Source: Flavobacteriales bacterium (lineage in GTDB: Bacteria; Bacteroidota; Bacteroidia; Flavobacteriales_D; Sanyastnellaceae). From it: DNA of 64,000 bases. The stretch lies in assembly GCA_027491075.1 (NCBI GenBank), contig JAIXWX010000019.1:1-64000 (forward strand), in the 5' to 3' direction. Position numbers and translations under genes: made by a program. The notes under the pieces were generated by a model. That model was not told where the DNA came from. It ran no database searches and was given only the letters and a program-made list of their open reading frames with translations. Below are positions 1 through 64,000 of this stretch, in pieces; position 1 is the first letter of the stretch; every line of letters starts with the position of its first letter.

Positions 1-255
1 ACAGAATGGGAAGAGCAGCAAGATTTACTCGTGTATCCCAATCCTGCGTCCACTCACGCTACCATCGAGTTTCCAACCAGCGGAAACTGGAATGTTTCCC
101 TTTACAATTTACAAGGAGCCCTCGTAAGTCAAGACCAATTAAAGCACACCCAACAATTTCAATTAGACCTCCAGTATCTCCCCGCAGGCATTTACACTAT
201 CCAGTGCAATGATGGTAGAGGAAGATGGTATACATCGAAGGTGGTGAAGTGGTAG
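1..255 (+). CDS. C-terminal end of a type IX-secreted protein (5' truncated by window)
   Basis: Frame 1 is open from the first base to the TAG at 253-255, so only the last 84 residues of a larger protein are present. The visible part is a type A type IX secretion sorting domain: a YPNPAS motif near the start, a beta-rich middle, the LPAGIYTI motif, and a basic end (SKVVKW). In Bacteroidota this domain directs export across the outer membrane and surface attachment or release. The function of the missing N-terminal part cannot be told. The domain assignment is secure from the motifs. Confidence 0.85.
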   Translation, partial: TEWEEQQDLLVYPNPASTHATIEFPTSGNWNVSLYNLQGALVSQDQLKHTQQFQLDLQYLPAGIYTIQCNDGRGRWYTSKVVKW

Positions 256-335
256 GAATCAATCCATTCTAATTGTTGCTTTAATATCTTACCCATTGAC
301 AAAAAAAGCCTACCTTTTGAGACAGCCTTTTCTTT

Positions 336-1118
336 TTATGAAGTCGCGTTAAATCGATTATTGACCCCCATTCCAAACAATGCAAAATCATACTTCACAG
401 GATCGTTCTTATCAAACAGCCTCAGTGTAGTCATTATTTCTTCTAATGCTTTCCAATCATTCTGATTGCGTTGAAGTATACCAAGTTCACGAGCAACGTT
501 GCCCGTGTGAACATCCAAAGGAAGCATCAAAGCTGAAGTTGGAATCGCATTCCACAATCCAAAATCAACTCCTTTGGTACCAGGACGAACCATCCATCTC
601 AAAAACATATTTATTCTTTTCGAAGAAGAACCCGTTTCAGGATTTGAGACATGTTTAGTCGTGCGCACGGGATGAGGTATTTCAAAAAAATCTTCTCTAA
701 AGCCAATGATTGAAGTCCTTATATCGCCTTTCTTGAAATGCCTACTAAACGATCCTTCCAAGCCCCCGTGATTCAGGTAAAGATGTTGCAAACCTTTAAC
801 AAAGAACATAGCGTCATCCCCATTAAATGTTCGGTGGACAAACTTCTTCAATCGCATCAATTCTCTCTTGGAATGATTTAAGACAAAGTCATGCGGTTGA
901 TGATCCATCCAATTCATCCATTTCGATGCATTTGCGATAATGCTCTTTCTGTTGCCCCAAGAAATGGTCGCTGCAAGAAAGGCAGCAACCTCAATGTCTT
1001 CTTTCTTAGAAAAAAAATGAGGAATGGAGATGGGATCTGATTCAATAAAGCCAAAACGTTCATAACGTTCAGCTTCCTCATCCAGCAGTTCTTTTAATTG
1101 AGAAGGCGACCACTTCAT
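336..1118 (-). CDS. TIGR02757 / DUF2400 family protein
   Basis: A 260-residue protein that I recognise as the TIGR02757 (DUF2400) family, common in Bacteroidota and of unknown biochemical role. It is mainly helical, has no signal peptide or membrane segment, and should be cytosolic. Conserved-looking features are the SWGNRKSI stretch near residue 55 and LPLDVHTGNV near residue 200. Its ATG overlaps the TGA of the upstream DUF4159 gene as ATGA, making it the last gene of a four-gene translationally coupled operon. Family assignment is confident; function is unknown. Confidence 0.8.
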   Translation of the reverse strand: MKWSPSQLKELLDEEAERYERFGFIESDPISIPHFFSKKEDIEVAAFLAATISWGNRKSIIANASKWMNWMDHQPHDFVLNHSKRELMRLKKFVHRTFNGDDAMFFVKGLQHLYLNHGGLEGSFSRHFKKGDIRTSIIGFREDFFEIPHPVRTTKHVSNPETGSSSKRINMFLRWMVRPGTKGVDFGLWNAIPTSALMLPLDVHTGNVARELGILQRNQNDWKALEEIMTTLRLFDKNDPVKYDFALFGMGVNNRFNATS

Positions 1119-1804
1119 TTAGCGGCTCCCATCAAAGCATACTGAAGAATATTTGCTCCCATCTTCAACGCTTTCGTTCGAGTCTCTTCAGAGTTTTTGT
1201 GTACTTCATAATCTTCCCAGCCATCACCGAGATCGCATTCAAAATCATAAAAACAAACTACTCTGCCCTCGTAAATCAAGGCTAATCCTTGAGGAGCTTT
1301 GCCTTCATGTTCATGAATTTTGGGAAGACCGTTCGGAAAATCATAGGTTTGATGGTAAATGGGATGAGAAAATGGCAGTTCAACAAAGTCTAACTCAGGA
1401 AAGACTTTCTTCATTTCCTTACGGATGAATTTATCCATTCCGTAGTTATCACTGATATGCAAAAAGCCACCCCCCATGAGATAAGCCCGGAGATTGGAGG
1501 CATCGGAAGAAGAGAAAACAACATTGCCATGCCCCGTCATATGCACGAAAGGATAATTGGCTAACTCAGGACTTCCAACATCCGCGAAAGGAACATTAGA
1601 GTCAATGTTCATGTTGAGATTCTTATTTACAAAACCAACCAGATTAGGAACCGATGTTGGATTTGCATAATAATCTCCACCTCCTTTATACTTCAATACT
1701 GCGATTTGATAGGTAGGCGCTAGAAATGACGTAAACACCATTCCTACCGCAACTATCACGGCAATTCTCATCCACTTCATGTCTACAAAAATAAGCGTTA
1801 TCAC
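1115..1804 (-). CDS. DUF4159 domain protein, secreted or membrane anchored
   Basis: A protein of about 229 residues with an N-terminal hydrophobic segment (roughly residues 12-28) followed by a DUF4159 domain. The fold resembles a class I glutamine-amidotransferase/BatA-like domain with motifs such as MTGHGNV, GGGFLHISDN and the repeated FYDFECDLGDG. The family is usually encoded near MoxR/BatA genes or singly in Bacteroidota; its role is not established. I keep the GTG start because it overlaps the ridA TGA as GTGA, matching the ATGA coupling seen at the other two junctions of this operon. An ATG eight codons downstream (1780) also gives a good signal peptide and cannot be excluded. Confidence 0.72.
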   Translation of the reverse strand: MITLIFVDMKWMRIAVIVAVGMVFTSFLAPTYQIAVLKYKGGGDYYANPTSVPNLVGFVNKNLNMNIDSNVPFADVGSPELANYPFVHMTGHGNVVFSSSDASNLRAYLMGGGFLHISDNYGMDKFIRKEMKKVFPELDFVELPFSHPIYHQTYDFPNGLPKIHEHEGKAPQGLALIYEGRVVCFYDFECDLGDGWEDYEVHKNSEETRTKALKMGANILQYALMGAAK

Positions 1805-2178
1805 TTTACGGCGATCATGCTTATTTCTACTTTGGCATCCTTTGGCAAAACCGATACTTGCACTGTTTCGCGTGCAGGAAATTGCGAGGAGAAATAAGTA
1901 GCATATACTTCATTCACTTTGGCGAAATCACCCATATCCTTGAGAAAAATGGATGTTTTCACCACATGCTCAAAAGATGCACCCGCCGCGTTTAGTACTG
2001 CTTGAAGATTTTGCATGACCATTTTGGCCTCTTCCTCCACCGCCAAGGGAATGTAATCCCCTGACTTCGGATTTATTGCAATTTGACCGCTGGTAAATAC
2101 CATTCCGTTGATCTCAATTGCCTGGCTATACGGCCCTATAGGCGCTGGAGCCTGTGGCGTTTCAATTACTTTTTTCAT
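1801..2178 (-). CDS. ridA: RidA family enamine/imine deaminase
   Basis: A 125-residue RidA/YjgF-family protein of normal length. Signature features are the N-terminal PAPIGPYSQA motif, the SGQI segment, and an Arg in FPARETVQV, the position that binds the substrate carboxylate. The family hydrolyses reactive 2-aminoacrylate and related enamines released by PLP enzymes, acting as a cytosolic trimer. The start ATG overlaps the TGA of the upstream amidotransferase gene as ATGA, and its own TGA overlaps the next start. The amino-acid metabolic context fits a housekeeping detoxification role. Confidence 0.9.
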   Translation of the reverse strand: MKKVIETPQAPAPIGPYSQAIEINGMVFTSGQIAINPKSGDYIPLAVEEEAKMVMQNLQAVLNAAGASFEHVVKTSIFLKDMGDFAKVNEVYATYFSSQFPARETVQVSVLPKDAKVEISMIAVK

Positions 2179-2747
2179 ATTCTATTCAATGAATTAATCC
2201 AATTTTGAATCATTTTGTTGCCATTCGGGGTGAGTACACTTTCAGGATGAAACTGCACTGCATGAATGGGCCTCAATTTATGTTTTACGGACATGATCCA
2301 ACCTTTCTCGCTTTCCGAAGTTACTATCAGTTCTTTACCTGGGTCTTTTGCCGCCCAACTGTGATAGTGTCCCACTTGTAGCGGAAACTCCAACTCATCA
2401 AAAAGTTCTCTATGAGGTGCTGTAGGAAAAATATTCGAAGAACGCCCGTGCAACACTTCTGGAAGGTTTTGCAGCGTTCCTCCAAATCTTTCTACAATAG
2501 CTTGAAGCCCTAGGCAAACTCCCAACACTGGTTTTTCAATTGGCAACTTTTCCAATAATTGCGGCATGATGCCAGCGTCTTTGGGCAATCCAGGGCCAGG
2601 AGATAATACGATAGCATCATAGCTCAATGCCTTATCCACGCTAATTTCGTAATTGCGAAAAACATCTACGATCATCCCCTCTGACACCAAATAATGATAC
2701 AGATTGAAAGTAAAACTATCGATATTATCTAATAGTAGAATCCTCAC
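2175..2747 (-). CDS. Anthranilate/aminodeoxychorismate synthase component II (glutamine amidotransferase)
   Basis: A 190-residue class I glutamine amidotransferase of the TrpG/PabA family, which hydrolyses glutamine and passes ammonia to a chorismate-using partner. Visible motifs are LLDNIDSFTFN at the start, the oxyanion-strand SPGPGLP, the nucleophile elbow GVCLGLQ with the catalytic Cys, and the His-Glu pair in QFHPESVLTP. The partner subunit (TrpE or PabB) is not adjacent, so it is not possible to say whether tryptophan or folate synthesis is served; the family is often shared. It is the first gene of the four-gene overlapping operon. Confidence 0.85.
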   Translation of the reverse strand: MRILLLDNIDSFTFNLYHYLVSEGMIVDVFRNYEISVDKALSYDAIVLSPGPGLPKDAGIMPQLLEKLPIEKPVLGVCLGLQAIVERFGGTLQNLPEVLHGRSSNIFPTAPHRELFDELEFPLQVGHYHSWAAKDPGKELIVTSESEKGWIMSVKHKLRPIHAVQFHPESVLTPNGNKMIQNWINSLNRI

Positions 2748-2770
2748 AACAATTAAAGCCTTCTAGTGGT

Positions 2771-2778
2771 TATATTTG
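2771..2778 (+). promoter_or_regulatory. Putative -7 promoter element (TATATTTG)
   Basis: A perfect match to the Bacteroidetes -7 consensus TAnnTTTG, ending 15 bases before the ATG of the 53-residue ORF at 2794. No clear TTG at -33 was seen, so support rests on the -7 match and position alone. Confidence 0.4.
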
Positions 2779-2793
2779 TCTAAAGAAAAAGAT

Positions 2794-2955
2794 ATGCTGT
2801 TAAAAAAGATCCTTTACTATTTAAATCCTGTTAACCTATTCAAACGAGAGAAAGTAGACATCAACTTGCGATTCATGCATGGTATTAACAAGATATCTAT
2901 TCTTTTATTCCTTGTTTGCTTGGCCGTCATGATCATTCGTGCTGTGTCGCGCTAA
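2794..2955 (+). CDS. Small single-span membrane protein (53 aa), function unknown
   Basis: A short ORF with an ATG, an amphipathic basic N-terminus (MLLKKILYYLNPVNLFKREK) and one hydrophobic span near residues 34-49, ending in RAVSR. Small proteins of this kind are common in Bacteroidota but I do not recognise the family with certainty. A TATATTTG promoter element precedes it, which favours a real gene. Its last 23 bases overlap the 3' end of gldD on the opposite strand, so the two genes are convergent. Confidence 0.55.
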   Translation: MLLKKILYYLNPVNLFKREKVDINLRFMHGINKISILLFLVCLAVMIIRAVSR

Positions 2956-3523
2956 TATTCCATTTCACCGAATTGGCCATTTTCAATAAATCTTCTCTTA
3001 CAAAATCCAAAACTGGAGCAATTGAATCTGGATTCGGTCGGTTGTTAAAATAAAGACTTCCTCTTAAAAAATTAGCGGTACTATCTGTGACGAAAAACTG
3101 TACCTGCGATGCCGCTTCACCCTCTATGTCGTAAAAAATTCCGTACACATTGTTTTGCGGTTGATCTATAGGAGTTCTTTTGAGCGCCGTGGCCTTCAGT
3201 TCATGTTTCGCGGCAAACTGGTACGCCTCCTTCACCAATTCATTGACATCCTTATTTACTGTAAAATAAGTACAATAAACGGAAGCATTGAAACGGGGAA
3301 AATCTACGTTAAACCAACAGGAATCACTTCCCGTGCGATCCTTAAAAACATTCACTTTAGAATACTTTGGCACTTCCATAGAAAAGTTACAGCTTGATTC
3401 GAAGGTGGTATATGCCTTTTGAGGGAGATCAATACGGAAGTATCCGGATGGCTTGGGAATAGGAGGCGATGAGCACGCCAGCAAGAATATCACTATGACT
3501 AACAATAAAACCGTTGACCGCAT
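2933..3523 (-). CDS. gldD: GldD gliding-motility lipoprotein
   Basis: A 196-residue lipoprotein with a signal peptide and lipobox LLAC at about residues 14-17, followed by the GldD-type body (PKPSGYFRIDLPQKAY, SCWFNVDFPRFNA). GldD is required for gliding and for proper type IX secretion in Flavobacterium; its exact biochemical role is unsettled. It follows gldE with only two bases between, and gldE follows ssb, which is the usual Bacteroidota ssb-gldE-gldD order. The length is normal. No oddity apart from the tail overlap with the small membrane ORF. Confidence 0.92.
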   Translation of the reverse strand: MRSTVLLLVIVIFLLACSSPPIPKPSGYFRIDLPQKAYTTFESSCNFSMEVPKYSKVNVFKDRTGSDSCWFNVDFPRFNASVYCTYFTVNKDVNELVKEAYQFAAKHELKATALKRTPIDQPQNNVYGIFYDIEGEAASQVQFFVTDSTANFLRGSLYFNNRPNPDSIAPVLDFVREDLLKMANSVKWNISATQHE

Positions 3524-3525
3524 TC

Positions 3526-4848
3526 TTAAGATAATTTTACTTTAACCCTCTTGATTTTTCTTATGTCGGCTGCCTCTACAGAAAAAGAAACTCCATTGTA
3601 TTTGATCTCATCTCCCTTTTCCAAAATGCGACCACTTTGTTCGAGAAGAAATCCTGCCAAGGTAGTGCTGTCTCCCTTTGCTGCTTCAAAAAACTCTCGA
3701 TCCAAGTCAAGAATTTTGCTTACATCCACCAACAAGATTTTTCCTTCAAAGATGTATGTACTTTCATCTAATTTTGAATAGTGTAATTCTTCATCATCAA
3801 ATTCATCGTTAATGTTCCCAACGATTTCTTCTAAGATATCTTCGAGCGTAATAAGCCCTTGTGTCCCCCCGTATTCATCCACAACTATTGCCAAGTGAAT
3901 TTTCTGTTTTTGAAATTCTTGGAGTAAATCATCAATTTTCTTATTTTCTGGAACGAAAAACGGCTGCTTGATGATGCTTTGCCAATGGAAAGTTTGACTT
4001 TCTATATGTGGAAGTAGATCTTTTACAAAAACGAAACCTGCAATCTCATCAGGAGAGTTTTTGAATACTGGCCAACGGCTATAGCCTTTATCCAGAATCT
4101 TAGTCATCACCTCCTCGAAAGCGTCATCTTCCCAGAGGTATGCAATATCCGTACGCGGCGTCATCACCTGCCCTACTTCCTTTGCGCCAAAGGTTACAAT
4201 TCCCTCTAATATTTTGTTCTCCTCATCGCTCAGATTATCGCTTTGGGTTAGTTCTAGTGCGTGTCCAAGATCATCCACCGTGATATGACTAGAGGCTCTA
4301 TTTTTTAGCTTCCCCTCCAGAAATCCCGAAGTTTTCATCAAAATAAATGTCAGGGGAGAAAATATTTTTTGAATCCAGATCAAAGGTACCGCCATGAATC
4401 GTGCGTTGCGCATGTTGTTTCCTGTAGCATAAACTTTGGGGATTACTTCTCCAAACAACACCAGAATAAAAGTGATAGCTACGACATCAATCAATGTTTT
4501 CACCCAATCTGGATATTGCTCCGACGGAAACCACATAGCGGCTATTTCCGTGGCAACTAAGACAATCGCAATATTGATGGCATTGTTGGTGATTAAGATT
4601 GTGGCCAACAATCTTTTTGGTCCTGTTTCTTTATCGGGTTCCTCCAGTAATTCCAAGATGGCTTTAGAGCCACGATCTTTTGATTCTTTCAACTCCGCAC
4701 GTTGCGAGGGGTTGAGAGAGAACAGTGCGACTTCGCTACCACTGATTAAGGCGCTGCACAAAAGCAAAAGCAGCACGAGTAATAGAGGACCCGCGCTGCT
4801 CCAAATGCTAAGAAGATGAATATCTAAAATCGAAAGGGGAATATCCAA
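3526..4848 (-). CDS. gldE: GldE gliding-associated transporter-like protein (CNNM, CBS pair, CorC/HlyC domain)
   Basis: A 440-residue membrane protein. The N-terminal third is a CNNM (DUF21) domain with about four hydrophobic segments (for example LLLVLLLLLCSALISGSEVALFSL near residues 22-45), then a CBS pair (TPRTDIAYL to LEDILEEIVG, about residues 230-345) and a C-terminal CorC/HlyC transporter-associated domain. Genes of this type next to gldD are named gldE and partly overlap GldD function in F. johnsoniae; the fold resembles magnesium/cobalt efflux proteins. The ATG at 4848 begins just before the first span. It is co-oriented with ssb and gldD. Confidence 0.92.
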   Translation of the reverse strand: MDIPLSILDIHLLSIWSSAGPLLLVLLLLLCSALISGSEVALFSLNPSQRAELKESKDRGSKAILELLEEPDKETGPKRLLATILITNNAINIAIVLVATEIAAMWFPSEQYPDWVKTLIDVVAITFILVLFGEVIPKVYATGNNMRNARFMAVPLIWIQKIFSPLTFILMKTSGFLEGKLKNRASSHITVDDLGHALELTQSDNLSDEENKILEGIVTFGAKEVGQVMTPRTDIAYLWEDDAFEEVMTKILDKGYSRWPVFKNSPDEIAGFVFVKDLLPHIESQTFHWQSIIKQPFFVPENKKIDDLLQEFQKQKIHLAIVVDEYGGTQGLITLEDILEEIVGNINDEFDDEELHYSKLDESTYIFEGKILLVDVSKILDLDREFFEAAKGDSTTLAGFLLEQSGRILEKGDEIKYNGVSFSVEAADIRKIKRVKVKLS

Positions 4849-4873
4849 ATCGATAAGTGTTAGTTAGCAACAA

Positions 4874-5329
4874 TTAAAACGGAAGGTCATCTTCCTGAGG
4901 TTCCACTGAAACGGGAGCTTCCGGCATGGTGCGATTCATGGGTTGGGTATTTTCGCTTGTGCTGTTGCTACCAGAACTCTGACCAGCATTTTGGCTTCGT
5001 GGAGTGAGGATGGTCAACTCATCAATGTCCACTTCAGTAATGTACTTCGTTTCTCCGTTTTGTTCCCACGAACGATTTCTCAGTCGTCCTTCCAAGTATA
5101 CACTCATTCCTTTTTTCAAATAGTCTTGAACCACTTTTGCCAAACCAGCGCGGCGAACAGTAATGTTGTGCCAATCCGTTTGTTCTTTCATTTCCCCTGA
5201 ATTCTTATCCTTCCATCTTTCTGTGGTCGCAATTCTAAATGACGCAATCATACCGCCGTTATCGAAGGTTTTTACCTCTGGATCCTTACCTAGATTACCG
5301 ATAAGGATGACTTTGTTTACACTAGCCAT
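4874..5329 (-). CDS. ssb: Single-stranded DNA-binding protein
   Basis: A 151-residue SSB. The OB-fold spans residues 1-110 (VNKVILIGNLGKDPEV, the DWHNITVRRA strand, YLEGRLRNRSWE), followed by a Ser/Asn/Gln-rich flexible tail ending in the acidic tip DDLPF, the standard interaction motif for RecQ, PriA and other partners. It protects single-stranded DNA in replication and repair. The gene heads the ssb-gldE-gldD set and has a TAnnTTTG element about 40 bp upstream. Family length and both ends look intact. Confidence 0.95.
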   Translation of the reverse strand: MASVNKVILIGNLGKDPEVKTFDNGGMIASFRIATTERWKDKNSGEMKEQTDWHNITVRRAGLAKVVQDYLKKGMSVYLEGRLRNRSWEQNGETKYITEVDIDELTILTPRSQNAGQSSGSNSTSENTQPMNRTMPEAPVSVEPQEDDLPF

Positions 5330-5367
5330 GTTGTTATTTTTTTTGGTTAATTATTAGTTTAACACTG

Positions 5368-5375
5368 CAAATCTA
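5368..5375 (-). promoter_or_regulatory. Putative -7 promoter element for ssb (TAGATTTG)
   Basis: On the minus strand this reads TAGATTTG, a perfect TAnnTTTG match, 38 bases upstream of the ssb ATG. A -33 TTG is not evident at the usual spacing. Confidence 0.4.
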
Positions 5376-5417
5376 TCTTCAAAACCTCTCTCTTTATCCG
5401 TTTATGCGGTATTCTAA

Positions 5418-6473
5418 TTATTTATACAAATTTATGGCTTCAAAGTAACGTTCAATCAATCGAGGCACGCCCTTTTCCAAGATTTTATCAACCGAAAACC
5501 AATTGGCTTTATCCAGCGAAAAGGATGGAATATTATTCACTTCAAATCTAAAAAAACGAGCTTCTATTTTCCTATGGCTCAATAAGTGACGGTATGCTGG
5601 AGATATGTCAGTTAGAACAGCCTGATTTGAGAGTGCATATTCTTTATTGAAGAAAGAGAGAACTTGCTCCTCTAGGATAGGAGTTTCGCTTTCTAGGACG
5701 GGAAAATCATATAGTCCCTTCCAGATTCCTTCACTGTCTCGTCTTTTAACAAAGAGACCATTTTTATACTTGACTACGGCATAGTATAAAAATAAATTTT
5801 TTACTGCCGTCTTCTTCGATTTCAGAGGTATCTCCTTAACCACCTCCATTTTTTTTGCATAGCACACGCCTGAAAGTGGGCAGTCTCTACAATTTGGATT
5901 CACTGGCACGCATTGCAAAGCCCCAAATTCCATGATCGCCTGGTTGTGAAGCGCTGGACGCTCAAGGTCCAATTCCCTAGCAGCGATCGATTTTACCTCT
6001 CCGAGTCCAAACATTGAATCCACAGGGTCCAATACTCCAAATACCCGAGAGATAACACGGATAACATTTCCATCTACTACTGCATGCGGCAAATTGTAGG
6101 AAAAAGAAGCAATCGCTGCGGCTGTATATTCTCCCACCCCTTTCAAAGATATTATTTCAGAATAACTAGAGGGAAAACGACCTTGAAAACGATCCCTAAC
6201 AGTTTGCGCACTATGATGCAAATTTCTAGCTCTGCTGTAGTAACCCAAACCTTGCCAATGCTTAAGGACGATGTCCTCCGATGCGTTAGCAAGATCAGTA
6301 ATCGTTGGAAATGCATCTGTAAACTTCAAGTAGTAGGGCAACCCCTGTTCTACTCTTGTTTGTTGTAATATAATTTCCGAGAGCCAAATTTTGTAGGGAT
6401 CCAAGGTATCTCGCCAAGGCAGATCGCGCTTGTGTTTTAGATACCATTGGATGATAGAGTTCGAGAAATTCAT
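5418..6473 (-). CDS. mutY: A/G-specific adenine DNA glycosylase
   Basis: A 351-residue MutY. It removes adenine mispaired with 8-oxoguanine. Visible are the N-terminal HhH-GPD domain (RDLPWR, WLSEIILQQT with the catalytic Glu, LKGVGEYTAAAIAS hairpin, AVVDGNVIRV with the conserved Asp), the iron-sulfur loop C-X6-C-X2-C-X5-C, and a C-terminal NUDIX-like 8-oxoG recognition domain. I place the start at the ATG at 6473 (MNFSNSI); the open frame extends 35 residues further upstream but that extension is not family-like and would run into the HU promoter. It is divergent from the HU gene. Confidence 0.93.
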   Translation of the reverse strand: MNFSNSIIQWYLKHKRDLPWRDTLDPYKIWLSEIILQQTRVEQGLPYYLKFTDAFPTITDLANASEDIVLKHWQGLGYYSRARNLHHSAQTVRDRFQGRFPSSYSEIISLKGVGEYTAAAIASFSYNLPHAVVDGNVIRVISRVFGVLDPVDSMFGLGEVKSIAARELDLERPALHNQAIMEFGALQCVPVNPNCRDCPLSGVCYAKKMEVVKEIPLKSKKTAVKNLFLYYAVVKYKNGLFVKRRDSEGIWKGLYDFPVLESETPILEEQVLSFFNKEYALSNQAVLTDISPAYRHLLSHRKIEARFFRFEVNNIPSFSLDKANWFSVDKILEKGVPRLIERYFEAINLYK

Positions 6474-6515
6474 AGGTGTTTTAAAAAAAATGCTAACACT
6501 CGGAAAAACAATGTA

Positions 6516-6544
6516 TTGAAATTCGGGGATAAACACTATATTTG
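6516..6544 (+). promoter_or_regulatory. Bacteroidetes-type promoter for the HU gene
   Basis: TTG at 6516-6518 and TATATTTG at 6537-6544, separated by 18 bp, match the Bacteroidetes promoter pattern (TTG/TTTG at -33, TAnnTTTG at -7). It lies 52 bases upstream of the HU ATG and between the divergent mutY and HU genes. Confidence 0.65.
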
Positions 6545-6596
6545 CCGCCCCAAATTTTAGTGAATATTCATTAAACAAAGATAAAACCTCAGCAAG

Positions 6597-6896
6597 ATGA
6601 CGAAGGCAGACATCGTAACAGAGATTTCCAATAAGACAGGCATCAGCAAAGAAGATGTATTGGCGATTGTGGAAGGCTTTATGACAACAGTTAAGAACTC
6701 CATGGAGAATGGAGAAAACGTTTATTTACGTGGATTCGGCAGCTTCATTGTGAAGAAGCGTGCAGAAAAGTTGGGAAGAAATATCCTTGCTAAGACAAGC
6801 GTAACTATCCCAGCGCACTATGTGCCTGCGTTCAAGCCAGCGAAGGAGTTCGTTGACTCTGTGAAGGAGAAAGTGAAAGTGGCTGAGCATGTCTAA
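6597..6896 (+). CDS. HU/IHF family DNA-binding protein
   Basis: A 99-residue HU-family nucleoid protein. It has the N-terminal helical dimerisation region (TKADIVTEISNKTGISKEDV), the conserved RGFGSF turn and a DNA-binding arm around residues 50-75 containing the IPAHYVPAFKPAKEF segment typical of Bacteroidota HU. It bends and compacts DNA as a dimer. The gene has the best promoter match in this part of the window, and the end of its frame overlaps the start of the following TPR gene by eight bases, implying cotranscription. Confidence 0.92.
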   Translation: MTKADIVTEISNKTGISKEDVLAIVEGFMTTVKNSMENGENVYLRGFGSFIVKKRAEKLGRNILAKTSVTIPAHYVPAFKPAKEFVDSVKEKVKVAEHV

Positions 6897-7479
6897 GAAA
6901 TCTGGACTTGCGTTTTTAGTGATTGTGAGCCTTGGGCTCATCGTTCTTTTTTTATTGCTTCCAAAAATTCCTTCTTCATTAAAAGAGAAGGCTGACCAAC
7001 CCATCGATGCAGATAGCCTCAAGCTGATGCAAGCCATTGAGTTGGTGAATGGACCTAATCCAATGGAAGGCATAACCATGCTTCGTGAGATTCTATCAAA
7101 AGATTCTATGAACGTGGAGGCCAATTATTGGTTGGGCGTTTTTTCCGTTCAATCTGGACAACTGGACAAAGCAGTTTCTAGATTCAACAAAGTGTTGTCT
7201 GTGAATCCGAATTACTTGGCTGCCCATATTGATATGGGATCCATGTACATGGAAATGGACAGTGTTAACAAGGCTTTGGAATGCTTTCAAAAAGGTATTG
7301 CCATTGACTCCACTAACAATTTCGCTTTGTTGTTTGCGGCAAGAGCTCAAGAGCAATTAGGACAATATGAGGAAGCGAAGAAAAACTTCGAGCAACTTTT
7401 AAGACATAACTCGGATACTGTCGTAGTAAAGAGAGTTAAAGAGTACATAAATAATATAGAAACAAAACTAAACCCGTAG
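6889..7479 (+). CDS. Membrane-anchored tetratricopeptide repeat protein
   Basis: A 196-residue protein with one N-terminal membrane anchor (residues 7-24, ending LLLPK) and about three TPR units after residue 45, including VEANYWLGVFSVQSGQLDKA, PNYLAAHIDMGSMYMEMDSV and NNFALLFAARAQEQLGQYEE. TPRs mediate protein-protein contacts; no enzymatic domain is present. The orientation should place the repeats in the periplasm. It sits between HU and RNase G, a conserved arrangement in Bacteroidota, but its specific partner is unknown. Start overlaps the HU gene by eight bases. Confidence 0.8.
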   Translation: MSKKSGLAFLVIVSLGLIVLFLLLPKIPSSLKEKADQPIDADSLKLMQAIELVNGPNPMEGITMLREILSKDSMNVEANYWLGVFSVQSGQLDKAVSRFNKVLSVNPNYLAAHIDMGSMYMEMDSVNKALECFQKGIAIDSTNNFALLFAARAQEQLGQYEEAKKNFEQLLRHNSDTVVVKRVKEYINNIETKLNP

Positions 7480-7483
7480 AACA

Positions 7484-7579
7484 ATGCCTTGCGGTAAGAA
7501 AAGAAAGCGCCATAAGATGGCTACGCACAAAAGAAAGAAGCGTTTGAGAAAAAACCGTCACAAGAAGAAGGTTAGATAG
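7484..7579 (+). CDS. Tiny basic protein, AURKAIP1/COX24-like (31 aa)
   Basis: A 31-codon ORF beginning ATG five bases after the TPR gene stop. The product is extremely basic: MPCGKKRKRHKMATHKRKKR then LRKNRHKKKVR. I recognise this as the small Bacteroidota protein usually annotated AURKAIP1/COX24 domain, related in composition and motif to mitochondrial mS38 and actinobacterial bS22 small-subunit ribosomal proteins. A ribosomal role in this organism is inference. It lies directly upstream of the RNase E/G gene, its common neighbour. Easily missed by length filters. Confidence 0.8.
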   Translation: MPCGKKRKRHKMATHKRKKRLRKNRHKKKVR

Positions 7580-7699
7580 TCTTTGGACTTCCTCATACAA
7601 GCTGTGGAGCATGTTGGCCATTGGTCTACATGCTTTGCTGCTTTGATGGTAATTCATATTCTCCTTTATCGGAGCTAAATCATTCAGCCGATTAATTCA

Positions 7700-9253
7700 T
7701 TGAATGCAGAACTAGTCATAAATGCTACACCCACTGGTGTGGACATCGCCCTGCTGCACGACAAAGCGTTGATTGAGTTGCATAGAGAGCAACGCAATCA
7801 GCAGTATGCCGTTGGAGATATTTACTTGGGCCGAGTGAGGAAACTTATTCCTCACCTTAATGCTGCATTTGTAGACGTGGGATACGATAAAGACGCATTT
7901 CTCCATTATTTGGATCTGGGTCCTCAGTTTTCTTCACTCAACCATTTTACACGACGCACTATCAGTGGTGAACAGAAATCCGCCGACCTTCTCAACTTTC
8001 CTCTTCAACAAGATATCTTAAAAGAAGGGAAAATAAAGGACGTAATGGGTCAAGGGTATGTGATTCCTGTGCAGGTAGCAAAGGAACCTATCTCACAAAA
8101 GGGTCCTCGATTGACTTCTGAAATCACTATTGCTGGACGCTATTTAGTGTTGGTTCCTTTCTCCAATAAGGTTTCTTTGTCTTCACGCATCACCGATGAA
8201 AACGAAAGAGATCGTTTGAGAAAACTCATGCAGAGCATTCGACCTGCCAACATGGGAGTAATTATTCGCACTCAGGCTGAGGGAACATCGGTAACTGAAT
8301 TGGATCAAGATCTTCAAGACCTTGTAAAACGTTGGGAAGAGATGTTTAAGACGATGAAAAACGCTCGTCCTCCGCAACGCATTCTCGGTGAAATCGATAA
8401 GACAAGCAGTGTGTTACGTGATTTGCTCACCGATCAGTTTACCAATATTCACGTAAACGACGAACAGGTGGCTGCACTGGTGAGAGGCTATATGAAGTCG
8501 ATCGCACCAACGCAAGAAGGCATTGTCAAAATGCACAAAAGCACCGACCTCTTCGATGCATTTAACGTGCACCGTCAAATTAAAGCTTCATTTGGTAAAC
8601 AAGTAAATCTGAAAAGCGGAGCCTATCTTATTGTCGAGCACACAGAAGCAATGCACGTCATTGATGTGAATTCTGGCAATAGAAAAAATAGCACTGTTAA
8701 AGATCAAGAAGAAAACGCTCTTCAGACCAATGTAGAATGTGCTAGAGAAATAGCCCGTCTTCTTCGTCTTCGCGACATGGGTGGCATCATTTGTATCGAT
8801 TTTATTGATATGCAAAATCGCGACAATCAGAAGAAACTCCATGACGCTATCAAGACATTCATGTCTGAAGACAAAGCCAAACACAATGTTCTGCCTCCTT
8901 CAAAGTTCGGAGTTGTAGAAATTACTAGAGAACGTGTCAAGCCTGTTACCAAAGTAATCACCACGGAAAAATGCCCTAGCTGCGACGGCAAAGGGGTGGT
9001 TCAAGCCTCCGTGTTGTTTACAGATGAGCTAGAGAATGGAGTTCGTTTTTTGAGCGAAGAAGGTTCTCACAAGGAAATCAAATTGGCAGTGCATCCAATG
9101 GTCGAAGCATACTTAACAAAAGGTTTCTTCACCAATATTCTCAAAAAGTGGAAAAAGAAATACGGAATGAAAATTTCTGTTGAACCTTCTTCCTCCTCTG
9201 AGTTTCTGGAATATCATTTCTTCGACAAAGAAGGAGAAGAAATTTCGATTTAG
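7700..9253 (+). CDS. rng: Ribonuclease E/G family endoribonuclease
   Basis: A 517-residue RNase G-type enzyme for rRNA maturation and mRNA turnover. It has an N-terminal S1-containing region (VGDIYLGRVRKLIPHLNAAFVDVG), catalytic Asp residues in HVIDVNSG and ICIDFIDM, and the zinc-link CPSCDGKG; it lacks a long RNase E-type C-terminal scaffold. The start appears to be TTG at 7700: family members begin M-N-x-E-L-V, which matches exactly, and no in-frame ATG occurs nearby upstream. It follows the tiny basic protein by 120 bp, so may share its transcript. Confidence 0.9.
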   Translation: MNAELVINATPTGVDIALLHDKALIELHREQRNQQYAVGDIYLGRVRKLIPHLNAAFVDVGYDKDAFLHYLDLGPQFSSLNHFTRRTISGEQKSADLLNFPLQQDILKEGKIKDVMGQGYVIPVQVAKEPISQKGPRLTSEITIAGRYLVLVPFSNKVSLSSRITDENERDRLRKLMQSIRPANMGVIIRTQAEGTSVTELDQDLQDLVKRWEEMFKTMKNARPPQRILGEIDKTSSVLRDLLTDQFTNIHVNDEQVAALVRGYMKSIAPTQEGIVKMHKSTDLFDAFNVHRQIKASFGKQVNLKSGAYLIVEHTEAMHVIDVNSGNRKNSTVKDQEENALQTNVECAREIARLLRLRDMGGIICIDFIDMQNRDNQKKLHDAIKTFMSEDKAKHNVLPPSKFGVVEITRERVKPVTKVITTEKCPSCDGKGVVQASVLFTDELENGVRFLSEEGSHKEIKLAVHPMVEAYLTKGFFTNILKKWKKKYGMKISVEPSSSSEFLEYHFFDKEGEEISI

Positions 9254-9254
9254 G

Positions 9255-10499
9255 CTATCGCCGATAGGCGATAAAATATTTTTCTACAGAATTAGAAAGT
9301 GCTTTTAAGTTGAGATGATCGCTTGCTGACGCGGCATCCACAACACTTCCGTCTTTCAACTTCACTTTGATTACGTCTGATGCCACGTTGTAGGCACGGT
9401 TAAACACTCGATCTCTTATAACAAAATAGTTCGCCTCTTCCCTACTCAAGCCACACTCCAAGGCAATCTCCTTCACCTTTTGATTAAAATACTCGTCACT
9501 AAATGGAGTTCTGGACATTTCAATTTTGAAGAGGTTTCTATTAACTAATCCCTTACTCAATTCGCTCAAGACAAAATCCTCATGATGGCACCAAACCTTG
9601 ATTGCACCCATGATATCAAAATCATCCAATCGAATGAAATGATCTAATGCTTCTGAATTCTCATCAAAATCGACCCTAGTGATTTTATTATAAAGGAAAA
9701 AGTGCAGAGAAGGCGAGGCAAAAAGTGTAACCCCTTTTTCTGCCAATGCTTTCGCTCTTTTGAGAACATTTACCAGCATAAATTCAGCACTTAACACCGT
9801 TTTATGCAGATAAACCTGCCAATACATAAATCGTCGAGCTACAATAAACTTCTCAATACTATAAATACCCTTTTCCTCCATCACCAACTCATCATTCACC
9901 ACATCCAACATTTTCAGTATTCTTTCACTACCCACTTGACCTTCCACCACTCCACTAAAAAAACTATCTCTCGCCAGATAATCCAGTCGATCCATATCCA
10001 ACTGACTACTTACTAGTTGATGTAAAAAGCGCTTGTGATATTGATCATTGAAAATCTGAATAGCCAGATCAAACTTTCCTCCGTATTCGCGATTGAGACT
10101 ATGCATGAGCAGACTTGAGATTTCTTCATGCTTCACTTCATGTACAATACTGTGTTCAAGTGCATGACTAAAAGGACCATGTCCTATGTCATGAAATAGA
10201 ATTGCGCACAAACAACCAAATTCTTCTTCAGGAGAGATCGCGTGCCCCTTATACCGGATTTCCTCGATTGCTGATTGCATCAAGTGCATTGCTCCGATGG
10301 CATGTTGAAATCTATTATGAACAGCACCGGGATAGACCAAGTAAGATAAGCCCAATTGCGCAATTCGACGCAACCGTTGAAAATAGGGATGATCCACCAA
10401 ATCCAAAAGCAAATCATGGCGAAACGTGACGAATCCGTACACCGGGTCATTCACGATTTTTCGCTTGTTGGAAGTTGTTTTCTCCTTACTGCCACTCAT
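9255..10499 (-). CDS. HD-domain phosphohydrolase (dNTPase-like)
   Basis: A 414-residue HD-superfamily hydrolase. Metal-ligand motifs are visible in order: RFQHAIGAMHL (first His), LFHDIGHGPFSHALEH (HD doublet and helix), and QLDMDRLDYLARDS (distal Asp), the pattern of SAMHD1/dGTPase-like proteins. Likely substrates are nucleotides, possibly dNTPs, but this is family-level inference. I use the ATG at 10499 (MSGSKEK) because the longer frame begins with TTG and adds 19 residues that would overlap the porX promoter region. It is divergent from porX and convergent with rng with one base between stops. Confidence 0.85.
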   Translation of the reverse strand: MSGSKEKTTSNKRKIVNDPVYGFVTFRHDLLLDLVDHPYFQRLRRIAQLGLSYLVYPGAVHNRFQHAIGAMHLMQSAIEEIRYKGHAISPEEEFGCLCAILFHDIGHGPFSHALEHSIVHEVKHEEISSLLMHSLNREYGGKFDLAIQIFNDQYHKRFLHQLVSSQLDMDRLDYLARDSFFSGVVEGQVGSERILKMLDVVNDELVMEEKGIYSIEKFIVARRFMYWQVYLHKTVLSAEFMLVNVLKRAKALAEKGVTLFASPSLHFFLYNKITRVDFDENSEALDHFIRLDDFDIMGAIKVWCHHEDFVLSELSKGLVNRNLFKIEMSRTPFSDEYFNQKVKEIALECGLSREEANYFVIRDRVFNRAYNVASDVIKVKLKDGSVVDAASASDHLNLKALSNSVEKYFIAYRR

Positions 10500-10559
10500 G
10501 ATGCAATAATACAGCGGAAATTCGGTTGAGCTTCTTAGCTTTACACACAAAACCAAATT

Positions 10560-12113
10560 ATGGCAAACGAGAAGATCCTTTGGGCGGATGATGAGATAGA
10601 TCTATTAAAACCGCACATTATTTTTCTTGAACAGAAAGGATATCACCTCACCACAGTCAACAATGGTCGCGATGCCATTGACAAGGTGAAAGAAGAATTC
10701 TTTGATATCGTTTTTCTTGATGAAAATATGCCTGGACTAAGCGGTTTGCAGGTATTGCCAGAACTTAAGAATATCGATCCTACTCTTCCGGTAGTAATGA
10801 TTACCAAAAGCGAAGAGGAAAGCATCATGGAAGACGCTATCGGTTCCAAGATCGCGGATTACCTTATAAAGCCCGTGAATCCGAATCAAATTCTTTTGAC
10901 GATAAAAAAGAATCTTGATGAGAAAAGACTAGTAAGTGAAAAAACGACCAGTGATTATCGACAAGAATTCCGTGAAATTTCCATCCGCCTCGGAGATAGG
11001 ATGGATCACGAAGAATGGTCAGAATTCTATAAGAAATTGGTCCATTGGAGCATGGAGCTTCAGAGTACCAGCGATGAAGGAATGAATGAAATTTTCCGCA
11101 CCCAACGAATGGAAGCCAACGAACAGTTTGGAAAGTTTCTTAAAAACAACTACGTGCAATGGCTTAAGTCCTCTTCTGGCCCAGTGATGTCTCATACACT
11201 GATTAAAAACAAAGTGGCGCCCATTCTAAAAGAAAGTACAGAAAAATCAATATTTCTAGTAGTAATTGATAATCTAAGATTCGATCAGTGGAAGGTTATT
11301 TCTCCCAAGTTAAAAGAGTACTTCCGTGTTGATAAAGAGGATATTTTCTACAGTATTTTACCCACTGCAACGCACTATGCTCGCAATGCTCTTTTCGCAG
11401 GATTAATGCCCAGTGAGATTGAACGCTTGCACCCCCAACTTTGGAAAAACGAAGATGAAGAGGGCGGAAAAAACTTGCACGAGGAAGAACTTTTTGCGAC
11501 TCAGCTCAAGCGCCTGGGCTTGGATATAAAATGGAGTTACAATAAAATTACTCAGCTGCAACAGGGCAAGAAGCTCTCTGATCAGTTTTCTAATTTGCTC
11601 AACAATAAACTCAATGTAATAGTCTACAATTTTGTGGACATGCTTTCCCATGCGCGCACTGAAATGGAAGTGATAAAAGAGCTTGCAGATGATGAACCCG
11701 CGTACAGAAGTTTAACATCCTCTTGGTTTGATCACTCTCCCTTATTAGATATTCTGAGAAAAATTGCTGAAAGCGGATGTAAACTTATCATAACGACCGA
11801 TCACGGAACTATTCGAGTGGATAATCCAGTTAAAGTGGTTGGAGACCGTAACACCAATGCTAACCTGCGATACAAAGCAGGAAAAAATTTGAACTACAAC
11901 CCAAAAGAGGTTTTCGAACTTCGCAATCCTGCGGATGGATTTCTTCCGAAAACGAATGTAAGCACGGCCTATATCTTCGCACAAAACAATGATTTCTTTG
12001 TCTATCCGAACAATTACAATCACTTTGTGAATTTCTACTCCAATACTTTTCAGCACGGAGGAATTTCTATGGAGGAAGTATTAATTCCGTTTGCAGTTTT
12101 ATCGGTGAAGTAA
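10560..12113 (+). CDS. porX: PorX-type response regulator with PglZ domain (T9SS regulator)
   Basis: A 517-residue protein with an N-terminal CheY-like receiver (acidic pair D10/D11, phosphoacceptor D54 in VFLDENMPG, T82, K104) and a large C-terminal PglZ/alkaline-phosphatase-like domain (FLVVIDNLRFDQW, LPTATHYARN, ITTDHGTIRV). This architecture is PorX, the regulator that with PorY and SigP controls type IX secretion genes in Porphyromonas and that hydrolyses phosphodiester or oligonucleotide substrates. No PorY-like kinase is adjacent. The tsaE ATG directly follows its TAA, so the two are cotranscribed. Consistent with the type IX substrates in the window. Confidence 0.93.
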   Translation: MANEKILWADDEIDLLKPHIIFLEQKGYHLTTVNNGRDAIDKVKEEFFDIVFLDENMPGLSGLQVLPELKNIDPTLPVVMITKSEEESIMEDAIGSKIADYLIKPVNPNQILLTIKKNLDEKRLVSEKTTSDYRQEFREISIRLGDRMDHEEWSEFYKKLVHWSMELQSTSDEGMNEIFRTQRMEANEQFGKFLKNNYVQWLKSSSGPVMSHTLIKNKVAPILKESTEKSIFLVVIDNLRFDQWKVISPKLKEYFRVDKEDIFYSILPTATHYARNALFAGLMPSEIERLHPQLWKNEDEEGGKNLHEEELFATQLKRLGLDIKWSYNKITQLQQGKKLSDQFSNLLNNKLNVIVYNFVDMLSHARTEMEVIKELADDEPAYRSLTSSWFDHSPLLDILRKIAESGCKLIITTDHGTIRVDNPVKVVGDRNTNANLRYKAGKNLNYNPKEVFELRNPADGFLPKTNVSTAYIFAQNNDFFVYPNNYNHFVNFYSNTFQHGGISMEEVLIPFAVLSVK

Positions 12114-12521
12114 ATGAGGACAATATCAATTTCAGCATTGGCCGAGCTTCCTATGGTTGCTCAAACCTTTTTGACCGCGTATCCTAAGCCTACAATTTTT
12201 TTATTGGAGGGTGAAATGGGTGCTGGCAAAACAACATTCGTCAAGGCCGTATGCGAGCTATTGGGCATCACTGAAACTTCCAGTCCTACTTTTGGAATCG
12301 TAAATGAATATGAGTCCAAAGAAAAGGTCAAAGTATTGCACTTTGACCTGTATCGTTTAAAAAGCCTTCAAGAAGCCATGGACATTGGCCTTGAAGACTA
12401 CCTCCATCAAGAGGCATATATTTTTATAGAATGGCCGCAACTGATCGAACCGTTGGTCGATTCAACCGCCATAAAAATCTATATCGAAGAAACACCGTTG
12501 GGGAGAAGTTTCACTTTTTAG
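12114..12521 (+). CDS. tsaE: tRNA threonylcarbamoyladenosine biosynthesis ATPase TsaE
   Basis: A 135-residue TsaE. It has the Walker A motif GEMGAGKTTF, followed by TSSPTFGIVNEY and the Walker B-like FDLYRL, then FIEWPQL, all characteristic. TsaE supports TsaBD in placing the t6A modification on ANN-decoding tRNAs in the cytosol. The start ATG abuts the porX stop with no spacer. Its end overlaps the 3' end of the convergent small membrane protein gene by four bases. Length is normal. Confidence 0.93.
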   Translation: MRTISISALAELPMVAQTFLTAYPKPTIFLLEGEMGAGKTTFVKAVCELLGITETSSPTFGIVNEYESKEKVKVLHFDLYRLKSLQEAMDIGLEDYLHQEAYIFIEWPQLIEPLVDSTAIKIYIEETPLGRSFTF

Positions 12522-12754
12522 TGACCTTCGCTATGGGTAGTATCTGCGTGCGCAGTAGAGTCCACTTTGGTATCGATGGCCTCTTCCATTTTCATTTCTT
12601 TCTTTTCCTTAATAGGCATCGCGCCATCAAGATGAGGCTTGTTTGGAGCGGCCTTATGGTTTGCGTTCACGAACAACAGCGTAACAAAAACTGCTGCAGG
12701 TATGATCAGCCACAAAAGGGCTGAGCTAGGTTGGTTTTTATCTTGAGATGCCAT
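12518..12754 (-). CDS. Small membrane protein, function unknown (78 aa)
   Basis: One transmembrane segment near residues 13-29 (LLWLIIPAAVFVTLLFV) and a hydrophilic C-terminal region rich in Lys, Glu, Asp and His. I do not recognise a family. The ORF is a plausible gene because it occupies the space between tsaE and alanine dehydrogenase cleanly and has an ATG followed by a normal membrane anchor. The tail overlaps tsaE by four bases. Confidence 0.6.
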   Translation of the reverse strand: MASQDKNQPSSALLWLIIPAAVFVTLLFVNANHKAAPNKPHLDGAMPIKEKKEMKMEEAIDTKVDSTAHADTTHSEGH

Positions 12755-12831
12755 GTGTTTAAAAACAGTTAGTATGAGCGGCGAATTTATACTTTATTTT
12801 CTTACTTTCGAAATCCGAATAAGCCTGCTTT

Positions 12832-14052
12832 ATGGATATTAAAAAAGAGTCCATCAGAACCCTTGCTAAAGAAGCTGCTCTGATGCCACAAGAAGAGTTG
12901 TTGGCCATCTCAATACGCAATTTTCATCTTGTAATCGGTATTCCAAGAGAAACTTCATTCCATGAACGACGAGTGGCCCTGGTACCAGAAAGTGTTGCAC
13001 TTTTGGTGGCCAACGGCCATGAAGTGATCATCGAAACCAATGCTGGAAAGGATTCGAATTTCCAGGATCACGATTATTCGGAAGCTGGTGCAAAAATTGT
13101 CTACAGCCCTGAAGAGGTATTCAAAGCTGACTTGATCATGAAAGTGGCACCTCCAAGCGAACAGGAGATTGCCATGATGCCTGGAAAGCAAACACTTATC
13201 TCAGCGATTCATCTGCCTATTCAAAAGAGCGAGCATTTCAAAATGCTTTCTGCAAAAAAAATAACCGCGGTGGCCTGGGACTTTATCAAAGACGAAACAG
13301 GCATTTTTCCTGTAGTTAGAGCTATGGGAGAAATTGCAGGCAATACGAGTGTGTTAATTGCAGCTGAATATCTCAGTCACAATAGTGGAGGCCAAGGATT
13401 GATGTTTGGAGGAATCTCCGGGGTAAAACCCACAGAGGTCGTGATCATAGGGGCGGGTACTGTTGCAGAATTCGCGGCCCGCGCTGCACTGGGTCTTGGC
13501 GCCAGCGTCAAAATTTTTGATAACAGCATTTATCGACTCCGCCGGATCCAAAATGATCTGGGTACGCGCTTGTGGACTTCAACCGTTCAACCGCGCGAAC
13601 TTGCCACAGCATTGATGACAGCAGATGTGGCTATCGGTGCGATACATACCCCCAAAAGCCGTACTCCCATTCTTGTATCGGAAGACATGGTCAGCAACAT
13701 GAAATATGGTAGCGTGATCGTGGATATCAGTATAGACCAAGGCGGTTGCTTCGAAACTTCGCGTGTGACTACACATGACAAGCCCGTTTTTAAAGAACAT
13801 GGAGTTATCCATTATTGCGTTCCAAACATTGCATCACGTGTATCGCGCACAGCCTCTTATGCCCTCTCCAATATATTCGCGCCCATTCTTTTGACTATTG
13901 GAGAAGAAGGCGGTATTGCGAACTTGGTAAAGCACCAAGAAGGTTTTCAAAATGGAGTTTACATGTACAATGGAATACTCACCAATGAAGCCATTGCAGG
14001 AATGTTTGACCTTTCCTGGAAGCCCCTGAAACTTCTAATTGCAGCCTTCTAA
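12832..14052 (+). CDS. ald: Alanine dehydrogenase
   Basis: A 406-residue alanine dehydrogenase/PNT-family enzyme, converting L-alanine and NAD+ to pyruvate and ammonia. The substrate-domain motif GIPRETSFHERRVALVPE occurs near residue 37, and the NAD-binding Rossmann motif VIIGAGTVAEFAAR near residue 205. It carries the extra ~30-residue N-terminal extension seen in Bacteroidota homologues. The ATG at 12832 is the only plausible start. Its stop abuts the stop of convergent pheT with no intervening base. Confidence 0.9.
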   Translation: MDIKKESIRTLAKEAALMPQEELLAISIRNFHLVIGIPRETSFHERRVALVPESVALLVANGHEVIIETNAGKDSNFQDHDYSEAGAKIVYSPEEVFKADLIMKVAPPSEQEIAMMPGKQTLISAIHLPIQKSEHFKMLSAKKITAVAWDFIKDETGIFPVVRAMGEIAGNTSVLIAAEYLSHNSGGQGLMFGGISGVKPTEVVIIGAGTVAEFAARAALGLGASVKIFDNSIYRLRRIQNDLGTRLWTSTVQPRELATALMTADVAIGAIHTPKSRTPILVSEDMVSNMKYGSVIVDISIDQGGCFETSRVTTHDKPVFKEHGVIHYCVPNIASRVSRTASYALSNIFAPILLTIGEEGGIANLVKHQEGFQNGVYMYNGILTNEAIAGMFDLSWKPLKLLIAAF

Positions 14053-16494
14053 TTAGGAACGCACTTTCGCCCCCAGCTTTTCATCTAAAGCAGTCGTCAA
14101 TTTACTCATGATGCCTTCCACTTGCTGGTCGGTCATGGTCTTGGTGCTGTCTTGCAAAACAAAGCTAATGGCGTAAGACTTTTTACCTTCTTCCAAATTC
14201 TTTCCTTCATAAACATCGAACAAACCTACTTCACGTAGTAGTTTCTTTTCTGTTTCAAAAGAAACCTTCTCAATTTCCTGAAAAGAAACTGATTTATTCA
14301 GAAGCAAACTCAAGTCCCTTCTTACTCTCGGAAATTTATCCGTTGGCTTGTATTGTATAGAATTCTTGGGCAACATCGAAAGCAATAGTTCCCACTCCAA
14401 CTCTGCATACAATACATTCGACTTGATATCAAACTTCTTCAAGAGTGTATCTTTCACGAAGCCAAGCCTCGCAATGATTTTATTTCTTGAAGAAAAACTT
14501 AATCCATCTGAAAAGATATCCGTATTGGCTGCATTGACTTGATGTTCAGAAATACCCAAGGAGTTCAATATCCCTTCTACATTCGCTTTCAAATCATAGA
14601 AGCTAACTTCAGAAGAGGAGTTGTTCCAAGACTCTGGTTGTGCTCTACCTGTTAAAAATAACGCAAGCACATATCGCTCTTGGTACTTGCCTTCTCCCTT
14701 GTGATATACTTTTCCAAATTCAAATAATTTTAAATCCGGATTCTTGTGATTGCGATTATACTCGATGCTTTCTAAACCTCCCCAGAGAAGAGATTGACGC
14801 ATAACTCCCAAGTCTTGACTCAAGGGATTGAGCAGCGCAACAGAAGTTGTATCATTCAATGTCATTTCTTGCGAGTATCCGGTGTACTTGGTTTTTGTCA
14901 AAGACATTCCCATCATTTCATGGAAACCTCTTGATACGAGATAGTCCGCTATAGCATTGGTTATCTTCTCTGCATCCGGTTTCGGCGCAGCGCTCATTGA
15001 GGCTTTTAAACCTTTTGGAAAATCAATATTATTAAAGCCGTATATGCGCAGGATCTCTTCCACTACATCTGCAGGTCTAATAACATCCGCACGATAATTA
15101 GGAACTGTAAGATTCAGTTCATCGCCATTGTCGGAAACAACTTCTATTTCCAAATCTTGAAGAATGCTCCGCACCGTTTCCTTCGGAATTACTTGTCCAA
15201 TCAACTGATTGGCGTAAGTCAGAGACAAGGTGACACTCACAGGCGCTATTTTCTCCGGATAGACATCGACTACTTCCGAGGCGACATTCGCACCAGCGCA
15301 CTCTTTCAACAGAGACACACAGCGATAAAGCGCATGCATCGTTATTTGAGGGTCTACTCCTCGCTCGAATCGAAACGAAGCATCTGTATGCAATCCATGT
15401 CGGCGAGCAGTTTTTCTAACCACTACAGGATTGAAATAGGCGGACTCAATAAAAACACGGGTTGTTTCGTCCGACACACCGCTTGCAGCTCCACCAAAAA
15501 CGCCTGCAATACACATTGGTTTTTCTGCGTCGCAAATCATTAAATCCTCCGGATGCAACTCACGTTCGACACTATCCAAGGTTACAAATTTTTCCCCCTC
15601 CAACGCGTATCTTACCACTACTTGATTGCCCGCAATTTTATCCGCATCAAATGCATGAAGAGGCTGCCCTAATTCATGTTGAACATAATTGGTGATGTCC
15701 ACCACGTTGTTGATTGGTCTCAAACCGATAGTAGTCAATCGATTTGCAAGCCAATCTGGTGAAGGACCTACTTTAACATTATCAAGCAGCACACCCGCAT
15801 ATCTTGGCGCGCCATCTGGGGCCATGACATTCACTTTATTTTCACCTTTACCAGAAACCGAATGAACATTCGGCTGTATCAAGGTTGCATCGATTTTTTC
15901 CAATCCATGCATGTTTCTTAGCGCTGCATATAAATCACGCGCTACACCGAAGTGAGAAAACGCATCCGTGCGATTTGGAGTTAAGCCAATTTCCAGGCAA
16001 AAATCACTCTTCACATTCAGGAACTCTGCCGCTGGAGTGCCAGGTATAGCATCGTTATCCAATATCAAAATACCGTCATGACTTTTTCCTAAACCAAGTT
16101 CATCTTCTGCACAAATCATCCCCAAAGATTCAACACCGCGTATTTTGCTTTTCTTAATCACCAAAGATTCTTCACCACCATTGGGATATAACGTCGATCC
16201 CACAGTAGCCACTAGTACTTTCTGACCTGCAGCTACATTGGGTGCTCCGCAAACAATTTGTGATGGGCTTTCTCCACCAAGATTTACGGTAGTTACTTTA
16301 AGTCGATCAGCATCAGGGTGCTTCTCACACGTGAGTACTTCGCCAACTACCACTCCCTTCAAACCGCCTTTAATGGTTTCTACTTCTTCAATTGCTTCCA
16401 CTTCCAGCCCAATGGAAGTGAGAATTTCTCCAATTTTTTCTACCGAAATATCTGCTTTGATATAATCCCTAAGCCATTGATATGAAATCTTCAT
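14053..16494 (-). CDS. pheT: Phenylalanine--tRNA ligase subunit beta
   Basis: An 813-residue PheT of full length. Domains in order: an N-terminal tRNA-binding OB domain (about residues 40-150, GEVLTCEKHPDADRLKV), B3/B4 editing region, B5 domain, catalytic-like core, and a C-terminal ferredoxin-fold anticodon-binding domain (KFPRVRRDLSLLL). It forms an alpha2beta2 enzyme with PheS, encoded separately at 23.7 kb. It lies five bases downstream of iaaA on the same strand, so it is probably cotranscribed with the cyanophycin-degradation genes, an unusual partnership. Confidence 0.96.
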   Translation of the reverse strand: MKISYQWLRDYIKADISVEKIGEILTSIGLEVEAIEEVETIKGGLKGVVVGEVLTCEKHPDADRLKVTTVNLGGESPSQIVCGAPNVAAGQKVLVATVGSTLYPNGGEESLVIKKSKIRGVESLGMICAEDELGLGKSHDGILILDNDAIPGTPAAEFLNVKSDFCLEIGLTPNRTDAFSHFGVARDLYAALRNMHGLEKIDATLIQPNVHSVSGKGENKVNVMAPDGAPRYAGVLLDNVKVGPSPDWLANRLTTIGLRPINNVVDITNYVQHELGQPLHAFDADKIAGNQVVVRYALEGEKFVTLDSVERELHPEDLMICDAEKPMCIAGVFGGAASGVSDETTRVFIESAYFNPVVVRKTARRHGLHTDASFRFERGVDPQITMHALYRCVSLLKECAGANVASEVVDVYPEKIAPVSVTLSLTYANQLIGQVIPKETVRSILQDLEIEVVSDNGDELNLTVPNYRADVIRPADVVEEILRIYGFNNIDFPKGLKASMSAAPKPDAEKITNAIADYLVSRGFHEMMGMSLTKTKYTGYSQEMTLNDTTSVALLNPLSQDLGVMRQSLLWGGLESIEYNRNHKNPDLKLFEFGKVYHKGEGKYQERYVLALFLTGRAQPESWNNSSSEVSFYDLKANVEGILNSLGISEHQVNAANTDIFSDGLSFSSRNKIIARLGFVKDTLLKKFDIKSNVLYAELEWELLLSMLPKNSIQYKPTDKFPRVRRDLSLLLNKSVSFQEIEKVSFETEKKLLREVGLFDVYEGKNLEEGKKSYAISFVLQDSTKTMTDQQVEGIMSKLTTALDEKLGAKVRS

Positions 16495-16499
16495 CTTCG

Positions 16500-17420
16500 T
16501 TATTTATAAATCTCAATAATTGATTCTTCTGGGGTAGCAAAACCTCTGTACATCCCTTCGCTATTAAATGGGAGCGCAATGTTACCGAGGTGATCGACCG
16601 CAATAAGTCCACCCTCTCCTCCCATTTTCACCAGTTTATCATTCACTACAAGCTCGCATGCTTGCTGAAGACTGAGTCCTTTGTAAACCATTAAACAGTG
16701 AATATCGTAAGCCACCACCGCGCGAATAAAAAACTCGCCATGTCCAGTGCACGAGATGGCACAAGATTCATTGTTGGCATAAGTTCCAGCACCGATAACT
16801 GGGCTATCGCCAATCCTTCCCCACCTTTTATTGGTCATTCCTCCTGTAGAAGTAGCTGCTGCAAGATTTCCAAATGCGTCTTTGGCTACCGCTCCAACTG
16901 TTCCAAATTTTTTTTCATCCGTATGATCCAATTGATAGCCCTCTTCATCCTTCACAGACATCCACTGACCGAAACGGAATTCATCATGAAAGTATTCCGG
17001 CGTTTCAAAAGCTAAGCCTCTGCTTCTGGCAAAATCCTCCGCTTGATTTCCTGCTAGAAAAACATGTCCAGAAAACTGCATGATCTCTTTTGCGAGAAGA
17101 ATGGGATTCTTTACTGCAGAAATCCCCGCCACAGCTCCCGCCTCCAGAGTATCTCCCCTCATGATGGCCGCATCCATTTCATGCTTGCCAGTGTTGGTAA
17201 ACACAGCACCTTTTCCTGCATTGAAAAGTGGATTATTCTCCAATGCGACCACCGCTGCTGTGACAGCATCCAGCGCTGTACCGTTCTTTCTTAGTATTTC
17301 TTCTCCTTGATTCAAAGCATAGGTCAATGCCTCTCTGTAAAGTTTTTCTTTTTCAGATGACATCAAAGAGCGTGTGATGGTTCCAGCTCCTCCGTGTATG
17401 GCTATGGAAAATGTTCTCAT
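16500..17420 (-). CDS. iaaA: Isoaspartyl peptidase / plant-type L-asparaginase
   Basis: A 306-residue Ntn-hydrolase that self-cleaves to alpha and beta chains. The N-terminal IHGGAGT motif and the cleavage-site threonine T174 in KFGTVGAVA, which becomes the nucleophile, are intact, as are the GGMTNKRWGRIGDSP and GTGHGE-like (CTGHGEFF) substrate loops. These enzymes hydrolyse beta-aspartyl dipeptides, including beta-Asp-Arg, the product of cyanophycinase. The ATG overlaps the cphB stop (ATGA), supporting a shared role in cyanophycin breakdown. Confidence 0.93.
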   Translation of the reverse strand: MRTFSIAIHGGAGTITRSLMSSEKEKLYREALTYALNQGEEILRKNGTALDAVTAAVVALENNPLFNAGKGAVFTNTGKHEMDAAIMRGDTLEAGAVAGISAVKNPILLAKEIMQFSGHVFLAGNQAEDFARSRGLAFETPEYFHDEFRFGQWMSVKDEEGYQLDHTDEKKFGTVGAVAKDAFGNLAAATSTGGMTNKRWGRIGDSPVIGAGTYANNESCAISCTGHGEFFIRAVVAYDIHCLMVYKGLSLQQACELVVNDKLVKMGGEGGLIAVDHLGNIALPFNSEGMYRGFATPEESIIEIYK

Positions 17421-18292
17421 GATTGTTTTTCTGCGATTACTTCGCCTGGAGAGAAACTGCTTTCCTTGATATCGTATAGATTGCCGTGGACCAACACATG
17501 CACGCGCAGGTTTTCGACAGAAATAGGTGTACCCATTCCCACCTCAGTGATGTTAGAATGTCGTATGTCCTTGCCGTCAATGATAACAGTTGCACCGCTT
17601 CCAATGACTTCTATTTTATGCGAACCCGTTACTATCACACCTGTATCCTCCCCCAATCCAATTCCTGTGCACGAAGGATTGCTCGCTACTGCTTGCGCCA
17701 AGCGATTAAATCTCCCTCGTTTATCGAAGTGTGAATCAATGATTACATTCGGCATGAATGCGAGACCCGTGGTAATTTTTACTTCTCCTTTCAAATGGGC
17801 AAGATCACTTCTTCCTTGATAAATCATAGTATTGCTCATCGCCATTGCTCCAGCAGAGGTTCCCGCGATAACCAATTTATCATTTCGATATCGATCATGA
17901 ACGATTTCCAAAAACTTTGTACCTCCGAAGATCGTTGTCAACCGAAGTTGGTCCCCTCCACTAAACATGACACCATCACAAGATGCAATTCTTGCTTCAT
18001 AGTCTTTGTCTTTTGCCTCTTCTCTGTTTCGAATATTCATGACCCCCACATTGGTGCAACCTATTTTATGGAAAGCAGCGACATAATTTTCCGCCACTTC
18101 GAAAGGGATGCTTGAGGCCGTTGTTATTACTTCGATTCGCACATTGGGTCCACCCATTTCTTGAACGACTCTTTTAAGAATTCCTAGTTCAAAAAAATGA
18201 AGATTGCTATGCGCCGAATAATAGCCTTCATTCTCGGTTCCTTTGTCTTCCGCCCCCCCGATGGCAATAAGCTTACCTGTTGGATGTTCCAC
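17417..18292 (-). CDS. cphB: Cyanophycinase
   Basis: A 291-residue S51-family serine exopeptidase that releases beta-Asp-Arg dipeptides from cyanophycin. It shows the N-terminal IGGAEDK motif, the SGGDQLRL loop, the nucleophile elbow AGTSAGAM with Ser146, and the DSHFDKRGRFNRL and GLGEDTG segments typical of CphB; no signal peptide, so intracellular. It is the first gene of a cphB-iaaA-pheT operon and is divergent from cphA. A TATTTTTG element lies 25 bp upstream. Confidence 0.93.
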   Translation of the reverse strand: MEHPTGKLIAIGGAEDKGTENEGYYSAHSNLHFFELGILKRVVQEMGGPNVRIEVITTASSIPFEVAENYVAAFHKIGCTNVGVMNIRNREEAKDKDYEARIASCDGVMFSGGDQLRLTTIFGGTKFLEIVHDRYRNDKLVIAGTSAGAMAMSNTMIYQGRSDLAHLKGEVKITTGLAFMPNVIIDSHFDKRGRFNRLAQAVASNPSCTGIGLGEDTGVIVTGSHKIEVIGSGATVIIDGKDIRHSNITEVGMGTPISVENLRVHVLVHGNLYDIKESSFSPGEVIAEKQS

Positions 18293-18316
18293 GATGGTTT
18301 GATTTTATGTGAGGCG

Positions 18317-18324
18317 CAAAAATA
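18317..18324 (-). promoter_or_regulatory. Putative -7 element for cphB-iaaA-pheT (TATTTTTG)
   Basis: On the minus strand this matches TAnnTTTG exactly and lies 24 bases upstream of the cphB ATG, inside the cphB/cphA divergent intergenic region. No convincing -33 TTG at proper spacing. Confidence 0.4.
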
Positions 18325-18427
18325 GGTCAATAATCCAAGGTTTTTCCCCCTAAATGATTCACAGGATTAACAATTTTGGTGGATAATTCATATATTCGAC
18401 GCTAATAGAACAACCTTTACCACAACT

Positions 18428-21052
18428 ATGAAAATTCTTGACATAAAAGTGATGAAAGGACCGAACTATTGGTCCATTAGAAGACATAAAGTCATTCAGA
18501 TGAAGCTCGACCTCGAAGATTTGGAGCAGAAGCCGACCAACAAAATCCCTGGATTTTCTGAAAGACTTGAAGCGATGTTTCCTTCCATGTACAGCCATCG
18601 ATGCAGTGTAGGGGCTCCGGGTGGCTTTTTCTCAAGAGTAAAAGACGGAACCTGGATGGGTCATGTCATTGAACACATCGCCTTGGAAATACAAACACTT
18701 GCAGGCATGCAATGTGGCTTTGGACGTACTAGAGAAACATCACGTTCAGGGGTCTACAATGTAGTGTTTGCTTACATGGAGGAAAAGGCAGGGATTTATG
18801 CCGCCAAGGCATCCGTGCGCATTGCTGAAGCATTGATAGAAGGCAAACCATACGACCTTGCTGCGGACATACAAAGCTTAAGAGAAATAAGAGAAGATGA
18901 GCGCCTGGGTCCTTCAACAGGTTGTATTGTTGAAGAAGCAGCAGCGAGAGGTATTCCATACATTCGACTCAATAAGCATTCCCTGGTGCAGTTGGGTTAT
19001 GGAGTAAATCAGCGACGCATAAGAGCAACGATTGCAAGCACGACAGGAAGTATTGCAGTAGATATCGCTTGTGATAAAGAAGAGACAAAAAATCTTTTGG
19101 GTGCCGCTGAAATTCCAGTACCAAAAGGACGAATCGTCTATACAGAAGAAGGTCTAAAAGATGCTATCGACAGTGTAAAGTACCCGATTGTAACCAAACC
19201 TGTAGATGGCAATCACGGCAAAGGAGCTACCACCAATATTACCGACTGGGAAGGAGCTGTAACAGGATTGCAAGCGGCTAAAAAATACTCCCGAGGAGTT
19301 ATCGTGGAAAAGTTTATCACCGGTTTAGATCATCGAGTGCTCGTCATCAATTATAAATTTGTTGCAGCAGCCATTCGCAAACCAGCCGCAGTAATGGGAG
19401 ATGGTAAACACACCATCAAAGAATTGATTGAAATCACCAATCAAGACCCTCGAAGAGGTTATGGGCATGAAAAAGTTTTAACGCAGATTTCCATTGATGA
19501 TTTTCTCATGGAAATGCTCACCAGAGAAGGACTTACTCTAGAGAGTATTCCTGCCAAGGGAGTAGAAGTTTTCTTAAAGCCAACTGCAAATCTCAGCACA
19601 GGAGGCACAGCCACCGATGTTACCGATATGGTTCATCCAGACAATATCTTTATGTGCGAGCGCATTGCGCGTATCGTCGGATTAGATATTTGCGGAATAG
19701 ACATCATGGCACCCGACCTGAGCACCCCAGTTTCTGAAAACGGAGGAGCCATTCTAGAAGTAAATGCCGCGCCCGGATTTAGAATGCACATTGAACCCAC
19801 AGAAGGCTTGCCACGTAACGTAGCAGAGCCCGTGATCGATATGTTGTATCCGCCTGGCACCAGCGCACGCATACCTATTATCGCTGTATCCGGAACCAAT
19901 GGTAAAACCACAACGACTCGTTTGATGGCTCACATTGTGAAACAAATGGGACACAAAGTAGGCTACACTACCACCGATGGAATCTATATTCAAAATAGGT
20001 TGATGATGAAAGGGGATTGCACAGGACCGATTTCTACAGAGTTTGTGCTAAAAGATCCAACTGTAGATTTCGCAGTATTGGAGTGCGCGCGTGGAGGAAT
20101 TCTCAGAGCAGGCCTCGGATTTCACAACTGCGATATTGCCATTGTAACCAATATAGCCGAAGATCATTTGGGTTTGCAAGACATTGACACCTTGGATCAA
20201 TTGGCACGCGTCAAGAGCGTTGTTCCTGAAAGTGTTTTCCCTGGAGGCTATGCCATTCTCAATGCGGACAATAAATACACTGCTGCCATGGCCAAGGAAG
20301 TGAAGTGTAATGTTGCCTATTTCTCATTAGATGAAAACAATCCGATCATCCAAGAACACGTGAAGAAAGGTGGATTGGCTGCCATCTATGAAAATGGTTT
20401 TGTGACCATTTGCAAAGGAACTTGGAAGATACGAGTAGACAAAGCGAGTAATATTCCCTTGACATATGGAGGAAGAGCCATGTTCAATATTTCCAATATT
20501 CTTCCTTGCTTATTGGCCGGCTTTATTCGCAACTTCAAAATAGAAGACATGAAAATGGCTTTGGAAACCTTTATTCCAAGCCCCGTGCAGACACCTGGAA
20601 GAATGAATATGTTTCATTTCAAAAACTTCACGGTGATGGTAGACTACGCGCACAATGCACATGGTTTCATGGCCATAAGTGATTTCCTGTCCAAGGTAGA
20701 TGCGTCCCCCAAAGTGGGAATTATTGCAGGAGTTGGAGATCGAAGAGACGATGATATCCGCAATCTCGGCCGCGTGGCAGCAGGAATGTTTGACGAAATA
20801 ATCATTCGTCAGGACAAGAACTTAAGAGGACGCACAGAACAAGAGATTATTGATCTTATGACTGAAGGAATCAAGTCCGTTGGCCCAGATAAAATTGTAA
20901 CCGTCATACCTAAAGAGGCTCAAGCCATAGAATATGCCATTAAAAATGCATCACCTGGTGCATTTATTACCATTTGCTCCGATGTTATTCCCGATGCATT
21001 GGAACAGATCATGAAATATAAAGAGGAAGAAACCTCTAGCATTCCTGTTTAA
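18428..21052 (+). CDS. cphA: Cyanophycin synthetase
   Basis: An 874-residue CphA1-type enzyme making the storage polymer multi-L-arginyl-poly-L-aspartate. Domains: N-terminal domain to about residue 160, ATP-grasp domain (KPVDGNHGKG near residue 257; RVLVINYKFVAA) that adds Asp, and a Mur-ligase-like domain with P-loop GTNGKTTTTR near residue 489 that adds Arg, followed by the DYAHNAHGF and RDDDIRNLGR motifs. The length is standard and no domain is missing. It faces cphB-iaaA divergently, so synthesis and degradation genes form one locus. Confidence 0.95.
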   Translation: MKILDIKVMKGPNYWSIRRHKVIQMKLDLEDLEQKPTNKIPGFSERLEAMFPSMYSHRCSVGAPGGFFSRVKDGTWMGHVIEHIALEIQTLAGMQCGFGRTRETSRSGVYNVVFAYMEEKAGIYAAKASVRIAEALIEGKPYDLAADIQSLREIREDERLGPSTGCIVEEAAARGIPYIRLNKHSLVQLGYGVNQRRIRATIASTTGSIAVDIACDKEETKNLLGAAEIPVPKGRIVYTEEGLKDAIDSVKYPIVTKPVDGNHGKGATTNITDWEGAVTGLQAAKKYSRGVIVEKFITGLDHRVLVINYKFVAAAIRKPAAVMGDGKHTIKELIEITNQDPRRGYGHEKVLTQISIDDFLMEMLTREGLTLESIPAKGVEVFLKPTANLSTGGTATDVTDMVHPDNIFMCERIARIVGLDICGIDIMAPDLSTPVSENGGAILEVNAAPGFRMHIEPTEGLPRNVAEPVIDMLYPPGTSARIPIIAVSGTNGKTTTTRLMAHIVKQMGHKVGYTTTDGIYIQNRLMMKGDCTGPISTEFVLKDPTVDFAVLECARGGILRAGLGFHNCDIAIVTNIAEDHLGLQDIDTLDQLARVKSVVPESVFPGGYAILNADNKYTAAMAKEVKCNVAYFSLDENNPIIQEHVKKGGLAAIYENGFVTICKGTWKIRVDKASNIPLTYGGRAMFNISNILPCLLAGFIRNFKIEDMKMALETFIPSPVQTPGRMNMFHFKNFTVMVDYAHNAHGFMAISDFLSKVDASPKVGIIAGVGDRRDDDIRNLGRVAAGMFDEIIIRQDKNLRGRTEQEIIDLMTEGIKSVGPDKIVTVIPKEAQAIEYAIKNASPGAFITICSDVIPDALEQIMKYKEEETSSIPV

Positions 21053-21068
21053 AGTTTTTCAAAAAGAG

Positions 21069-21401
21069 CTATTGTGGGGAAAAATAATCCACAATGGCTC
21101 TTTTCATCAATAGTTCCTGTTCGTTAGGATTCAAAGAAGGCAGCGATTCTGTTCTGCTGAAATGCGGCCATCCCTCCTCGTCTCTTCCTTCAAAAGTGTA
21201 ATACCCATAGGGAGCCAACAGGCTGCACACTCCGATGTGCATGATTTCTAGTTTCTGGTCCTTTTTATAGGTTTGATAGTCTTTTCCGAGCTCTTGTAGA
21301 CCTATTAAAAATATGATGGCAGAATAATCCAGCTTTTCACCAAAGCGCTCCTCAATCATCTTCATGGTGTCTTGCCATGTTTTCTCAAATACGTAATCCA
21401 T
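21069..21401 (-). CDS. Conserved-looking hypothetical protein (110 aa)
   Basis: A soluble 110-residue protein without signal peptide or membrane span. It has a helical N-terminus (YVFEKTWQDTMKMIEERFGEKLDYSAIIFLIGLQELG) and a compact Gly/Tyr-rich middle. I recognise the general look of a small Bacteroidota protein but cannot name a family or function. It is convergent with cphA, with 16 bases between stops. Confidence 0.65.
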   Translation of the reverse strand: MDYVFEKTWQDTMKMIEERFGEKLDYSAIIFLIGLQELGKDYQTYKKDQKLEIMHIGVCSLLAPYGYYTFEGRDEEGWPHFSRTESLPSLNPNEQELLMKRAIVDYFSPQ

Positions 21402-21516
21402 ATATTAACTTTATGCAAATGTTCAAAAAAATGGAACAACCCTTGTATTGCCGAATCGTCTAACTAGTGTTAAATTAGCGGCGCAAATTACCTAACGGTT
21501 GTTCTATTCTAATTAT

Positions 21517-22239
21517 ATGAAATTAAAATTAACCAGCTGCCTATTAACTATAGCAGTAAGTTTCTTGTCAGTGGCGGCTTTCGGTCAGGAGAGAGTGGAC
21601 TATTTGGATCCACAGCTCAACTTAGTGAAGGATAGCCTCACTTCAAAGTTCATTCGCAAGGTATCTTCCGTCAACGATTCGGTTCACAATGTTACCATTA
21701 ATTATCGTACTGGAGAATTAATGATGACTGGTTCTTACAAAGACAAAGGCCTGCAGTTAGAAAATGGAGATTTTAAGTACTTCTATGCCAACGGTGTAGT
21801 TGAATCAGAAGGAAAATATAGAAATGGATACAAAGTAGGAACCTGGAAGCGCTGGAGTTATGACGGAAGCACCAAGCCAGACCGTTTGTATGCTGATGAG
21901 AACTTCAAAAAAACCAATCGCACTACTGGTTCAGCTAAATTCCCTGGAGGAATGGCAGCACTTCAAAAAATGGTAGATGATAGTTTGCTTTACCCTGTTG
22001 AAGCCAGAGAGCGCGGAATTGAAGGCACAGTTTATGTCACTTTCTTAATAGATGCGTCGGGAGATGTTCGTCAGCCCGAAGTAACTGACGGTGTGCACTA
22101 TCTCTTAGATGACGAAGCTTTGCGATTTGTTTCCACAATGCCGACATGGACACCCGCAACTCGAAACGGTTTGCCCGTAGAAAGTAGCTTTATAATGCCT
22201 GTGACTTTTAGTTTGATGAGAAAGGGAGCTGCTGAGTAA
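21517..22239 (+). CDS. Energy-transducer-like TonB C-terminal domain protein with MORN-like repeat
   Basis: A secreted or periplasmic protein of 240 residues from the ATG at 21517 (the open frame extends six codons upstream to a TTG, which I do not use). A signal peptide ends near AFGQE. Residues about 60-115 contain MORN-like/toxin-antitoxin-repeat strands (GELMMTGSYKDKG, NGVVESEGKYRNGYKVGTWKRW). The C-terminal 85 residues are a TonB C-terminal fold (YPVEARERGIEGTVYVTFLID). It lacks the N-terminal cytoplasmic-membrane anchor of true TonB, so it is more likely a periplasmic TonB-domain protein of unknown partner. Confidence 0.75.
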   Translation: MKLKLTSCLLTIAVSFLSVAAFGQERVDYLDPQLNLVKDSLTSKFIRKVSSVNDSVHNVTINYRTGELMMTGSYKDKGLQLENGDFKYFYANGVVESEGKYRNGYKVGTWKRWSYDGSTKPDRLYADENFKKTNRTTGSAKFPGGMAALQKMVDDSLLYPVEARERGIEGTVYVTFLIDASGDVRQPEVTDGVHYLLDDEALRFVSTMPTWTPATRNGLPVESSFIMPVTFSLMRKGAAE

Positions 22240-22244
22240 TTTCC

Positions 22245-22274
22245 TTGGATAATTGGTGGTTCTGATTATTTTTG
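22245..22274 (+). promoter_or_regulatory. Promoter for tRNA-Pro
   Basis: TTG at 22245-22247 and TATTTTTG at 22267-22274 with a 19-bp spacer, 11 bp before the tRNA. This fits the Bacteroidetes consensus well. Confidence 0.6.
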
Positions 22275-22285
22275 CGCCTCCATTT

Positions 22286-22358
22286 CGGGATGTAGCTCAG
22301 TTGGTAGAGTACACGTCTGGGGGGCGTGTGGTCGCAGGTTCAAGTCCTGTCATCCCGA
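22286..22358 (+). tRNA. tRNA-Pro (anticodon GGG)
   Basis: A complete cloverleaf: acceptor stem CGGGATG pairing with CATCCCG, D arm with GCTC/GAGT around AGTTGGTA, anticodon stem CACGT/GCGTG enclosing the loop CTGGGGG (anticodon GGG), and T arm GCAGG-TTCAAGT-CCTGT. Discriminator base A at 22358; CCA is not encoded. It has its own promoter and is followed by a strong hairpin terminator. Confidence 0.96.
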
Positions 22359-22370
22359 CGAAAATAATGA

Positions 22371-22398
22371 ATGCTGATCTCATCGATCAGCATTTTTT
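22371..22398 (+). terminator. Intrinsic terminator of tRNA-Pro
   Basis: A perfect 9-bp stem ATGCTGATC/GATCAGCAT with a 5-base loop, followed by a T run. It lies 12 bases after the tRNA. Confidence 0.85.
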
Positions 22399-22404
22399 GT
22401 AAAC

Positions 22405-22434
22405 AAAAAAAACCGGTCTATCGACCGGTTTTTT
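22405..22434. terminator. Bidirectional terminator
   Basis: A perfect 8-bp stem AACCGGTC/GACCGGTT with loop TATC, preceded by an A run and followed by a T run, so it can end transcription from both sides. It separates the tRNA from the convergent lipoprotein gene at 22451-22834. Confidence 0.8.
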
Positions 22435-22450
22435 ATTCTTCATATACTCT

Positions 22451-22834
22451 TTATTCGAGTGTTACACTTTCTTCCGTGGTTTCCATCTCCTCTATCTTGA
22501 TGATACCAGATCCTTCAAGACTTCCCTTGTTGGCTTCAATGTTTAATACCGCGAAGCCTGCTTGACCCGCCTTATAAAAATCGCTGAAGTCAAAGGTTAC
22601 CTTACCAGTACCATTGGATGTTTGAGTAGTGTCAAATCGAGGAGTGCATTCAGTACATGGTTCACTGGGTTCACCGAAAAGTCTAACACTGGCTCCTGGA
22701 ACTGGTCTTCCGTCGGTATCCAGAACAAGAACAGTCGCTATAGTCTTTTCATCTTTTTTACATCCTGAAATAGCAATGGCCCCTGCAATGATGAAGGCGG
22801 TTGAAAAGAGCTTAATTCCTTTGGTAGTTGTCAT
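22451..22834 (-). CDS. Lipoprotein with carboxypeptidase-regulatory-like (Ig-like) domain
   Basis: A 127-residue lipoprotein: signal peptide and lipobox ISGC near residue 25 followed by KKDEK, then a single Ig-like beta domain starting IATVLVLDTDGRPVPGASVRLFG, resembling carboxypeptidase-regulatory or prealbumin-like domains. Two Cys in PCTECTP may form a disulfide. No catalytic domain. The localisation is membrane anchored; the function is not known. It is terminated by the bidirectional hairpin at 22405-22434. Confidence 0.7.
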   Translation of the reverse strand: MTTTKGIKLFSTAFIIAGAIAISGCKKDEKTIATVLVLDTDGRPVPGASVRLFGEPSEPCTECTPRFDTTQTSNGTGKVTFDFSDFYKAGQAGFAVLNIEANKGSLEGSGIIKIEEMETTEESVTLE

Positions 22835-22912
22835 GATTGGTTTGCTTAATTTCGCATCCCGTTTTATACGTTAAAACAGGAAGAGCGTTACAAAGAAAAT
22901 AAAATTTATCCA

Positions 22913-23713
22913 ATGAAAAGACTTTTATTCATATTACTTGGTTGTTTGGGGCTGATTTCCTTTGTCGGCACCACCGGGTGTAAGTCTAAAAAGGCTACTT
23001 CCGACTCTGCAAAAAAGGAAATAACCCTAGCCGAAGAGACCTTACCTCCACCCCCGCCCCCCGCAATAGATCCTTCAATAAAATATAATTTACCACCAAA
23101 CGTGAACAATAGAGTGAGAATCAAAATCACCACATCATTGGGAGAAATGATCGTGGAACTTTACAACGAAACACCGCAACACCGCGACAATTTCGTGAAA
23201 CTAGTCAACGATGGCTTTTATAACGATCTTCTTTTCCACCGCTGCATCAAAGGATTCATGATACAAGGTGGTGATCCAAATAGCCGCAATGCTGCTCCTG
23301 GAGCGCAGCTCGGAGTAGGCGGACCTGGATATACCATTCCTGCTGAATTCAATGCCGCTTTGCTTCATAAAAAAGGAGCACTCGCCGCGGCTCGCCAAGG
23401 CGACATGGTAAACCCTACTAAAGCATCCAGCGGTAGCCAATTTTATTTCGTACAAGGCGGACTGCTGAACGACGCTCAATTGGACCAATACCAGGCATAC
23501 ATTCAAAGAAAAAATCCATCTTTTGCTTTCACTCCAGAACAGCGCAATGCGTATAAAACCACTGGAGGAACTCCCTCATTGGATATGGATTACACCGTAT
23601 TTGGAGAAGTCATCTCTGGTTTGGATATCATTGACAAAATAAACGCTCAACCCACCTTTCCTGGAGATCGACCTCAAACGGATGTGAAAATGACCATGGA
23701 AATTTTGAAGTAA
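22913..23713 (+). CDS. Cyclophilin-type peptidyl-prolyl isomerase, lipoprotein
   Basis: A 266-residue exported isomerase. Signal peptide with lipobox-like TTGC near residue 23, then a Pro-rich linker (TLPPPPPPAID) and a cyclophilin domain from about residue 60 (GEMIVELYNETPQHRDNFVKLV, FHRCIKGFMIQGGDP, GSQFYFVQGG). It catalyses cis-trans prolyl isomerisation and should act in the periplasm or at the outer membrane. The last base of its stop is the first base of the pheS ATG, so pheS is likely coupled to it. Confidence 0.9.
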   Translation: MKRLLFILLGCLGLISFVGTTGCKSKKATSDSAKKEITLAEETLPPPPPPAIDPSIKYNLPPNVNNRVRIKITTSLGEMIVELYNETPQHRDNFVKLVNDGFYNDLLFHRCIKGFMIQGGDPNSRNAAPGAQLGVGGPGYTIPAEFNAALLHKKGALAAARQGDMVNPTKASSGSQFYFVQGGLLNDAQLDQYQAYIQRKNPSFAFTPEQRNAYKTTGGTPSLDMDYTVFGEVISGLDIIDKINAQPTFPGDRPQTDVKMTMEILK

Positions 23714-24732
23714 TGCAGGACAAAATCAACGCATACCTAGGGGAAGTTGAAGCTTTTGATGCCACAGATGAGGCAGCCATCGAGCAATTCAGAATCAAAT
23801 TTGCTGGCAGAAAAGGATTACTCAATGATCTTTTCGAAGAATTCAAGACCATTCCCAATGATCAAAAAAAGATCATGGGGCAAGAGTTGAATAAGCTTAA
23901 AACTGCAGTTCAGGCAAAGATCGAATCATTGAGCGCTGGCAATGATAACCACGCCTCCTCTCCTCTTTCTGGATTGGATCTCACTCGCCCAGCTGGAGCA
24001 GGTGAAGTGGGTACGCGCCACCCTCTTTCTCAAGTAAGAAAAGAAATCCTAGATATTTTCTCCCGTATAGGATTTACAGTAGAAGACGGGCCGGAGATCG
24101 AAGACGATTGGCACGTTTTCTCTGGACTCAATTTTCCACCGGAGCACCCAGCAAGAGACATGCAAGATACTTTCTTTATTGAGAAAAATCCAGACATGGT
24201 GCTTCGAACCCATACCAGCAGTGTGCAAGTGCGCGCCATGGAAAATTCTCAACCTCCTTTGAGAATTGTGATGCCAGGAAGAGTATTTAGAAATGAAGCC
24301 ATTAGCTCCAGAGCGCATTGTCAGTTTCATCAAATCGAAGGGTTGTACATTGATGAAGGGGTATCTTTCGCAGACATGAAGCAGACCTTGCTCTATTTTG
24401 CGAAGGAGTTTTTTGGCAAGGCTAAAATTCGTCTTCGCCCATCCTATTTTCCATTCACCGAACCGAGCGCAGAAATGGATGTGTATTGGGGATTAAATTC
24501 AGAAGCCGACTACCGGATTACCAAAGGAACAGGTTGGCTGGAAATCCTTGGTTGCGGAATGGTAGACCCCAATGTTCTTCAAGCTTCAGGCATAGATCCA
24601 CTGAAGTACAGTGGCTTTGCATTTGGAATGGGAATCGAACGCATCACCATGCTTCGCTATCAAATCGATGACCTTAGAATGTATTTCGAAAACGATGTGC
24701 GCTTCTTAAAACAATTTAATCGATTGGTTTAA
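23713..24732 (+). CDS. pheS: Phenylalanine--tRNA ligase subunit alpha
   Basis: A 339-residue PheS. It has the N-terminal coiled-coil (about residues 1-85), then the class II core: GTRHPLSQVRKEILDIFSRIGF, motif 2 in GRVFRNEAISSRAHCQFHQIEG, and motif 3 FGMGIERITMLRY. It partners PheT, encoded 7 kb away on the other strand. The ATG overlaps the preceding isomerase stop by one base. Complete and of ordinary length. Confidence 0.96.
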   Translation: MQDKINAYLGEVEAFDATDEAAIEQFRIKFAGRKGLLNDLFEEFKTIPNDQKKIMGQELNKLKTAVQAKIESLSAGNDNHASSPLSGLDLTRPAGAGEVGTRHPLSQVRKEILDIFSRIGFTVEDGPEIEDDWHVFSGLNFPPEHPARDMQDTFFIEKNPDMVLRTHTSSVQVRAMENSQPPLRIVMPGRVFRNEAISSRAHCQFHQIEGLYIDEGVSFADMKQTLLYFAKEFFGKAKIRLRPSYFPFTEPSAEMDVYWGLNSEADYRITKGTGWLEILGCGMVDPNVLQASGIDPLKYSGFAFGMGIERITMLRYQIDDLRMYFENDVRFLKQFNRLV

Positions 24733-24804
24733 AATACGTTAAATTAGAAAGTGTACTACTTACACTTATCTAGATAAGATGATGCTGATTAAGCACCCAA
24801 CACT

Positions 24805-24812
24805 TATATTTG
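24805..24812 (+). promoter_or_regulatory. Putative -7 element for pdhA (TATATTTG)
   Basis: A perfect TAnnTTTG match 13 bases before the pdhA ATG at 24826. No clear -33 TTG; a short leader or use of the second ATG (24832) would follow. Confidence 0.45.
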
Positions 24813-24825
24813 CGACCACACATAG

Positions 24826-25878
24826 ATGAATATGGCAACAGAAATTGCAGGCAAGAAGAAAGCAGAAAACAAATCTGCTTCAAAAACAACGCAAGGATTT
24901 TCTAAAGAGACCTATATACGTTGGCATCGTGAAATGCTTCTCATGCGCAAGTTTGAGGAAAAATGCGGACAACTTTATATTCAACAAAAATTTGGTGGAT
25001 TCTGTCACCTTTACATTGGTCAAGAGGCTGTTCTTTCAGGAATGATGGAAGCCATTCGACCAACCGATCGCGTCATCACCGCCTATAGAGATCACGCACA
25101 TCCATTGGTGATGGGCACAGATCCGAAGTTGGTAATGGCAGAATTGTATGGCAAGGCCACTGGCACATCGAAAGGAAAAGGAGGATCTATGCACATGTTT
25201 GATAAAGAGAGAAATCTTTTTGGTGGACATGGTATCGTAGGAGCTCAAATTCCAATGGGAGCTGGAATTGCATTTGCAGATAAATACCGAGGAGAAGATC
25301 ATGTAACCGTTACGTTTTTCGGAGATGGAGCTGCTCGCCAAGGCGCGTTGTTTGAAACATTCAACATGGCAATGACATGGAAATTACCTGTTATCTTCAT
25401 TATTGAAAACAACCAATATGCCATGGGAACGAGCGTAGAAAGAACATCCAACGTCACTGACCTTAGCAAACTAGGATTGTCTTTCGAAATGCCAAGTGAA
25501 AGTGTTGACGGAATGAGTCCAGAAGCTGTGGCAGAGGCTATTGCTCGCGCAGCAGCACGCGCTCGCAGCGGAGAAGGTCCAACTTTATTGGATATACAAA
25601 CATACAGATACAAGGGGCATAGCATGTCTGATCCTCAAAAGTACCGCACTAAAGAAGAAGTTGCTGAATACCAACAAAAAGATCCTATCGAACATGTGTT
25701 GCGCGTGATTCGCGAAAACAAATGGATGACGGAAGATGAAATCGAAGCGGTAGAAGCAGACATCAAACACATTGTAGAAGAAAGTGTAAAATTTGCAGAA
25801 GAATCTCCTCTACCCGCTGCGGATGAAATTTATAAGGACGTATATGTCCAGCAGGATTATCCGTATGTTAGTGACTAG
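24826..25878 (+). CDS. pdhA: Pyruvate dehydrogenase E1 component subunit alpha
   Basis: A 350-residue thiamine-diphosphate enzyme subunit. The TPP-binding segment begins GDGAARQGALFETFNMAM and continues to IENNQYAMGT; the YRDHAHPL and KGKGGSMHMF segments are typical of PdhA, as is the phosphorylation-loop-like YRYKGHSMSDP. It decarboxylates pyruvate together with E1 beta, which is not in this window. The last codon and TAG form part of the first unit of the downstream heptamer repeat. ATG at 24832 is an alternative start. Confidence 0.94.
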   Translation: MNMATEIAGKKKAENKSASKTTQGFSKETYIRWHREMLLMRKFEEKCGQLYIQQKFGGFCHLYIGQEAVLSGMMEAIRPTDRVITAYRDHAHPLVMGTDPKLVMAELYGKATGTSKGKGGSMHMFDKERNLFGGHGIVGAQIPMGAGIAFADKYRGEDHVTVTFFGDGAARQGALFETFNMAMTWKLPVIFIIENNQYAMGTSVERTSNVTDLSKLGLSFEMPSESVDGMSPEAVAEAIARAAARARSGEGPTLLDIQTYRYKGHSMSDPQKYRTKEEVAEYQQKDPIEHVLRVIRENKWMTEDEIEAVEADIKHIVEESVKFAEESPLPAADEIYKDVYVQQDYPYVSD

Positions 25879-25970
25879 AGACTAGAGACTAGTGACTAGT
25901 GACTAGTGACTAGAGACTAGTGACTAGAGACTAGAGACTAGTGACTAGTGACTAGAGACTAGTGAGTAGT
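25873..25970. repeat. 14-copy 7-bp tandem repeat (GACTAGW)
   Basis: Fourteen consecutive heptamers: thirteen are GACTAGA or GACTAGT in mixed order and the last is GAGTAGT. The first unit contains the last codon and the TAG of pdhA. Because seven is not a multiple of three and each unit contains the palindrome CTAG, stop codons recur in all three frames of both strands. Short heptanucleotide tandem repeats (STRRs) are known from cyanobacteria; this one could be analogous. It fills most of the pdhA-pdhC gap. Confidence 0.97.
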
Positions 25971-26017
25971 GAATTGTTACTCGAGAATACGATATAATAT
26001 AAAAAACGAAATAAAAA

Positions 26018-27268
26018 ATGGCGAACATTATTCGCATGCCGAAGTTGAGCGATACCATGACAGATGGTACCGTTGCCGTATGGCACAAGAAAGTGGGTGA
26101 TAAAGTAAAATCTGGTGAACTTCTCGCAGAGATCGAGACGGACAAAGCCACGATGGAATTTGAGTCGTATGAAGATGGTGTGCTTTTGCACATTGGTGTA
26201 GAAAAAGGGAAATCGGCACCAGTTGATTCAGTGCTTGCAATTCTTGGAAAGGAAGGTGAAGATATCAGTGCACTTCTAGCAGGTGGCGATGCTCCAGCTC
26301 CAGCGGCGGCACCAGTTGTTGCGGCCCCGAAAGAAACAGTTGCGGCTGCTCAACCGGCACCTGTAGCTGCTCCAGTAGCGGTGAGTGCCCCTGTGATGCC
26401 TTCAGGTAATGGACGTGTGAAGGCTTCTCCCTTGGCTAAGAAAATTGCAGAGGACAAAGGAATTGATATTGCCTTGGTTGCTGGTTCTGGTGATGGCGGA
26501 AGAATTGTAAAAAGAGACATTGAAACCTTCACGCCCGCAGCGAAGTCGGGTGCAGCTCCTGTATTCTTTGCAGCAGCCCCAGGAGTAGAATCATATACCG
26601 AGGAAAGTGTTTCTCAGATGAGAAAGACAATTGCGCGTCGCCTTGCGGAAAGTAAATTCAGTGCGCCTCATTTCTATCTTACCATGGAAATAGATATGGA
26701 CGGAGCCATAGCAGCCCGCGCCGGTATCAATGCCAACGGTGATGTGAAAATTTCATTCAACGACATGGTCATTAAAGCATGTGCCATGGCTCTTCGCAAA
26801 CATCCTAAAATCAATGCATCTTGGAGAGGCGATACCATACGCTACAATCAACACATTCATATAGGTGTAGCCGTAGCCGTTGATGAAGGGTTATTGGTTC
26901 CAGTAGTTCGTTTTGCCGATAGCAAAGGCTTTGCACAAATAGGAAGTGAAGTAAAAGTTTTTGCAGAAAAAGCAAAGACAAAGAAATTACAGCCTTCAGA
27001 TTGGGAAGGAAACACCTTTACCATCTCCAACTTGGGGATGTTCGGTATTGAAGAGTTTACAGCCATTATCAATCCTCCAGACGCTTGCATTTTGGCGGTA
27101 GGAGCGATCAAGCAAACTCCTGTCATCAAAGGTGGCAATGTGGTTGCAGGAAATGTGATGAAAGTGACCCTTTCATGCGATCACCGCGTTGTAGACGGAG
27201 CTTCAGGAGCCGCATTTCTTCAAGACGTGAAACGATACTTGGAGAATCCGGTATCGATGTTGGTATAG
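26018..27268 (+). CDS. pdhC: Dihydrolipoamide acetyltransferase (PDH E2)
   Basis: A 416-residue E2. One lipoyl domain (residues 1-80, lipoyl-Lys in ETDKATMEF), an Ala/Pro/Val-rich flexible linker (about residues 90-130), a peripheral subunit-binding domain (ASPLAKKIAEDKGIDIALVAGSG), and the catalytic chloramphenicol-acetyltransferase-like domain with the active-site CDHRVVDGA near residue 388. It forms the core of the pyruvate dehydrogenase complex. It follows pdhA across the heptamer repeat and ends at a strong terminator. Confidence 0.94.
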   Translation: MANIIRMPKLSDTMTDGTVAVWHKKVGDKVKSGELLAEIETDKATMEFESYEDGVLLHIGVEKGKSAPVDSVLAILGKEGEDISALLAGGDAPAPAAAPVVAAPKETVAAAQPAPVAAPVAVSAPVMPSGNGRVKASPLAKKIAEDKGIDIALVAGSGDGGRIVKRDIETFTPAAKSGAAPVFFAAAPGVESYTEESVSQMRKTIARRLAESKFSAPHFYLTMEIDMDGAIAARAGINANGDVKISFNDMVIKACAMALRKHPKINASWRGDTIRYNQHIHIGVAVAVDEGLLVPVVRFADSKGFAQIGSEVKVFAEKAKTKKLQPSDWEGNTFTISNLGMFGIEEFTAIINPPDACILAVGAIKQTPVIKGGNVVAGNVMKVTLSCDHRVVDGASGAAFLQDVKRYLENPVSMLV

Positions 27269-27300
27269 TCAATACGATTCAATAGAACTATGATTCAATA

Positions 27301-27332
27301 AAAAGCGATCCATAAACGGATCGCTTTTTTTT
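27301..27332 (+). terminator. Intrinsic terminator after pdhC
   Basis: Stem AAAAGCGATCC/GGATCGCTTTT with a 6-base loop (ATAAAC) and a following T run; the A-rich left arm makes it potentially bidirectional. It marks the end of the housekeeping block and the start of the accessory region. Confidence 0.85.
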
Positions 27333-27598
27333 ATCCTTTATTCGAGAATGTCTTCCGTCAATTCTACAAAAACACTCCCATATAAAATGACAACGCACTG
27401 AGCGAAGTGCGTGTTTAGCGGAATGCGTGACCTCCCCAATATTTCTGGGATGTAGCTTCACATCCCTATGGATAAACTATTAATTACATACATAGAAAAA
27501 ATCAAGAAAAAAACAACCCGTCATATCCTAGCGAAAAATTGATTAACTTAGCCTATACCCAATCAAAAGTTGGGATGCACTAAACCAAAACCACTACT
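27333..27598. other. Noncoding interval at the boundary of the accessory region
   Basis: No ORF is supported here. Two small hairpins are visible: ACGCACT/AGTGCGT (27393-27412) and GGGATGT/ACATCCC (27447-27466), neither followed by a T run. The remaining sequence is AT-rich and should contain the promoter of the gene at 27599, but no TAnnTTTG match was recognised. Confidence 0.5.
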
Positions 27599-28522
27599 AT
27601 GTTACGCTACTCTTTTTTTTGCGCAATTGCTTTTGCAATTATTATTTCCAACAGCGCTACTTCAATCGCCCAGCAATCCGCACCAATTCATCTTACGGGT
27701 AACGATCAAGATGCTTTTGTAAACATTGCTGTTGATGATAAAAACAAGGAGGCTTATGATCTCGAGAGTCCTAATCGAATTCACTTCTTTGCGAGTTCCG
27801 CCATCGCTACAAGCGAAAGCGCAGATAACTTTGCTACCAATGGTAGTTTTCAAATGCTTGCGGCATTTCATCCCAAATTACTTTTTGGAGCTGCATATAA
27901 CCCCATCGGTATTCAGCCAGAAAGTATTTCGAAAGATTCTATAAGCATCAACAATCTTCAGTTTCCCGAAGCTGGAAGCGCTGGTTTCATGGCCTCCATC
28001 TCTTGGCGACCTTTTATATTCAAAGACAACAGTTCCATGTTTGACTTCTTTCGACTTTCACCTACTGCTGAATTTTCTCTTAGAAACGTTAAGTTCAATT
28101 TAGCCACTACAAAGAGTTCAACATTGAGTGACTCTACAATACTGATCGAAAACACAATTGACGAAAGTAAGTTTACTGTAATCAACTATAACCTAGGGTT
28201 ACGTTTCGAGTACTTTCATATCAACAGGAGCGACCAAAGTAAAGTAATGATGATTGGACTCATGCCCTATCTGAACATTTTTAATATTCCAAATGAAGAT
28301 GCTCAAACCTTTTATTCTACATTGAAAACTAACAATACCGAACCAAATGGATCTCAAATCTATTCAGCAGGAGCGAAAATAACTCTAGGATATAAAAATG
28401 TGATCTTCTTCGCAGATCTAAGACAGAATATGAAATCTGAATTAAATGTAAGCGGCACCGACCTGGAGGGTTTTGCGTTCAATATTGGGACAAGTATTGT
28501 TTTCAAAATAAGAGAATTCTAA
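27599..28522 (+). CDS. Predicted outer-membrane beta-barrel protein, unknown family
   Basis: A 307-residue protein with a clear signal peptide ending near TSIAQQ. The remainder alternates polar and hydrophobic residues with repeated aromatic-ended strands (FGAAYNPIGI, FMASISWRPFIF, FRLSPTAEFSL, LGLRFEYFHI, VIFFADLRQ) and ends in a strand with a C-terminal Phe (SIVFKIREF), as in outer-membrane barrels. I do not recognise a named family. It is followed after nine bases by a second secreted protein, so they likely form an operon. Confidence 0.65.
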   Translation: MLRYSFFCAIAFAIIISNSATSIAQQSAPIHLTGNDQDAFVNIAVDDKNKEAYDLESPNRIHFFASSAIATSESADNFATNGSFQMLAAFHPKLLFGAAYNPIGIQPESISKDSISINNLQFPEAGSAGFMASISWRPFIFKDNSSMFDFFRLSPTAEFSLRNVKFNLATTKSSTLSDSTILIENTIDESKFTVINYNLGLRFEYFHINRSDQSKVMMIGLMPYLNIFNIPNEDAQTFYSTLKTNNTEPNGSQIYSAGAKITLGYKNVIFFADLRQNMKSELNVSGTDLEGFAFNIGTSIVFKIREF

Positions 28523-28531
28523 TTCACGAAT

Positions 28532-29833
28532 ATGAAACACTGGTTACTTTTCTCTATCTATACACTATACAGCGTTTACAATTGTATAGCTCAGTCAAAT
28601 TCCTCGGATTCGCTGCCTTATGTGATATACAGCGATGATTGTTGCAACACAAAAATTGAACAGAGTTACTTACGAAATTGTAATGGGTCGAGTAAATTTA
28701 TCAATCGAAAATCAAATCTTTATTTTTTTGAAAAAATTAATACTCATTCTATTCCTTCAACATTTTCAACTCAAGACCTTACTTACGTGAGTCCACGAGA
28801 ATGGCAAAAGAAACCATTTTTGCTTAATGCAGATCTCCGAACCGTAGCCCCTATCGGAGGTAAATGGTTTGGTCGATTTGTTATTCATTTAGAACCCTTT
28901 TTTAGAGTGCGCATATTTCGTAATGATTCCTCGAAGGGAGACTTATCAAGTCCAGTTCGAACGCCTAGTTATATGCCAGGTGCTTCAATCTATTTCACCT
29001 TAAACGGCTCAAAGTACTCTGCACCAAAACTTTTCAATGAAAATAATAATACAAACTTTTACCTAAGGGTTCGAGCATTTCATCACTCGAACGGACAAAA
29101 CCCAAATCCTCAAATCGACTCTTTGGGAACAATTAACCTACCTTCTCAACCAGGATACTTCAATAGGTACGATGGAGATTTTGGAATCAACCTTCATTGG
29201 GAAGTAGGTCTCGGAATGATTTTTAAATGCCGAAAATCCAAATTATCCAATCACTTGGGAGATTTCATTCATAAGATAAAAAGTGATCACCTTGCATTCT
29301 ACAATGTCTTTCATGAACGGAGTCTTTATCTTAGTTTTGAACGACCACTTTTCTTCCTTGCTACCACCTCAGAGCTCTATAATAGTGCAGACGGTGGTCA
29401 AGTTCAGTCTTATATTTATGGTACCGACCGAATCAATATTAAGTTCAGTGACATTTTCGGGAAGTGTGCGAGCGATTTAGTCAAACACGACAATGAATGG
29501 TATACAGTACAAAGACCCCGCTTCATAGAGCGTTTTCGATTTATTGCCGAGTTTTCCTACATAACGAACAGAGACTGGAAAAGAGGACCTGTAACCGATT
29601 TAAAGAATATTGGATATTTGGATCAAGAGCGATTTGGTTTGACATTAACCACCCATTTACGCATAGCAGGTTCAACTACTTCATTATTTCTTCAAGCAGG
29701 ATATTACGGCAGTGACATCTATAATGTGTATTTTCAGCAATCCATTTCATTTATAAGATTTGGATTGGGTCTGGGTATGTTTAGAAACCCTGAAAGAGCT
29801 GATCTTCCAGTGAATTCTATCAAAGCAAATTAG
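28532..29833 (+). CDS. Predicted outer-membrane or surface protein, unknown family
   Basis: A 433-residue protein with a signal peptide ending near NCIAQS. Its body is rich in aromatic residues and alternating strand patterns (FGRFVIHLEPFFRVRIF, FYLRVRAFHH, FGINLHWEVGLGMIF, FGLTLTTHLRIAG, TSLFLQAGYYG, FIRFGLGLGMF), suggesting a beta-barrel. A CC pair (DDCCNT) occurs early in the mature chain. No recognised domain. It lies between another putative barrel gene and a small HExxH protein, all on the same strand. Confidence 0.62.
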   Translation: MKHWLLFSIYTLYSVYNCIAQSNSSDSLPYVIYSDDCCNTKIEQSYLRNCNGSSKFINRKSNLYFFEKINTHSIPSTFSTQDLTYVSPREWQKKPFLLNADLRTVAPIGGKWFGRFVIHLEPFFRVRIFRNDSSKGDLSSPVRTPSYMPGASIYFTLNGSKYSAPKLFNENNNTNFYLRVRAFHHSNGQNPNPQIDSLGTINLPSQPGYFNRYDGDFGINLHWEVGLGMIFKCRKSKLSNHLGDFIHKIKSDHLAFYNVFHERSLYLSFERPLFFLATTSELYNSADGGQVQSYIYGTDRINIKFSDIFGKCASDLVKHDNEWYTVQRPRFIERFRFIAEFSYITNRDWKRGPVTDLKNIGYLDQERFGLTLTTHLRIAGSTTSLFLQAGYYGSDIYNVYFQQSISFIRFGLGLGMFRNPERADLPVNSIKAN

Positions 29834-29868
29834 TCAATCTAAAATATATGGAATAAAATCACAAAACA

Positions 29869-30393
29869 ATGAATAAAAAACTAACCTTCCAGCTCTTCCT
29901 ACTAATTATTAGTTTTCTCTTGGTATCTACCATTCAAGCACAAACAAATCGAATAGTTTACAAGGGTAAAAAAACAGTTCTGTCTAAAGCAGTCAAAGAG
30001 GCAAATCGCCTACTTAATGACTCTACGTTTTATAAGAATATCCGTTCTGTCTCCTCCTTTGATTCTACAAATTATAGTGTAGCTCAGATAAGCCGAGAGA
30101 TTCAAACCTTTCAAGGAGAAATTCAGATAAGATCTTATTGGAATCCTCTAGGGACAGCCAACGCTAAGACCTTAGAAAAGATCTCTGTCAATACATCCAA
30201 GCTAAATCGATATAAAGATCCATTGAAGAATCATAAAGACGTAGTAAACACGCTAATTCATGAATATGTGCATGCAGTAGACTATCATCTTGACGGTACG
30301 TTCAATTATAGTCATGACTTTAATTCCGAAGGCCAAGAAAACACAGCCCCTTGGAAAATCGGTTCCATAGCTGAAGACATGGCGCGTGAGTAA
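29869..30393 (+). CDS. Small secreted protein with HExxH metallopeptidase-like motif
   Basis: A 174-residue protein with a signal peptide ending near TIQAQT. Residues about 129-138 read LIHEYVHAVDYH, an HExxH zinc-binding motif with a further His five residues later, followed by an acidic segment that could supply another ligand. The short mature chain (about 150 residues) is small for a peptidase and I cannot name a family; a zinc-binding non-enzymatic role is possible. Downstream lies about 570 bp of apparently decayed coding sequence. Confidence 0.55.
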   Translation: MNKKLTFQLFLLIISFLLVSTIQAQTNRIVYKGKKTVLSKAVKEANRLLNDSTFYKNIRSVSSFDSTNYSVAQISREIQTFQGEIQIRSYWNPLGTANAKTLEKISVNTSKLNRYKDPLKNHKDVVNTLIHEYVHAVDYHLDGTFNYSHDFNSEGQENTAPWKIGSIAEDMARE

Positions 30394-30423
30394 TAAAGTT
30401 GAGAATATGAGTTAACAAATTAA

Positions 30424-30735
30424 AGGCAAAGCATCGAAGGCCAACGCCAAACAAACTTCAATGTTTGTGCTGGAGTAACATCTTGGGACAATAAACCAAA
30501 CTACAACTATATCGATGTTGTCTACAGCGATGTGGAAATTCAAGATGAATACTTTGACTTAACTCAGCGAACGAATGCCATCAAACCTAACATGTCAATA
30601 GAATTTTTAAAGTATAAAGAAGGATTCGATTATGATATTCAGCATCCGCGGAACATATTTTCATTCCAGAGATTGTACGAGAACAGATGTATAGATTTGA
30701 CATATCCAAAAGTAAATGCAAAAAGAAGCGTATGA
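30424..30735 (+). pseudogene. Decayed ORF fragment without a credible start
   Basis: An open stretch of about 103 codons with protein-like composition (for example NYNYIDVVYSDVEIQDEYFDL) that begins directly after an in-frame TAA and has only an internal GTG at 30532 as a possible start. It is in the same frame as the HExxH gene, but four in-frame stops separate them. It looks like the remnant of a longer gene. No family recognised. Confidence 0.4.
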
Positions 30736-30764
30736 ACTAACGAGCTGAGGTCACTGATTCATGA

Positions 30765-30962
30765 CCTGAGAACTTTTCAAATTTTACGTTCTATTACAGC
30801 AAATCCAACCCGGGCGCAGGACTAGAAGAGGGCACATTTATCTATCCCAAAACAGCGAGTGATGTATTAAATACAATCTACCCAGCAAATGCGAGCTTCC
30901 AGCTACATAATAGAATAATGGGGGATTATCTTGGGGGAGTGCATAGGGTGTATAATATCTGA
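30765..30962 (+). pseudogene. Decayed C-terminal ORF fragment
   Basis: A 65-codon open stretch in another frame ending at TGA 30960-30962, with protein-like content (GTFIYPKTASDVLNTIYPAN, GDYLGGVHRVYNI) and no start codon until near its end. It overlaps the tail of the minus-strand gene at 30926. Together with the preceding fragment it suggests a frameshifted or deleted gene of unknown family. Confidence 0.38.
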
Positions 30963-31687
30963 TCTTCGAATTCATCGAACGAAGCAGAAGCGATGATGGC
31001 ATAACTACTCATACAAACTTTCGTAATGTTGAGAGATAAACAATACTGTTCATCAAGCTTCAACCCTCTCGATTTACCAAATTCTTCTTCCAATTTTATT
31101 AATAAACCATCTCCATTGGTCGTTAGCAGCCAAGTGATAATCAGGCCATTCTCAATTTCAATAGCTCTAACCTTGACACAGGTGTGAACGACCTCCACTC
31201 CTTCATAAACAAGATTTAAAAGAGTAATCTCCGCCTTCAGCTCGAAATGTGCGTTGCCATCTGTCAGCATAGAAAACAACTCCGTATTAGAATAGTACTT
31301 GGATTCTTCTTCAATCTTACTGATCAATTCAGCCATTAAAGCCTTTTCGTGTTTTCCTATTTTTGCAGCTCCCCATGTGTCAGAAGGAATATAATACATT
31401 TTCACATCTGATAGCTCCATACTCAAGCCTTTGTCCAAGGAAAATCTAACCGTGGCAACAGCTTTCATATCATCATAAGGTCTCTCATAAGAAAAGTCTT
31501 TGCAAACTATTGTCAATGAGTCATAACCAAATTGCGAACATTCATATTGGCCATTTTCTCCTAAGATTTTAACAGAAGCATAAAACGCGCTATAAACATC
31601 GACCTGAGCTATTAATCTGTTAGAAAAGCTGAATATCAATGATGCGAGGATAATTGTTACTCTGAGTTTTGAAATTGTTGTTTTCAT
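30926..31687 (-). CDS. Secreted protein of unknown function, putative LytTR-regulon member
   Basis: A 253-residue protein with a signal peptide ending near NRLIAQVD. The body is mixed alpha/beta with few cysteines (CSQFGYD, VCKDFSY, EQYCLSL) and no motif that I recognise. It is divergent from the TPR histidine kinase gene. Upstream, a paired repeat element (31746-31781) sits exactly 36 bp from a -7-like AATGTTTG, the same geometry as in front of the kinase and the beta-helix gene, so it is probably coregulated with them. Confidence 0.65.
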   Translation of the reverse strand: MKTTISKLRVTIILASLIFSFSNRLIAQVDVYSAFYASVKILGENGQYECSQFGYDSLTIVCKDFSYERPYDDMKAVATVRFSLDKGLSMELSDVKMYYIPSDTWGAAKIGKHEKALMAELISKIEEESKYYSNTELFSMLTDGNAHFELKAEITLLNLVYEGVEVVHTCVKVRAIEIENGLIITWLLTTNGDGLLIKLEEEFGKSRGLKLDEQYCLSLNITKVCMSSYAIIASASFDEFEDQILYTLCTPPR

Positions 31688-31712
31688 GGTGTTTTATTTT
31701 TATTTGATGGGA

Positions 31713-31720
31713 CAAACATT
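31713..31720 (-). promoter_or_regulatory. -7-like element (AATGTTTG) of the gene at 30926-31687
   Basis: Minus-strand AATGTTTG differs from TAnnTTTG at one position and lies 25 bp upstream of the ATG at 31687. It begins exactly 36 bp downstream of the start of the promoter-proximal CTATCCC repeat of element 1. Confidence 0.5.
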
Positions 31721-31745
31721 CACCCATTTCTGAATAACACTTTCA

Positions 31746-31781
31746 AATTGGGATAGCCCCGCGAATTTTGGGATAATCTCC
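31746..31781 (-). promoter_or_regulatory. Regulator-binding element 1 (paired TATCCC repeats, 20-bp period)
   Basis: Plus strand carries TTGGGATA at 31748-31755 and again at 31768-31775, a 20-bp period. The whole 36-base element matches the inverse complement of 35069-35104 at 26 of 36 positions by hand count. It is oriented toward the minus-strand gene at 31687. Paired direct repeats about two helical turns apart are the typical layout of LytTR-domain binding sites. Confidence 0.65.
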
Positions 31782-31856
31782 ATATACAAAAACATACACT
31801 ATTGATTTTCATTATTTTAAATGATTTTCACATTTCGTTCCAATTAAAATTCTGAA

Positions 31857-31885
31857 TTATCACGGATTTTAGAAGTTTATCCCGA
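31857..31885 (+). promoter_or_regulatory. Regulator-binding element 3 upstream of the histidine kinase
   Basis: TTATCACGG at 31857-31865 and TTATCCCGA at 31877-31885, again a 20-bp period and the same orientation relative to the downstream gene as element 2. The second repeat starts exactly 36 bp before a -7-like CATATTTG (31913-31920). This suggests autoregulation of the two-component system. Confidence 0.6.
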
Positions 31886-31912
31886 AATAACAAAGGACTA
31901 CCACAGCACGAC

Positions 31913-31920
31913 CATATTTG
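31913..31920 (+). promoter_or_regulatory. -7-like element (CATATTTG) of the histidine kinase gene
   Basis: One mismatch to TAnnTTTG, no TTG at -33, as might be expected of an activator-dependent promoter. It lies 12 bp before the ATG at 31933. Confidence 0.5.
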
Positions 31921-31932
31921 TCCCAACAGATA

Positions 31933-33486
31933 ATGTTTAATAGAAAAATAAATACCTTAGTACTACTAAACTCCAAACCGAATTATCGCCTTATGATGAA
32001 ACTAATGACTTTTGAGAAGTATTTTATTCATATCATTCGATTCAAAAAAATTATCTTTGAAATACTCCTTTTAATCGTTGCGACCATCACAAATCACAAC
32101 TGTTTCTCTCAAACAAATTATGAACTTATCCAGGAATATGAAAAAATTAGTTCAGACTCACTAAAATGGCTCAAGGCAATTGACATCTTTAATAAAGTCG
32201 TACCTCATGACCTCGTGAATACCATTCGCTTTGCTGATGAAATAAAGTCAATGGCCGAAAACTCGACTAATAATAGAAAGAAGGCAGTAAACTTCCTTGT
32301 GCAATCGAAAAAATTCCAAGCGTTTAGAGATTATAACAACGTCATCTCCAGTGATAAAGAGGCTTTAAAACATGCGAGACAAGTTGGTGACACAACTCTT
32401 ATACTAAACTGCTGGGCTACACTGGCCACTAACCTCGCAGACGCATCACGTGAATCAGAGGCCATAAAAGAATTTGAAGCCATTCCAATATTTTACAAAA
32501 ACCTAGCAGACAAAGCCTTTTGGGGTAGATATTATTATGCATATGGAGCACTATGTGTCAATGTTTTCTCCAATGAAAAGGCCGTGAATCTTCTCAACAA
32601 GTGCGTTAGTTATTATGACTCTCCGGAAAGTCTTTCCAAGAAGCACCGAGCACAGTCTTATTTAGCGCAAGCCTACTATAATATAGGAGATGTAAAAAAG
32701 GCATTTTTAATTCTTGATGAAATGGGTAGAGATCACGCCATTGGTCAAATGTCCAAAAATGCTCAAGCTTCGTATTTTCTAACACTAACCAATTTACATT
32801 TCTATAATCAAAACTATGAAGCGTCTATAGCTGCAAATGAGCAATACACAGCAATAAAAAGAGAAAAATCACAAATCTCTGATATCGCTATAGCCGATTT
32901 GCAAAAAGCAAACTGTCTAGTGTACCTTGGAAAATTTGAAGAGGCGAAAGACGTTGCAAAAAACTCAATCGACGCTATCAAAAAATTTGACATACGCCAA
33001 GGAGATAAATCCCTTCATCTATTTCTTTCATTATATAATATAAAAAGAAAAAGATACAAGGAAGCAGAAACGCAACTCAAAAATCTACAAAAAATACTAG
33101 AAAAGGAAGTAATACCGGCAGAACTGGCAGAACTTCAAAAGCTAAAAGCGGAAATGTACTACTCTAAAGGAGATATTAAAAAAGCAGATAGCTGCATTGT
33201 TGCCTATGCTATTCTAGTATCCAAAAACTATGACAAAAAAACTAAGAGAGCTTTAATTAATAATATAAAGAACAACAACCCAAAAGTATCCGCATCAACT
33301 TTAGAGCTCATGAGTTTCATTGAGGATGATGAAGGTTACAAAAAATTAAATGGACTCTATAAAACCAAATCAATGGAAATCTTATACAGTGAAATAATAA
33401 ATGATCGTGTTAATGATTCCGATACAACACTCTCGCCATATAGTGTTTCATTAATGGATCTTGAAAAAAATACCAGACAAAGTTAA
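31933..33486 (+). CDS. TPR sensor part of a histidine kinase (5' part, ends at a frameshift)
   Basis: The N-terminal sensor of a TPR-type histidine kinase. A hydrophobic signal/anchor occurs at FEILLLIVATITNHNCFSQ, followed by a helical tetratricopeptide array (AQSYLAQAYYNIGDVKKAFL, AQASYFLTLTNLHFYNQNYEAS, ADLQKANCLVYLGKFEEAKD). The frame stops at 33484-33486, but the missing coiled-coil, membrane segment and kinase core continue in the -1 frame from an A7 run at 33464. I choose ATG 31933; the open frame begins at a TTG within the promoter element, and ATGs at 31993-32005 are alternatives. Either a mutation, a sequencing error or recoding joins it to the next entry. Confidence 0.75.
   Translation: MFNRKINTLVLLNSKPNYRLMMKLMTFEKYFIHIIRFKKIIFEILLLIVATITNHNCFSQTNYELIQEYEKISSDSLKWLKAIDIFNKVVPHDLVNTIRFADEIKSMAENSTNNRKKAVNFLVQSKKFQAFRDYNNVISSDKEALKHARQVGDTTLILNCWATLATNLADASRESEAIKEFEAIPIFYKNLADKAFWGRYYYAYGALCVNVFSNEKAVNLLNKCVSYYDSPESLSKKHRAQSYLAQAYYNIGDVKKAFLILDEMGRDHAIGQMSKNAQASYFLTLTNLHFYNQNYEASIAANEQYTAIKREKSQISDIAIADLQKANCLVYLGKFEEAKDVAKNSIDAIKKFDIRQGDKSLHLFLSLYNIKRKRYKEAETQLKNLQKILEKEVIPAELAELQKLKAEMYYSKGDIKKADSCIVAYAILVSKNYDKKTKRALINNIKNNNPKVSASTLELMSFIEDDEGYKKLNGLYKTKSMEILYSEIINDRVNDSDTTLSPYSVSLMDLEKNTRQS
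33464..33471 (+). other. Frameshift site AAAAAAAT in the histidine kinase gene
   Basis: Zero-frame codons are GAA AAA AAT then ACC. A -1 shift on A-AAA-AAT continues as TAC CAG ACA AAG TTA and reads through a coiled coil into the kinase. This is an X-XXY-YYZ slippery heptamer; a one-base deletion in an original A8 run gives the same result. Confidence 0.7.
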
Positions 33487-34220
33487 TTGAAAGGAAATCC
33501 AAGATAACAGAAACCCAGCTTGCCCTGCAAGAAGAACGCAACCGGTTGCAAGAGAGAAACAATACCCTCATTCTTGCCATCACCATTGGATTAATATTCG
33601 TTCTCGTCGGACTCGTATTTGTACTAAGACGCCTAAGAAGGGATAACAAAACTATCAAAGAACTGCGAGACGATGTGCACCACTTAGCAGACAATAATTT
33701 CGAACTAGTCAATCAACTCATTGAGTCAACTTCAGATCAAATGAACATTGATTTGACTTTCCTGCAATCTAGAATTATCAGCATTCAGAAGCTTCATGAA
33801 ATTTTATATAAAATAAAATCCATTGGAAATGTTCCAATGTACCCATTTTTTAATCAAATCACGCAGTCCATTAAAGAGCTGTATTCTCTGAGTATTCCGG
33901 TAAATATTAAAATTGATACCGATATTATACTTGATGAAAAAAGGGCAAAGCTCCTTGCACGCGTCGTAGGTGAATTGACCACAAACACTTTCAAATATGC
34001 ATTTACAGGTAATGATAACGGAGAGATAATAATAAAATTCACCCAGACGGAACAGCAGTTCCGACTAGAGTATAGCGATAATGGAAAAGGTTTTAGTGAA
34101 AATGTCTCCGACTCTTTCGGAAGAAGATTTATAAAAAACACCGTAAAATCCACTTTGAAAGGCACTCTTGAAATGTCTGGAACAGACGGAATGAAAGCAA
34201 TCATAGTATTCCCTACATAA
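33471..34220 (+). CDS. Histidine kinase core (3' part, HisKA_2-like and HATPase_c)
   Basis: In the -1 frame relative to the TPR part: a basic coiled coil (KLIERKSKITETQLALQEER), one membrane span (LILAITIGLIFVLVGLVFVL), then a dimerisation/phosphoacceptor helix with DDVHHLADNNFELVNQL, matching the HisKA_2 pattern where the second His region carries the phosphoryl group, and a HATPase_c domain with N-box GELTTNTFKYAF and G1 box SDNGKGF. The only possible independent start is a TTG at 33546; the first ATG is well inside the kinase, so the piece is unlikely to be a separate gene. The response regulator follows after ten bases. Confidence 0.75.
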   Translation, partial: YQTKLIERKSKITETQLALQEERNRLQERNNTLILAITIGLIFVLVGLVFVLRRLRRDNKTIKELRDDVHHLADNNFELVNQLIESTSDQMNIDLTFLQSRIISIQKLHEILYKIKSIGNVPMYPFFNQITQSIKELYSLSIPVNIKIDTDIILDEKRAKLLARVVGELTTNTFKYAFTGNDNGEIIIKFTQTEQQFRLEYSDNGKGFSENVSDSFGRRFIKNTVKSTLKGTLEMSGTDGMKAIIVFPT

Positions 34221-34230
34221 ACAAAAAATT

Positions 34231-35076
34231 ATGAGTAAATTAAAAGTACTTATTGTAGAAGATGTATTCGAGTTTTATAGTAGACTCGCAGCATTTTTCA
34301 TAGAAAAAGAATTTTATGTCATTCGTCCAGATGATGAAGACCTATTCGTAGATAGTTATGAACTAGCGGTTGAACTCTGTGCTAAACACGATCCCGATCT
34401 CGCAATATTGGACATTGAATTAAACGGAAAGAACAAAGATGAAATCGATCTAGCAATCTGGTTAAAGGAACAGTTCAATATTCCGGTGGTATTTCTTACA
34501 TCTAAAAATGAATATGGAAGTTTAGAACGCATCAAAAAATATCCTGACTTTAGATATTACTTAAAGGCCAACACCAAGGAAAAGCTGGCTGAATTGTGGT
34601 TCACGGTCCAACAGCTATTGGCCCAACCAAAAGTAGATTGTCTAGAGCATCAAGGAATTATTCTAGATGTTCAAACCGTTCCTTATTACTACTACAATGA
34701 CAAGAAAAAGTCGCAAGACACCTTTAAAGAAGAATTTGGAACCTATGACATACGAGAGCGACTGATCCGATTTTCAGAAATACAAGAAATCAAGAGTTCT
34801 AATAACGAAGGGTGGGGAAAAAATAAAATCGTCATTATTGAAAAGAGTAAGGCCAACGTTCATTTTATTCGTACCACGCTCAATAGTATTGAAAAGGAAC
34901 TCCCCTATTGTTTTGTGAGGATCAGTAATTCTATGATTATTTATGGTCGTTGGATCAACTCCAAAGGATCATCGGAAGATGTGTATTTCATGGATGATAC
35001 ACGCTACGAGGTAAAGAAAGATTTTGAAGGTCGGGATCTCGCCTTGCGCAAAATGAGACGTATTTATGGGAGATAA
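34231..35076 (+). CDS. Response regulator with divergent LytTR DNA-binding domain
   Basis: A 281-residue regulator. Receiver domain at residues 1-125 with acidic pocket E10/D11, phosphoacceptor D61 in LAILDIEL, and T/S in VVFLTSK. The C-terminal part (about 175-280) fits a LytTR domain: IRFSEIQEIKS, KANVHFIRTTLNSIEKELPY and CFVRISNSMIIYGRWI correspond to the usual strand, helix and F-x-R-x-(H)-x-S motif, with the customary His replaced by Ile-Ser. It is probably activated by the upstream kinase and is the likely reader of the three repeat elements; the last of these overlaps its own stop codon. Confidence 0.8.
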   Translation: MSKLKVLIVEDVFEFYSRLAAFFIEKEFYVIRPDDEDLFVDSYELAVELCAKHDPDLAILDIELNGKNKDEIDLAIWLKEQFNIPVVFLTSKNEYGSLERIKKYPDFRYYLKANTKEKLAELWFTVQQLLAQPKVDCLEHQGIILDVQTVPYYYYNDKKKSQDTFKEEFGTYDIRERLIRFSEIQEIKSSNNEGWGKNKIVIIEKSKANVHFIRTTLNSIEKELPYCFVRISNSMIIYGRWINSKGSSEDVYFMDDTRYEVKKDFEGRDLALRKMRRIYGR

Positions 35077-35104
35077 TCCCAAATAATCGGGATTTATCCC
35101 AATT
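35069..35104 (+). promoter_or_regulatory. Regulator-binding element 2 upstream of the beta-helix gene
   Basis: Repeats TAATCCCAA (from 35074) and TTATCCCAA (from 35094) at a 20-bp period. The element begins inside the last codons of the response regulator. The second repeat starts 36 bp before the -7-like TTTCTTTG at 35130-35137. It is the inverse counterpart of element 1. Confidence 0.65.
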
Positions 35105-35129
35105 CGAAAATTGCTAACAAAAACCACCA

Positions 35130-35137
35130 TTTCTTTG
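35130..35137 (+). promoter_or_regulatory. -7-like element (TTTCTTTG) of the beta-helix operon
   Basis: One mismatch to TAnnTTTG; TTG at 35111-35113 could be a -33 element with a 16-bp spacer. It lies 43 bp upstream of the ATG at 35181. Confidence 0.45.
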
Positions 35138-35180
35138 GTCACAAATCAAATAAATCAATTAATTTTTAATATCTAAAACT

Positions 35181-36275
35181 ATGAAAAAAAGTTTCATTCT
35201 CATCGCAGTAATTATTCTTCAAGCATCTTTGGCCTCAGCCAAAATCTGGAGAGTAAATAACCAATCCACTTACCCAGAAAACGGAAGTTTCGGCGAATCA
35301 TTAGGTGGGAATTCAGCAAATCCAGTTTTTGCACAGATAAGTCAAGCACTTAACTACTCATCATTCAGCGATGGAGATACAGTTCACGTTGAGGCCAGCG
35401 TAAATGACTACAACTCCATTGACATTCAACGTCCTTGCACTCTCATCGGTGGTGGCTACTTTCCTATTGAAAATGATCCTATTCACCCCAATGAATTAGA
35501 AACTAGAGTGGCAGGAATTGAAATAAACTCTTCCAACGTATCACTAATTGGAATTTATGTTAACTCAGGCTACACCGACTTAAACGGCTCAAATATTCTA
35601 GTAGAAAGATGTCGCTTTCATGGGGGGGTCGATATAGGATATGACGGACCAACTGCCTATAATGGAATATTCGTTAGAAGAAACTACTTTAATGGTGGCA
35701 CTGCAGGGCTTATAATACCAGCACCAAGTTTTGATGGTTTACCGACGAACGTTTATATACAAAACAATATATTCAGAGGCAGCGTAACATCCAATGGAAA
35801 TTATATGACCATCACTGCCTTCGAAAATAACACCATTGTTCCAACAGGCTCTGGTCAGACAGTTGTGAGGATTAATACAGGATCTTTTAGAAATAATATT
35901 CTCAGAGGAACAAATTACGATTTAATAATCAATGGAAGTAATTATGCAAATGTGACGAATAATCTTGGCACTACAGTCGCGCAGTTTCCAGCCAATACAG
36001 GGAATCAGATATTGCCCGTCACGGCAAGCGATGATGCGCTCTTTGTTGGCAGCAACATTGCGACTGCCACCGACAAAGACTTTCCTTTAACCCCCAGCCA
36101 GGCTGCTACCTACCTCGGCAATGACGGCACTCAGGTTGGAGCATTTGGAGGTGCTTTTCCATACTCAATAAGCGGTGTTGGTCCTATTCCCTACATCTAT
36201 GAAATGCAATCCACAGGCGTTGCGACTCCATCCTCAGGTCTCATCATCAATGTTTCAGCTAAATCTTCAAACTAA
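35181..36275 (+). CDS. Secreted right-handed beta-helix protein
   Basis: A 364-residue protein with a signal peptide ending near ASLASAK. The start of the mature chain (WRVNNQSTY, DTVHVEAS) and repeated short Asn-rich strands (NILVERCRFHGG, NGIFVRRNYFNGG, NVYIQNNIFRG, SFRNNILRGTN) form a parallel beta-helix as in pectate-lyase-like and DUF1565 proteins. No catalytic signature was recognised, so adhesion or polysaccharide binding is possible. It is preceded by regulator element 2 and followed after five bases by the chimeric gene. Confidence 0.72.
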   Translation: MKKSFILIAVIILQASLASAKIWRVNNQSTYPENGSFGESLGGNSANPVFAQISQALNYSSFSDGDTVHVEASVNDYNSIDIQRPCTLIGGGYFPIENDPIHPNELETRVAGIEINSSNVSLIGIYVNSGYTDLNGSNILVERCRFHGGVDIGYDGPTAYNGIFVRRNYFNGGTAGLIIPAPSFDGLPTNVYIQNNIFRGSVTSNGNYMTITAFENNTIVPTGSGQTVVRINTGSFRNNILRGTNYDLIINGSNYANVTNNLGTTVAQFPANTGNQILPVTASDDALFVGSNIATATDKDFPLTPSQAATYLGNDGTQVGAFGGAFPYSISGVGPIPYIYEMQSTGVATPSSGLIINVSAKSSN

Positions 36276-36280
36276 ATCCT

Positions 36281-37510
36281 ATGAAGACCCTATCAATCTT
36301 AATTATAACATTGATGTTTGCGGTCTCCGTTTCTGCACAAACAACCGTCACTGAATTTGAATACTTCATTGATCAAGGTGCAGAATTTGGAGAAGCCATC
36401 AGCGTCGATGTGGCTGACAACGCCACGCAAAACCAGAGCTTCAATATCCCATTCACTAATCTCTCTCCTGGCATACATACTGTATTCATGAGATGCAAAA
36501 ACAACTTGGGTTTGTGGAGCCACACTGTGAGTCGTGTTTTCCTTGTTCAGGAAAACCAGCCGGCCAGCGCAGTGACTGTTATCGAATATTCAATCGATCA
36601 AATGCCATATTTTGGAGAGGCAAATACCATCGTATTGACCGAACCAAGTTCAGACGTGAATTTTGCTATTGAAATATCACCAAGTGAATTGGAGAACTTA
36701 TCTGAGGGCCCTCATGTGGTGTATGTTAGAGTAAAAGACAACAATGATGAATGGAGCCATACCAATAGCATTGTTTTCATCAAAGTAGATCCATTAAACG
36801 CCCCGATTGTTGGTGCCGAATTTTTTATCGGTGAGGACCCAGGTGTTGGAATGGCCGAAGCACAAGGCGATTATATGGCATTCGCTCAACCTGCAATGCA
36901 GGGTGTATTTCCCTTAACTATACCCCCTAATTTGCTCATAAATGGATTTAACTTAGTTGGGATACGCACAAAAAATAGCAATGGCGAATGGTCACATACG
37001 CGCTTCTTTGAAGTAATAGTGCAGATTGAGGAGTTTGTAACAGGTACTATTCAATCATCAAGTGAAACGATATGTTATAACACCATCCCTAATGCTATCT
37101 CCGTAACAGCCGCAGCAGAAGCTATTAATGGTGGCATTAGCTATCAATGGTATTCCAGAAGTGGAATACACACTGCATCTGGCGCTCTGTCTTTGTGGAA
37201 TATCTTAGATGGCGAAAACATGCCGCACCCATCGCTGAATAAGCATACTATAAATATCAATGTTAACACTGGTGAAGAAGTAATTTTGAATGATATTCTA
37301 AAACCTCATCAAGTATCCATCCTACCCAATAAAGTAATTACTAAATTAAAAAAGACCATCAATTATCGCAATGAATTTCCATTTTGCTTTGAGATGCCAA
37401 CTAATTTCTTCATTACTAATGACGGTATTGGTTTTTTATTCAACCCATATAAAGTAGCACCATTTTCATCCGGCTATGTTGCTGCTTTTTTAAACAACGA
37501 AGAACTTTAA
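36281..37510 (+). CDS. Chimeric ORF: WSHT-repeat secreted protein fused to a DUF3298/RsiV-like C-terminus
   Basis: 409 residues with a signal peptide ending near VSVSAQ. Residues 25-250 hold three repeats of about 75 residues, each starting EYFID/EYSID/EFFIG and ending WSHT, then the beginning of an Ig-like unit (TICYNTIPNAISVTA, ISYQWYS). At about residue 290-300 the character changes abruptly: the rest (LSLWNIL, NINVNTGEEVILNDILKP, ITNDGIGFLFNPYKVAPFSSG) is the C-terminus of a DUF3298/RsiV-like domain. The expected sorting domain is missing. This reads as an in-frame deletion fusion of two genes; whether it is functional is unknown. Confidence 0.65.
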   Translation: MKTLSILIITLMFAVSVSAQTTVTEFEYFIDQGAEFGEAISVDVADNATQNQSFNIPFTNLSPGIHTVFMRCKNNLGLWSHTVSRVFLVQENQPASAVTVIEYSIDQMPYFGEANTIVLTEPSSDVNFAIEISPSELENLSEGPHVVYVRVKDNNDEWSHTNSIVFIKVDPLNAPIVGAEFFIGEDPGVGMAEAQGDYMAFAQPAMQGVFPLTIPPNLLINGFNLVGIRTKNSNGEWSHTRFFEVIVQIEEFVTGTIQSSSETICYNTIPNAISVTAAAEAINGGISYQWYSRSGIHTASGALSLWNILDGENMPHPSLNKHTININVNTGEEVILNDILKPHQVSILPNKVITKLKKTINYRNEFPFCFEMPTNFFITNDGIGFLFNPYKVAPFSSGYVAAFLNNEEL

Positions 37511-37884
37511 TCCCCGTGCACCCACCTAATACCATTCGGAAGCACAATTCGCAAGGACTGATACGCAATTCTAGTCACTCGCATCTAGTCGTTAGTATCT
37601 TTTCCTATTCCCTCGCCCCTTTCATCTCAAAAAAACCACTAAATGATTTATTGGAGAGAATCATGTTATTATCGGCTTCAATAGAATTTATTTCTCTTTG
37701 AATAGTTGAAAGAAAACCTTGACCAAAAGAGAGTCCCGAAAAATAAAAAACGAGAATCATAAAGGCAATTGTGTTTCGTAGCATAACAAGGAGGATTTGG
37801 TAAATAGTTTTAACTTATAACGGTCCTAAAATTAGTAAAGCTCTTGCCTAATTCCTCAAGCCCTTATTTCACAAACTTTCCGCA
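37511..37884. other. Intergenic region between convergent transcription units
   Basis: It holds one truncated minus-strand ORF (37605-37784) and otherwise AT-rich sequence. A plus-strand 61-codon ORF at 37516 has no protein-like character. No terminator hairpin with a T run was found for either the chimeric gene or the caspase operon. Confidence 0.5.
37605..37784 (-). pseudogene. Truncated secreted-protein N-terminus (59 aa)
   Basis: An ATG-initiated ORF on the minus strand with a good signal peptide (MLRNTIAFMILVFYFSGLSF then GQG) and a short hydrophilic remainder ending at TAG. It resembles the first exported segment of a longer protein cut off by a deletion. It lies beside the breakpoint implied by the chimeric gene, which supports past rearrangement. 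It could also be a genuine small secreted peptide. Confidence 0.35.
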
Positions 37885-40800
37885 CTAGTTTCTACGTAAT
37901 ATTTGCCAGTCCAACAACGGATTAATATTAGTCAAACTAATCTTCTGAATCGCCTGTTTATCTAATTCATTATATTCCTTTATTCGTCTAAAAAGTTCCA
38001 TTAAATCAACTTTGCCATCAAATGAATTCAACACATTTTCAAAGACCACCCCGAAATAACCATCACTCGCCTTTTCTAATCCATAAGAAGAACTTAAAAC
38101 TTGCACCCCTGTAGGTAAACTATAATTAAAGAACATCTTATAGTACAACTCTATATCCTTTGCAGCGAATTCAGGATTGTTTAAACCAAGTCCTGAATGA
38201 CACGCGTCAATCATTAATAGCTTTTTAGCCATTGGTAATTTTTGCAACTCTCCTATCAACTCTGAATAGGAAAGATATTCAAGACTACGGTCGGCGACTG
38301 TTGGGTCAAGAGGCAACACAAAGTTAAACTCATCCATTAAAATTCCATGACCAGACAAAAGCATCACAAATTCGTCATTAATAGATGACATGGCCAATGA
38401 ACGAATTGTGTCTAATAACGCGGCTTTTGAAGCTTCGTTGTTATAAATCTTATGCACAATCACATTCTCCTTTTCATTCAAGGGACTATATTCCTTGAAA
38501 AGTCTTTCTATTCTTGAACAATCTTCCAAGGGCTTTGAAAGTCTATCCAGGCCTTGCGGATAGGAATCCACACCGACGAGTATTAAATGCACTTTTCTAC
38601 TTGATAGTGTCACCGAATCAACTATTCTCCTTATAAGCACATATTTCGAAATCGATTTATAACCTTTATAGCTAGTAGCAACAAACTTTAAATTATTTTC
38701 TCCAAACATTAATGAAACTGCAAGGTTTCCATTTACTTCTGTTTGATTGTCTATTAGAATCGTCTTCCACGGAATATTGTTGTTATATACTTCTAAACGA
38801 GTTATTGGGTCATTGATTTCTGAGTTTAATGAATAGTCCACACTAACAGTTTCTGCGCTACCGTTATAATCGAGGTATCCCGAAATCCGAATCTCTGGTA
38901 AATTATCCGATAAACGCTCTTGATCCGAATTTTTGCCACCTATGATTGAAGTGCGATAATTAGCTAAATCACGCAATAGTGAGTGTGATGTGCTGGCCGA
39001 ATCGAGTCCTGAAATTCGATTGAACAATTTCAAAATGTTATCCGGTCTATTCTTCAGCAAATCAAATTGCTCAAGTGGATATGAGTTTCCATCATAACTA
39101 AATGCAATCGTTCTTATGCTCGCATTCTCTGTAGTATAAAAGCCCTTATCGTCATAAATGATCCCATTATCAGCGCCTAAACTAACAATATATGAAAACA
39201 TAGGTACATCAATTACACTTTGAACAGTTGACAAATCCCATACCTTAAACTGATTATCTGTTCCGGAGGATAACAAGAACTGTTCGTCAGAACTGAAATA
39301 AACCTCCCCACCATGTCCAACAATCTTCTTAACCATTCTCCCTTTTCGATTCAAATCATAAACTTTAATCGTATTAACCAAATCATCAGACGAAGAAAGA
39401 GCAAGAAATCTTCCACTCTCACTAAGATAAGGCTTTAATCTACCTGATGATTTTTGCTTTATTTTAATCTTCTTTCCTGACCTACAATTCCAAACGTAAT
39501 ACTTGGCCTTTCTTTCTTTTACTTTTCTAGCATATACCAAATTGTTCCAAGCGGAATCAACCTCAATGAAATTCACAATGGTCCTCTCAATTCGAGAATT
39601 CCTAATGTTATTAACAACACTAAAATCAATCTCACCTCCTTCAATGGACTTACCCTCAAGATATCGCAAAAAACTTTGCTCAAAGCGGAAACTAATTGGA
39701 GCTATGGACTGAACAGGACTTTTTTTATCAGTTGTCAAATCATAAATTCTCATTTCAAATCCATTGTACGGAAGAAATAACAAAAACTTACCATCAGCAG
39801 AAGTTTCAATTCGATTAGGCACTTGTCTCAAAAAATACTTTTCTTTTTCCTCCTCTGACAGACGTTTTCTAATTTGCTGCTCAGAACTTCGCTTATTCGA
39901 TGTATTATTCCCTGGAGACTCCAAAACTTCCTTAGCTCTACTTAATTCGTCAACGGTTGAAACTATATTCTTTTTACTCAACTTTTTGGGATTTCCCAAG
40001 CTCAAAGGAATAGAAGATATTACTTTCATTTTTCCCAATCTGTCCTCTAATTTTTCTGCCTTTTTTGAAATTATCCCCATGCCATCGCCAAATTTTTCAA
40101 GTCTTTTATCAAAATTTTTTGGTTCTTTTATTCCCTTTAAAACGGAATACGATGAAGCCTTCCTAGTTGGAGTTGAATAACTCCATTGAATCAATTGGTA
40201 AGAACTATCTAGAAAAAAAATGGTGCGTGAAGCAGCATCGAAACAAGCATCCAAAATCTTATTATTCCACGTGAGGCTATCTTCAAGTGATCCATTTAGT
40301 CCATTGACATAGTGTATTTCCTTGTTCTCAAAACCTAGTGCCTCCTTGGAAGTGGGATCCCACTTAATGCAATAATCTTTCGAAACTTTGATTAGGCGCT
40401 TATTGTCATTCGTAAGAAAATTATTCCACCATAAATAATTTGCGGTATCCTTTACAAAGTACATTGTTTTGTCTGGAGAATAAAGCCATGACTCATCATG
40501 GATGATCACATCATTGCTTAGATCCTTAAAGTTAATGGAAGCATAGCCGAGTAAACTCGAATTATCTTTTGACAATTGATTTAGTGACAAACTCTTTAAA
40601 TTATTACCCTTTCTATACACTCCTGTTATGAGTCTTTCTTTCGAAAAATCTTCCACTTTAAGCACTGCTAGTGGGAACTCACTACCAAAAGACCAACTAT
40701 AGGTTTTGCTATCGAGAGAAAAAGCCCGAAAACAAATTTGTTGAAACCTAGATGTTGTTCCTGTTATGTAAACAGTGTTCGATGAAGGTTCAAAATAAAA

Positions 40801-42084
40801 GGCATTCACCTTTTCGAATAATTCAAGTCCCTGGTTTTCTGGATAGAATAGCGACGGTAAAGAAACTCCATCATTCAAATTTATAGCCTCCAAACGTTCA
40901 TCATCGTACAATACTAAGAGCAATTCATTCGTAAGTGTAAGGGCTTTAACTTTACTTAAGGTAATAGTTCGCAATAGCGGTAAGTACAATGCTGTGTCTC
41001 TTTTGACCTGACCTTTTTTGTCGTAGGTCCTAATAACCTTAGATAAATCATACATTTCAACAATGCTCTCATTATCTGTAGATCGAGCGCGCACAAATAT
41101 TGATTCGTTTGGATTTATACTGAAAGAAGTCCAATTGTAACTATTCGATAATAGTGCAATAAGTCGTCTAGTCTTTTTCTCCATCTTCCGATCAGTATCA
41201 GCAGTATAGAGTAAACTATTACCCAAAACACTAAAGTTCTCACTTGGACTCATCCAGATGGATTTTAATCTACTACTAGTCAAGACATAATCTATCGGTA
41301 CTTCCGAGATTAACTTCTTTTTACCTTTAAAACTCTCATTATAAAAACAGACCTTCATATCATCTCTTTTCCATTTCATTCTATGCAGGTTAAAAATGCC
41401 ATGTTCCCATCCTAAAGAATCTGGAGAATAACTTTTACCATAACTTTTTATTCGTCGCTTAAAACTTCTAAATCGCTTATTGAAATCCCTCTTTGAGCCG
41501 GCGACATTCTTATATCTAATGTAAAATATGGAGTGTTCTTTCGTAGATAGATAGTTTCCGTCATTGATAGTTTCAGAAAAGTACTCCGTCCATTCCTCTT
41601 CATATTTCTCATTTAACTTCTCCACCGCACTCTCATAACGTCGCATACTCTTTTCACTTTCATTTCGGTCACTATACTTTAGCTTCAGCAAATCATATTC
41701 ATTCCCATTTATTTTTTCATCAAGAGGCAAATCCTCAATTTTTACCAGTTTGTTTGACTTAACTTCCTTGAAAATAATCCTATTATTCATAACAAAAGAC
41801 AAGATTATATCAATGGAATCATTTACAAACTTCAATTGAGATATAGGAAGCTTCCTATCATAACCTACGGTCAATTCACCAGATTCTAATCCCGTTTCAA
41901 GATCCCACAATTTTATTTTGTAACCGTCGGTAGTAGCCGCGGTTCGTTTATTAGGGTGAACTGTTATTTCTTTAACAGGAGCAAAGTGACCTGATTGAAC
42001 AATAGTCTTAACCTGCGCTGATCCCTGATAAATCATAAAAACTAAAGCTAAAATGAAGGAAACTTTTAAAATAGAGTAGTACAT
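37885..42084 (-). CDS. Secreted beta-propeller (WD40-like) protein with C-terminal caspase (C14) domain
   Basis: 1,399 residues from ATG 42084, with a signal peptide ending near YQGSAQ. Several WD40/propeller blades are visible at both ends of the long N-terminal region (FAPVKEITVHPNKRTAATTDG then KLWDLETG; GHGGEVYFSSDEQFLLSSGTD then FKVWDLS), with a Lys/Glu-rich insert in the middle. The last 237 residues are a caspase-like domain: LILVGVDSY, catalytic His about 1246 in LLSGHGI, catalytic Cys about 1295 in MIDACHSG. The export signal implies action outside the cytoplasm. It is the last gene of a three-gene operon with a CHASE2 sensor. The target is unknown. Confidence 0.85.
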   Translation of the reverse strand: MYYSILKVSFILALVFMIYQGSAQVKTIVQSGHFAPVKEITVHPNKRTAATTDGYKIKLWDLETGLESGELTVGYDRKLPISQLKFVNDSIDIILSFVMNNRIIFKEVKSNKLVKIEDLPLDEKINGNEYDLLKLKYSDRNESEKSMRRYESAVEKLNEKYEEEWTEYFSETINDGNYLSTKEHSIFYIRYKNVAGSKRDFNKRFRSFKRRIKSYGKSYSPDSLGWEHGIFNLHRMKWKRDDMKVCFYNESFKGKKKLISEVPIDYVLTSSRLKSIWMSPSENFSVLGNSLLYTADTDRKMEKKTRRLIALLSNSYNWTSFSINPNESIFVRARSTDNESIVEMYDLSKVIRTYDKKGQVKRDTALYLPLLRTITLSKVKALTLTNELLLVLYDDERLEAINLNDGVSLPSLFYPENQGLELFEKVNAFYFEPSSNTVYITGTTSRFQQICFRAFSLDSKTYSWSFGSEFPLAVLKVEDFSKERLITGVYRKGNNLKSLSLNQLSKDNSSLLGYASINFKDLSNDVIIHDESWLYSPDKTMYFVKDTANYLWWNNFLTNDNKRLIKVSKDYCIKWDPTSKEALGFENKEIHYVNGLNGSLEDSLTWNNKILDACFDAASRTIFFLDSSYQLIQWSYSTPTRKASSYSVLKGIKEPKNFDKRLEKFGDGMGIISKKAEKLEDRLGKMKVISSIPLSLGNPKKLSKKNIVSTVDELSRAKEVLESPGNNTSNKRSSEQQIRKRLSEEEKEKYFLRQVPNRIETSADGKFLLFLPYNGFEMRIYDLTTDKKSPVQSIAPISFRFEQSFLRYLEGKSIEGGEIDFSVVNNIRNSRIERTIVNFIEVDSAWNNLVYARKVKERKAKYYVWNCRSGKKIKIKQKSSGRLKPYLSESGRFLALSSSDDLVNTIKVYDLNRKGRMVKKIVGHGGEVYFSSDEQFLLSSGTDNQFKVWDLSTVQSVIDVPMFSYIVSLGADNGIIYDDKGFYTTENASIRTIAFSYDGNSYPLEQFDLLKNRPDNILKLFNRISGLDSASTSHSLLRDLANYRTSIIGGKNSDQERLSDNLPEIRISGYLDYNGSAETVSVDYSLNSEINDPITRLEVYNNNIPWKTILIDNQTEVNGNLAVSLMFGENNLKFVATSYKGYKSISKYVLIRRIVDSVTLSSRKVHLILVGVDSYPQGLDRLSKPLEDCSRIERLFKEYSPLNEKENVIVHKIYNNEASKAALLDTIRSLAMSSINDEFVMLLSGHGILMDEFNFVLPLDPTVADRSLEYLSYSELIGELQKLPMAKKLLMIDACHSGLGLNNPEFAAKDIELYYKMFFNYSLPTGVQVLSSSYGLEKASDGYFGVVFENVLNSFDGKVDLMELFRRIKEYNELDKQAIQKISLTNINPLLDWQILRRN

Positions 42085-42115
42085 GTTAAAAATGATTAGA
42101 GTAAGAATTTTTGAT

Positions 42116-43507
42116 TTAAGAATTTTCAACAATTATAATTGCTTTAATAACTAATAATACTACCAAAAGCGGGAAGAAAAAATTAAATGCGAAGAGCGTG
42201 TATTGAGTCCAGTATATCCAAAAGAAGATTATGAGCATAAAAGCTATTTCCTCTGAGCATTTGACAATTATATACCAAATAGTGCCGAAATATTTCAATC
42301 TAAACTCCTTGAACTTATAGGTTTCCGAACATCTTTTTATAACATATAAAAAAATGGAAAAGAAAATAAAAATTATAAAAGATTGTAGTATAAAAGTTGA
42401 ATGTTTCTTGAGATATCCAAGTTGCATATAAACCAAGCCATTCAATATAATTTCAATACCATAAACCTTTCCGAAAGCAGTTTGATGCAAATCGGCATTA
42501 TCTAGTACAGATCCTACAACAATAATGTTTTTGTTTATCTGGCTACCAATTTGTTTGTTCCTCTTAGCTCTTTCTTCGAGCAAGGTAATTATCGAATCCA
42601 TGTTACCAGATTTCACGCAATCATTCAGGTCAAAATAATTACAATTCAAAGATTGAAAATTATCAATCTCAGAACCATGAACTTCATTATCTGAACCACT
42701 ATAAATTGTCCCATCATTTATGAAATGAGGTGTAACGAAGTGATTCGAACGAAATTGAAAGAGATCGTTTCTATTGAATACAAAATTCCCAACTAAATAA
42801 TCATCCGAAATCTTCCCGCCTGGATTTAATTTCCTATAGCACAAATAAGGAAGAGAAGGCTTTCTTGCCAAATGAAATGTTGAGTCAAAATACAAATACT
42901 GGGATAAACTAATTCCCTCCTTAGATCTGAAGTTTACTTCTCCATACAATTCAAAAAGTTGATCTTCGTTCAACCCACTCCTGATATACTGAAACTTTGG
43001 ATCAATATCATTTGCTAAAGCTATTTTGCCTTTTTCAGCAAAAAAGAGAATTTCTTGGATTAAGGAGTCATCTTGGCCGTTTACGGTATCAATGAACAAC
43101 ATATCAAATAAAATCAGATCAACATAATCTACTCCCTTTCTCAATTCTTTCAAAAACTTAGCAAGTAAATCTCTTCTTGTAATCTCTCTTATCGGGTCAC
43201 GCGCATAAAAATTATCAATGAAAATAATATTGTCCACATAAAACTGATTAAACAGTGAGTCTGCATCAGATAAATTTCTATGTTCCAGAGAAGCATTAAG
43301 AAGGTCTAACCTAGAAAAAAAATCCGCCTCGTTTATAGAATTGCTAAAGACGCTTATTAAAAATCCACTTGCAGCTGAAAATAGGAGTAAGCCATACCTT
43401 GTTGCCCGAGTTAACGTACCATTCTTCGAAAGTTTCTTTAGCACGAGTAGAATCAAAACTACTGTGAGCACCAACCAAAGAGGCCAAAATTGCCAAAAAT
43501 CAATCAT
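42116..43507 (-). CDS. CHASE2-like membrane sensor protein
   Basis: A 463-residue membrane protein: two N-terminal spans (WLVLTVVLILLVL; GLLLFSAASGFLISVF), a large extracytoplasmic region of about 300 residues, and three C-terminal spans. The end of the soluble region (NKNIIVVGSVLDNADLHQTAFGKVYGIEIILNGL) fits the conserved CHASE2 pattern VlIG-D-H-T-(p)G-iiHA-N. Unlike most CHASE2 proteins it carries no kinase, cyclase or other cytoplasmic output domain. It is encoded six bases after the unknown secreted gene and 31 bases before the caspase gene, suggesting a joint membrane complex. Confidence 0.75.
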   Translation of the reverse strand: MIDFWQFWPLWLVLTVVLILLVLKKLSKNGTLTRATRYGLLLFSAASGFLISVFSNSINEADFFSRLDLLNASLEHRNLSDADSLFNQFYVDNIIFIDNFYARDPIREITRRDLLAKFLKELRKGVDYVDLILFDMLFIDTVNGQDDSLIQEILFFAEKGKIALANDIDPKFQYIRSGLNEDQLFELYGEVNFRSKEGISLSQYLYFDSTFHLARKPSLPYLCYRKLNPGGKISDDYLVGNFVFNRNDLFQFRSNHFVTPHFINDGTIYSGSDNEVHGSEIDNFQSLNCNYFDLNDCVKSGNMDSIITLLEERAKRNKQIGSQINKNIIVVGSVLDNADLHQTAFGKVYGIEIILNGLVYMQLGYLKKHSTFILQSFIIFIFFSIFLYVIKRCSETYKFKEFRLKYFGTIWYIIVKCSEEIAFMLIIFFWIYWTQYTLFAFNFFFPLLVVLLVIKAIIIVENS

Positions 43508-43513
43508 GTAATC

Positions 43514-44290
43514 TTACTTATGTAAAGAAGAAATAAAGCTCTCTAATGATCTCCGATCAACGGTTTTTATTTGTGGGAATTCGTATAAAAAGATCGAAGC
43601 CCATTCGCTAGGAGAAAAGTTACATGAAAGGTAATCTCCTAAAGCTAACTCCATTTGCTTTTCTTCTTCTTCGGAAACAAAATGAAGCACCCGTTTTTCT
43701 TTTCTACTTTTATATGTTAGGTTAATTGTTGCTTCTCTACTATGATTGTCATCATCCTTCAATTTAAAAAAATATGACGAGCCAATTCTGTCCAAACTCA
43801 GAAAATCGGAATCCTTCGAATCATTGGATATTTCGAACTTTACCAAGTTCGCATCAAAAACTGAAGAATCTATAGAAACCTCCAGGGTTCCAAAAACAAA
43901 AAGGGTATCTTTCCATGAGTCTAATAAAACACCATAGTTCTTATAGTATTTTTCATCAGACTTGGTCGCAAGCAAGGTTATGTTCTTTTCTTTGGAATTT
44001 TTATAAACCCATAAAAAAGGTTTATGACCAATGAGGTTGATTGCCATGATCCATGAAATGACCTTATTAGATACAAGCATTGGTTTAACTTCTTTTCTAA
44101 GATCCTCTGGAGTAGTTATTCGCTGCACTATTTTCGTTACTCTTTCGCGTAACGCTTCGTCTGGAGGAAAAGACCTAAAATCTACCGAATTAGAATCTCC
44201 AGAACTAACATTAGTGGTTATTGGAGAATTCGAGCAAAGAAAAACCATTATCACAGTGAGAAGGCCAATTAGCCCAAAAGAGAATTTCAT
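43514..44290 (-). CDS. Exported protein of unknown function, first gene of the caspase operon
   Basis: A 258-residue protein with an N-terminal signal sequence (FGLIGLLTVIMVFLC); the Cys could be lipidated although the lipobox is poor. The body has a helical N-terminal region, a beta-rich centre and a helical C-terminus (FSPSEWASIFLYEFPQIK). I do not recognise a domain. Cotranscription with CHASE2 and caspase genes suggests a role as an accessory or regulatory subunit. A TAAGTTTG promoter element precedes it. Confidence 0.62.
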   Translation of the reverse strand: MKFSFGLIGLLTVIMVFLCSNSPITTNVSSGDSNSVDFRSFPPDEALRERVTKIVQRITTPEDLRKEVKPMLVSNKVISWIMAINLIGHKPFLWVYKNSKEKNITLLATKSDEKYYKNYGVLLDSWKDTLFVFGTLEVSIDSSVFDANLVKFEISNDSKDSDFLSLDRIGSSYFFKLKDDDNHSREATINLTYKSRKEKRVLHFVSEEEEKQMELALGDYLSCNFSPSEWASIFLYEFPQIKTVDRRSLESFISSLHK

Positions 44291-44314
44291 AGTAAGTTAA
44301 TTAAGTTATGCAAA

Positions 44315-44322
44315 CAAACTTA
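44315..44322 (-). promoter_or_regulatory. Putative -7 element of the caspase operon (TAAGTTTG)
   Basis: Minus-strand TAAGTTTG matches TAnnTTTG exactly, 24 bp upstream of the first ATG of the operon (44290). No -33 TTG recognised. Confidence 0.45.
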
Positions 44323-44447
44323 TTAAATGTAACCTTAAAATAAAAGAAAACCCTATTAAGAATATGATAAATCAGGGATTAAGCCGCATTAAAGCTATTT
44401 CTATCGACTCTCTTCGAGTTTAAAAACTCACTATTGCTTTCTCTGAT

Positions 44448-45941
44448 TTATTTCGATACAAAAAATCTACCCAAATACTCTATACCCCCCCACCGCAACC
44501 CCAAAAACGTCAACCCTCCATTGATCAACAATAACTCGCTGCCGAATCTATAGCCGCCGAGATGGTGCGGGGGAATGAGCGTCAATGAATAGGTGATCAA
44601 GGGTGCAAGAATGCACACAATGGGGGTCAAACGATCGTTCACCGAACGCTTGGTCAATATGCCAAAAGCAAACAAGCCTAACAAAGGTCCATAGGTGTAA
44701 TTGGCTATGTCCAACAATACATTGATGATGCTGCCGTTGTTGAGCCACTTGAAAAGAAATACAAAGAGAATAAATACTCCAGCAAATATCAAATGCACAC
44801 GCTTGCGCAAACGAACTTTCTCTTCTTCACTCTTCTTCTCATCGCGCTGCATCCCCAATATATCGATGCAAAAAGAGGCCGTCAATGCAGTAATGGCGCC
44901 GTCGGCCGAAGGAAACAACGCACTGATTAACCCAATGATAAATATGATGCCAACTACCGGTGGCAAATAATCCAATGCAATGGTGGGAAACAAGGTATCG
45001 CCAGATAAATTGGCGCCTTTGCTACTGGCATAGAGATATAACAATCCTCCTAAGGTAAGAAAAACAAAGTTGACCAACACTAAAATGAAGCTGAAGGTGA
45101 TCATGTTCTTCTGCGAGTCTCCCAAGGTCTTTACACTGATGTTTTTCTGCATCATCTCTTGATCTAATCCCGTCATACTAATGGTGATAAAGGCTCCACC
45201 GATAATCTGCTTGAGAAAGAATTTTTTATCCGATGGATTGGTCTCAAATATCTTCAAGTATCCCGCGTCACTCATGGCGTTCATGGAACTGGCAAAACTA
45301 TAATTGAGGTCTTGGAGAATGTAAACAACGCAAACCACTAGAGCCAATAACATAAAGAAAGTTTGTAAGGTATCGGTCCAAACAATGGTCTTGACACCGC
45401 CTTTGTAGGTGTAAAGCAGAATCATCAGCATAATGGCAAAAGCGGTAACTGCGAAAGGAATAGTAAATGATTCTCCTCCCAAAGAGAAGGTCATCTTGTC
45501 GACTACATACACCTGCAATACGTTCACCACAATGTACAATCGCAAGGTCGCTCCAAGGGTTCGAGAAATGATAAAAAACAATGCGCCGGTCTTATACGAA
45601 ACCATGCCCAATCGTCCTTGAAGGTAGGTGTAAATAGACGTTAGATTCAATCGATAGTATAAAGGCAAAAGAACAAAGGCCACTACAAAGTAACCAATGA
45701 AGTATCCAACCACTACTTGAAAATAGGTGAATCCTGCATCGCGCACTGTACCGGGAACACTCACGAAGGTGACTCCCGACAAAGAGGTGCCCACCATGCC
45801 GAAGGCCACTAAATACCAAGGAGCACTTTTGTTGGCTGCAAAAAAAGTCTGATTGGTGGCCCGCTTTCCCGTAACATAGGAAATACCTAGCAAAATCATG
45901 AAGTAGGCCAATAAAATCAATAAGATGAGTAGTTGCGACAT
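44448..45941 (-). CDS. Sodium:solute symporter (SSS family)
   Basis: A roughly 497-residue transporter with 13 or so hydrophobic spans. I start at the ATG at 45941 (MSQLLILL), since the longer frame adds 18 hydrophilic residues and runs over the recR promoter. SSS features include the early ATNQTFFAANKSAPW and SGVTFVSVPG sodium-site segment in the first helices, and a conserved core GLISALFPSADGAITAL. The substrate cannot be read from the sequence; sugars, sialic acid or proline are usual options in this family. It is divergent from recR. Confidence 0.88.
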   Translation of the reverse strand: MSQLLILLILLAYFMILLGISYVTGKRATNQTFFAANKSAPWYLVAFGMVGTSLSGVTFVSVPGTVRDAGFTYFQVVVGYFIGYFVVAFVLLPLYYRLNLTSIYTYLQGRLGMVSYKTGALFFIISRTLGATLRLYIVVNVLQVYVVDKMTFSLGGESFTIPFAVTAFAIMLMILLYTYKGGVKTIVWTDTLQTFFMLLALVVCVVYILQDLNYSFASSMNAMSDAGYLKIFETNPSDKKFFLKQIIGGAFITISMTGLDQEMMQKNISVKTLGDSQKNMITFSFILVLVNFVFLTLGGLLYLYASSKGANLSGDTLFPTIALDYLPPVVGIIFIIGLISALFPSADGAITALTASFCIDILGMQRDEKKSEEEKVRLRKRVHLIFAGVFILFVFLFKWLNNGSIINVLLDIANYTYGPLLGLFAFGILTKRSVNDRLTPIVCILAPLITYSLTLIPPHHLGGYRFGSELLLINGGLTFLGLRWGGIEYLGRFFVSK

Positions 45942-45982
45942 GGAGCAAATATAACCTGTCGGGGACGTTGTATATTTACCCC

Positions 45983-46600
45983 GTGAATATTCCAAGTAAA
46001 CTCATCGAACAGGCGGTGGATCAAATGTCTGGACTACCGGGCATTGGTCGGAAAACGGCTTTGCGATTGGTGCTCGAATTGCTCAAGCGCAAACCAGAAG
46101 AGGTGAAGCGATTCTCTGAGGCGTTTATACAGATGCGTGAACATATTCACCATTGTTCGATTTGCCATAATCTATCCGATGAGGAAACTTGTTCAATTTG
46201 TAGAAATGCTTCCCGCGACCGTTCTACCATCTGTGTGGTGAGCGATATTCGAGACGTGATGGCGATAGAGTCCACAGAACAATACAAGGGTTTGTATCAT
46301 GTATTGGGCGGTCTTATCTCTCCAATGGATGGGGTGGGTCCTTCTGACTTAACCGTGGATGATTTATTGAAACGTGTAGGATCTGGTGAGGTACAAGAAA
46401 TCATTTTCGCGCTGAGTGCAACCATGGAGGGCGAAACGACGGGCTTTTTCTTGTATAAAAAATTGCAGCCCTTAGAGGTAAAAATATCCAACATCGCCCG
46501 TGGTGTAGCCGTGGGTGGTGAATTGGAATATACCGATGAGGTGACGCTAGGAAGAAGCATCCAGCTCAGAACTCCTTACGAATCTTCATTGAAAAGATAG
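45983..46600 (+). CDS. recR: Recombination protein RecR
   Basis: A 205-residue RecR acting with RecF/RecO in loading RecA at gaps. Visible: helix-hairpin-helix LPGIGRKTALRL, zinc finger with four Cys (CSICHNLSDEETCSIC), and Toprim domain (ICVVSDIRDVMAIE, YHVLGGLISPMDGVGPSDL). I choose GTG at 45983 because family members begin with (M)NIPSKLIE; the frame extends to a TTG five codons earlier, which overlaps a TATATTTA promoter-like element. If that element is used the leader is extremely short. Confidence 0.93.
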   Translation: MNIPSKLIEQAVDQMSGLPGIGRKTALRLVLELLKRKPEEVKRFSEAFIQMREHIHHCSICHNLSDEETCSICRNASRDRSTICVVSDIRDVMAIESTEQYKGLYHVLGGLISPMDGVGPSDLTVDDLLKRVGSGEVQEIIFALSATMEGETTGFFLYKKLQPLEVKISNIARGVAVGGELEYTDEVTLGRSIQLRTPYESSLKR

Positions 46601-46604
46601 CGCC

Positions 46605-48539
46605 ATGAAGATCTCCATTGTTATCGTCAATTATAATGTTCGGTATTTTTTAGAACAATGCCTGATCAGTGTCGAAAAGGCGATGCACCGTATTGAAAAT
46701 AATGGAGAGGTATGGGTAGTAGATAACAACTCGGTAGATGGTTCGGTACAATTGATTCGGGAAAAGTTTCCATGGGTCAAAGTGATCGCGAATACAGAAA
46801 ACACTGGCTTTTCGAAAGCTAACAACCAGGCTATGCGTAAGGCTATAGGAGAATATGTTTTGCTCTTAAATCCCGATACTGTAATTGAAGAAGATACTCT
46901 GGAAAAAGTGATCCACTTTATGGATGAACATCCCAAAGCGGGTGGTTTGGGAGTAAAAATGGTGGATGGAAAAGGAAAATTCTTGCCCGAATCGAAAAGA
47001 GGTCTTCCCACTCCAGCAACTTCGTTTTATAAAATATTCGGAATCTCTAGGCTATTTCCTTACTCCAAAAAATTCAACCGATATCATCTGGGACATTTGG
47101 ATGCGGAACAAACGCATGAAATAGAAATCCTCTCTGGTGCATTTATGATGATGCGCAAATCCGTATTGGACAAGGTAGGACTCTTGGATGAGGCGTTTTT
47201 CATGTATGGAGAAGATATCGATTTGTCTTGGAGAATCATTCAAGGCGGTTGGAAAAACTACTACTTTCCAGAAACGCGGATCATCCATTACAAAGGTGAA
47301 AGCACCAAGAAGGGAAGTCTTAACTATGTTTTCGTTTTCTACAATGCGATGGTCATTTTTGCGAAAAAGCACTTTAGTGAAAGCAACGCAAAGACGTTTG
47401 GACTGCTCATTCAATTTGCCATTTGGTTGCGTGCTTCCTTCGCTGTGATTTCGCGCTTTGTAAAACGTATTGCACCGCCCTTTCTCGACTTTTCGTTTCT
47501 TATCACGGGTTTATTTTTTACAAAAGAGATTTATGCTTCACTTCAACACAAGTTGTTCAAAGAGGAGTTAATACTTCCTTCGTTTCTTGTATTTAGCACT
47601 GTTTGGTTATTTTCAGCGTGGCTCGGCGGGCATTATGATCGAACAAAAAAAATCCCTTCGAGTTTGCGCTTTACATTATTCGGTTCGCTTATCATCCTAT
47701 TGACGTATTCCCTATTGCCTGAGAGTATGCGCTTTTCGAGAGCCGTAGTTTTAATCTCATGCGTACTTGCTCCTATTTGGCTTTTGATCAGTGCGTTGGT
47801 CTATCGCTATATCTCGCAAGGCAGTTCGGGATGGACCAGCAACAAAAACAAAAACTATTTGTTGGTTGGCAATGAAGAGGAAACGCGAAGGGTGAGATCC
47901 ATCATAGAACAAACCTCTATGAATCAAGGAGAAATCATCAGTCGATCTCCTGAAGACACTTTACATCAAGACTTGGAAGAGTTGATCCGTGTATTGCGCA
48001 TTGACGCCATCGTTTTTTGCGCAAAGGACATCTCTGCAAAAGATATTATCCGCACGATGAGTTCCGCTGAGTCCTTGGAAGTTGAATTCAAAATTGCCCC
48101 ACCGGAAACGCTCTACATCATCGGTAGCAATTCCATTGAAACCACTGGTGATGTGCATATGTTGGATATCAACTCGGTTGATAAGCCTTTGAACCGACGT
48201 TTAAAGAGGCTTTTTGATGTGGTGATTTCCTTCGTGCTCTTAGTGCTTTCGCCGCTGCTTATCTTTATTCAGAAAAAACCCGTTTCATTTATACGCAACC
48301 TTGCTCTGGTGCTAGTTAATCAAAAAACATGGGTGGGCTATTACTATGGAAAAGAAAATACGCTTCCCGCAGGCCTGCCGAAGATGAAACGCTCTGTTGT
48401 TCATCCACTGATTCAATTGCCATCGCCTCAAGTGACTGAAGAATTGAAAGAAAAGTTCAACGTGGTGTACGCAAAAGATTACAGCATGAAGCAAGATTTT
48501 AAACTGCTTCGTAAAGGCATCCGTTTTCTTGGAAATTAA
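46605..48539 (+). CDS. Glycosyltransferase family 2 fused to a membrane sugar-transferase-like region
   Basis: A 644-residue protein. Residues 1-270 are a GT2 (WbbL-like) domain: ISIVIVNYN, VDNNSVDGS, LNPDTVI and the GEDIDLSWR motif. After this come membrane spans and a segment that resembles the N-terminal half of polyprenyl-phosphate glycosylphosphotransferases: transmembrane helices, a nucleotide-binding-like domain (KNYLLVGNEEETRRV), and LNRRLKRLFDVVIS, the start of the bacterial sugar transferase domain. The catalytic remainder of that domain is absent. It probably transfers sugars for surface polysaccharide. Begins four bases after recR. Confidence 0.82.
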   Translation: MKISIVIVNYNVRYFLEQCLISVEKAMHRIENNGEVWVVDNNSVDGSVQLIREKFPWVKVIANTENTGFSKANNQAMRKAIGEYVLLLNPDTVIEEDTLEKVIHFMDEHPKAGGLGVKMVDGKGKFLPESKRGLPTPATSFYKIFGISRLFPYSKKFNRYHLGHLDAEQTHEIEILSGAFMMMRKSVLDKVGLLDEAFFMYGEDIDLSWRIIQGGWKNYYFPETRIIHYKGESTKKGSLNYVFVFYNAMVIFAKKHFSESNAKTFGLLIQFAIWLRASFAVISRFVKRIAPPFLDFSFLITGLFFTKEIYASLQHKLFKEELILPSFLVFSTVWLFSAWLGGHYDRTKKIPSSLRFTLFGSLIILLTYSLLPESMRFSRAVVLISCVLAPIWLLISALVYRYISQGSSGWTSNKNKNYLLVGNEEETRRVRSIIEQTSMNQGEIISRSPEDTLHQDLEELIRVLRIDAIVFCAKDISAKDIIRTMSSAESLEVEFKIAPPETLYIIGSNSIETTGDVHMLDINSVDKPLNRRLKRLFDVVISFVLLVLSPLLIFIQKKPVSFIRNLALVLVNQKTWVGYYYGKENTLPAGLPKMKRSVVHPLIQLPSPQVTEELKEKFNVVYAKDYSMKQDFKLLRKGIRFLGN

Positions 48540-49468
48540 ACAGACTTAATCAACGCTGGACGCTGGGTAATTTCATGATAGCAAATGGCATCTTGATTGA
48601 AGTAATGAAATACCATGCTTTTTCGCGTTTTAGATTTATCACTGTGAGGTTCACCTCCATGAAATAGATTAGCATGCCAAATCAATAAATCTCCCTTTTC
48701 CGCTATAAATACACTTTTTTCTAAATTGTTATCTGCAATTTTCTTGCGCATCATCTCTTCATACTCAGGATACTCCTTGTCTCCCGTGAAGAAGAAGTTT
48801 CCTTCATTGTCATAGTCTTCATTCAAATAGTAAGGCAACTTGTGGCTACCTGGATAATAATGCAAAGGACCATTATCAAGAGTCATTGGCTCCAAGGCAA
48901 GCCAAGCGCCAAGCAATCCCCCCAGCGGATAGGTGGTCATATGAATGGAATCGGAATGCGTGGGTTGTTCGCTACCTTGGATGAAGTTGATGCTCTGAAA
49001 CAATGCAGCTTCTCCTCCAATTAAACAAGAAAGTAATTCTCTTAAATCTGAATCATTGCCAATGTCACGAAGTAATTTCGACTTGTGAATAGCAAACATG
49101 ATTTTATTCTTATAGCGAAAATCAATGGTACCTGATTGAAGAAGGTCATTGATTTCTTTATTGACGGCATCCACTTGATCAACGCTCAAATAGTTGCGAA
49201 GAATGGTGTATCCATTATTATTAAACTCCAAAATACTTTGTTGATTGGCCGCATTCAATCTTTGAAACAAGCGGGTACTGCGCGCTCTATCCAAATCAGG
49301 AGTACATTCCTTTTCCTTTAGGTGTTTAAAATCCCGACTACTTACTGGTGAATAATAGCTCTTTCGAATTCCCCATTTCTTATAAAGAGGAAGATTATGC
49401 GCTAATTCTTTTTTGTGAAAAAAATTATAGAGCATGTAGGAGAACTTAATCCGGCGCAGTAGTGACAT
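48536..49468 (-). CDS. Phytanoyl-CoA dioxygenase (PhyH) family protein
   Basis: A 310-residue Fe(II)/2-oxoglutarate-dependent oxygenase-like protein. The facial triad appears intact: HSD in QPTHSDSIHM and a distal His in NLFHGGEPH, with a C-terminal Arg (KTRKSMVFHYF) for the oxoglutarate. Members hydroxylate diverse small molecules or surface components; the substrate is not indicated. It is convergent with the GT2 gene, overlapping by four bases, and downstream of pyrG on the same strand by six bases. Confidence 0.85.
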   Translation of the reverse strand: MSLLRRIKFSYMLYNFFHKKELAHNLPLYKKWGIRKSYYSPVSSRDFKHLKEKECTPDLDRARSTRLFQRLNAANQQSILEFNNNGYTILRNYLSVDQVDAVNKEINDLLQSGTIDFRYKNKIMFAIHKSKLLRDIGNDSDLRELLSCLIGGEAALFQSINFIQGSEQPTHSDSIHMTTYPLGGLLGAWLALEPMTLDNGPLHYYPGSHKLPYYLNEDYDNEGNFFFTGDKEYPEYEEMMRKKIADNNLEKSVFIAEKGDLLIWHANLFHGGEPHSDKSKTRKSMVFHYFNQDAICYHEITQRPALIKSV

Positions 49469-49474
49469 CTTCGA

Positions 49475-51079
49475 TTACTTTTTTAAGGTCGCTTTCACGA
49501 AAGATACAAAAAGTGGATGAGGATTCATCACGGTGCTTTTATACTCTGGGTGAAATTGTGCGGCAACGAAATAAGGATGATTATCCAATTCAATGATTTC
49601 GACCAAGCCGCTATCAGGATTGATTCCGGTTGCTTTAAATCCAGCTTTCTCAAACTGCTCTTTATAATCGTTATTGAACTCAAATCGATGACGATGGCGT
49701 TCTTCAATCATCTCTTTGCCGTAAGCTTTGTATGCCTTGGATCCTTTCACCAATCGACAAGGATAAGATCCAAGACGCATGGTACCACCTTTGTTTACGA
49801 TCGACTTTTGTTCGGCCATCAAGCATATTACAGGATGCTGTGTATATTCCTTCATCTCCGTAGAATGCGCATCCGGGTAGCCCAGTACGTTGCGAGCAAA
49901 TTCGATGGTTGCGATTTGCATTCCCAAACAAATTCCAAAGAAAGGAATCTTATTTTCTCGAGCATACTTTATCGCTTCAATTTTTCCATCGATGCCTCTG
50001 CTACCGAAGCCTGGCGCAACCAGTATACCATCCACACCATCCAACTTTTCTGCTACGTTTTTAGCATAAATCTCTTCGCTGTGCACCCAACGAATGTCCA
50101 CATGCGTTTCATTGGCCGCACCCGCGTGATTGAAAGCCTCTGCAATACTTTTGTAAGAATCTTTTAACTCAACATACTTTCCTATCAGCGCAATGGTCAC
50201 TTGATGCTTGGGATGTTTATGTCTGTACAAAAAATCTTCCCACTTCTTCAAATCTGGTTTCTTTTTCGACTTAACATTTAGTTTTTCTAAAACTACTTCA
50301 TCCAGTTTTTCCTCCATCATTAATACTGGAACATCATAAATTGTTTCTGCGTCAATACTTTGAATCACTGCGTTCGAAGTGACGTTGCAAAACTTCGCTA
50401 TTTTGTTGCGAATAGACTGATTCAATTCATGCTCGGTTCGACACACGAGAATGTCTGGCTGCACTCCATTTTCCAGAAGCATTTTCACACTGTGCTGAGT
50501 GGGTTTTGTTTTCAACTCACCTGCGGCGGATAAAAACGGAATAAGCGTGAGATGAATCACGATCACGTCCTCATCTCTCTCCCATTTCATTTGACGCACT
50601 GCCTCAATGTATGGCAATGATTCAATGTCGCCCACTGTTCCACCTATTTCTGTAATAACAAAATCAAAGTCATTTTTACTTCCTAATATTTGAATACATC
50701 TCTTTATTTCATCCGTGATATGCGGAATGATTTGCACTGTTTTTCCAAGATATTCTCCCCGTCTTTCCTTTTCTATAACGCTTTGATAAATGCGACCTGT
50801 GGTGATGTTATTGGATTGCGAGGTAGGCACATTTAAAAATCGCTCATAGTGTCCTAGATCCAGGTCAGTTTCTGCCCCGTCGTCCGTCACGAAACACTCG
50901 CCGTGTTCATAAGGGTTCAACGTGCCTGGATCTACATTAATGTAAGGATCCAATTTTTGAAGGGTAACGGAAAATCCTCTGGATTGAAGCAACTTAGCTA
51001 AAGAAGCGGAGATAATACCCTTTCCGAGGGAGGAAGTCACCCCACCGGTGACGAAAATATACTTTGTGTTTTCTGACAT
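49475..51079 (-). CDS. pyrG: CTP synthase
   Basis: A 534-residue PyrG, amination of UTP to CTP. The N-terminal synthase domain starts [17 protein letters not shown] with the ATP-binding loop and continues with [11 protein letters not shown]; the C-terminal class I amidotransferase domain has [10 protein letters not shown], nucleophile Cys in GICLGMQ near residue 384, and the QFHPEYKS His-Glu. Length and order are canonical. A TACTTTTG promoter element lies upstream; phyH follows closely. Confidence 0.97.
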
Positions 51080-51113
51080 GGCCGTAATGCTATAAAAGCT
51101 TAATTACGGGATA

Positions 51114-51121
51114 CAAAAGTA
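51114..51121 (-). promoter_or_regulatory. Putative -7 element for pyrG (TACTTTTG)
   Basis: Minus-strand TAnnTTTG match 34 bp upstream of the pyrG ATG. No -33 match seen. Confidence 0.4.
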
Positions 51122-51181
51122 GGCTAAAGAGGTATTGAGAAAAAATAAACTTATTACACACCCTCTGAAAGGCTTGATAAA

Positions 51182-52306
51182 TCAAGGTTTTTCTTCAGAA
51201 ATCGCCCTCGTCAAAGACTCCACTAGCTTAAACTCTGATAAGAATTCTCTCGCCACTACCCGAAGTATGGTGTACGATGGAATAGCGATAATCATTCCTA
51301 CAATCCCGCCGATGGTACCGGCGGCGAGCACTACGATAAATATTTCCAAGGGATGGGCTTTAACGCTATTTCCTAAAACCAACGGCTGAATTACGAAGCC
51401 GTCAATCTGCTGTGCTACAATGAACACCGAACCCACTTTGAGCATACATGAAACAATGTCCAAAGAAGGATCTTGATAGACACCCGTTGTGACCGCAATG
51501 ATGATCCCGAAGGTAGCACCGAGAAGAGGACCCAAATATGGAATAACATTTACTATACCTGCGAAAAGACCTATTAATACAGCATTTTTGACACCAAGCA
51601 CACTCATTCCCACTCCGATCATCGTAGCCATCACAAGACTCTGAATACACACCCCCACAAAAAATCGACGCAATAAGTGATGACTGTGCTCCAGAATATT
51701 TTTCATTTTCCCCAGATGTTTATCCGGAGTAATAGTAAAGACAATGCGAGTAAATAGCATCCCATCTTTTAAAAAGAAAAACGCCATAAAGAGAACGGCA
51801 AAGAACCCCACGAAAAAACTTCCCAAAGCCCCCACTACGTTCGTAAAAAATCCGCCCACCCATTCAAAGCTCATGAAACTCGCCAAGGTAGATTGCAGCC
51901 ATGCTTTCCATGCTGCAGGGTCCGTTTGCAGCCCATTGCCATTGGCAGTATTGGATAGCCAGTCAAACTGCGCCTCAATGGTGGTCATTAACTGCGTAAC
52001 GTCCATTGAAGAAAGTATTTCAATCTCTTCGAGCACTACTGGGGCGAACAAAGCGAGAAGTCCGAAAAATATAGAGAAGAAAGTGGCCAAAGTCACCAAA
52101 GCTCGGAGCCAAGCTGGCATGATCCATTTTCTAATCTTGACTTTCTTGAGCAATTCCATAAGCGGATCACCAATAAAAGAAACCACTACCGCGAGCAACG
52201 CGTAGGTAAGAATGCTACGGAAAATCCAGATTACATAACCCAGAATAAAGATACCGGCTAAACCAAAAATGATTTTCCAGTTGTTATCTAATTTAAAGGA
52301 GTTCAT
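51182..52306 (-). CDS. AI-2E family transporter (YdiK/PerM-like)
   Basis: A 374-residue integral membrane protein with about eight spans in the usual pattern: an N-terminal pair (IIFGLAGIFILGYVIWIF), an amphipathic middle region, and a C-terminal cluster including GLFAGIVNVIPYLGPLLGATFG, the PYLGP motif being characteristic. Family members export small molecules or act in ion homeostasis; autoinducer-2 transport should not be assumed. It is divergent from sixA. Confidence 0.9.
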   Translation of the reverse strand: MNSFKLDNNWKIIFGLAGIFILGYVIWIFRSILTYALLAVVVSFIGDPLMELLKKVKIRKWIMPAWLRALVTLATFFSIFFGLLALFAPVVLEEIEILSSMDVTQLMTTIEAQFDWLSNTANGNGLQTDPAAWKAWLQSTLASFMSFEWVGGFFTNVVGALGSFFVGFFAVLFMAFFFLKDGMLFTRIVFTITPDKHLGKMKNILEHSHHLLRRFFVGVCIQSLVMATMIGVGMSVLGVKNAVLIGLFAGIVNVIPYLGPLLGATFGIIIAVTTGVYQDPSLDIVSCMLKVGSVFIVAQQIDGFVIQPLVLGNSVKAHPLEIFIVVLAAGTIGGIVGMIIAIPSYTILRVVAREFLSEFKLVESLTRAISEEKP

Positions 52307-52339
52307 TCGAATACAATCATAGTGTATTTTCGTGACCTA

Positions 52340-52834
52340 ATGAAACGAATTCACATCATTCGCCATGCAAAATCCGATTGGTCGGTAGCCGGTCAGAGAG
52401 ATTTTGACCGTGTGCTCAATGAGCGCGGGCTTTCCAATGCTCCAATGATGGCGGCTCGTTTTGCAAAAAAATATAGAAAACCCGACTTCATCGTATGCAG
52501 TCCTGCCAAACGAACACACGATACCTGCGTTTTCTTCTGTGAGGCTCTGGGATTTGACTTCAAAGATGTTTTTTTTGAGAAAAAAATCTACGAGGCCCCG
52601 CTTTTGAATCTAGTACAAGTGATTGGGGACATACCTGATCATGCCAACGAAGCCCTGTTTATAGGACATAACTATGGTGTTGGATTGTTGGTCGAATATC
52701 TTACAGGGGAGCAAGTTGCAATGCCCACTTGCGCCATTGCCACCGTGGATTTACATATCGATCGTTGGCAGGAAGTTGGTAAAGACAGTGGTACATTGCT
52801 GGAGTATGATTTTCCTAAAAATGATTCATTATGA
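52340..52834 (+). CDS. Histidine phosphatase family protein (SixA-like)
   Basis: A 164-residue phosphohistidine phosphatase-like protein. Catalytic features: IHIIRHAKSDW with the RHG-type RHA motif, SPAKRTHDTC with the second Arg, and LFIGHNYGVG with the second His. Members dephosphorylate His or other phosphoesters in the cytosol. I start at the ATG at 52340 because the RHA motif should lie near the N-terminus; the six upstream codons are dispensable. The stop overlaps the ZIP gene ATG by four bases. Confidence 0.88.
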   Translation: MKRIHIIRHAKSDWSVAGQRDFDRVLNERGLSNAPMMAARFAKKYRKPDFIVCSPAKRTHDTCVFFCEALGFDFKDVFFEKKIYEAPLLNLVQVIGDIPDHANEALFIGHNYGVGLLVEYLTGEQVAMPTCAIATVDLHIDRWQEVGKDSGTLLEYDFPKNDSL

Positions 52835-53673
52835 TAGAGAATTCTGGCTTCTTTCATCCGATACTCGAGTTCTTTCAAAACATTGATCCAGTATTGGGAG
52901 CTTTTATTGCCACTACCTTCACATGGCTGGTTACTGCAGCTGGGGCAGGTTTGGTATTTCTATTCAAAGATTTAAGCAGAAAAACACTCGACGGAATGCT
53001 GGGATTCACAGGAGGAGTGATGATCGCTGCCTCCTTTTGGTCGTTGCTCTCTCCCGCTATTGAAATGAGTCCTGGAGAAGGTTTCGTGAAAGCTGTTCCC
53101 GCCGCTGTAGGTTTCGCATTAGGAGCATTGTTTCTTTTTTTTCTAGATAAACTTCTTCCACACCTCCATTTGAATTTCCCAAGTGAAAAATCGGAAGGCA
53201 TACAAACCAATTGGCACCGGACTATTCTGTTAGTATTGGCCATTACGCTACACAATATTCCGGAAGGTCTTGCAGTGGGAGTACTCTTTGGCGGAGTAGC
53301 GGCAGGAATTCCAGAAGCGAGTATTGGAGGCGCGGTCGCCCTTGCTATTGGTATTGGTTTACAAAATTTCCCCGAGGGTACTGCGGTCGCTTTTCCCTTG
53401 AGAAGACATGGATTGAGCAGAAGAAAGAGTTTTTTTTACGGTCAACTTTCCGCTATCGTAGAGCCCGTAGCAGGTGTTATTGGAGCTTTGGCTGTCATGC
53501 AGATGCAACCCATCCTTCCTTATGCCTTGGCCTTTGCCGCAGGAGCAATGATCTACGTGGTTATTGAAGAAGTGGTACCCGAAACACAAATGGATAAATT
53601 TACCGATGTGGCCACCCTCGGTTTTATTGGAGGTTTTCTAGTAATGATGATGCTCGACGTTGGTTTAGGCTAG
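52831..53673 (+). CDS. ZIP family metal transporter
   Basis: A 280-residue membrane protein with about eight spans. The two metal-binding signatures HNIPEGLAVG and QNFPEGTAVA are present in the fourth and fifth helices; the second has Gln-Asn in place of the common His-Asn, which is typical of the GufA-like subgroup. It imports zinc or related divalent metals. Overlap with sixA suggests cotranscription. It is convergent with the mpl gene two bases away. Confidence 0.92.
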   Translation: MIENSGFFHPILEFFQNIDPVLGAFIATTFTWLVTAAGAGLVFLFKDLSRKTLDGMLGFTGGVMIAASFWSLLSPAIEMSPGEGFVKAVPAAVGFALGALFLFFLDKLLPHLHLNFPSEKSEGIQTNWHRTILLVLAITLHNIPEGLAVGVLFGGVAAGIPEASIGGAVALAIGIGLQNFPEGTAVAFPLRRHGLSRRKSFFYGQLSAIVEPVAGVIGALAVMQMQPILPYALAFAAGAMIYVVIEEVVPETQMDKFTDVATLGFIGGFLVMMMLDVGLG

Positions 53674-53675
53674 CA

Positions 53676-55025
53676 TCAGTTTTCTCCCAAAAGAGAAAAA
53701 TCCATTCCATCAAAATTTCCGCTGGTCATCATTAAAAGGTTCGCCTTGTTCCATTGTTTGGATTGAAGTAGATCAAACAACTCTGTGGATGAAGTAAACA
53801 CACGAACATTCTCTGTTCCAAACGCAGCTTGTACTTGTTCTGGTGTAATCTGCTTTAATTTCTTGTGTTCGATGGTATGCGGATTGAAATACACATAGGC
53901 TTCATCTGCTGCGGCCATTGCTCCATCATATTCTTTAAGAAAATCCTCATTTAAACTAGAAAATGTATGGAGTTCCATGCACGCCACCAAGCGGCGATCA
54001 GGATATTGTTCTTTTAATGCATTCGTTGTGGCCTTTAACTTGGATGGAGAGTGAGCGAAATCCTTATAGACAGCAGAGACATCATTCTTCTTCACCAATT
54101 CCAAACGCTTTGAAGCTCCTTTAAAACTTGTAATGGCTTTATAAAAATCACTCGGCTCAACGCCCAGCTTTTGACAAACCAATAATGCCGCGCTCAAATT
54201 TTGGAGATTGTGGTTGCCAAAAATTTGAATCGCCACCTCTCCTTCTTCTGTAGCCAAATAAGTCACTCCATCGTGTACTTTGTGGTCAAAAGTGGTATAA
54301 CCAATTTTCTGAATGTCTTGGCGCGCCGATGCTGCGACCTTCTGGACTTCTGCATCGTCTACTGAATAAATCAAAGTGCCCGCAGGACTTATTTTCTCGG
54401 TGAAAATTTTGAATTGATCCACATAATTTTCAAAAGTTGGAAATACATTGATGTGATCCCATGCGATGCCTGTAATCACTGCTATGTCTGGCCCATACAA
54501 GTGAAACTTAGGCCTTCGATCGATAGGAGAAGACAAGTATTCATCTCCTTCCAAAATTGCGATGGGAGCAGACTCAGAAAGTTTCACCATGCAATCAAAA
54601 CCCGCGAGCTGTGCACCCACCATGTAGTCACAGTCGATGTTTAACAAATGCAACACATGCAAAATCATAGCGGTGGTACTGGTTTTTCCATGACTACCAC
54701 CAATTACCACCCGCGTTTTTCCCTTGGTTTGATTAAAAATGTATTCAGGATAAGAGTATATCTTAAGTCCTAGCGCTTGGGCTTTCAAAAGTTCTGGATT
54801 ATCCTGCCTGGCGTGCATCCCAAGAATAACAGCATCCAAATCGGAGGTTATTTTTTCTGGAAACCAACCTATGGCTTCTGGCAATAATCCTCGTCCGGCC
54901 AAGCGAGAACGACTTGGCTCAAAAATTTCGTCGTCACTTCCTGTTACCAAGAATCCTTTGTCGTGCAGGGCAAGGGCCAGGTTGTGCATAGCACTTCCGC
55001 CAATAGCAATGAGATGAACTTTCAC
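53676..55025 (-). CDS. mpl: UDP-N-acetylmuramate:L-alanyl-gamma-D-glutamyl-meso-DAP ligase-like Mur ligase
   Basis: A 449-residue Mpl-type Mur ligase for peptidoglycan recycling. It has the N-terminal Rossmann domain (HLIAIGGSAMHNLALALHDKGF, GSDDEI), the ATP-binding GGSHGKTSTTAMI, EGDEYLSS, the HNLQNLSAAL helix and the DFAHSPSK segment before the C-terminal domain. The enzyme joins a recycled tripeptide to UDP-MurNAc in the cytosol. Stand-alone gene here; divergent from corA. Confidence 0.92.
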   Translation of the reverse strand: MKVHLIAIGGSAMHNLALALHDKGFLVTGSDDEIFEPSRSRLAGRGLLPEAIGWFPEKITSDLDAVILGMHARQDNPELLKAQALGLKIYSYPEYIFNQTKGKTRVVIGGSHGKTSTTAMILHVLHLLNIDCDYMVGAQLAGFDCMVKLSESAPIAILEGDEYLSSPIDRRPKFHLYGPDIAVITGIAWDHINVFPTFENYVDQFKIFTEKISPAGTLIYSVDDAEVQKVAASARQDIQKIGYTTFDHKVHDGVTYLATEEGEVAIQIFGNHNLQNLSAALLVCQKLGVEPSDFYKAITSFKGASKRLELVKKNDVSAVYKDFAHSPSKLKATTNALKEQYPDRRLVACMELHTFSSLNEDFLKEYDGAMAAADEAYVYFNPHTIEHKKLKQITPEQVQAAFGTENVRVFTSSTELFDLLQSKQWNKANLLMMTSGNFDGMDFSLLGEN

Positions 55026-55111
55026 GCTTCTTTTTTTTTCAAAATTATTTCAGAAAATTCCTTTTGGCCGGAAGCTGAATGAAGGATATTAGCAAACAAA
55101 TGTGAGTTACG

Positions 55112-56155
55112 ATGACGACAGACAGAACAACCAAAGCGGGCATGGGACCAGGAGCACTGATACATATTGGCAACAAAACGGAAGCACCTTTGACCTTAAG
55201 GGTCATTGACTATAACCTTGAAAAGTGGGATGAGCGCTTAATACATAACATTGATCAATGTAGAGATTACAATAATACCGACTCGGTGACTTGGATCGAT
55301 TTAGATGGCATTCACGATCCTGTATTAATCGAGCGAATTGGGGTGCAGTTTGACATTCACATTTTGGTATTAGAAGATATTCTCAACTCTACCAGTCGCC
55401 CGAAAGTAGAAGACTTCGACGATTACACCTTCGTCACTTTAAAGATGCTCGACTTCAAAGGTCCATCAGGAGAGCTCAACGCCGAGCATTTCAGCATGCT
55501 CATCGGCAAAGGATTTCTTCTCACCTTCCAAGAACGACCGGGTGATGATTTTGATGAAATACGTGAACGGATAAAAGCATCAAAAGGAAGAGTGCGCGGC
55601 AAAGACAGTGAGTATTTGGCGTATCTCATTCTAGACGTCATTGTAGACAATTACATTCGTGTATCTGAACGTTTCTTGGATCGGATACAAAAGCTGGAAG
55701 AAATCGTTTTAAAGAAACCCAACGAATTCACCTTGCACAGCATCCTCTCGCTTCAAAAAGAGCTCCTTGACTTTAAGCGAAGTGTTGACCCTTTGAAGGA
55801 GGCATTAAACACCATGCAACTCAATTGCAATAAAGACAATCGAAAATATTTTCGTGATGTGCACGATCACTTGGTTTACGAAAGTGAAAATCTTCAAATT
55901 CATCGAGAGATGCTGTTCAACTTACAGAACTTGCATCACAGTATTCTTTCAATGAAGTCCAATAGCACCATGAAAGTGTTTACCATCATTACTACGATTT
56001 TTGTTCCCCTGACATTTGTTGCTGGAGTTTACGGAATGAATTTCGACAACATGCCCGAATTGCGCTGGGAGTACGGATATTACACGGTTCTGGGTGGCAT
56101 GGGCCTTCTGGTGATTGGAATGTTGATTTATTTCAGAAAACAGAAGTGGATGTAA
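55112..56155 (+). CDS. corA: Magnesium/cobalt transporter CorA
   Basis: A 347-residue CorA. A long cytosolic N-terminal domain and coiled helix are followed by two C-terminal spans; the signature YGMNF (GMN) occurs at the end of the first span, followed by acidic NMPEL. It forms a pentameric Mg2+ channel. The last 23 bases overlap the tail of the convergent TSUP gene. Confidence 0.94.
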   Translation: MTTDRTTKAGMGPGALIHIGNKTEAPLTLRVIDYNLEKWDERLIHNIDQCRDYNNTDSVTWIDLDGIHDPVLIERIGVQFDIHILVLEDILNSTSRPKVEDFDDYTFVTLKMLDFKGPSGELNAEHFSMLIGKGFLLTFQERPGDDFDEIRERIKASKGRVRGKDSEYLAYLILDVIVDNYIRVSERFLDRIQKLEEIVLKKPNEFTLHSILSLQKELLDFKRSVDPLKEALNTMQLNCNKDNRKYFRDVHDHLVYESENLQIHREMLFNLQNLHHSILSMKSNSTMKVFTIITTIFVPLTFVAGVYGMNFDNMPELRWEYGYYTVLGGMGLLVIGMLIYFRKQKWM

Positions 56156-56879
56156 ACAACTTCACCATTGTTATTATTCCAGTTATCAAAATGATCACCA
56201 GTACCAAACTACGAAAGTTGGCTTGAGGGATTTTCACCAAGAGGTTTTTGCCTATCCAAGACCCAACAAATCCTACTACTATTAAAATGGGAATGAGCCA
56301 CAAATCATGTGTATGAACAAATCCATTGAGAGAATATACGACTGCTCTTGTTGAATCTACGCCGAGATCAATCATCGCAGAAGTGGCAATAAAAACCTCT
56401 TTCTCCAAATTAAAGGCAGCGAGCGCCAATCCTCTCACCGATCCGCCTGTTCCTACCAATCCAGCAAGAAAACCTGAGATGAGTCCGCTCCATAGGCTTA
56501 ATGTATGGGTAGGATTCAGTTCCAAATCTCTTCTTAAGAGAAAAAATAAACTCAAAGCTACCAACAGCAAAGAAAGAGACGCTTCTAACCACCATGGGTT
56601 GAGCATTGCCGACAGCACTGCACCCATGGTCACTCCCAGAAGAGCAGGAACACCCATCCAAAGAATGAGACTTTTGCGAAAACCCTCTCTGAATAGAGTG
56701 ATTTTCGAAATATTGCTGAACACATGAAAAAGAGCAGTGATGCCTAGGACACTTTGAAAGTCAAAGAAAAAAGATGCAAGCGGAACAAAGAGTAGCGACG
56801 ACCCAAACCCTCCAATGGTTCCCATCACCTCTGCAATCAGCGCCAAAACTATAAAAATGATTATTTCATAAAACTCCAT
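56133..56879 (-). CDS. TSUP family transporter (TauE/SafE)
   Basis: A 248-residue protein with about eight hydrophobic spans and two related halves: GTIGGFGSSLLFVPLASFFFDF in the first and GLVGTGGSVRGLALAAF in the second, the characteristic Gly-rich motifs of TauE/SafE sulfite/organosulfur exporters. The substrate is not indicated. I start at the second Met (56879); a Met three codons earlier is possible. It is convergent with corA, with a 23-base overlap. Confidence 0.85.
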   Translation of the reverse strand: MEFYEIIIFIVLALIAEVMGTIGGFGSSLLFVPLASFFFDFQSVLGITALFHVFSNISKITLFREGFRKSLILWMGVPALLGVTMGAVLSAMLNPWWLEASLSLLLVALSLFFLLRRDLELNPTHTLSLWSGLISGFLAGLVGTGGSVRGLALAAFNLEKEVFIATSAMIDLGVDSTRAVVYSLNGFVHTHDLWLIPILIVVGFVGSWIGKNLLVKIPQANFRSLVLVIILITGIITMVKLFTSTSVF

Positions 56880-56933
56880 ACATCGCAATCAAAAAGAAGG
56901 AAATTCAAATGTAATGTATTGACCCTCACAAGT

Positions 56934-56941
56934 TATATTTG
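56934..56941 (+). promoter_or_regulatory. Putative -7 element for the arginine decarboxylase gene (TATATTTG)
   Basis: A perfect TAnnTTTG match 26 bp upstream of the ATG at 56968; a TTG lies only 12 bp further upstream, too close to be a canonical -33. Confidence 0.45.
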
Positions 56942-56967
56942 CGCGAAAATTAGATTATTCGCAGAGG

Positions 56968-58368
56968 ATGAAAACACGCTATATAGATTTGATTGAGCAA
57001 ACCATTGATTGGCCGCAGGAAGAGTTTACCATGAATGGAGACCAATTGATGTTTCATGACATTCCGTTAATGGACCTGATCAAAAAGTATGGCTCTCCCA
57101 TTAAGTTTACATACTTGCCAAAAATCTCAAAGAATATTCAACGTGCGAAGGCATGGTTTGCAACAGCCAAAGCAGAAGTAGGATACGAAGGCGATTATCA
57201 CTATTGCTACTGCACCAAGAGTTCTCACTTTCGTCACGTACTGGAAACGGTTCTTCAAAACGACGTTCACATAGAGACGTCCTCAGCATACGATATTGAT
57301 CTTATTCGCCGCTTGGGAGTAATGAAGAAAATTCCAAAGACCCAGCGTATCATTTGCAATGGTTTTAAGAAAGAAGAATATGTAACCAAGATTCTGGATT
57401 TGAGAGATGATGGCTTTGAAGACATCATTCCAATCATTGATAACGAATATGAATTGGCGGTTTTCAAAGAAAAGAATCAAGGACCGCTGAACATTGGTAT
57501 CCGCATCGCCAGCGAAGAAGAACCGAAATTTGAATTCTATACTTCACGCTTAGGGATTGGGTATAAAATGATTACACGCTTCTATAAGAAGCAAATTCAT
57601 GATGATCCAAACTTGAAGCTTAAAATGTTGCACTTCTTCATCAATAGTGGAATCAAAGACACAGCCTACTATTGGAATGAATTAGTGAAATGTCTGAAGG
57701 TGTATTGTGAATTAAGAGAGCTTTGTCCAACTTTGGACAGTCTCAACATTGGCGGCGGCTTCCCGATCAAGAATTCTTTAGTGTTTAGCTTTGACTATCA
57801 ATACATGGTCACTGAAATTTTACGCCAGGTGAAAGCAGCCTGCGATGAGGCTGGAGTTCCTGTTCCTCACGTTTATACAGAATTTGGATCCTTCACTGTT
57901 GGAGAGAGCGGGGGAGCTATTTTCAAGATACTTTATCAAAAAGAACAAAACGACAGAGAGAAGTGGAACATGATTGATTCTTCGTTCATGACTACACTTC
58001 CTGACACATGGGCTATTAACAAGCGCTTTATCATGTTGCCAATTAATAATTGGAATGAAAATTATGAGCGCGTCTTTTTGGGAGGACTCACTTGTGACAG
58101 CGACGATTATTACAATTCAGAACAGCATACCAACGCTATATACTTGCCTAAATATTATCCCGACCAGGAGCAGTATATTGGATTTTTCAATACTGGAGCC
58201 TATCAAGAAACCTTGGGGGGATTCGGAGGCATTCACCACTGCCTTGTACCTTCGCCCCGCCATATTTTAATTGATAAGGATGCTAAGGGTAAATTGAGAT
58301 ACCGTGAATTTGCGCCAGAACAAAAGCCCAAAGATGTATTGGAGATTTTAGGCTACTACGATAAGTAA
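56968..58368 (+). CDS. speA: Arginine decarboxylase (PLP fold type III)
   Basis: A 466-residue member of the alanine-racemase-fold decarboxylases in the Bacteroidota arginine decarboxylase form. PLP Lys is probably K84 (YCYCTKSSH), the phosphate-binding Gly loop is NIGGGFP, and CDSDDYY near residue 370 is the usual active-site Cys-Asp motif from the partner subunit. It yields agmatine for polyamine synthesis. It lacks the long insertion of proteobacterial SpeA. Three bases later comes an MscS gene, then a DHS-like gene. Confidence 0.88.
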   Translation: MKTRYIDLIEQTIDWPQEEFTMNGDQLMFHDIPLMDLIKKYGSPIKFTYLPKISKNIQRAKAWFATAKAEVGYEGDYHYCYCTKSSHFRHVLETVLQNDVHIETSSAYDIDLIRRLGVMKKIPKTQRIICNGFKKEEYVTKILDLRDDGFEDIIPIIDNEYELAVFKEKNQGPLNIGIRIASEEEPKFEFYTSRLGIGYKMITRFYKKQIHDDPNLKLKMLHFFINSGIKDTAYYWNELVKCLKVYCELRELCPTLDSLNIGGGFPIKNSLVFSFDYQYMVTEILRQVKAACDEAGVPVPHVYTEFGSFTVGESGGAIFKILYQKEQNDREKWNMIDSSFMTTLPDTWAINKRFIMLPINNWNENYERVFLGGLTCDSDDYYNSEQHTNAIYLPKYYPDQEQYIGFFNTGAYQETLGGFGGIHHCLVPSPRHILIDKDAKGKLRYREFAPEQKPKDVLEILGYYDK

Positions 58369-58371
58369 TAC

Positions 58372-59226
58372 ATGAGAGAACAAATTTTGCGGTTCTTTTT
58401 AACGGTAGGGTTTCTTGCTGCGAGTATTTTGTTGCACCGTTTTTATAACATGTGGACCTCTTGGGTCGATTTGCCTGCCGTTTTTGAGCATACCTTCTAT
58501 AGATCTGCTATTGCTTTCTTAATGGTGGAGAGTTTAAGACAAATCATCCTCCTCACCTACCGGCCTCAAATTCCAGGTCACAAACACGACAACTTCACCA
58601 TTGGCATCAATCACATTTCCAAAATCATCTACTTCGCCCTTGCGTTGGTTTTGCTCTTGGCCTTGTTCAACATTTCAGTAAAAGAGGCCTTCACCACGCT
58701 CTCACTGATCGCAGCAGCGGTGGTTTTAATGACTAAAGACTACATTTCCAATCTCATCAATGGAATGTATCTAACTTTTGCCAAGGTAGTGACCATCGGT
58801 GATCAAGTGTCTATCGATGGAAATAAGGGTAAAATTGTGGACATCACCCTAACCAACGTTCACCTTCTCAACGATGATGATGACATCATTTACATTCCCA
58901 ACAATAAGGTATTTTCTTCTGAAATAATCAATTACACTCGCAGGGAACTCAAGAAGACAAGCATCGAGTTCGAAGTAGACCCTGTTGTGATATCCGATAT
59001 AGCTGCGCTAGAACGTCAGCTCATTGACATGCTCAAGCCCCATGCTGCCGATATTCAGCCAGAAACCTATACCTTAAAAACAGTTCAAGTAAAAAAAGAT
59101 GTCATTCTTCTAAAGTTCCAGTATATACTGATGGAACCGTTAAACAAAGAAATGGATAAAAAGGTTAGAAGGCATTTCGTGAGAGGGCTCGTGAGAGTGC
59201 TTCATGAGGAGTCTCTGAAGTTTTAA
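58372..59226 (+). CDS. MscS-type mechanosensitive ion channel
   Basis: A 284-residue channel protein with about three or four spans (FFLTVGFLAASILLHRFY; FYRSAIAFLMVESL; IIYFALALVLLLALFNI) and a pore helix followed by the MscS beta-domain (VTIGDQVSIDGNKGKIVDITLTNVHL, YIPNNKVFSSEIINYTR). It releases osmolytes under hypo-osmotic stress. The gene is inserted between arginine decarboxylase and the DHS-like gene on the same strand. Confidence 0.9.
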   Translation: MREQILRFFLTVGFLAASILLHRFYNMWTSWVDLPAVFEHTFYRSAIAFLMVESLRQIILLTYRPQIPGHKHDNFTIGINHISKIIYFALALVLLLALFNISVKEAFTTLSLIAAAVVLMTKDYISNLINGMYLTFAKVVTIGDQVSIDGNKGKIVDITLTNVHLLNDDDDIIYIPNNKVFSSEIINYTRRELKKTSIEFEVDPVVISDIAALERQLIDMLKPHAADIQPETYTLKTVQVKKDVILLKFQYILMEPLNKEMDKKVRRHFVRGLVRVLHEESLKF

Positions 59227-59322
59227 AATCTTTTTTTTAAAATTCGAATAAATATTTACTAGTTGCGGCTCGGATTTTTTAATATTTGCCGCCAGAAAAA
59301 CATTTAATTTCAATTATTAAAC

Positions 59323-60300
59323 ATGGGCAAGTATAGCAGCCTTCGTGAATTTATGTCAACCAATTATCTGCACTTCAATGCGGCAGCTATGGTAGACGCG
59401 GCCAAAGGGTATGAAACCCATTTGACCGAAGGTGGAAAAATGATGATTACGTTGGCAGGCGCAATGTCCACTGCAGAATTGGGAATTTCACTGGCAGAAA
59501 TGATTCGTCAAGGAAAGGTTGATATCATCTCTTGCACAGGCGCCAACTTAGAGGAGGATTTGATGAACTTGGTTGCGCACGACCACTACAAGCGAGTGCC
59601 CAACTACCGTGACCTCACCCCTCAAGACGAATGGGATCTTTTAGAAAAAGGCTGGAACCGAGTGACAGACACCTGCATTCCAGAAGAAGAAGCGTTTAGA
59701 AGATTGCAAAAACACATCCATGCCTTATGGAAAGATGCCAACGATAAAGGAGAAAGGTACTTTCCTCATGAGTTCATGTATAAAATGATTCTTAGTGGTG
59801 TTTTGGAACAATACTATCAAATTGATCCAAAAAATTCATGGATGATTGCTGCAGCTCAAAGAAATCTTCCTATCATCGTACCCGGATGGGAAGACAGCAC
59901 TATGGGAAACATTTTTGCCAGTTACTGTATTAAAGGAGAAATCAATGCTTCCACTATGAAAAGTGGAATCGAATACATGATGTGGTTGGCGAAATGGTAC
60001 ACAGACAATAGTCAAGGAAAGGGAGTTGGGTTCTTCCAAATCGGTGGAGGAATAGCAGGAGACTTCCCTATTTGTGTGGTTCCAATGTTGTACCAAGACA
60101 TGGAAATGCACGATGTTCCTTTCTGGAGTTATTTTTGTCAAATTTCAGACAGCACCACCAGCTACGGAAGTTACAGTGGAGCAGTGCCAAATGAAAAAAT
60201 CACTTGGGGGAAATTGGACATTCATACCCCTAAGTTTATTATAGAAAGCGATGCAACGATAGTTGCTCCATTAATTTTTGCATGGATATTAAATCATTAA
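59323..60300 (+). CDS. Deoxyhypusine synthase-like protein
   Basis: A 325-residue DHS-family protein. It has the Rossmann-like NAD-binding segments ITLAGAMSTAELGISLAEM and SCTGANLEEDL, and the C-terminal SGAVPNEKITWGKL with Lys297 at the position of the substrate lysine of eukaryotic DHS. Bacteria lack hypusinated eIF5A, so bacterial members are thought to act in polyamine metabolism, for example as homospermidine or aminobutylation enzymes. The nearby arginine decarboxylase agrees with this. Confidence 0.88.
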   Translation: MGKYSSLREFMSTNYLHFNAAAMVDAAKGYETHLTEGGKMMITLAGAMSTAELGISLAEMIRQGKVDIISCTGANLEEDLMNLVAHDHYKRVPNYRDLTPQDEWDLLEKGWNRVTDTCIPEEEAFRRLQKHIHALWKDANDKGERYFPHEFMYKMILSGVLEQYYQIDPKNSWMIAAAQRNLPIIVPGWEDSTMGNIFASYCIKGEINASTMKSGIEYMMWLAKWYTDNSQGKGVGFFQIGGGIAGDFPICVVPMLYQDMEMHDVPFWSYFCQISDSTTSYGSYSGAVPNEKITWGKLDIHTPKFIIESDATIVAPLIFAWILNH

Positions 60301-60310
60301 TCATAGCGCA

Positions 60311-60667
60311 ATGGCTTTGAAGCGTATTATTAAAGATTACAAAACACTGAATCAAGAACACATCGACTTGATCAACGAACACTACCCTAACGGTTTTGAA
60401 AATGACAACCTCATTTCCTTCGTTACACCGAAAGGGCAATTCATTAAAGCATTGGAAATTCGCACCGACGATACCATCTATCTATTCAAAATAGATAAGA
60501 ACATGGAAGTCGATGACGAAGAAAACAGCGAAAATGAAAACCTCAGCATGTCTGAATTTGAAAACTTCAAAGGCGACGACTCTTCTGATAATGATGAAGA
60601 GGAAGATGATAATTCGGACGAGCGCCCAGAAGAAGATGATGGAGGAGGAGAAGAAGACGAAGATTAA
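60311..60667 (+). CDS. Small protein with strongly acidic C-terminal tail, unknown function
   Basis: A 118-residue protein: a folded-looking N-terminal half (LNQEHIDLINEHYPNGFENDNLISFV, GQFIKALEIRTDDTIYLFKID) and a tail of almost only Asp, Glu, Ser and Asn after residue 67. No recognised domain. It begins ten bases after the DHS-like gene and ends at a strong terminator, so it is the last gene of this unit. The acidic tail could bind cations or a basic partner; this is inference. Confidence 0.7.
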   Translation: MALKRIIKDYKTLNQEHIDLINEHYPNGFENDNLISFVTPKGQFIKALEIRTDDTIYLFKIDKNMEVDDEENSENENLSMSEFENFKGDDSSDNDEEEDDNSDERPEEDDGGGEEDED

Positions 60668-60686
60668 TTTAGAATCGATCCATAAG

Positions 60687-60716
60687 AGGACGACTCGTAC
60701 GAGTCGTCCTTTTTTT
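60687..60716 (+). terminator. Intrinsic terminator (perfect 24-base palindrome)
   Basis: AGGACGACTC/GAGTCGTCCT stem closing on GTAC, followed by a run of T. It ends the arginine decarboxylase to acidic-protein unit. Confidence 0.88.
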
Positions 60717-60796
60717 ATGCGAAAAATCATCTCTTAAATAACCCTTATTCTTATCAAACTAAGTAGTTTCTATTTACCCTTCATTATCTTCGGCTA

Positions 60797-61609
60797 ATGA
60801 ATTCTTCCGCTTTCCTTCAAGCCTTTTTTTGGTGGAGAAAATCTTTCTCCTTCATCCGAAAAAATAAACTGATGCACTATTTCCTCTATCCACTGATCGT
60901 AGCAATAGTTCTATTTGTTTATTCCATTTCATGGACATCAGATCTGGTGCATTACTTGATGAAATTCCTTTATGATTGGACAGGTCAGCCTTCGGAAAAT
61001 CCTGGGGAAGATTGGATCCAATGGGCTGCCTTCATTGGTGATTCCATGTTGCGCGGAATTCTTTGGATATTCTCTTTGTTGATCATGTGGAAAATCAGTA
61101 AATACAGTACACTGATATTGATGTCTCCATTGCTATCCTTATTGAGTGCGAAGGTAGATGGCATTTTAACTGGAGTGGATGCCCCTTTTTCGCTTGCTCA
61201 GTTGTTTAAAGATATGGTTAGAGGAATAGCCTTGAGCATTCGTAATCTACTCGCCGAGTTGTTCTTTGTTATTGGACTCGGGCTGCTAAACATTTTCATC
61301 GCTCTTTTTTTTCCTATTCTCGATATAGCACTATCCCCAATCTCCTTGGTATTAAGTTTTCTTATCGGTTGCTATTATAGCGGAGGAGCTATCGTCGATT
61401 ATGCACTGGAGAATAAAAGATTTTCATACAAAAGCACTTTGAAATTTCTTAGAGAAAATAAATCCATGGCCATCGGTTTCGGGGCCATTTATACTGTACT
61501 TTTTCGAATACCCTTTATAGGAATTGCACTAGCCATTGTAACATGCACTGTAGGCTCTTCGATGCTCATTCATGAATGGGATAAAAACGGAAAACTTAAC
61601 GTACAATAA
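60797..61609 (+). CDS. EI24 domain protein (CysZ-like)
   Basis: A 270-residue membrane protein with about four to six hydrophobic segments and the EI24/CysZ arrangement: F-W-W-R-K start, MHYFLYPLIVAIVLFVYSI, ISKYSTLILMSPLLSLLSAKV, and a final GFGAIYTVLFRIPFIGIALAIV. CysZ proteins import sulfate; in Bacteroidota the substrate of this family is not established. Its last 14 bases overlap the convergent pseudoprotease gene. Confidence 0.8.
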   Translation: MNSSAFLQAFFWWRKSFSFIRKNKLMHYFLYPLIVAIVLFVYSISWTSDLVHYLMKFLYDWTGQPSENPGEDWIQWAAFIGDSMLRGILWIFSLLIMWKISKYSTLILMSPLLSLLSAKVDGILTGVDAPFSLAQLFKDMVRGIALSIRNLLAELFFVIGLGLLNIFIALFFPILDIALSPISLVLSFLIGCYYSGGAIVDYALENKRFSYKSTLKFLRENKSMAIGFGAIYTVLFRIPFIGIALAIVTCTVGSSMLIHEWDKNGKLNVQ

Positions 61610-63140
61610 TGCGCTGCGTATTCAGACTTGTATTGGTAAGGATCGTCATTTCATAAATTCCTGAAGGAAAATTAGAAACTGAAATGGTAGGCACTTGTGG
61701 ATTATTGAAGGCAATCACTCTTCCTGCTGCATCTGTAAATCGTATCAATTGAATCTCTTCTTCCGATTCATTTTGAATGTAGATGTAATCGTCTGCTGGG
61801 TTAGGAAAAACGAAAAACTCATCTTCTTGCTTTTGAAGATCATTTTTATCCGTAAAAACAGGAAAAAAACCAACCGACTCATCCCTTCCACTTCTGGTTG
61901 GATTCAGGAATGGAGCGAATTTATCCCACGATGTTTTAAGCAAGCCGAAATAATCACTTCCATTTCCATCGCAATCCGAAAGTCCACCGATAAGAGCTCC
62001 GACAAAATCACCCGAAGCATTGTATAGAGGCGCGCCGAGACTACCTACAAAAGTATTGCCCACTTCCCATTGAGCTACTTCCGCCACTTGCAATCCTCCC
62101 CAATCTTCTACTTGAGGATTGGAGTAGGACGAAGAATAGGTTTGAGATAAACCAAAAGCATTTTGGATACAGTAGTAATATCCTTCACTGGGCTCTTGCA
62201 CATTCCATCCAGCGAAATAGACTCCCCAAGAGGTTTCTGGTTTTTGAAAAATTCCAAGCAGCGCCAACCCGTTGTCACCATCTACTTCCAATACCTCGGC
62301 ACCCGCGATCGCTCGATCCCAGCAGGTCACGTCGTTATTGGTACACTGATTCGCATTCAAGCCAAAAACAAACACCCAATCCCCAGGATCACCCATCAAG
62401 GCATTGGACGAAGTAACAAAAAGAGGATTTCCATTGCTTTGAGTATTGTTAAGCAATCCACCCGTGCAAACACGCTGACCGTCGTCAACCAACATAAGCA
62501 AGGTAGAGGATCGTGCATGACGAATTTTTTCGTTTACTTCTGTTAATGGAGTAATACAAGAAACCTCACTGCGATTGGGCTCCTCAAGTGCTTTATAACC
62601 TTGAGCCACCTTTGTAATCGCAAGCGTTCCTATCCCTCTAAACTCAAAGGGTTCATAATATTCTACGATTACGCGATTGCCCTCCAAAGGAAGTGAAATC
62701 AAACTTCCCGAATTTCTATTGTTCTCTGAGGTAAGAGGACCAACGAAATCAGTTCTGTCCTCACTATAGATATAAACTTTTCCTCCCTGAGGAATCTCAA
62801 ATTCTCCAAAAATTACATTTAACGAAAAGGCAAAGGAACTTTCCAATCCCAACATCCAAACGCGATCTCCATTGCTGAGGTTGGTCCATCGACCTGAATT
62901 CGATGGAGTGTAATTTACATTGCTTGCAATTGCAAAACGATAAGGCAAGACCTTGTTGGCTTGATCAATTGCATCTTCCGCTAGTAAATCCAATAAATTG
63001 TGCTCGGGCAGTTCCTTCCAGATATTACTGGCGTTGAGAACATCTCCCACAGACCACGCCAATGGCATGCCTTCCTTGACAATTTGACCACATGTCAAAA
63101 AGGAAATCAGAGAAGAAACTATAACAAGCAAAATGCGCAT
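61596..63140 (-). CDS. T9SS-secreted trypsin-fold protein with lost catalytic triad (pseudoprotease)
   Basis: A 514-residue protein with a signal peptide, a trypsin-fold domain like lysyl endopeptidases (residues about 190-400) and a type A sorting domain at the C-terminus (FVFPNPADDYIYIQN, FPSGIYEMTI). The usual anchors are recognisable but the triad is replaced: after CTGGLLNNT the TAnHC His site reads TSSNAL, the DfaLL Asp site reads GLALLG, and the GsSGsP nucleophile site reads GSLGAP. Cysteines and GG-SDC frame are kept, so fold and secretion seem intact. A binding or adhesin role is more likely than proteolysis. Confidence 0.8.
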   Translation of the reverse strand: MRILLVIVSSLISFLTCGQIVKEGMPLAWSVGDVLNASNIWKELPEHNLLDLLAEDAIDQANKVLPYRFAIASNVNYTPSNSGRWTNLSNGDRVWMLGLESSFAFSLNVIFGEFEIPQGGKVYIYSEDRTDFVGPLTSENNRNSGSLISLPLEGNRVIVEYYEPFEFRGIGTLAITKVAQGYKALEEPNRSEVSCITPLTEVNEKIRHARSSTLLMLVDDGQRVCTGGLLNNTQSNGNPLFVTSSNALMGDPGDWVFVFGLNANQCTNNDVTCWDRAIAGAEVLEVDGDNGLALLGIFQKPETSWGVYFAGWNVQEPSEGYYYCIQNAFGLSQTYSSSYSNPQVEDWGGLQVAEVAQWEVGNTFVGSLGAPLYNASGDFVGALIGGLSDCDGNGSDYFGLLKTSWDKFAPFLNPTRSGRDESVGFFPVFTDKNDLQKQEDEFFVFPNPADDYIYIQNESEEEIQLIRFTDAAGRVIAFNNPQVPTISVSNFPSGIYEMTILTNTSLNTQRIIVR

Positions 63141-63265
63141 AGTTTAGCTGTGGTTTATCCTATCTATACGAAGTTATTAAAATTTCGCCAATAAACCAAA
63201 GATCTGGTCGAAAAGCAACCTTTTTCTCATTAAATGCATCCTCCAGTCAAATCACCATTAGTACC

Positions 63266-64000
63266 ATGAATAAACTTCTATTTTTTACCATTAGCGCTCT
63301 TATTTCTTTTTCTTTTAAAGCTCAAGACACCTGCAATGTTGTTCCTGATGGAGTAACATTTGGAGATTGTGACATGGCACTGGGTTACGGCTACAGTGAA
63401 TCATTGGGATGCATACTTTATTCTGGATGCTCCCATATTGGAAGTGATAATGTCGACTATCTAGACTTGTTTTACTCTTCTTTTGAAGAATGCGAATTTC
63501 GCTGCGACACTTGTGAAATCATGCCAGTAGGTATCGACTTTGGTGCATGTACTGCATTTCTTGGATATGCCTTCGTAGAAGGACAAGGATGCGTTGGATT
63601 GTCGGGCTGCGGCTATATCGATATCACCGGTACTGACTACACCAGTTATTTTTATAATTCTTCCTTTGAATGCTCACAATCGTGTATTTCAGATACCGTA
63701 GTTTCTTTATGTATCGATTCTACTCTTATTGATCTCTCAGCTATCTGTCCAATGATTTGGGCTCCAGTGTGTGGATGCGATGGTGTAACCTACGCCAATA
63801 ATTGCATTGCAGTTAATTATGGCGGAGTTCTAACCTGGGAACAAGGAGAATGCATTACTTCTGTCGAGGAGTTTGACGCTTCTCTACTTACCTTATTCCC
63901 CAATCCAGTATCTGACATGGTGTATATTAAAAATGAGTCTAATCGCGCCATTCAATTATTAGAGGTATATGATCAACAAGGAAGATTGATAGCATCAAAA
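63266..64000 (+). CDS. Secreted Cys-rich protein with Kazal domain and type IX sorting domain (3' truncated by window)
   Basis: Starts at ATG 63266 and is open to the last base (245 codons), so the end is missing. A signal peptide ends near FSFKAQD. Two Cys-rich repeats of about 60 residues follow (FGDCDMALGYGYSESLGC and FGACTAFLGYAFVEGQGC, each with a SGC and a later C-x3-C), then a Kazal inhibitor-like domain (CPMIWAPVCGCDGVTYANNC, ending GEC), and the start of a sorting domain (LFPNPVSDMVYIKN). Kazal domains inhibit serine proteases. It is divergent from the pseudoprotease gene 125 bp away. Confidence 0.82.
   Translation, partial: MNKLLFFTISALISFSFKAQDTCNVVPDGVTFGDCDMALGYGYSESLGCILYSGCSHIGSDNVDYLDLFYSSFEECEFRCDTCEIMPVGIDFGACTAFLGYAFVEGQGCVGLSGCGYIDITGTDYTSYFYNSSFECSQSCISDTVVSLCIDSTLIDLSAICPMIWAPVCGCDGVTYANNCIAVNYGGVLTWEQGECITSVEEFDASLLTLFPNPVSDMVYIKNESNRAIQLLEVYDQQGRLIASK

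Follow-up and report, generated by a model that had tools for sequence, protein, structure and literature searches.

Three pairs of direct repeats with the same geometry lie around the two-component genes of a Flavobacteriales bacterium, and each pair is found at the same distance upstream of a −7-like promoter element. From the sequence, we consider it likely that the LytTR response regulator encoded at this locus binds all three pairs, and that it is an activator of its own operon, of a divergent gene for a putative secreted protein, and of a following operon of putative secreted proteins. The features are as follows, with coordinates in the window (the whole stretch of 64,000 nucleotides that was analyzed).

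30926..31687 (−): putative secreted protein, 253 amino acids, with a signal-peptide-like N-terminus (by eye); divergent from the kinase operon
31713..31720 (−): −7-like element AATGTTTG, beginning 36 bp after the first base of pair 1's proximal repeat
31748-31776 (−): repeat pair 1, with distal repeat 31776-31768 and proximal repeat 31756-31748; upstream of the secreted-protein gene at 30926..31687
31857-31885 (+): repeat pair 2, with distal repeat 31857-31865 and proximal repeat 31877-31885; upstream of the kinase-regulator operon
31913..31920 (+): −7-like element CATATTTG, beginning 36 bp after the first base of pair 2's proximal repeat
31933..33486 (+): histidine kinase, part 1, with a signal-peptide-like N-terminus (by eye) and a TPR sensor region
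33464..33470 (+): A7 run, the apparent site of a −1 shift in the frame of the kinase
33465..34220 (+): histidine kinase, part 2, with a coiled coil and a transmembrane stretch (both by eye), HisKA_2 and HATPase_c
34231..35076 (+): response regulator, 281 amino acids, with a receiver domain and a putative divergent C-terminal LytTR domain (motif FVRISNS)
35074-35102 (+): repeat pair 3, with distal repeat 35074-35082 and proximal repeat 35094-35102; the distal repeat overlaps the stop codon of the regulator
35130..35137 (+): −7-like element TTTCTTTG, beginning 36 bp after the first base of pair 3's proximal repeat
35181..36275 (+): putative secreted protein, 364 amino acids, downstream of pair 3
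36281..37510 (+): putative secreted protein, 409 amino acids, with a Y_Y_Y domain and a C-terminal DUF3298 stretch

Repeat pairs and −7-like elements

The initial annotation had described TTATCCC-like repeats with a 20-bp period at three places. All three pairs are there, and the ranges given for pairs 1 and 3 were a few bases too wide. We scored pairs by counting mismatches to TTATCCCRA-N11-TTATCCCRA (9 + 11 + 9 nucleotides, for a period of 20 bp). By this measure, the half-sites of pair 1 (TTATCCCAA and CTATCCCAA) and of pair 3 (TAATCCCAA and TTATCCCAA) have one mismatch per pair, and those of pair 2 (TTATCACGG and TTATCCCGA) have two, both in the distal repeat. Within the window, there were four matches with up to three mismatches (these three pairs and another that has three mismatches), versus an average of 0.16 expected from shuffled sequences.

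We also searched the whole of this genome (3,021,296 bases in 34 contigs). With up to three mismatches, the pattern occurs at 14 places, versus 10 for a reversed-pattern control and 11.5 expected from the base composition of the window. With up to two mismatches, we found four pairs, versus 0.79 expected, and three of these four are within 3.4 kb. The probability of three such pairs arising together in a given 3.4 kb is about 1e-10. The fourth pair is inside an open reading frame of 373 amino acids, which by eye we take to be dnaN. In fact, all 11 of the matches outside the cluster (up to three mismatches) are inside open reading frames of at least 100 amino acids, so the three pairs of the cluster are the only ones outside open reading frames in the 3.02 Mb. 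This answers the concern, raised with the original claim, that such pairs might be scattered across the genome without promoters. One of the 11 other matches (L011, with three mismatches, in an open reading frame of 285 amino acids on the other strand) has a −7-like string with one mismatch at an offset of 36.

Across 273 loci from other genomes (2.17 Mb, partly overlapping), just one pair had up to two mismatches, and it has no −7 element at an offset of 36; nor does any pair with up to three mismatches in these loci. A search of 299 loci with the exact pattern gave no match, but without mismatches the pattern does not recover the three pairs in the window either.

The spacing to the promoter was reported to be fixed, and it is: at all three sites, the −7-like element starts at an offset of 36 from the start of the proximal repeat. 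These elements (AATGTTTG, CATATTTG, and TTTCTTTG) are imperfect, as had been noted, with one mismatch each to the consensus TAnnTTTG (from PMC9723704, which places the sigma-A −7 box of F. psychrophilum at −12 to −5). Among offsets from 0 to 99, 36 is the only one at which the mismatches to TAnnTTTG, summed over the three sites, come to five or fewer. When we dinucleotide-shuffled the downstream stretches, a shared offset with all three elements at up to one mismatch never arose in 20,000 trials, whichever of three offset ranges was used; the one-mismatch threshold was chosen after inspecting the sites. We did not see a consistent −33 element: one site has TTTG 23 nt upstream of the −7 element, another has TTG 16 nt upstream, and the third has neither.

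At all three places, then, a 9-N11-9 repeat lies upstream of a −7-like element, which is the format predicted for a LytTR site. The geometry fits because published LytTR sites have repeats of 9–11 nt with 11–13 nt between them (PMC4847170).

The regulator, its kinase and their surroundings

The receiver domain of the regulator at 34231 is just above the cut-off for Pfam's Response_reg (30.3 bits versus 30.2), and E10, D11, D61, T90, and K112 are present (we assigned their roles by eye). The C-terminal part is more diverged. LytTR was not reported in a Pfam scan of the full-length protein at E ≤ 0.1. The isolated C-terminal part matches Pfam's LytTR with E = 0.00064, and a shorter cut with E = 0.00037; these matches (20.3 and 21.1 bits) are under the curated cut-off of 22.6 bits and span only positions 18–63 of the 98 in the model. 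We also built a profile of 122 LytTR domains found in this order, with this genome included and the 34231 protein excluded. Against this profile, the regulator scored 22.0 bits, compared with at most 10.8 for 1000 shuffles, and the aligned part stops just after FVRISNSMIIYGRWI. This genome encodes six LytTR proteins that are above the Pfam cut-off, all of which score better than the 34231 regulator; hhalign of the regulator against these six gave a probability of 53.9% (E = 0.00013, 35 columns).

The LytTR motif is FhRhHRS, and in AgrA it reads FFRCHNS, with R198, N201, and S202 contacting the DNA (PMC4227749). The regulator's FVRISNS has R, N, and S at these contact positions. Where the motif has H, the regulator has S, a substitution also present in 1 of the 67 related domains (out of 122) that show F.R...S. 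A single-sequence AlphaFold prediction, without an alignment, did not give a usable model (pLDDT 34.9, pTM 0.29). By these sequence comparisons, the C-terminal part is a divergent LytTR domain, and with its receiver domain the protein fits the LytTR-type regulator that the initial annotation had made of it.

We did not find orthologs of this regulator. A search with the full protein matched in 51 of 60 relatives, and outside its own gene these matches were to the receiver part (one weak match extends to residue 236). The C-terminal part had a match in 1 of 395 genomes of the class, which is this genome itself. With a threshold of E ≤ 0.05, it had matches in 21 of 399 genomes of the order, including this one, and the others were weak (E from 0.002 to 0.05). 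A peptide scan of GTDB species genomes yielded 55 stretches, with 0 confirmed orthologs.

The kinase had been named as one of the genes served, and pair 2 is indeed upstream of it, but it is not one open frame in the assembly. It could start at ATG 31933 or at ATG 31993, which are in frame (the mechanical open reading frame begins at TTG 31918). With its signal-peptide-like N-terminus, the TPR sensor part probably lies outside the inner membrane. Part 2 retains HH in the H-box, TN in the N-box, and DNG.G, and it has G in place of the first N of the N-box. A related kinase (L058) has an unbroken ELEKKYETERKERQI where the residues of this one are split over two frames, one with DLEK and one with KKYQTKLIERKSKI. 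The split at the A7 run may be due to an error in base calling or assembly, to a real disruption, or to slippage. RNA folding downstream of the run is not better than for shuffled sequences (z = 0.36), so nothing other than the A7 run itself points to a programmed frameshift. Since the frame is split, the two-component system may be damaged.

For the 253-amino-acid secreted protein (30926..31687), no Pfam or NCBIfam family was reported. The 35181 protein was previously described as a beta-helix protein; it does follow pair 3, and no Pfam family was reported for it. Among 298 other genomes of the order, 4 encode weak relatives of it, and upstream of these four genes we found no repeat pair (8 of 9 letters, periods of 17–24).

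The cluster lies between aceF (which ends at 27268) and a gene for an SSF transporter (44448-45995). Between these genes, much of the interval has a GC content of about 0.35, down from about 0.43, with a rise to 0.44 at 36–37 kb. In another genome of the same genus (G002), the counterparts of aceF and the SSF gene are about 0.5 kb apart, with one open reading frame of 148 amino acids between them. So, by comparison with this one genome, the cluster sits on a mostly low-GC accessory segment of about 17 kb that was either inserted here or lost there. We also examined aceF loci from named contigs (the best 80 of 534, a mixed sample that includes Crocinitomicaceae and unclassified Bacteroidetes). 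The fetched stretch contains the SSF gene in 1 of these 80 loci, probably that of G002 itself, and the island genes that we tried (a set without the kinase) had no matches in the 80.

A stronger version of the story, which strikes us as doubtful, is that the locus is a horizontally acquired and self-contained cassette, with its sites within 3.4 kb, which serves only itself and the adjacent secreted proteins. In this version, the kinase frames would be joined or uncoupled at the A7 slippage run, and frame-shifting would set how much of the sensor is linked to the kinase.

Proposed mechanism and alternatives

We propose that the phosphorylated regulator binds each 9-N11-9 repeat via its LytTR domain, with one monomer per half-site and with the two monomers about two helical turns apart. 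If the −7 box is at −12 to −5, then the repeats would span about −68 to −60 and −48 to −40, and transcription would start near 31708 (−), 31925 (+), and 35142 (+). This would put the bound dimer just upstream of where RNA polymerase contacts the −33 region, which is a usual spot for an activator. From there, the regulator would stimulate three promoters that have imperfect −7 boxes and no consistent −33 element: that of its own kinase-regulator operon (positive autoregulation), that of the divergent secreted protein, and that of the following secreted-protein operon. Binding of the repeats by the regulator, as first suggested in the initial annotation, is consistent with both the LytTR homology and the published geometry of LytTR sites.

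The pairs could instead be operators for another DNA-binding protein, such as one of the six other LytTR proteins, which are better matches to the Pfam family. We think this unlikely, as the three sites cluster around the 34231 gene, in a span of 3.4 kb, there is no other pair outside open reading frames (up to three mismatches), and the cluster is on a segment that is missing at the corresponding place of the congener. Also, one of the other LytTR genes, C22 (L050), adjoins a candidate pair that differs in sequence and is spaced at 21 bp; such pairs are found in control regions as well. Alternatively, the same regulator might act at the same sites as a repressor or as a mixed switch. The sequence alone does not tell activation from repression, and because pair 3 overlaps the stop codon of the regulator, transcripts of the upstream operon may extend through this pair. 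However, the pairs sit upstream of the core promoter, not on it, and the inconsistent −33 and imperfect −7 boxes suggest that activation is needed, which makes repression or a mixed switch quite improbable.

We also considered that the repeats might act as RNA hairpins or terminators instead of as protein-binding DNA. Pair 3 does fold well as RNA (−15.8 kcal/mol, z = −2.35, with 2 of 200 shuffles folding equally well). But pairs 1 and 2 fold no better than shuffles (z = −0.48 and −0.37), no T run follows pair 3, and what the pairs have in common is that each direct repeat keeps the same spacing to a −7 box. A role as hairpins or terminators is therefore very improbable. The consensus of the DnaA box is TTATCCACA, and TTATCCCAA matches it at 7 of 9 letters, but none of the six repeat copies has the ACA end. 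And chance AT-rich matches are very unlikely, given the shuffling results (0 of 20,000) and the counts across the genome. We give almost no credence to DnaA boxes or to chance.

If the LytTR regulator does activate these promoters, then secreted proteins of unassigned function become tied to a signal. The locus offers one regulator, a defined half-site, and three promoters with the same geometry, with no further recognizable intergenic copy, and it bears on how a LytTR activator meets the −7/−33 promoter of Bacteroidota.

Related loci and known LytTR systems

We surveyed repeats in relatives, using 66 stretches around LytTR genes or kinases, one syntenic stretch from G002, and the earlier loci. 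In a count without controls (score of at least 16, 199 regions), 6 pairs were at 20–21 bp versus 15 at the other 23 periods, which hinted at an excess. With a score of at least 15, the 132 LytTR-adjacent regions had 7 pairs at 20–21 bp and 17 at the remaining 23 periods; elsewhere in these loci, 69 regions had 2 at 20–21 bp and 4 at other periods; and 150 control regions (from 20 control stretches) had 6 at 20–21 bp and 30 at other periods. (A LytTR gene is present in two of the control stretches, neither of which contains the control matches.) These counts do not support a general rule that 20–21-bp pairs accompany the LytTR genes of relatives, as there was no clear excess over the control regions. 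Three of the six control matches are in L200, and by eye these resemble 7-bp tandem repeats. We also noticed that at L100/L023, the interval separating a LytTR gene from the gene after it holds 15-bp repeats with a 20-bp period and a perfect TAGGTTTG; taken alone, this is a good candidate.

Five loci from this taxonomic order (G046:C232, G050:C2, G055:C153, G010:C91, and G038:C1) are arranged like ours, with a HisKA_2 kinase and then a LytTR regulator. Kinase identities of 31–32% were listed for 4 of the 5 (all except G055:C153). The LytTR domains of these loci score 58–75 bits against our local profile (4 of 5) or 74 bits against Pfam (G038:C1), whereas the 34231 regulator is under the Pfam cut-off. 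TTATCCC pairs with up to two mismatches are absent from all five.

The overall design is already known, and this locus is a new example of it in a Flavobacteriales-like bacterium. In the open-access literature, as judged from titles and the beginnings of abstracts, we found no measured LytTR site from Bacteroidota. The closest is a predicted pair from Bacteroides: PMC6193735 describes two predicted cases that resemble LytTR Regulatory Systems (LRS), in which 11-bp repeats are separated by 11 bp and the −7 box is TATCTTTG. According to the same text, LRS have autoregulatory direct repeats just upstream of the promoter. Unlike LRS, which combine a LytTR protein with a membrane inhibitor, our locus has a HisKA_2/HATPase_c kinase as the partner and a regulator with a receiver domain, so it is a two-component system.

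The regulator also resembles AgrA, YpdB, and YehT, which combine a receiver with a LytTR domain that has an FhRhHRS-type motif, and which have two direct repeats of 9–11 nt with a gap of 11–13 nt (PMC4227749 and PMC4847170). The center of the AgrA site is given as about −60, and here the proximal repeat would start at about −48. Our locus differs from all three systems in its half-site (TTATCCCRA), in its Bacteroidota-type core promoter (TAnnTTTG), and in having a LytTR domain that is below the Pfam cut-off and aligns in part.

Repeat pairs beside other LytTR genes

In genome G055 (contig C153, stretch L100), which is of the same taxonomic order as the window's own genome, a LytTR gene follows a HisKA_2 kinase gene. 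Here, at L100:5149-5246, the minus strand carries two copies of a 15-bp direct repeat (GTCGTTCRCTGAAAA) at a period of exactly 20 bp, followed by a perfect TAGGTTTG. The pair and TAGGTTTG lie in the interval that separates the LytTR gene from its next neighbour. This is likely to be an independent LytTR site.

Separately, another LytTR gene of the window's own genome (contig C22, near 291000, stretch L050) adjoins a pair of 14-bp repeats (12 of 14 letters alike) at a period of 21 bp. Its half-site is TTTTTTTGAGAA-like and differs from that of the main cluster.

The histidine kinase frame

The frame of the histidine kinase appears to undergo a -1 shift at an A7 run (33464-33470), with the TPR sensor part on one side and the transmembrane/kinase part on the other. 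A related kinase (locus L058) has an unbroken frame across the corresponding place.

Neighbouring genes and the accessory segment

36281-37510: encodes a protein that starts with a Y_Y_Y domain in its N-terminal part and has a DUF3298 stretch in its C-terminal part
37885-42132: 1415-aa ORF that combines WD40 repeats with a caspase (Peptidase_C14) domain

In genome G040 (stretch L199), a protein at least 492 aa long comes 5 bases after a relative of the putative secreted protein at 35181. Because this neighbour resembles, by eye, the N-terminal half of the 36281-37510 protein, the latter may be a fusion. About 0.5 kb without a long ORF (30394-30925), with a SprT-like ORF on one side and the gene for the secreted protein on the other, is possibly a decayed gene.

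The ~17 kb at 27269-44447, mostly low-GC and flanked by aceF and the SSF/recR block, is an accessory segment. In the congener G002, aceF and the SSF gene are ~0.5 kb apart, with one 148-aa ORF in the gap. Against the PADLOC caspase model, the 37885-42132 ORF scores E=7.8e-9.
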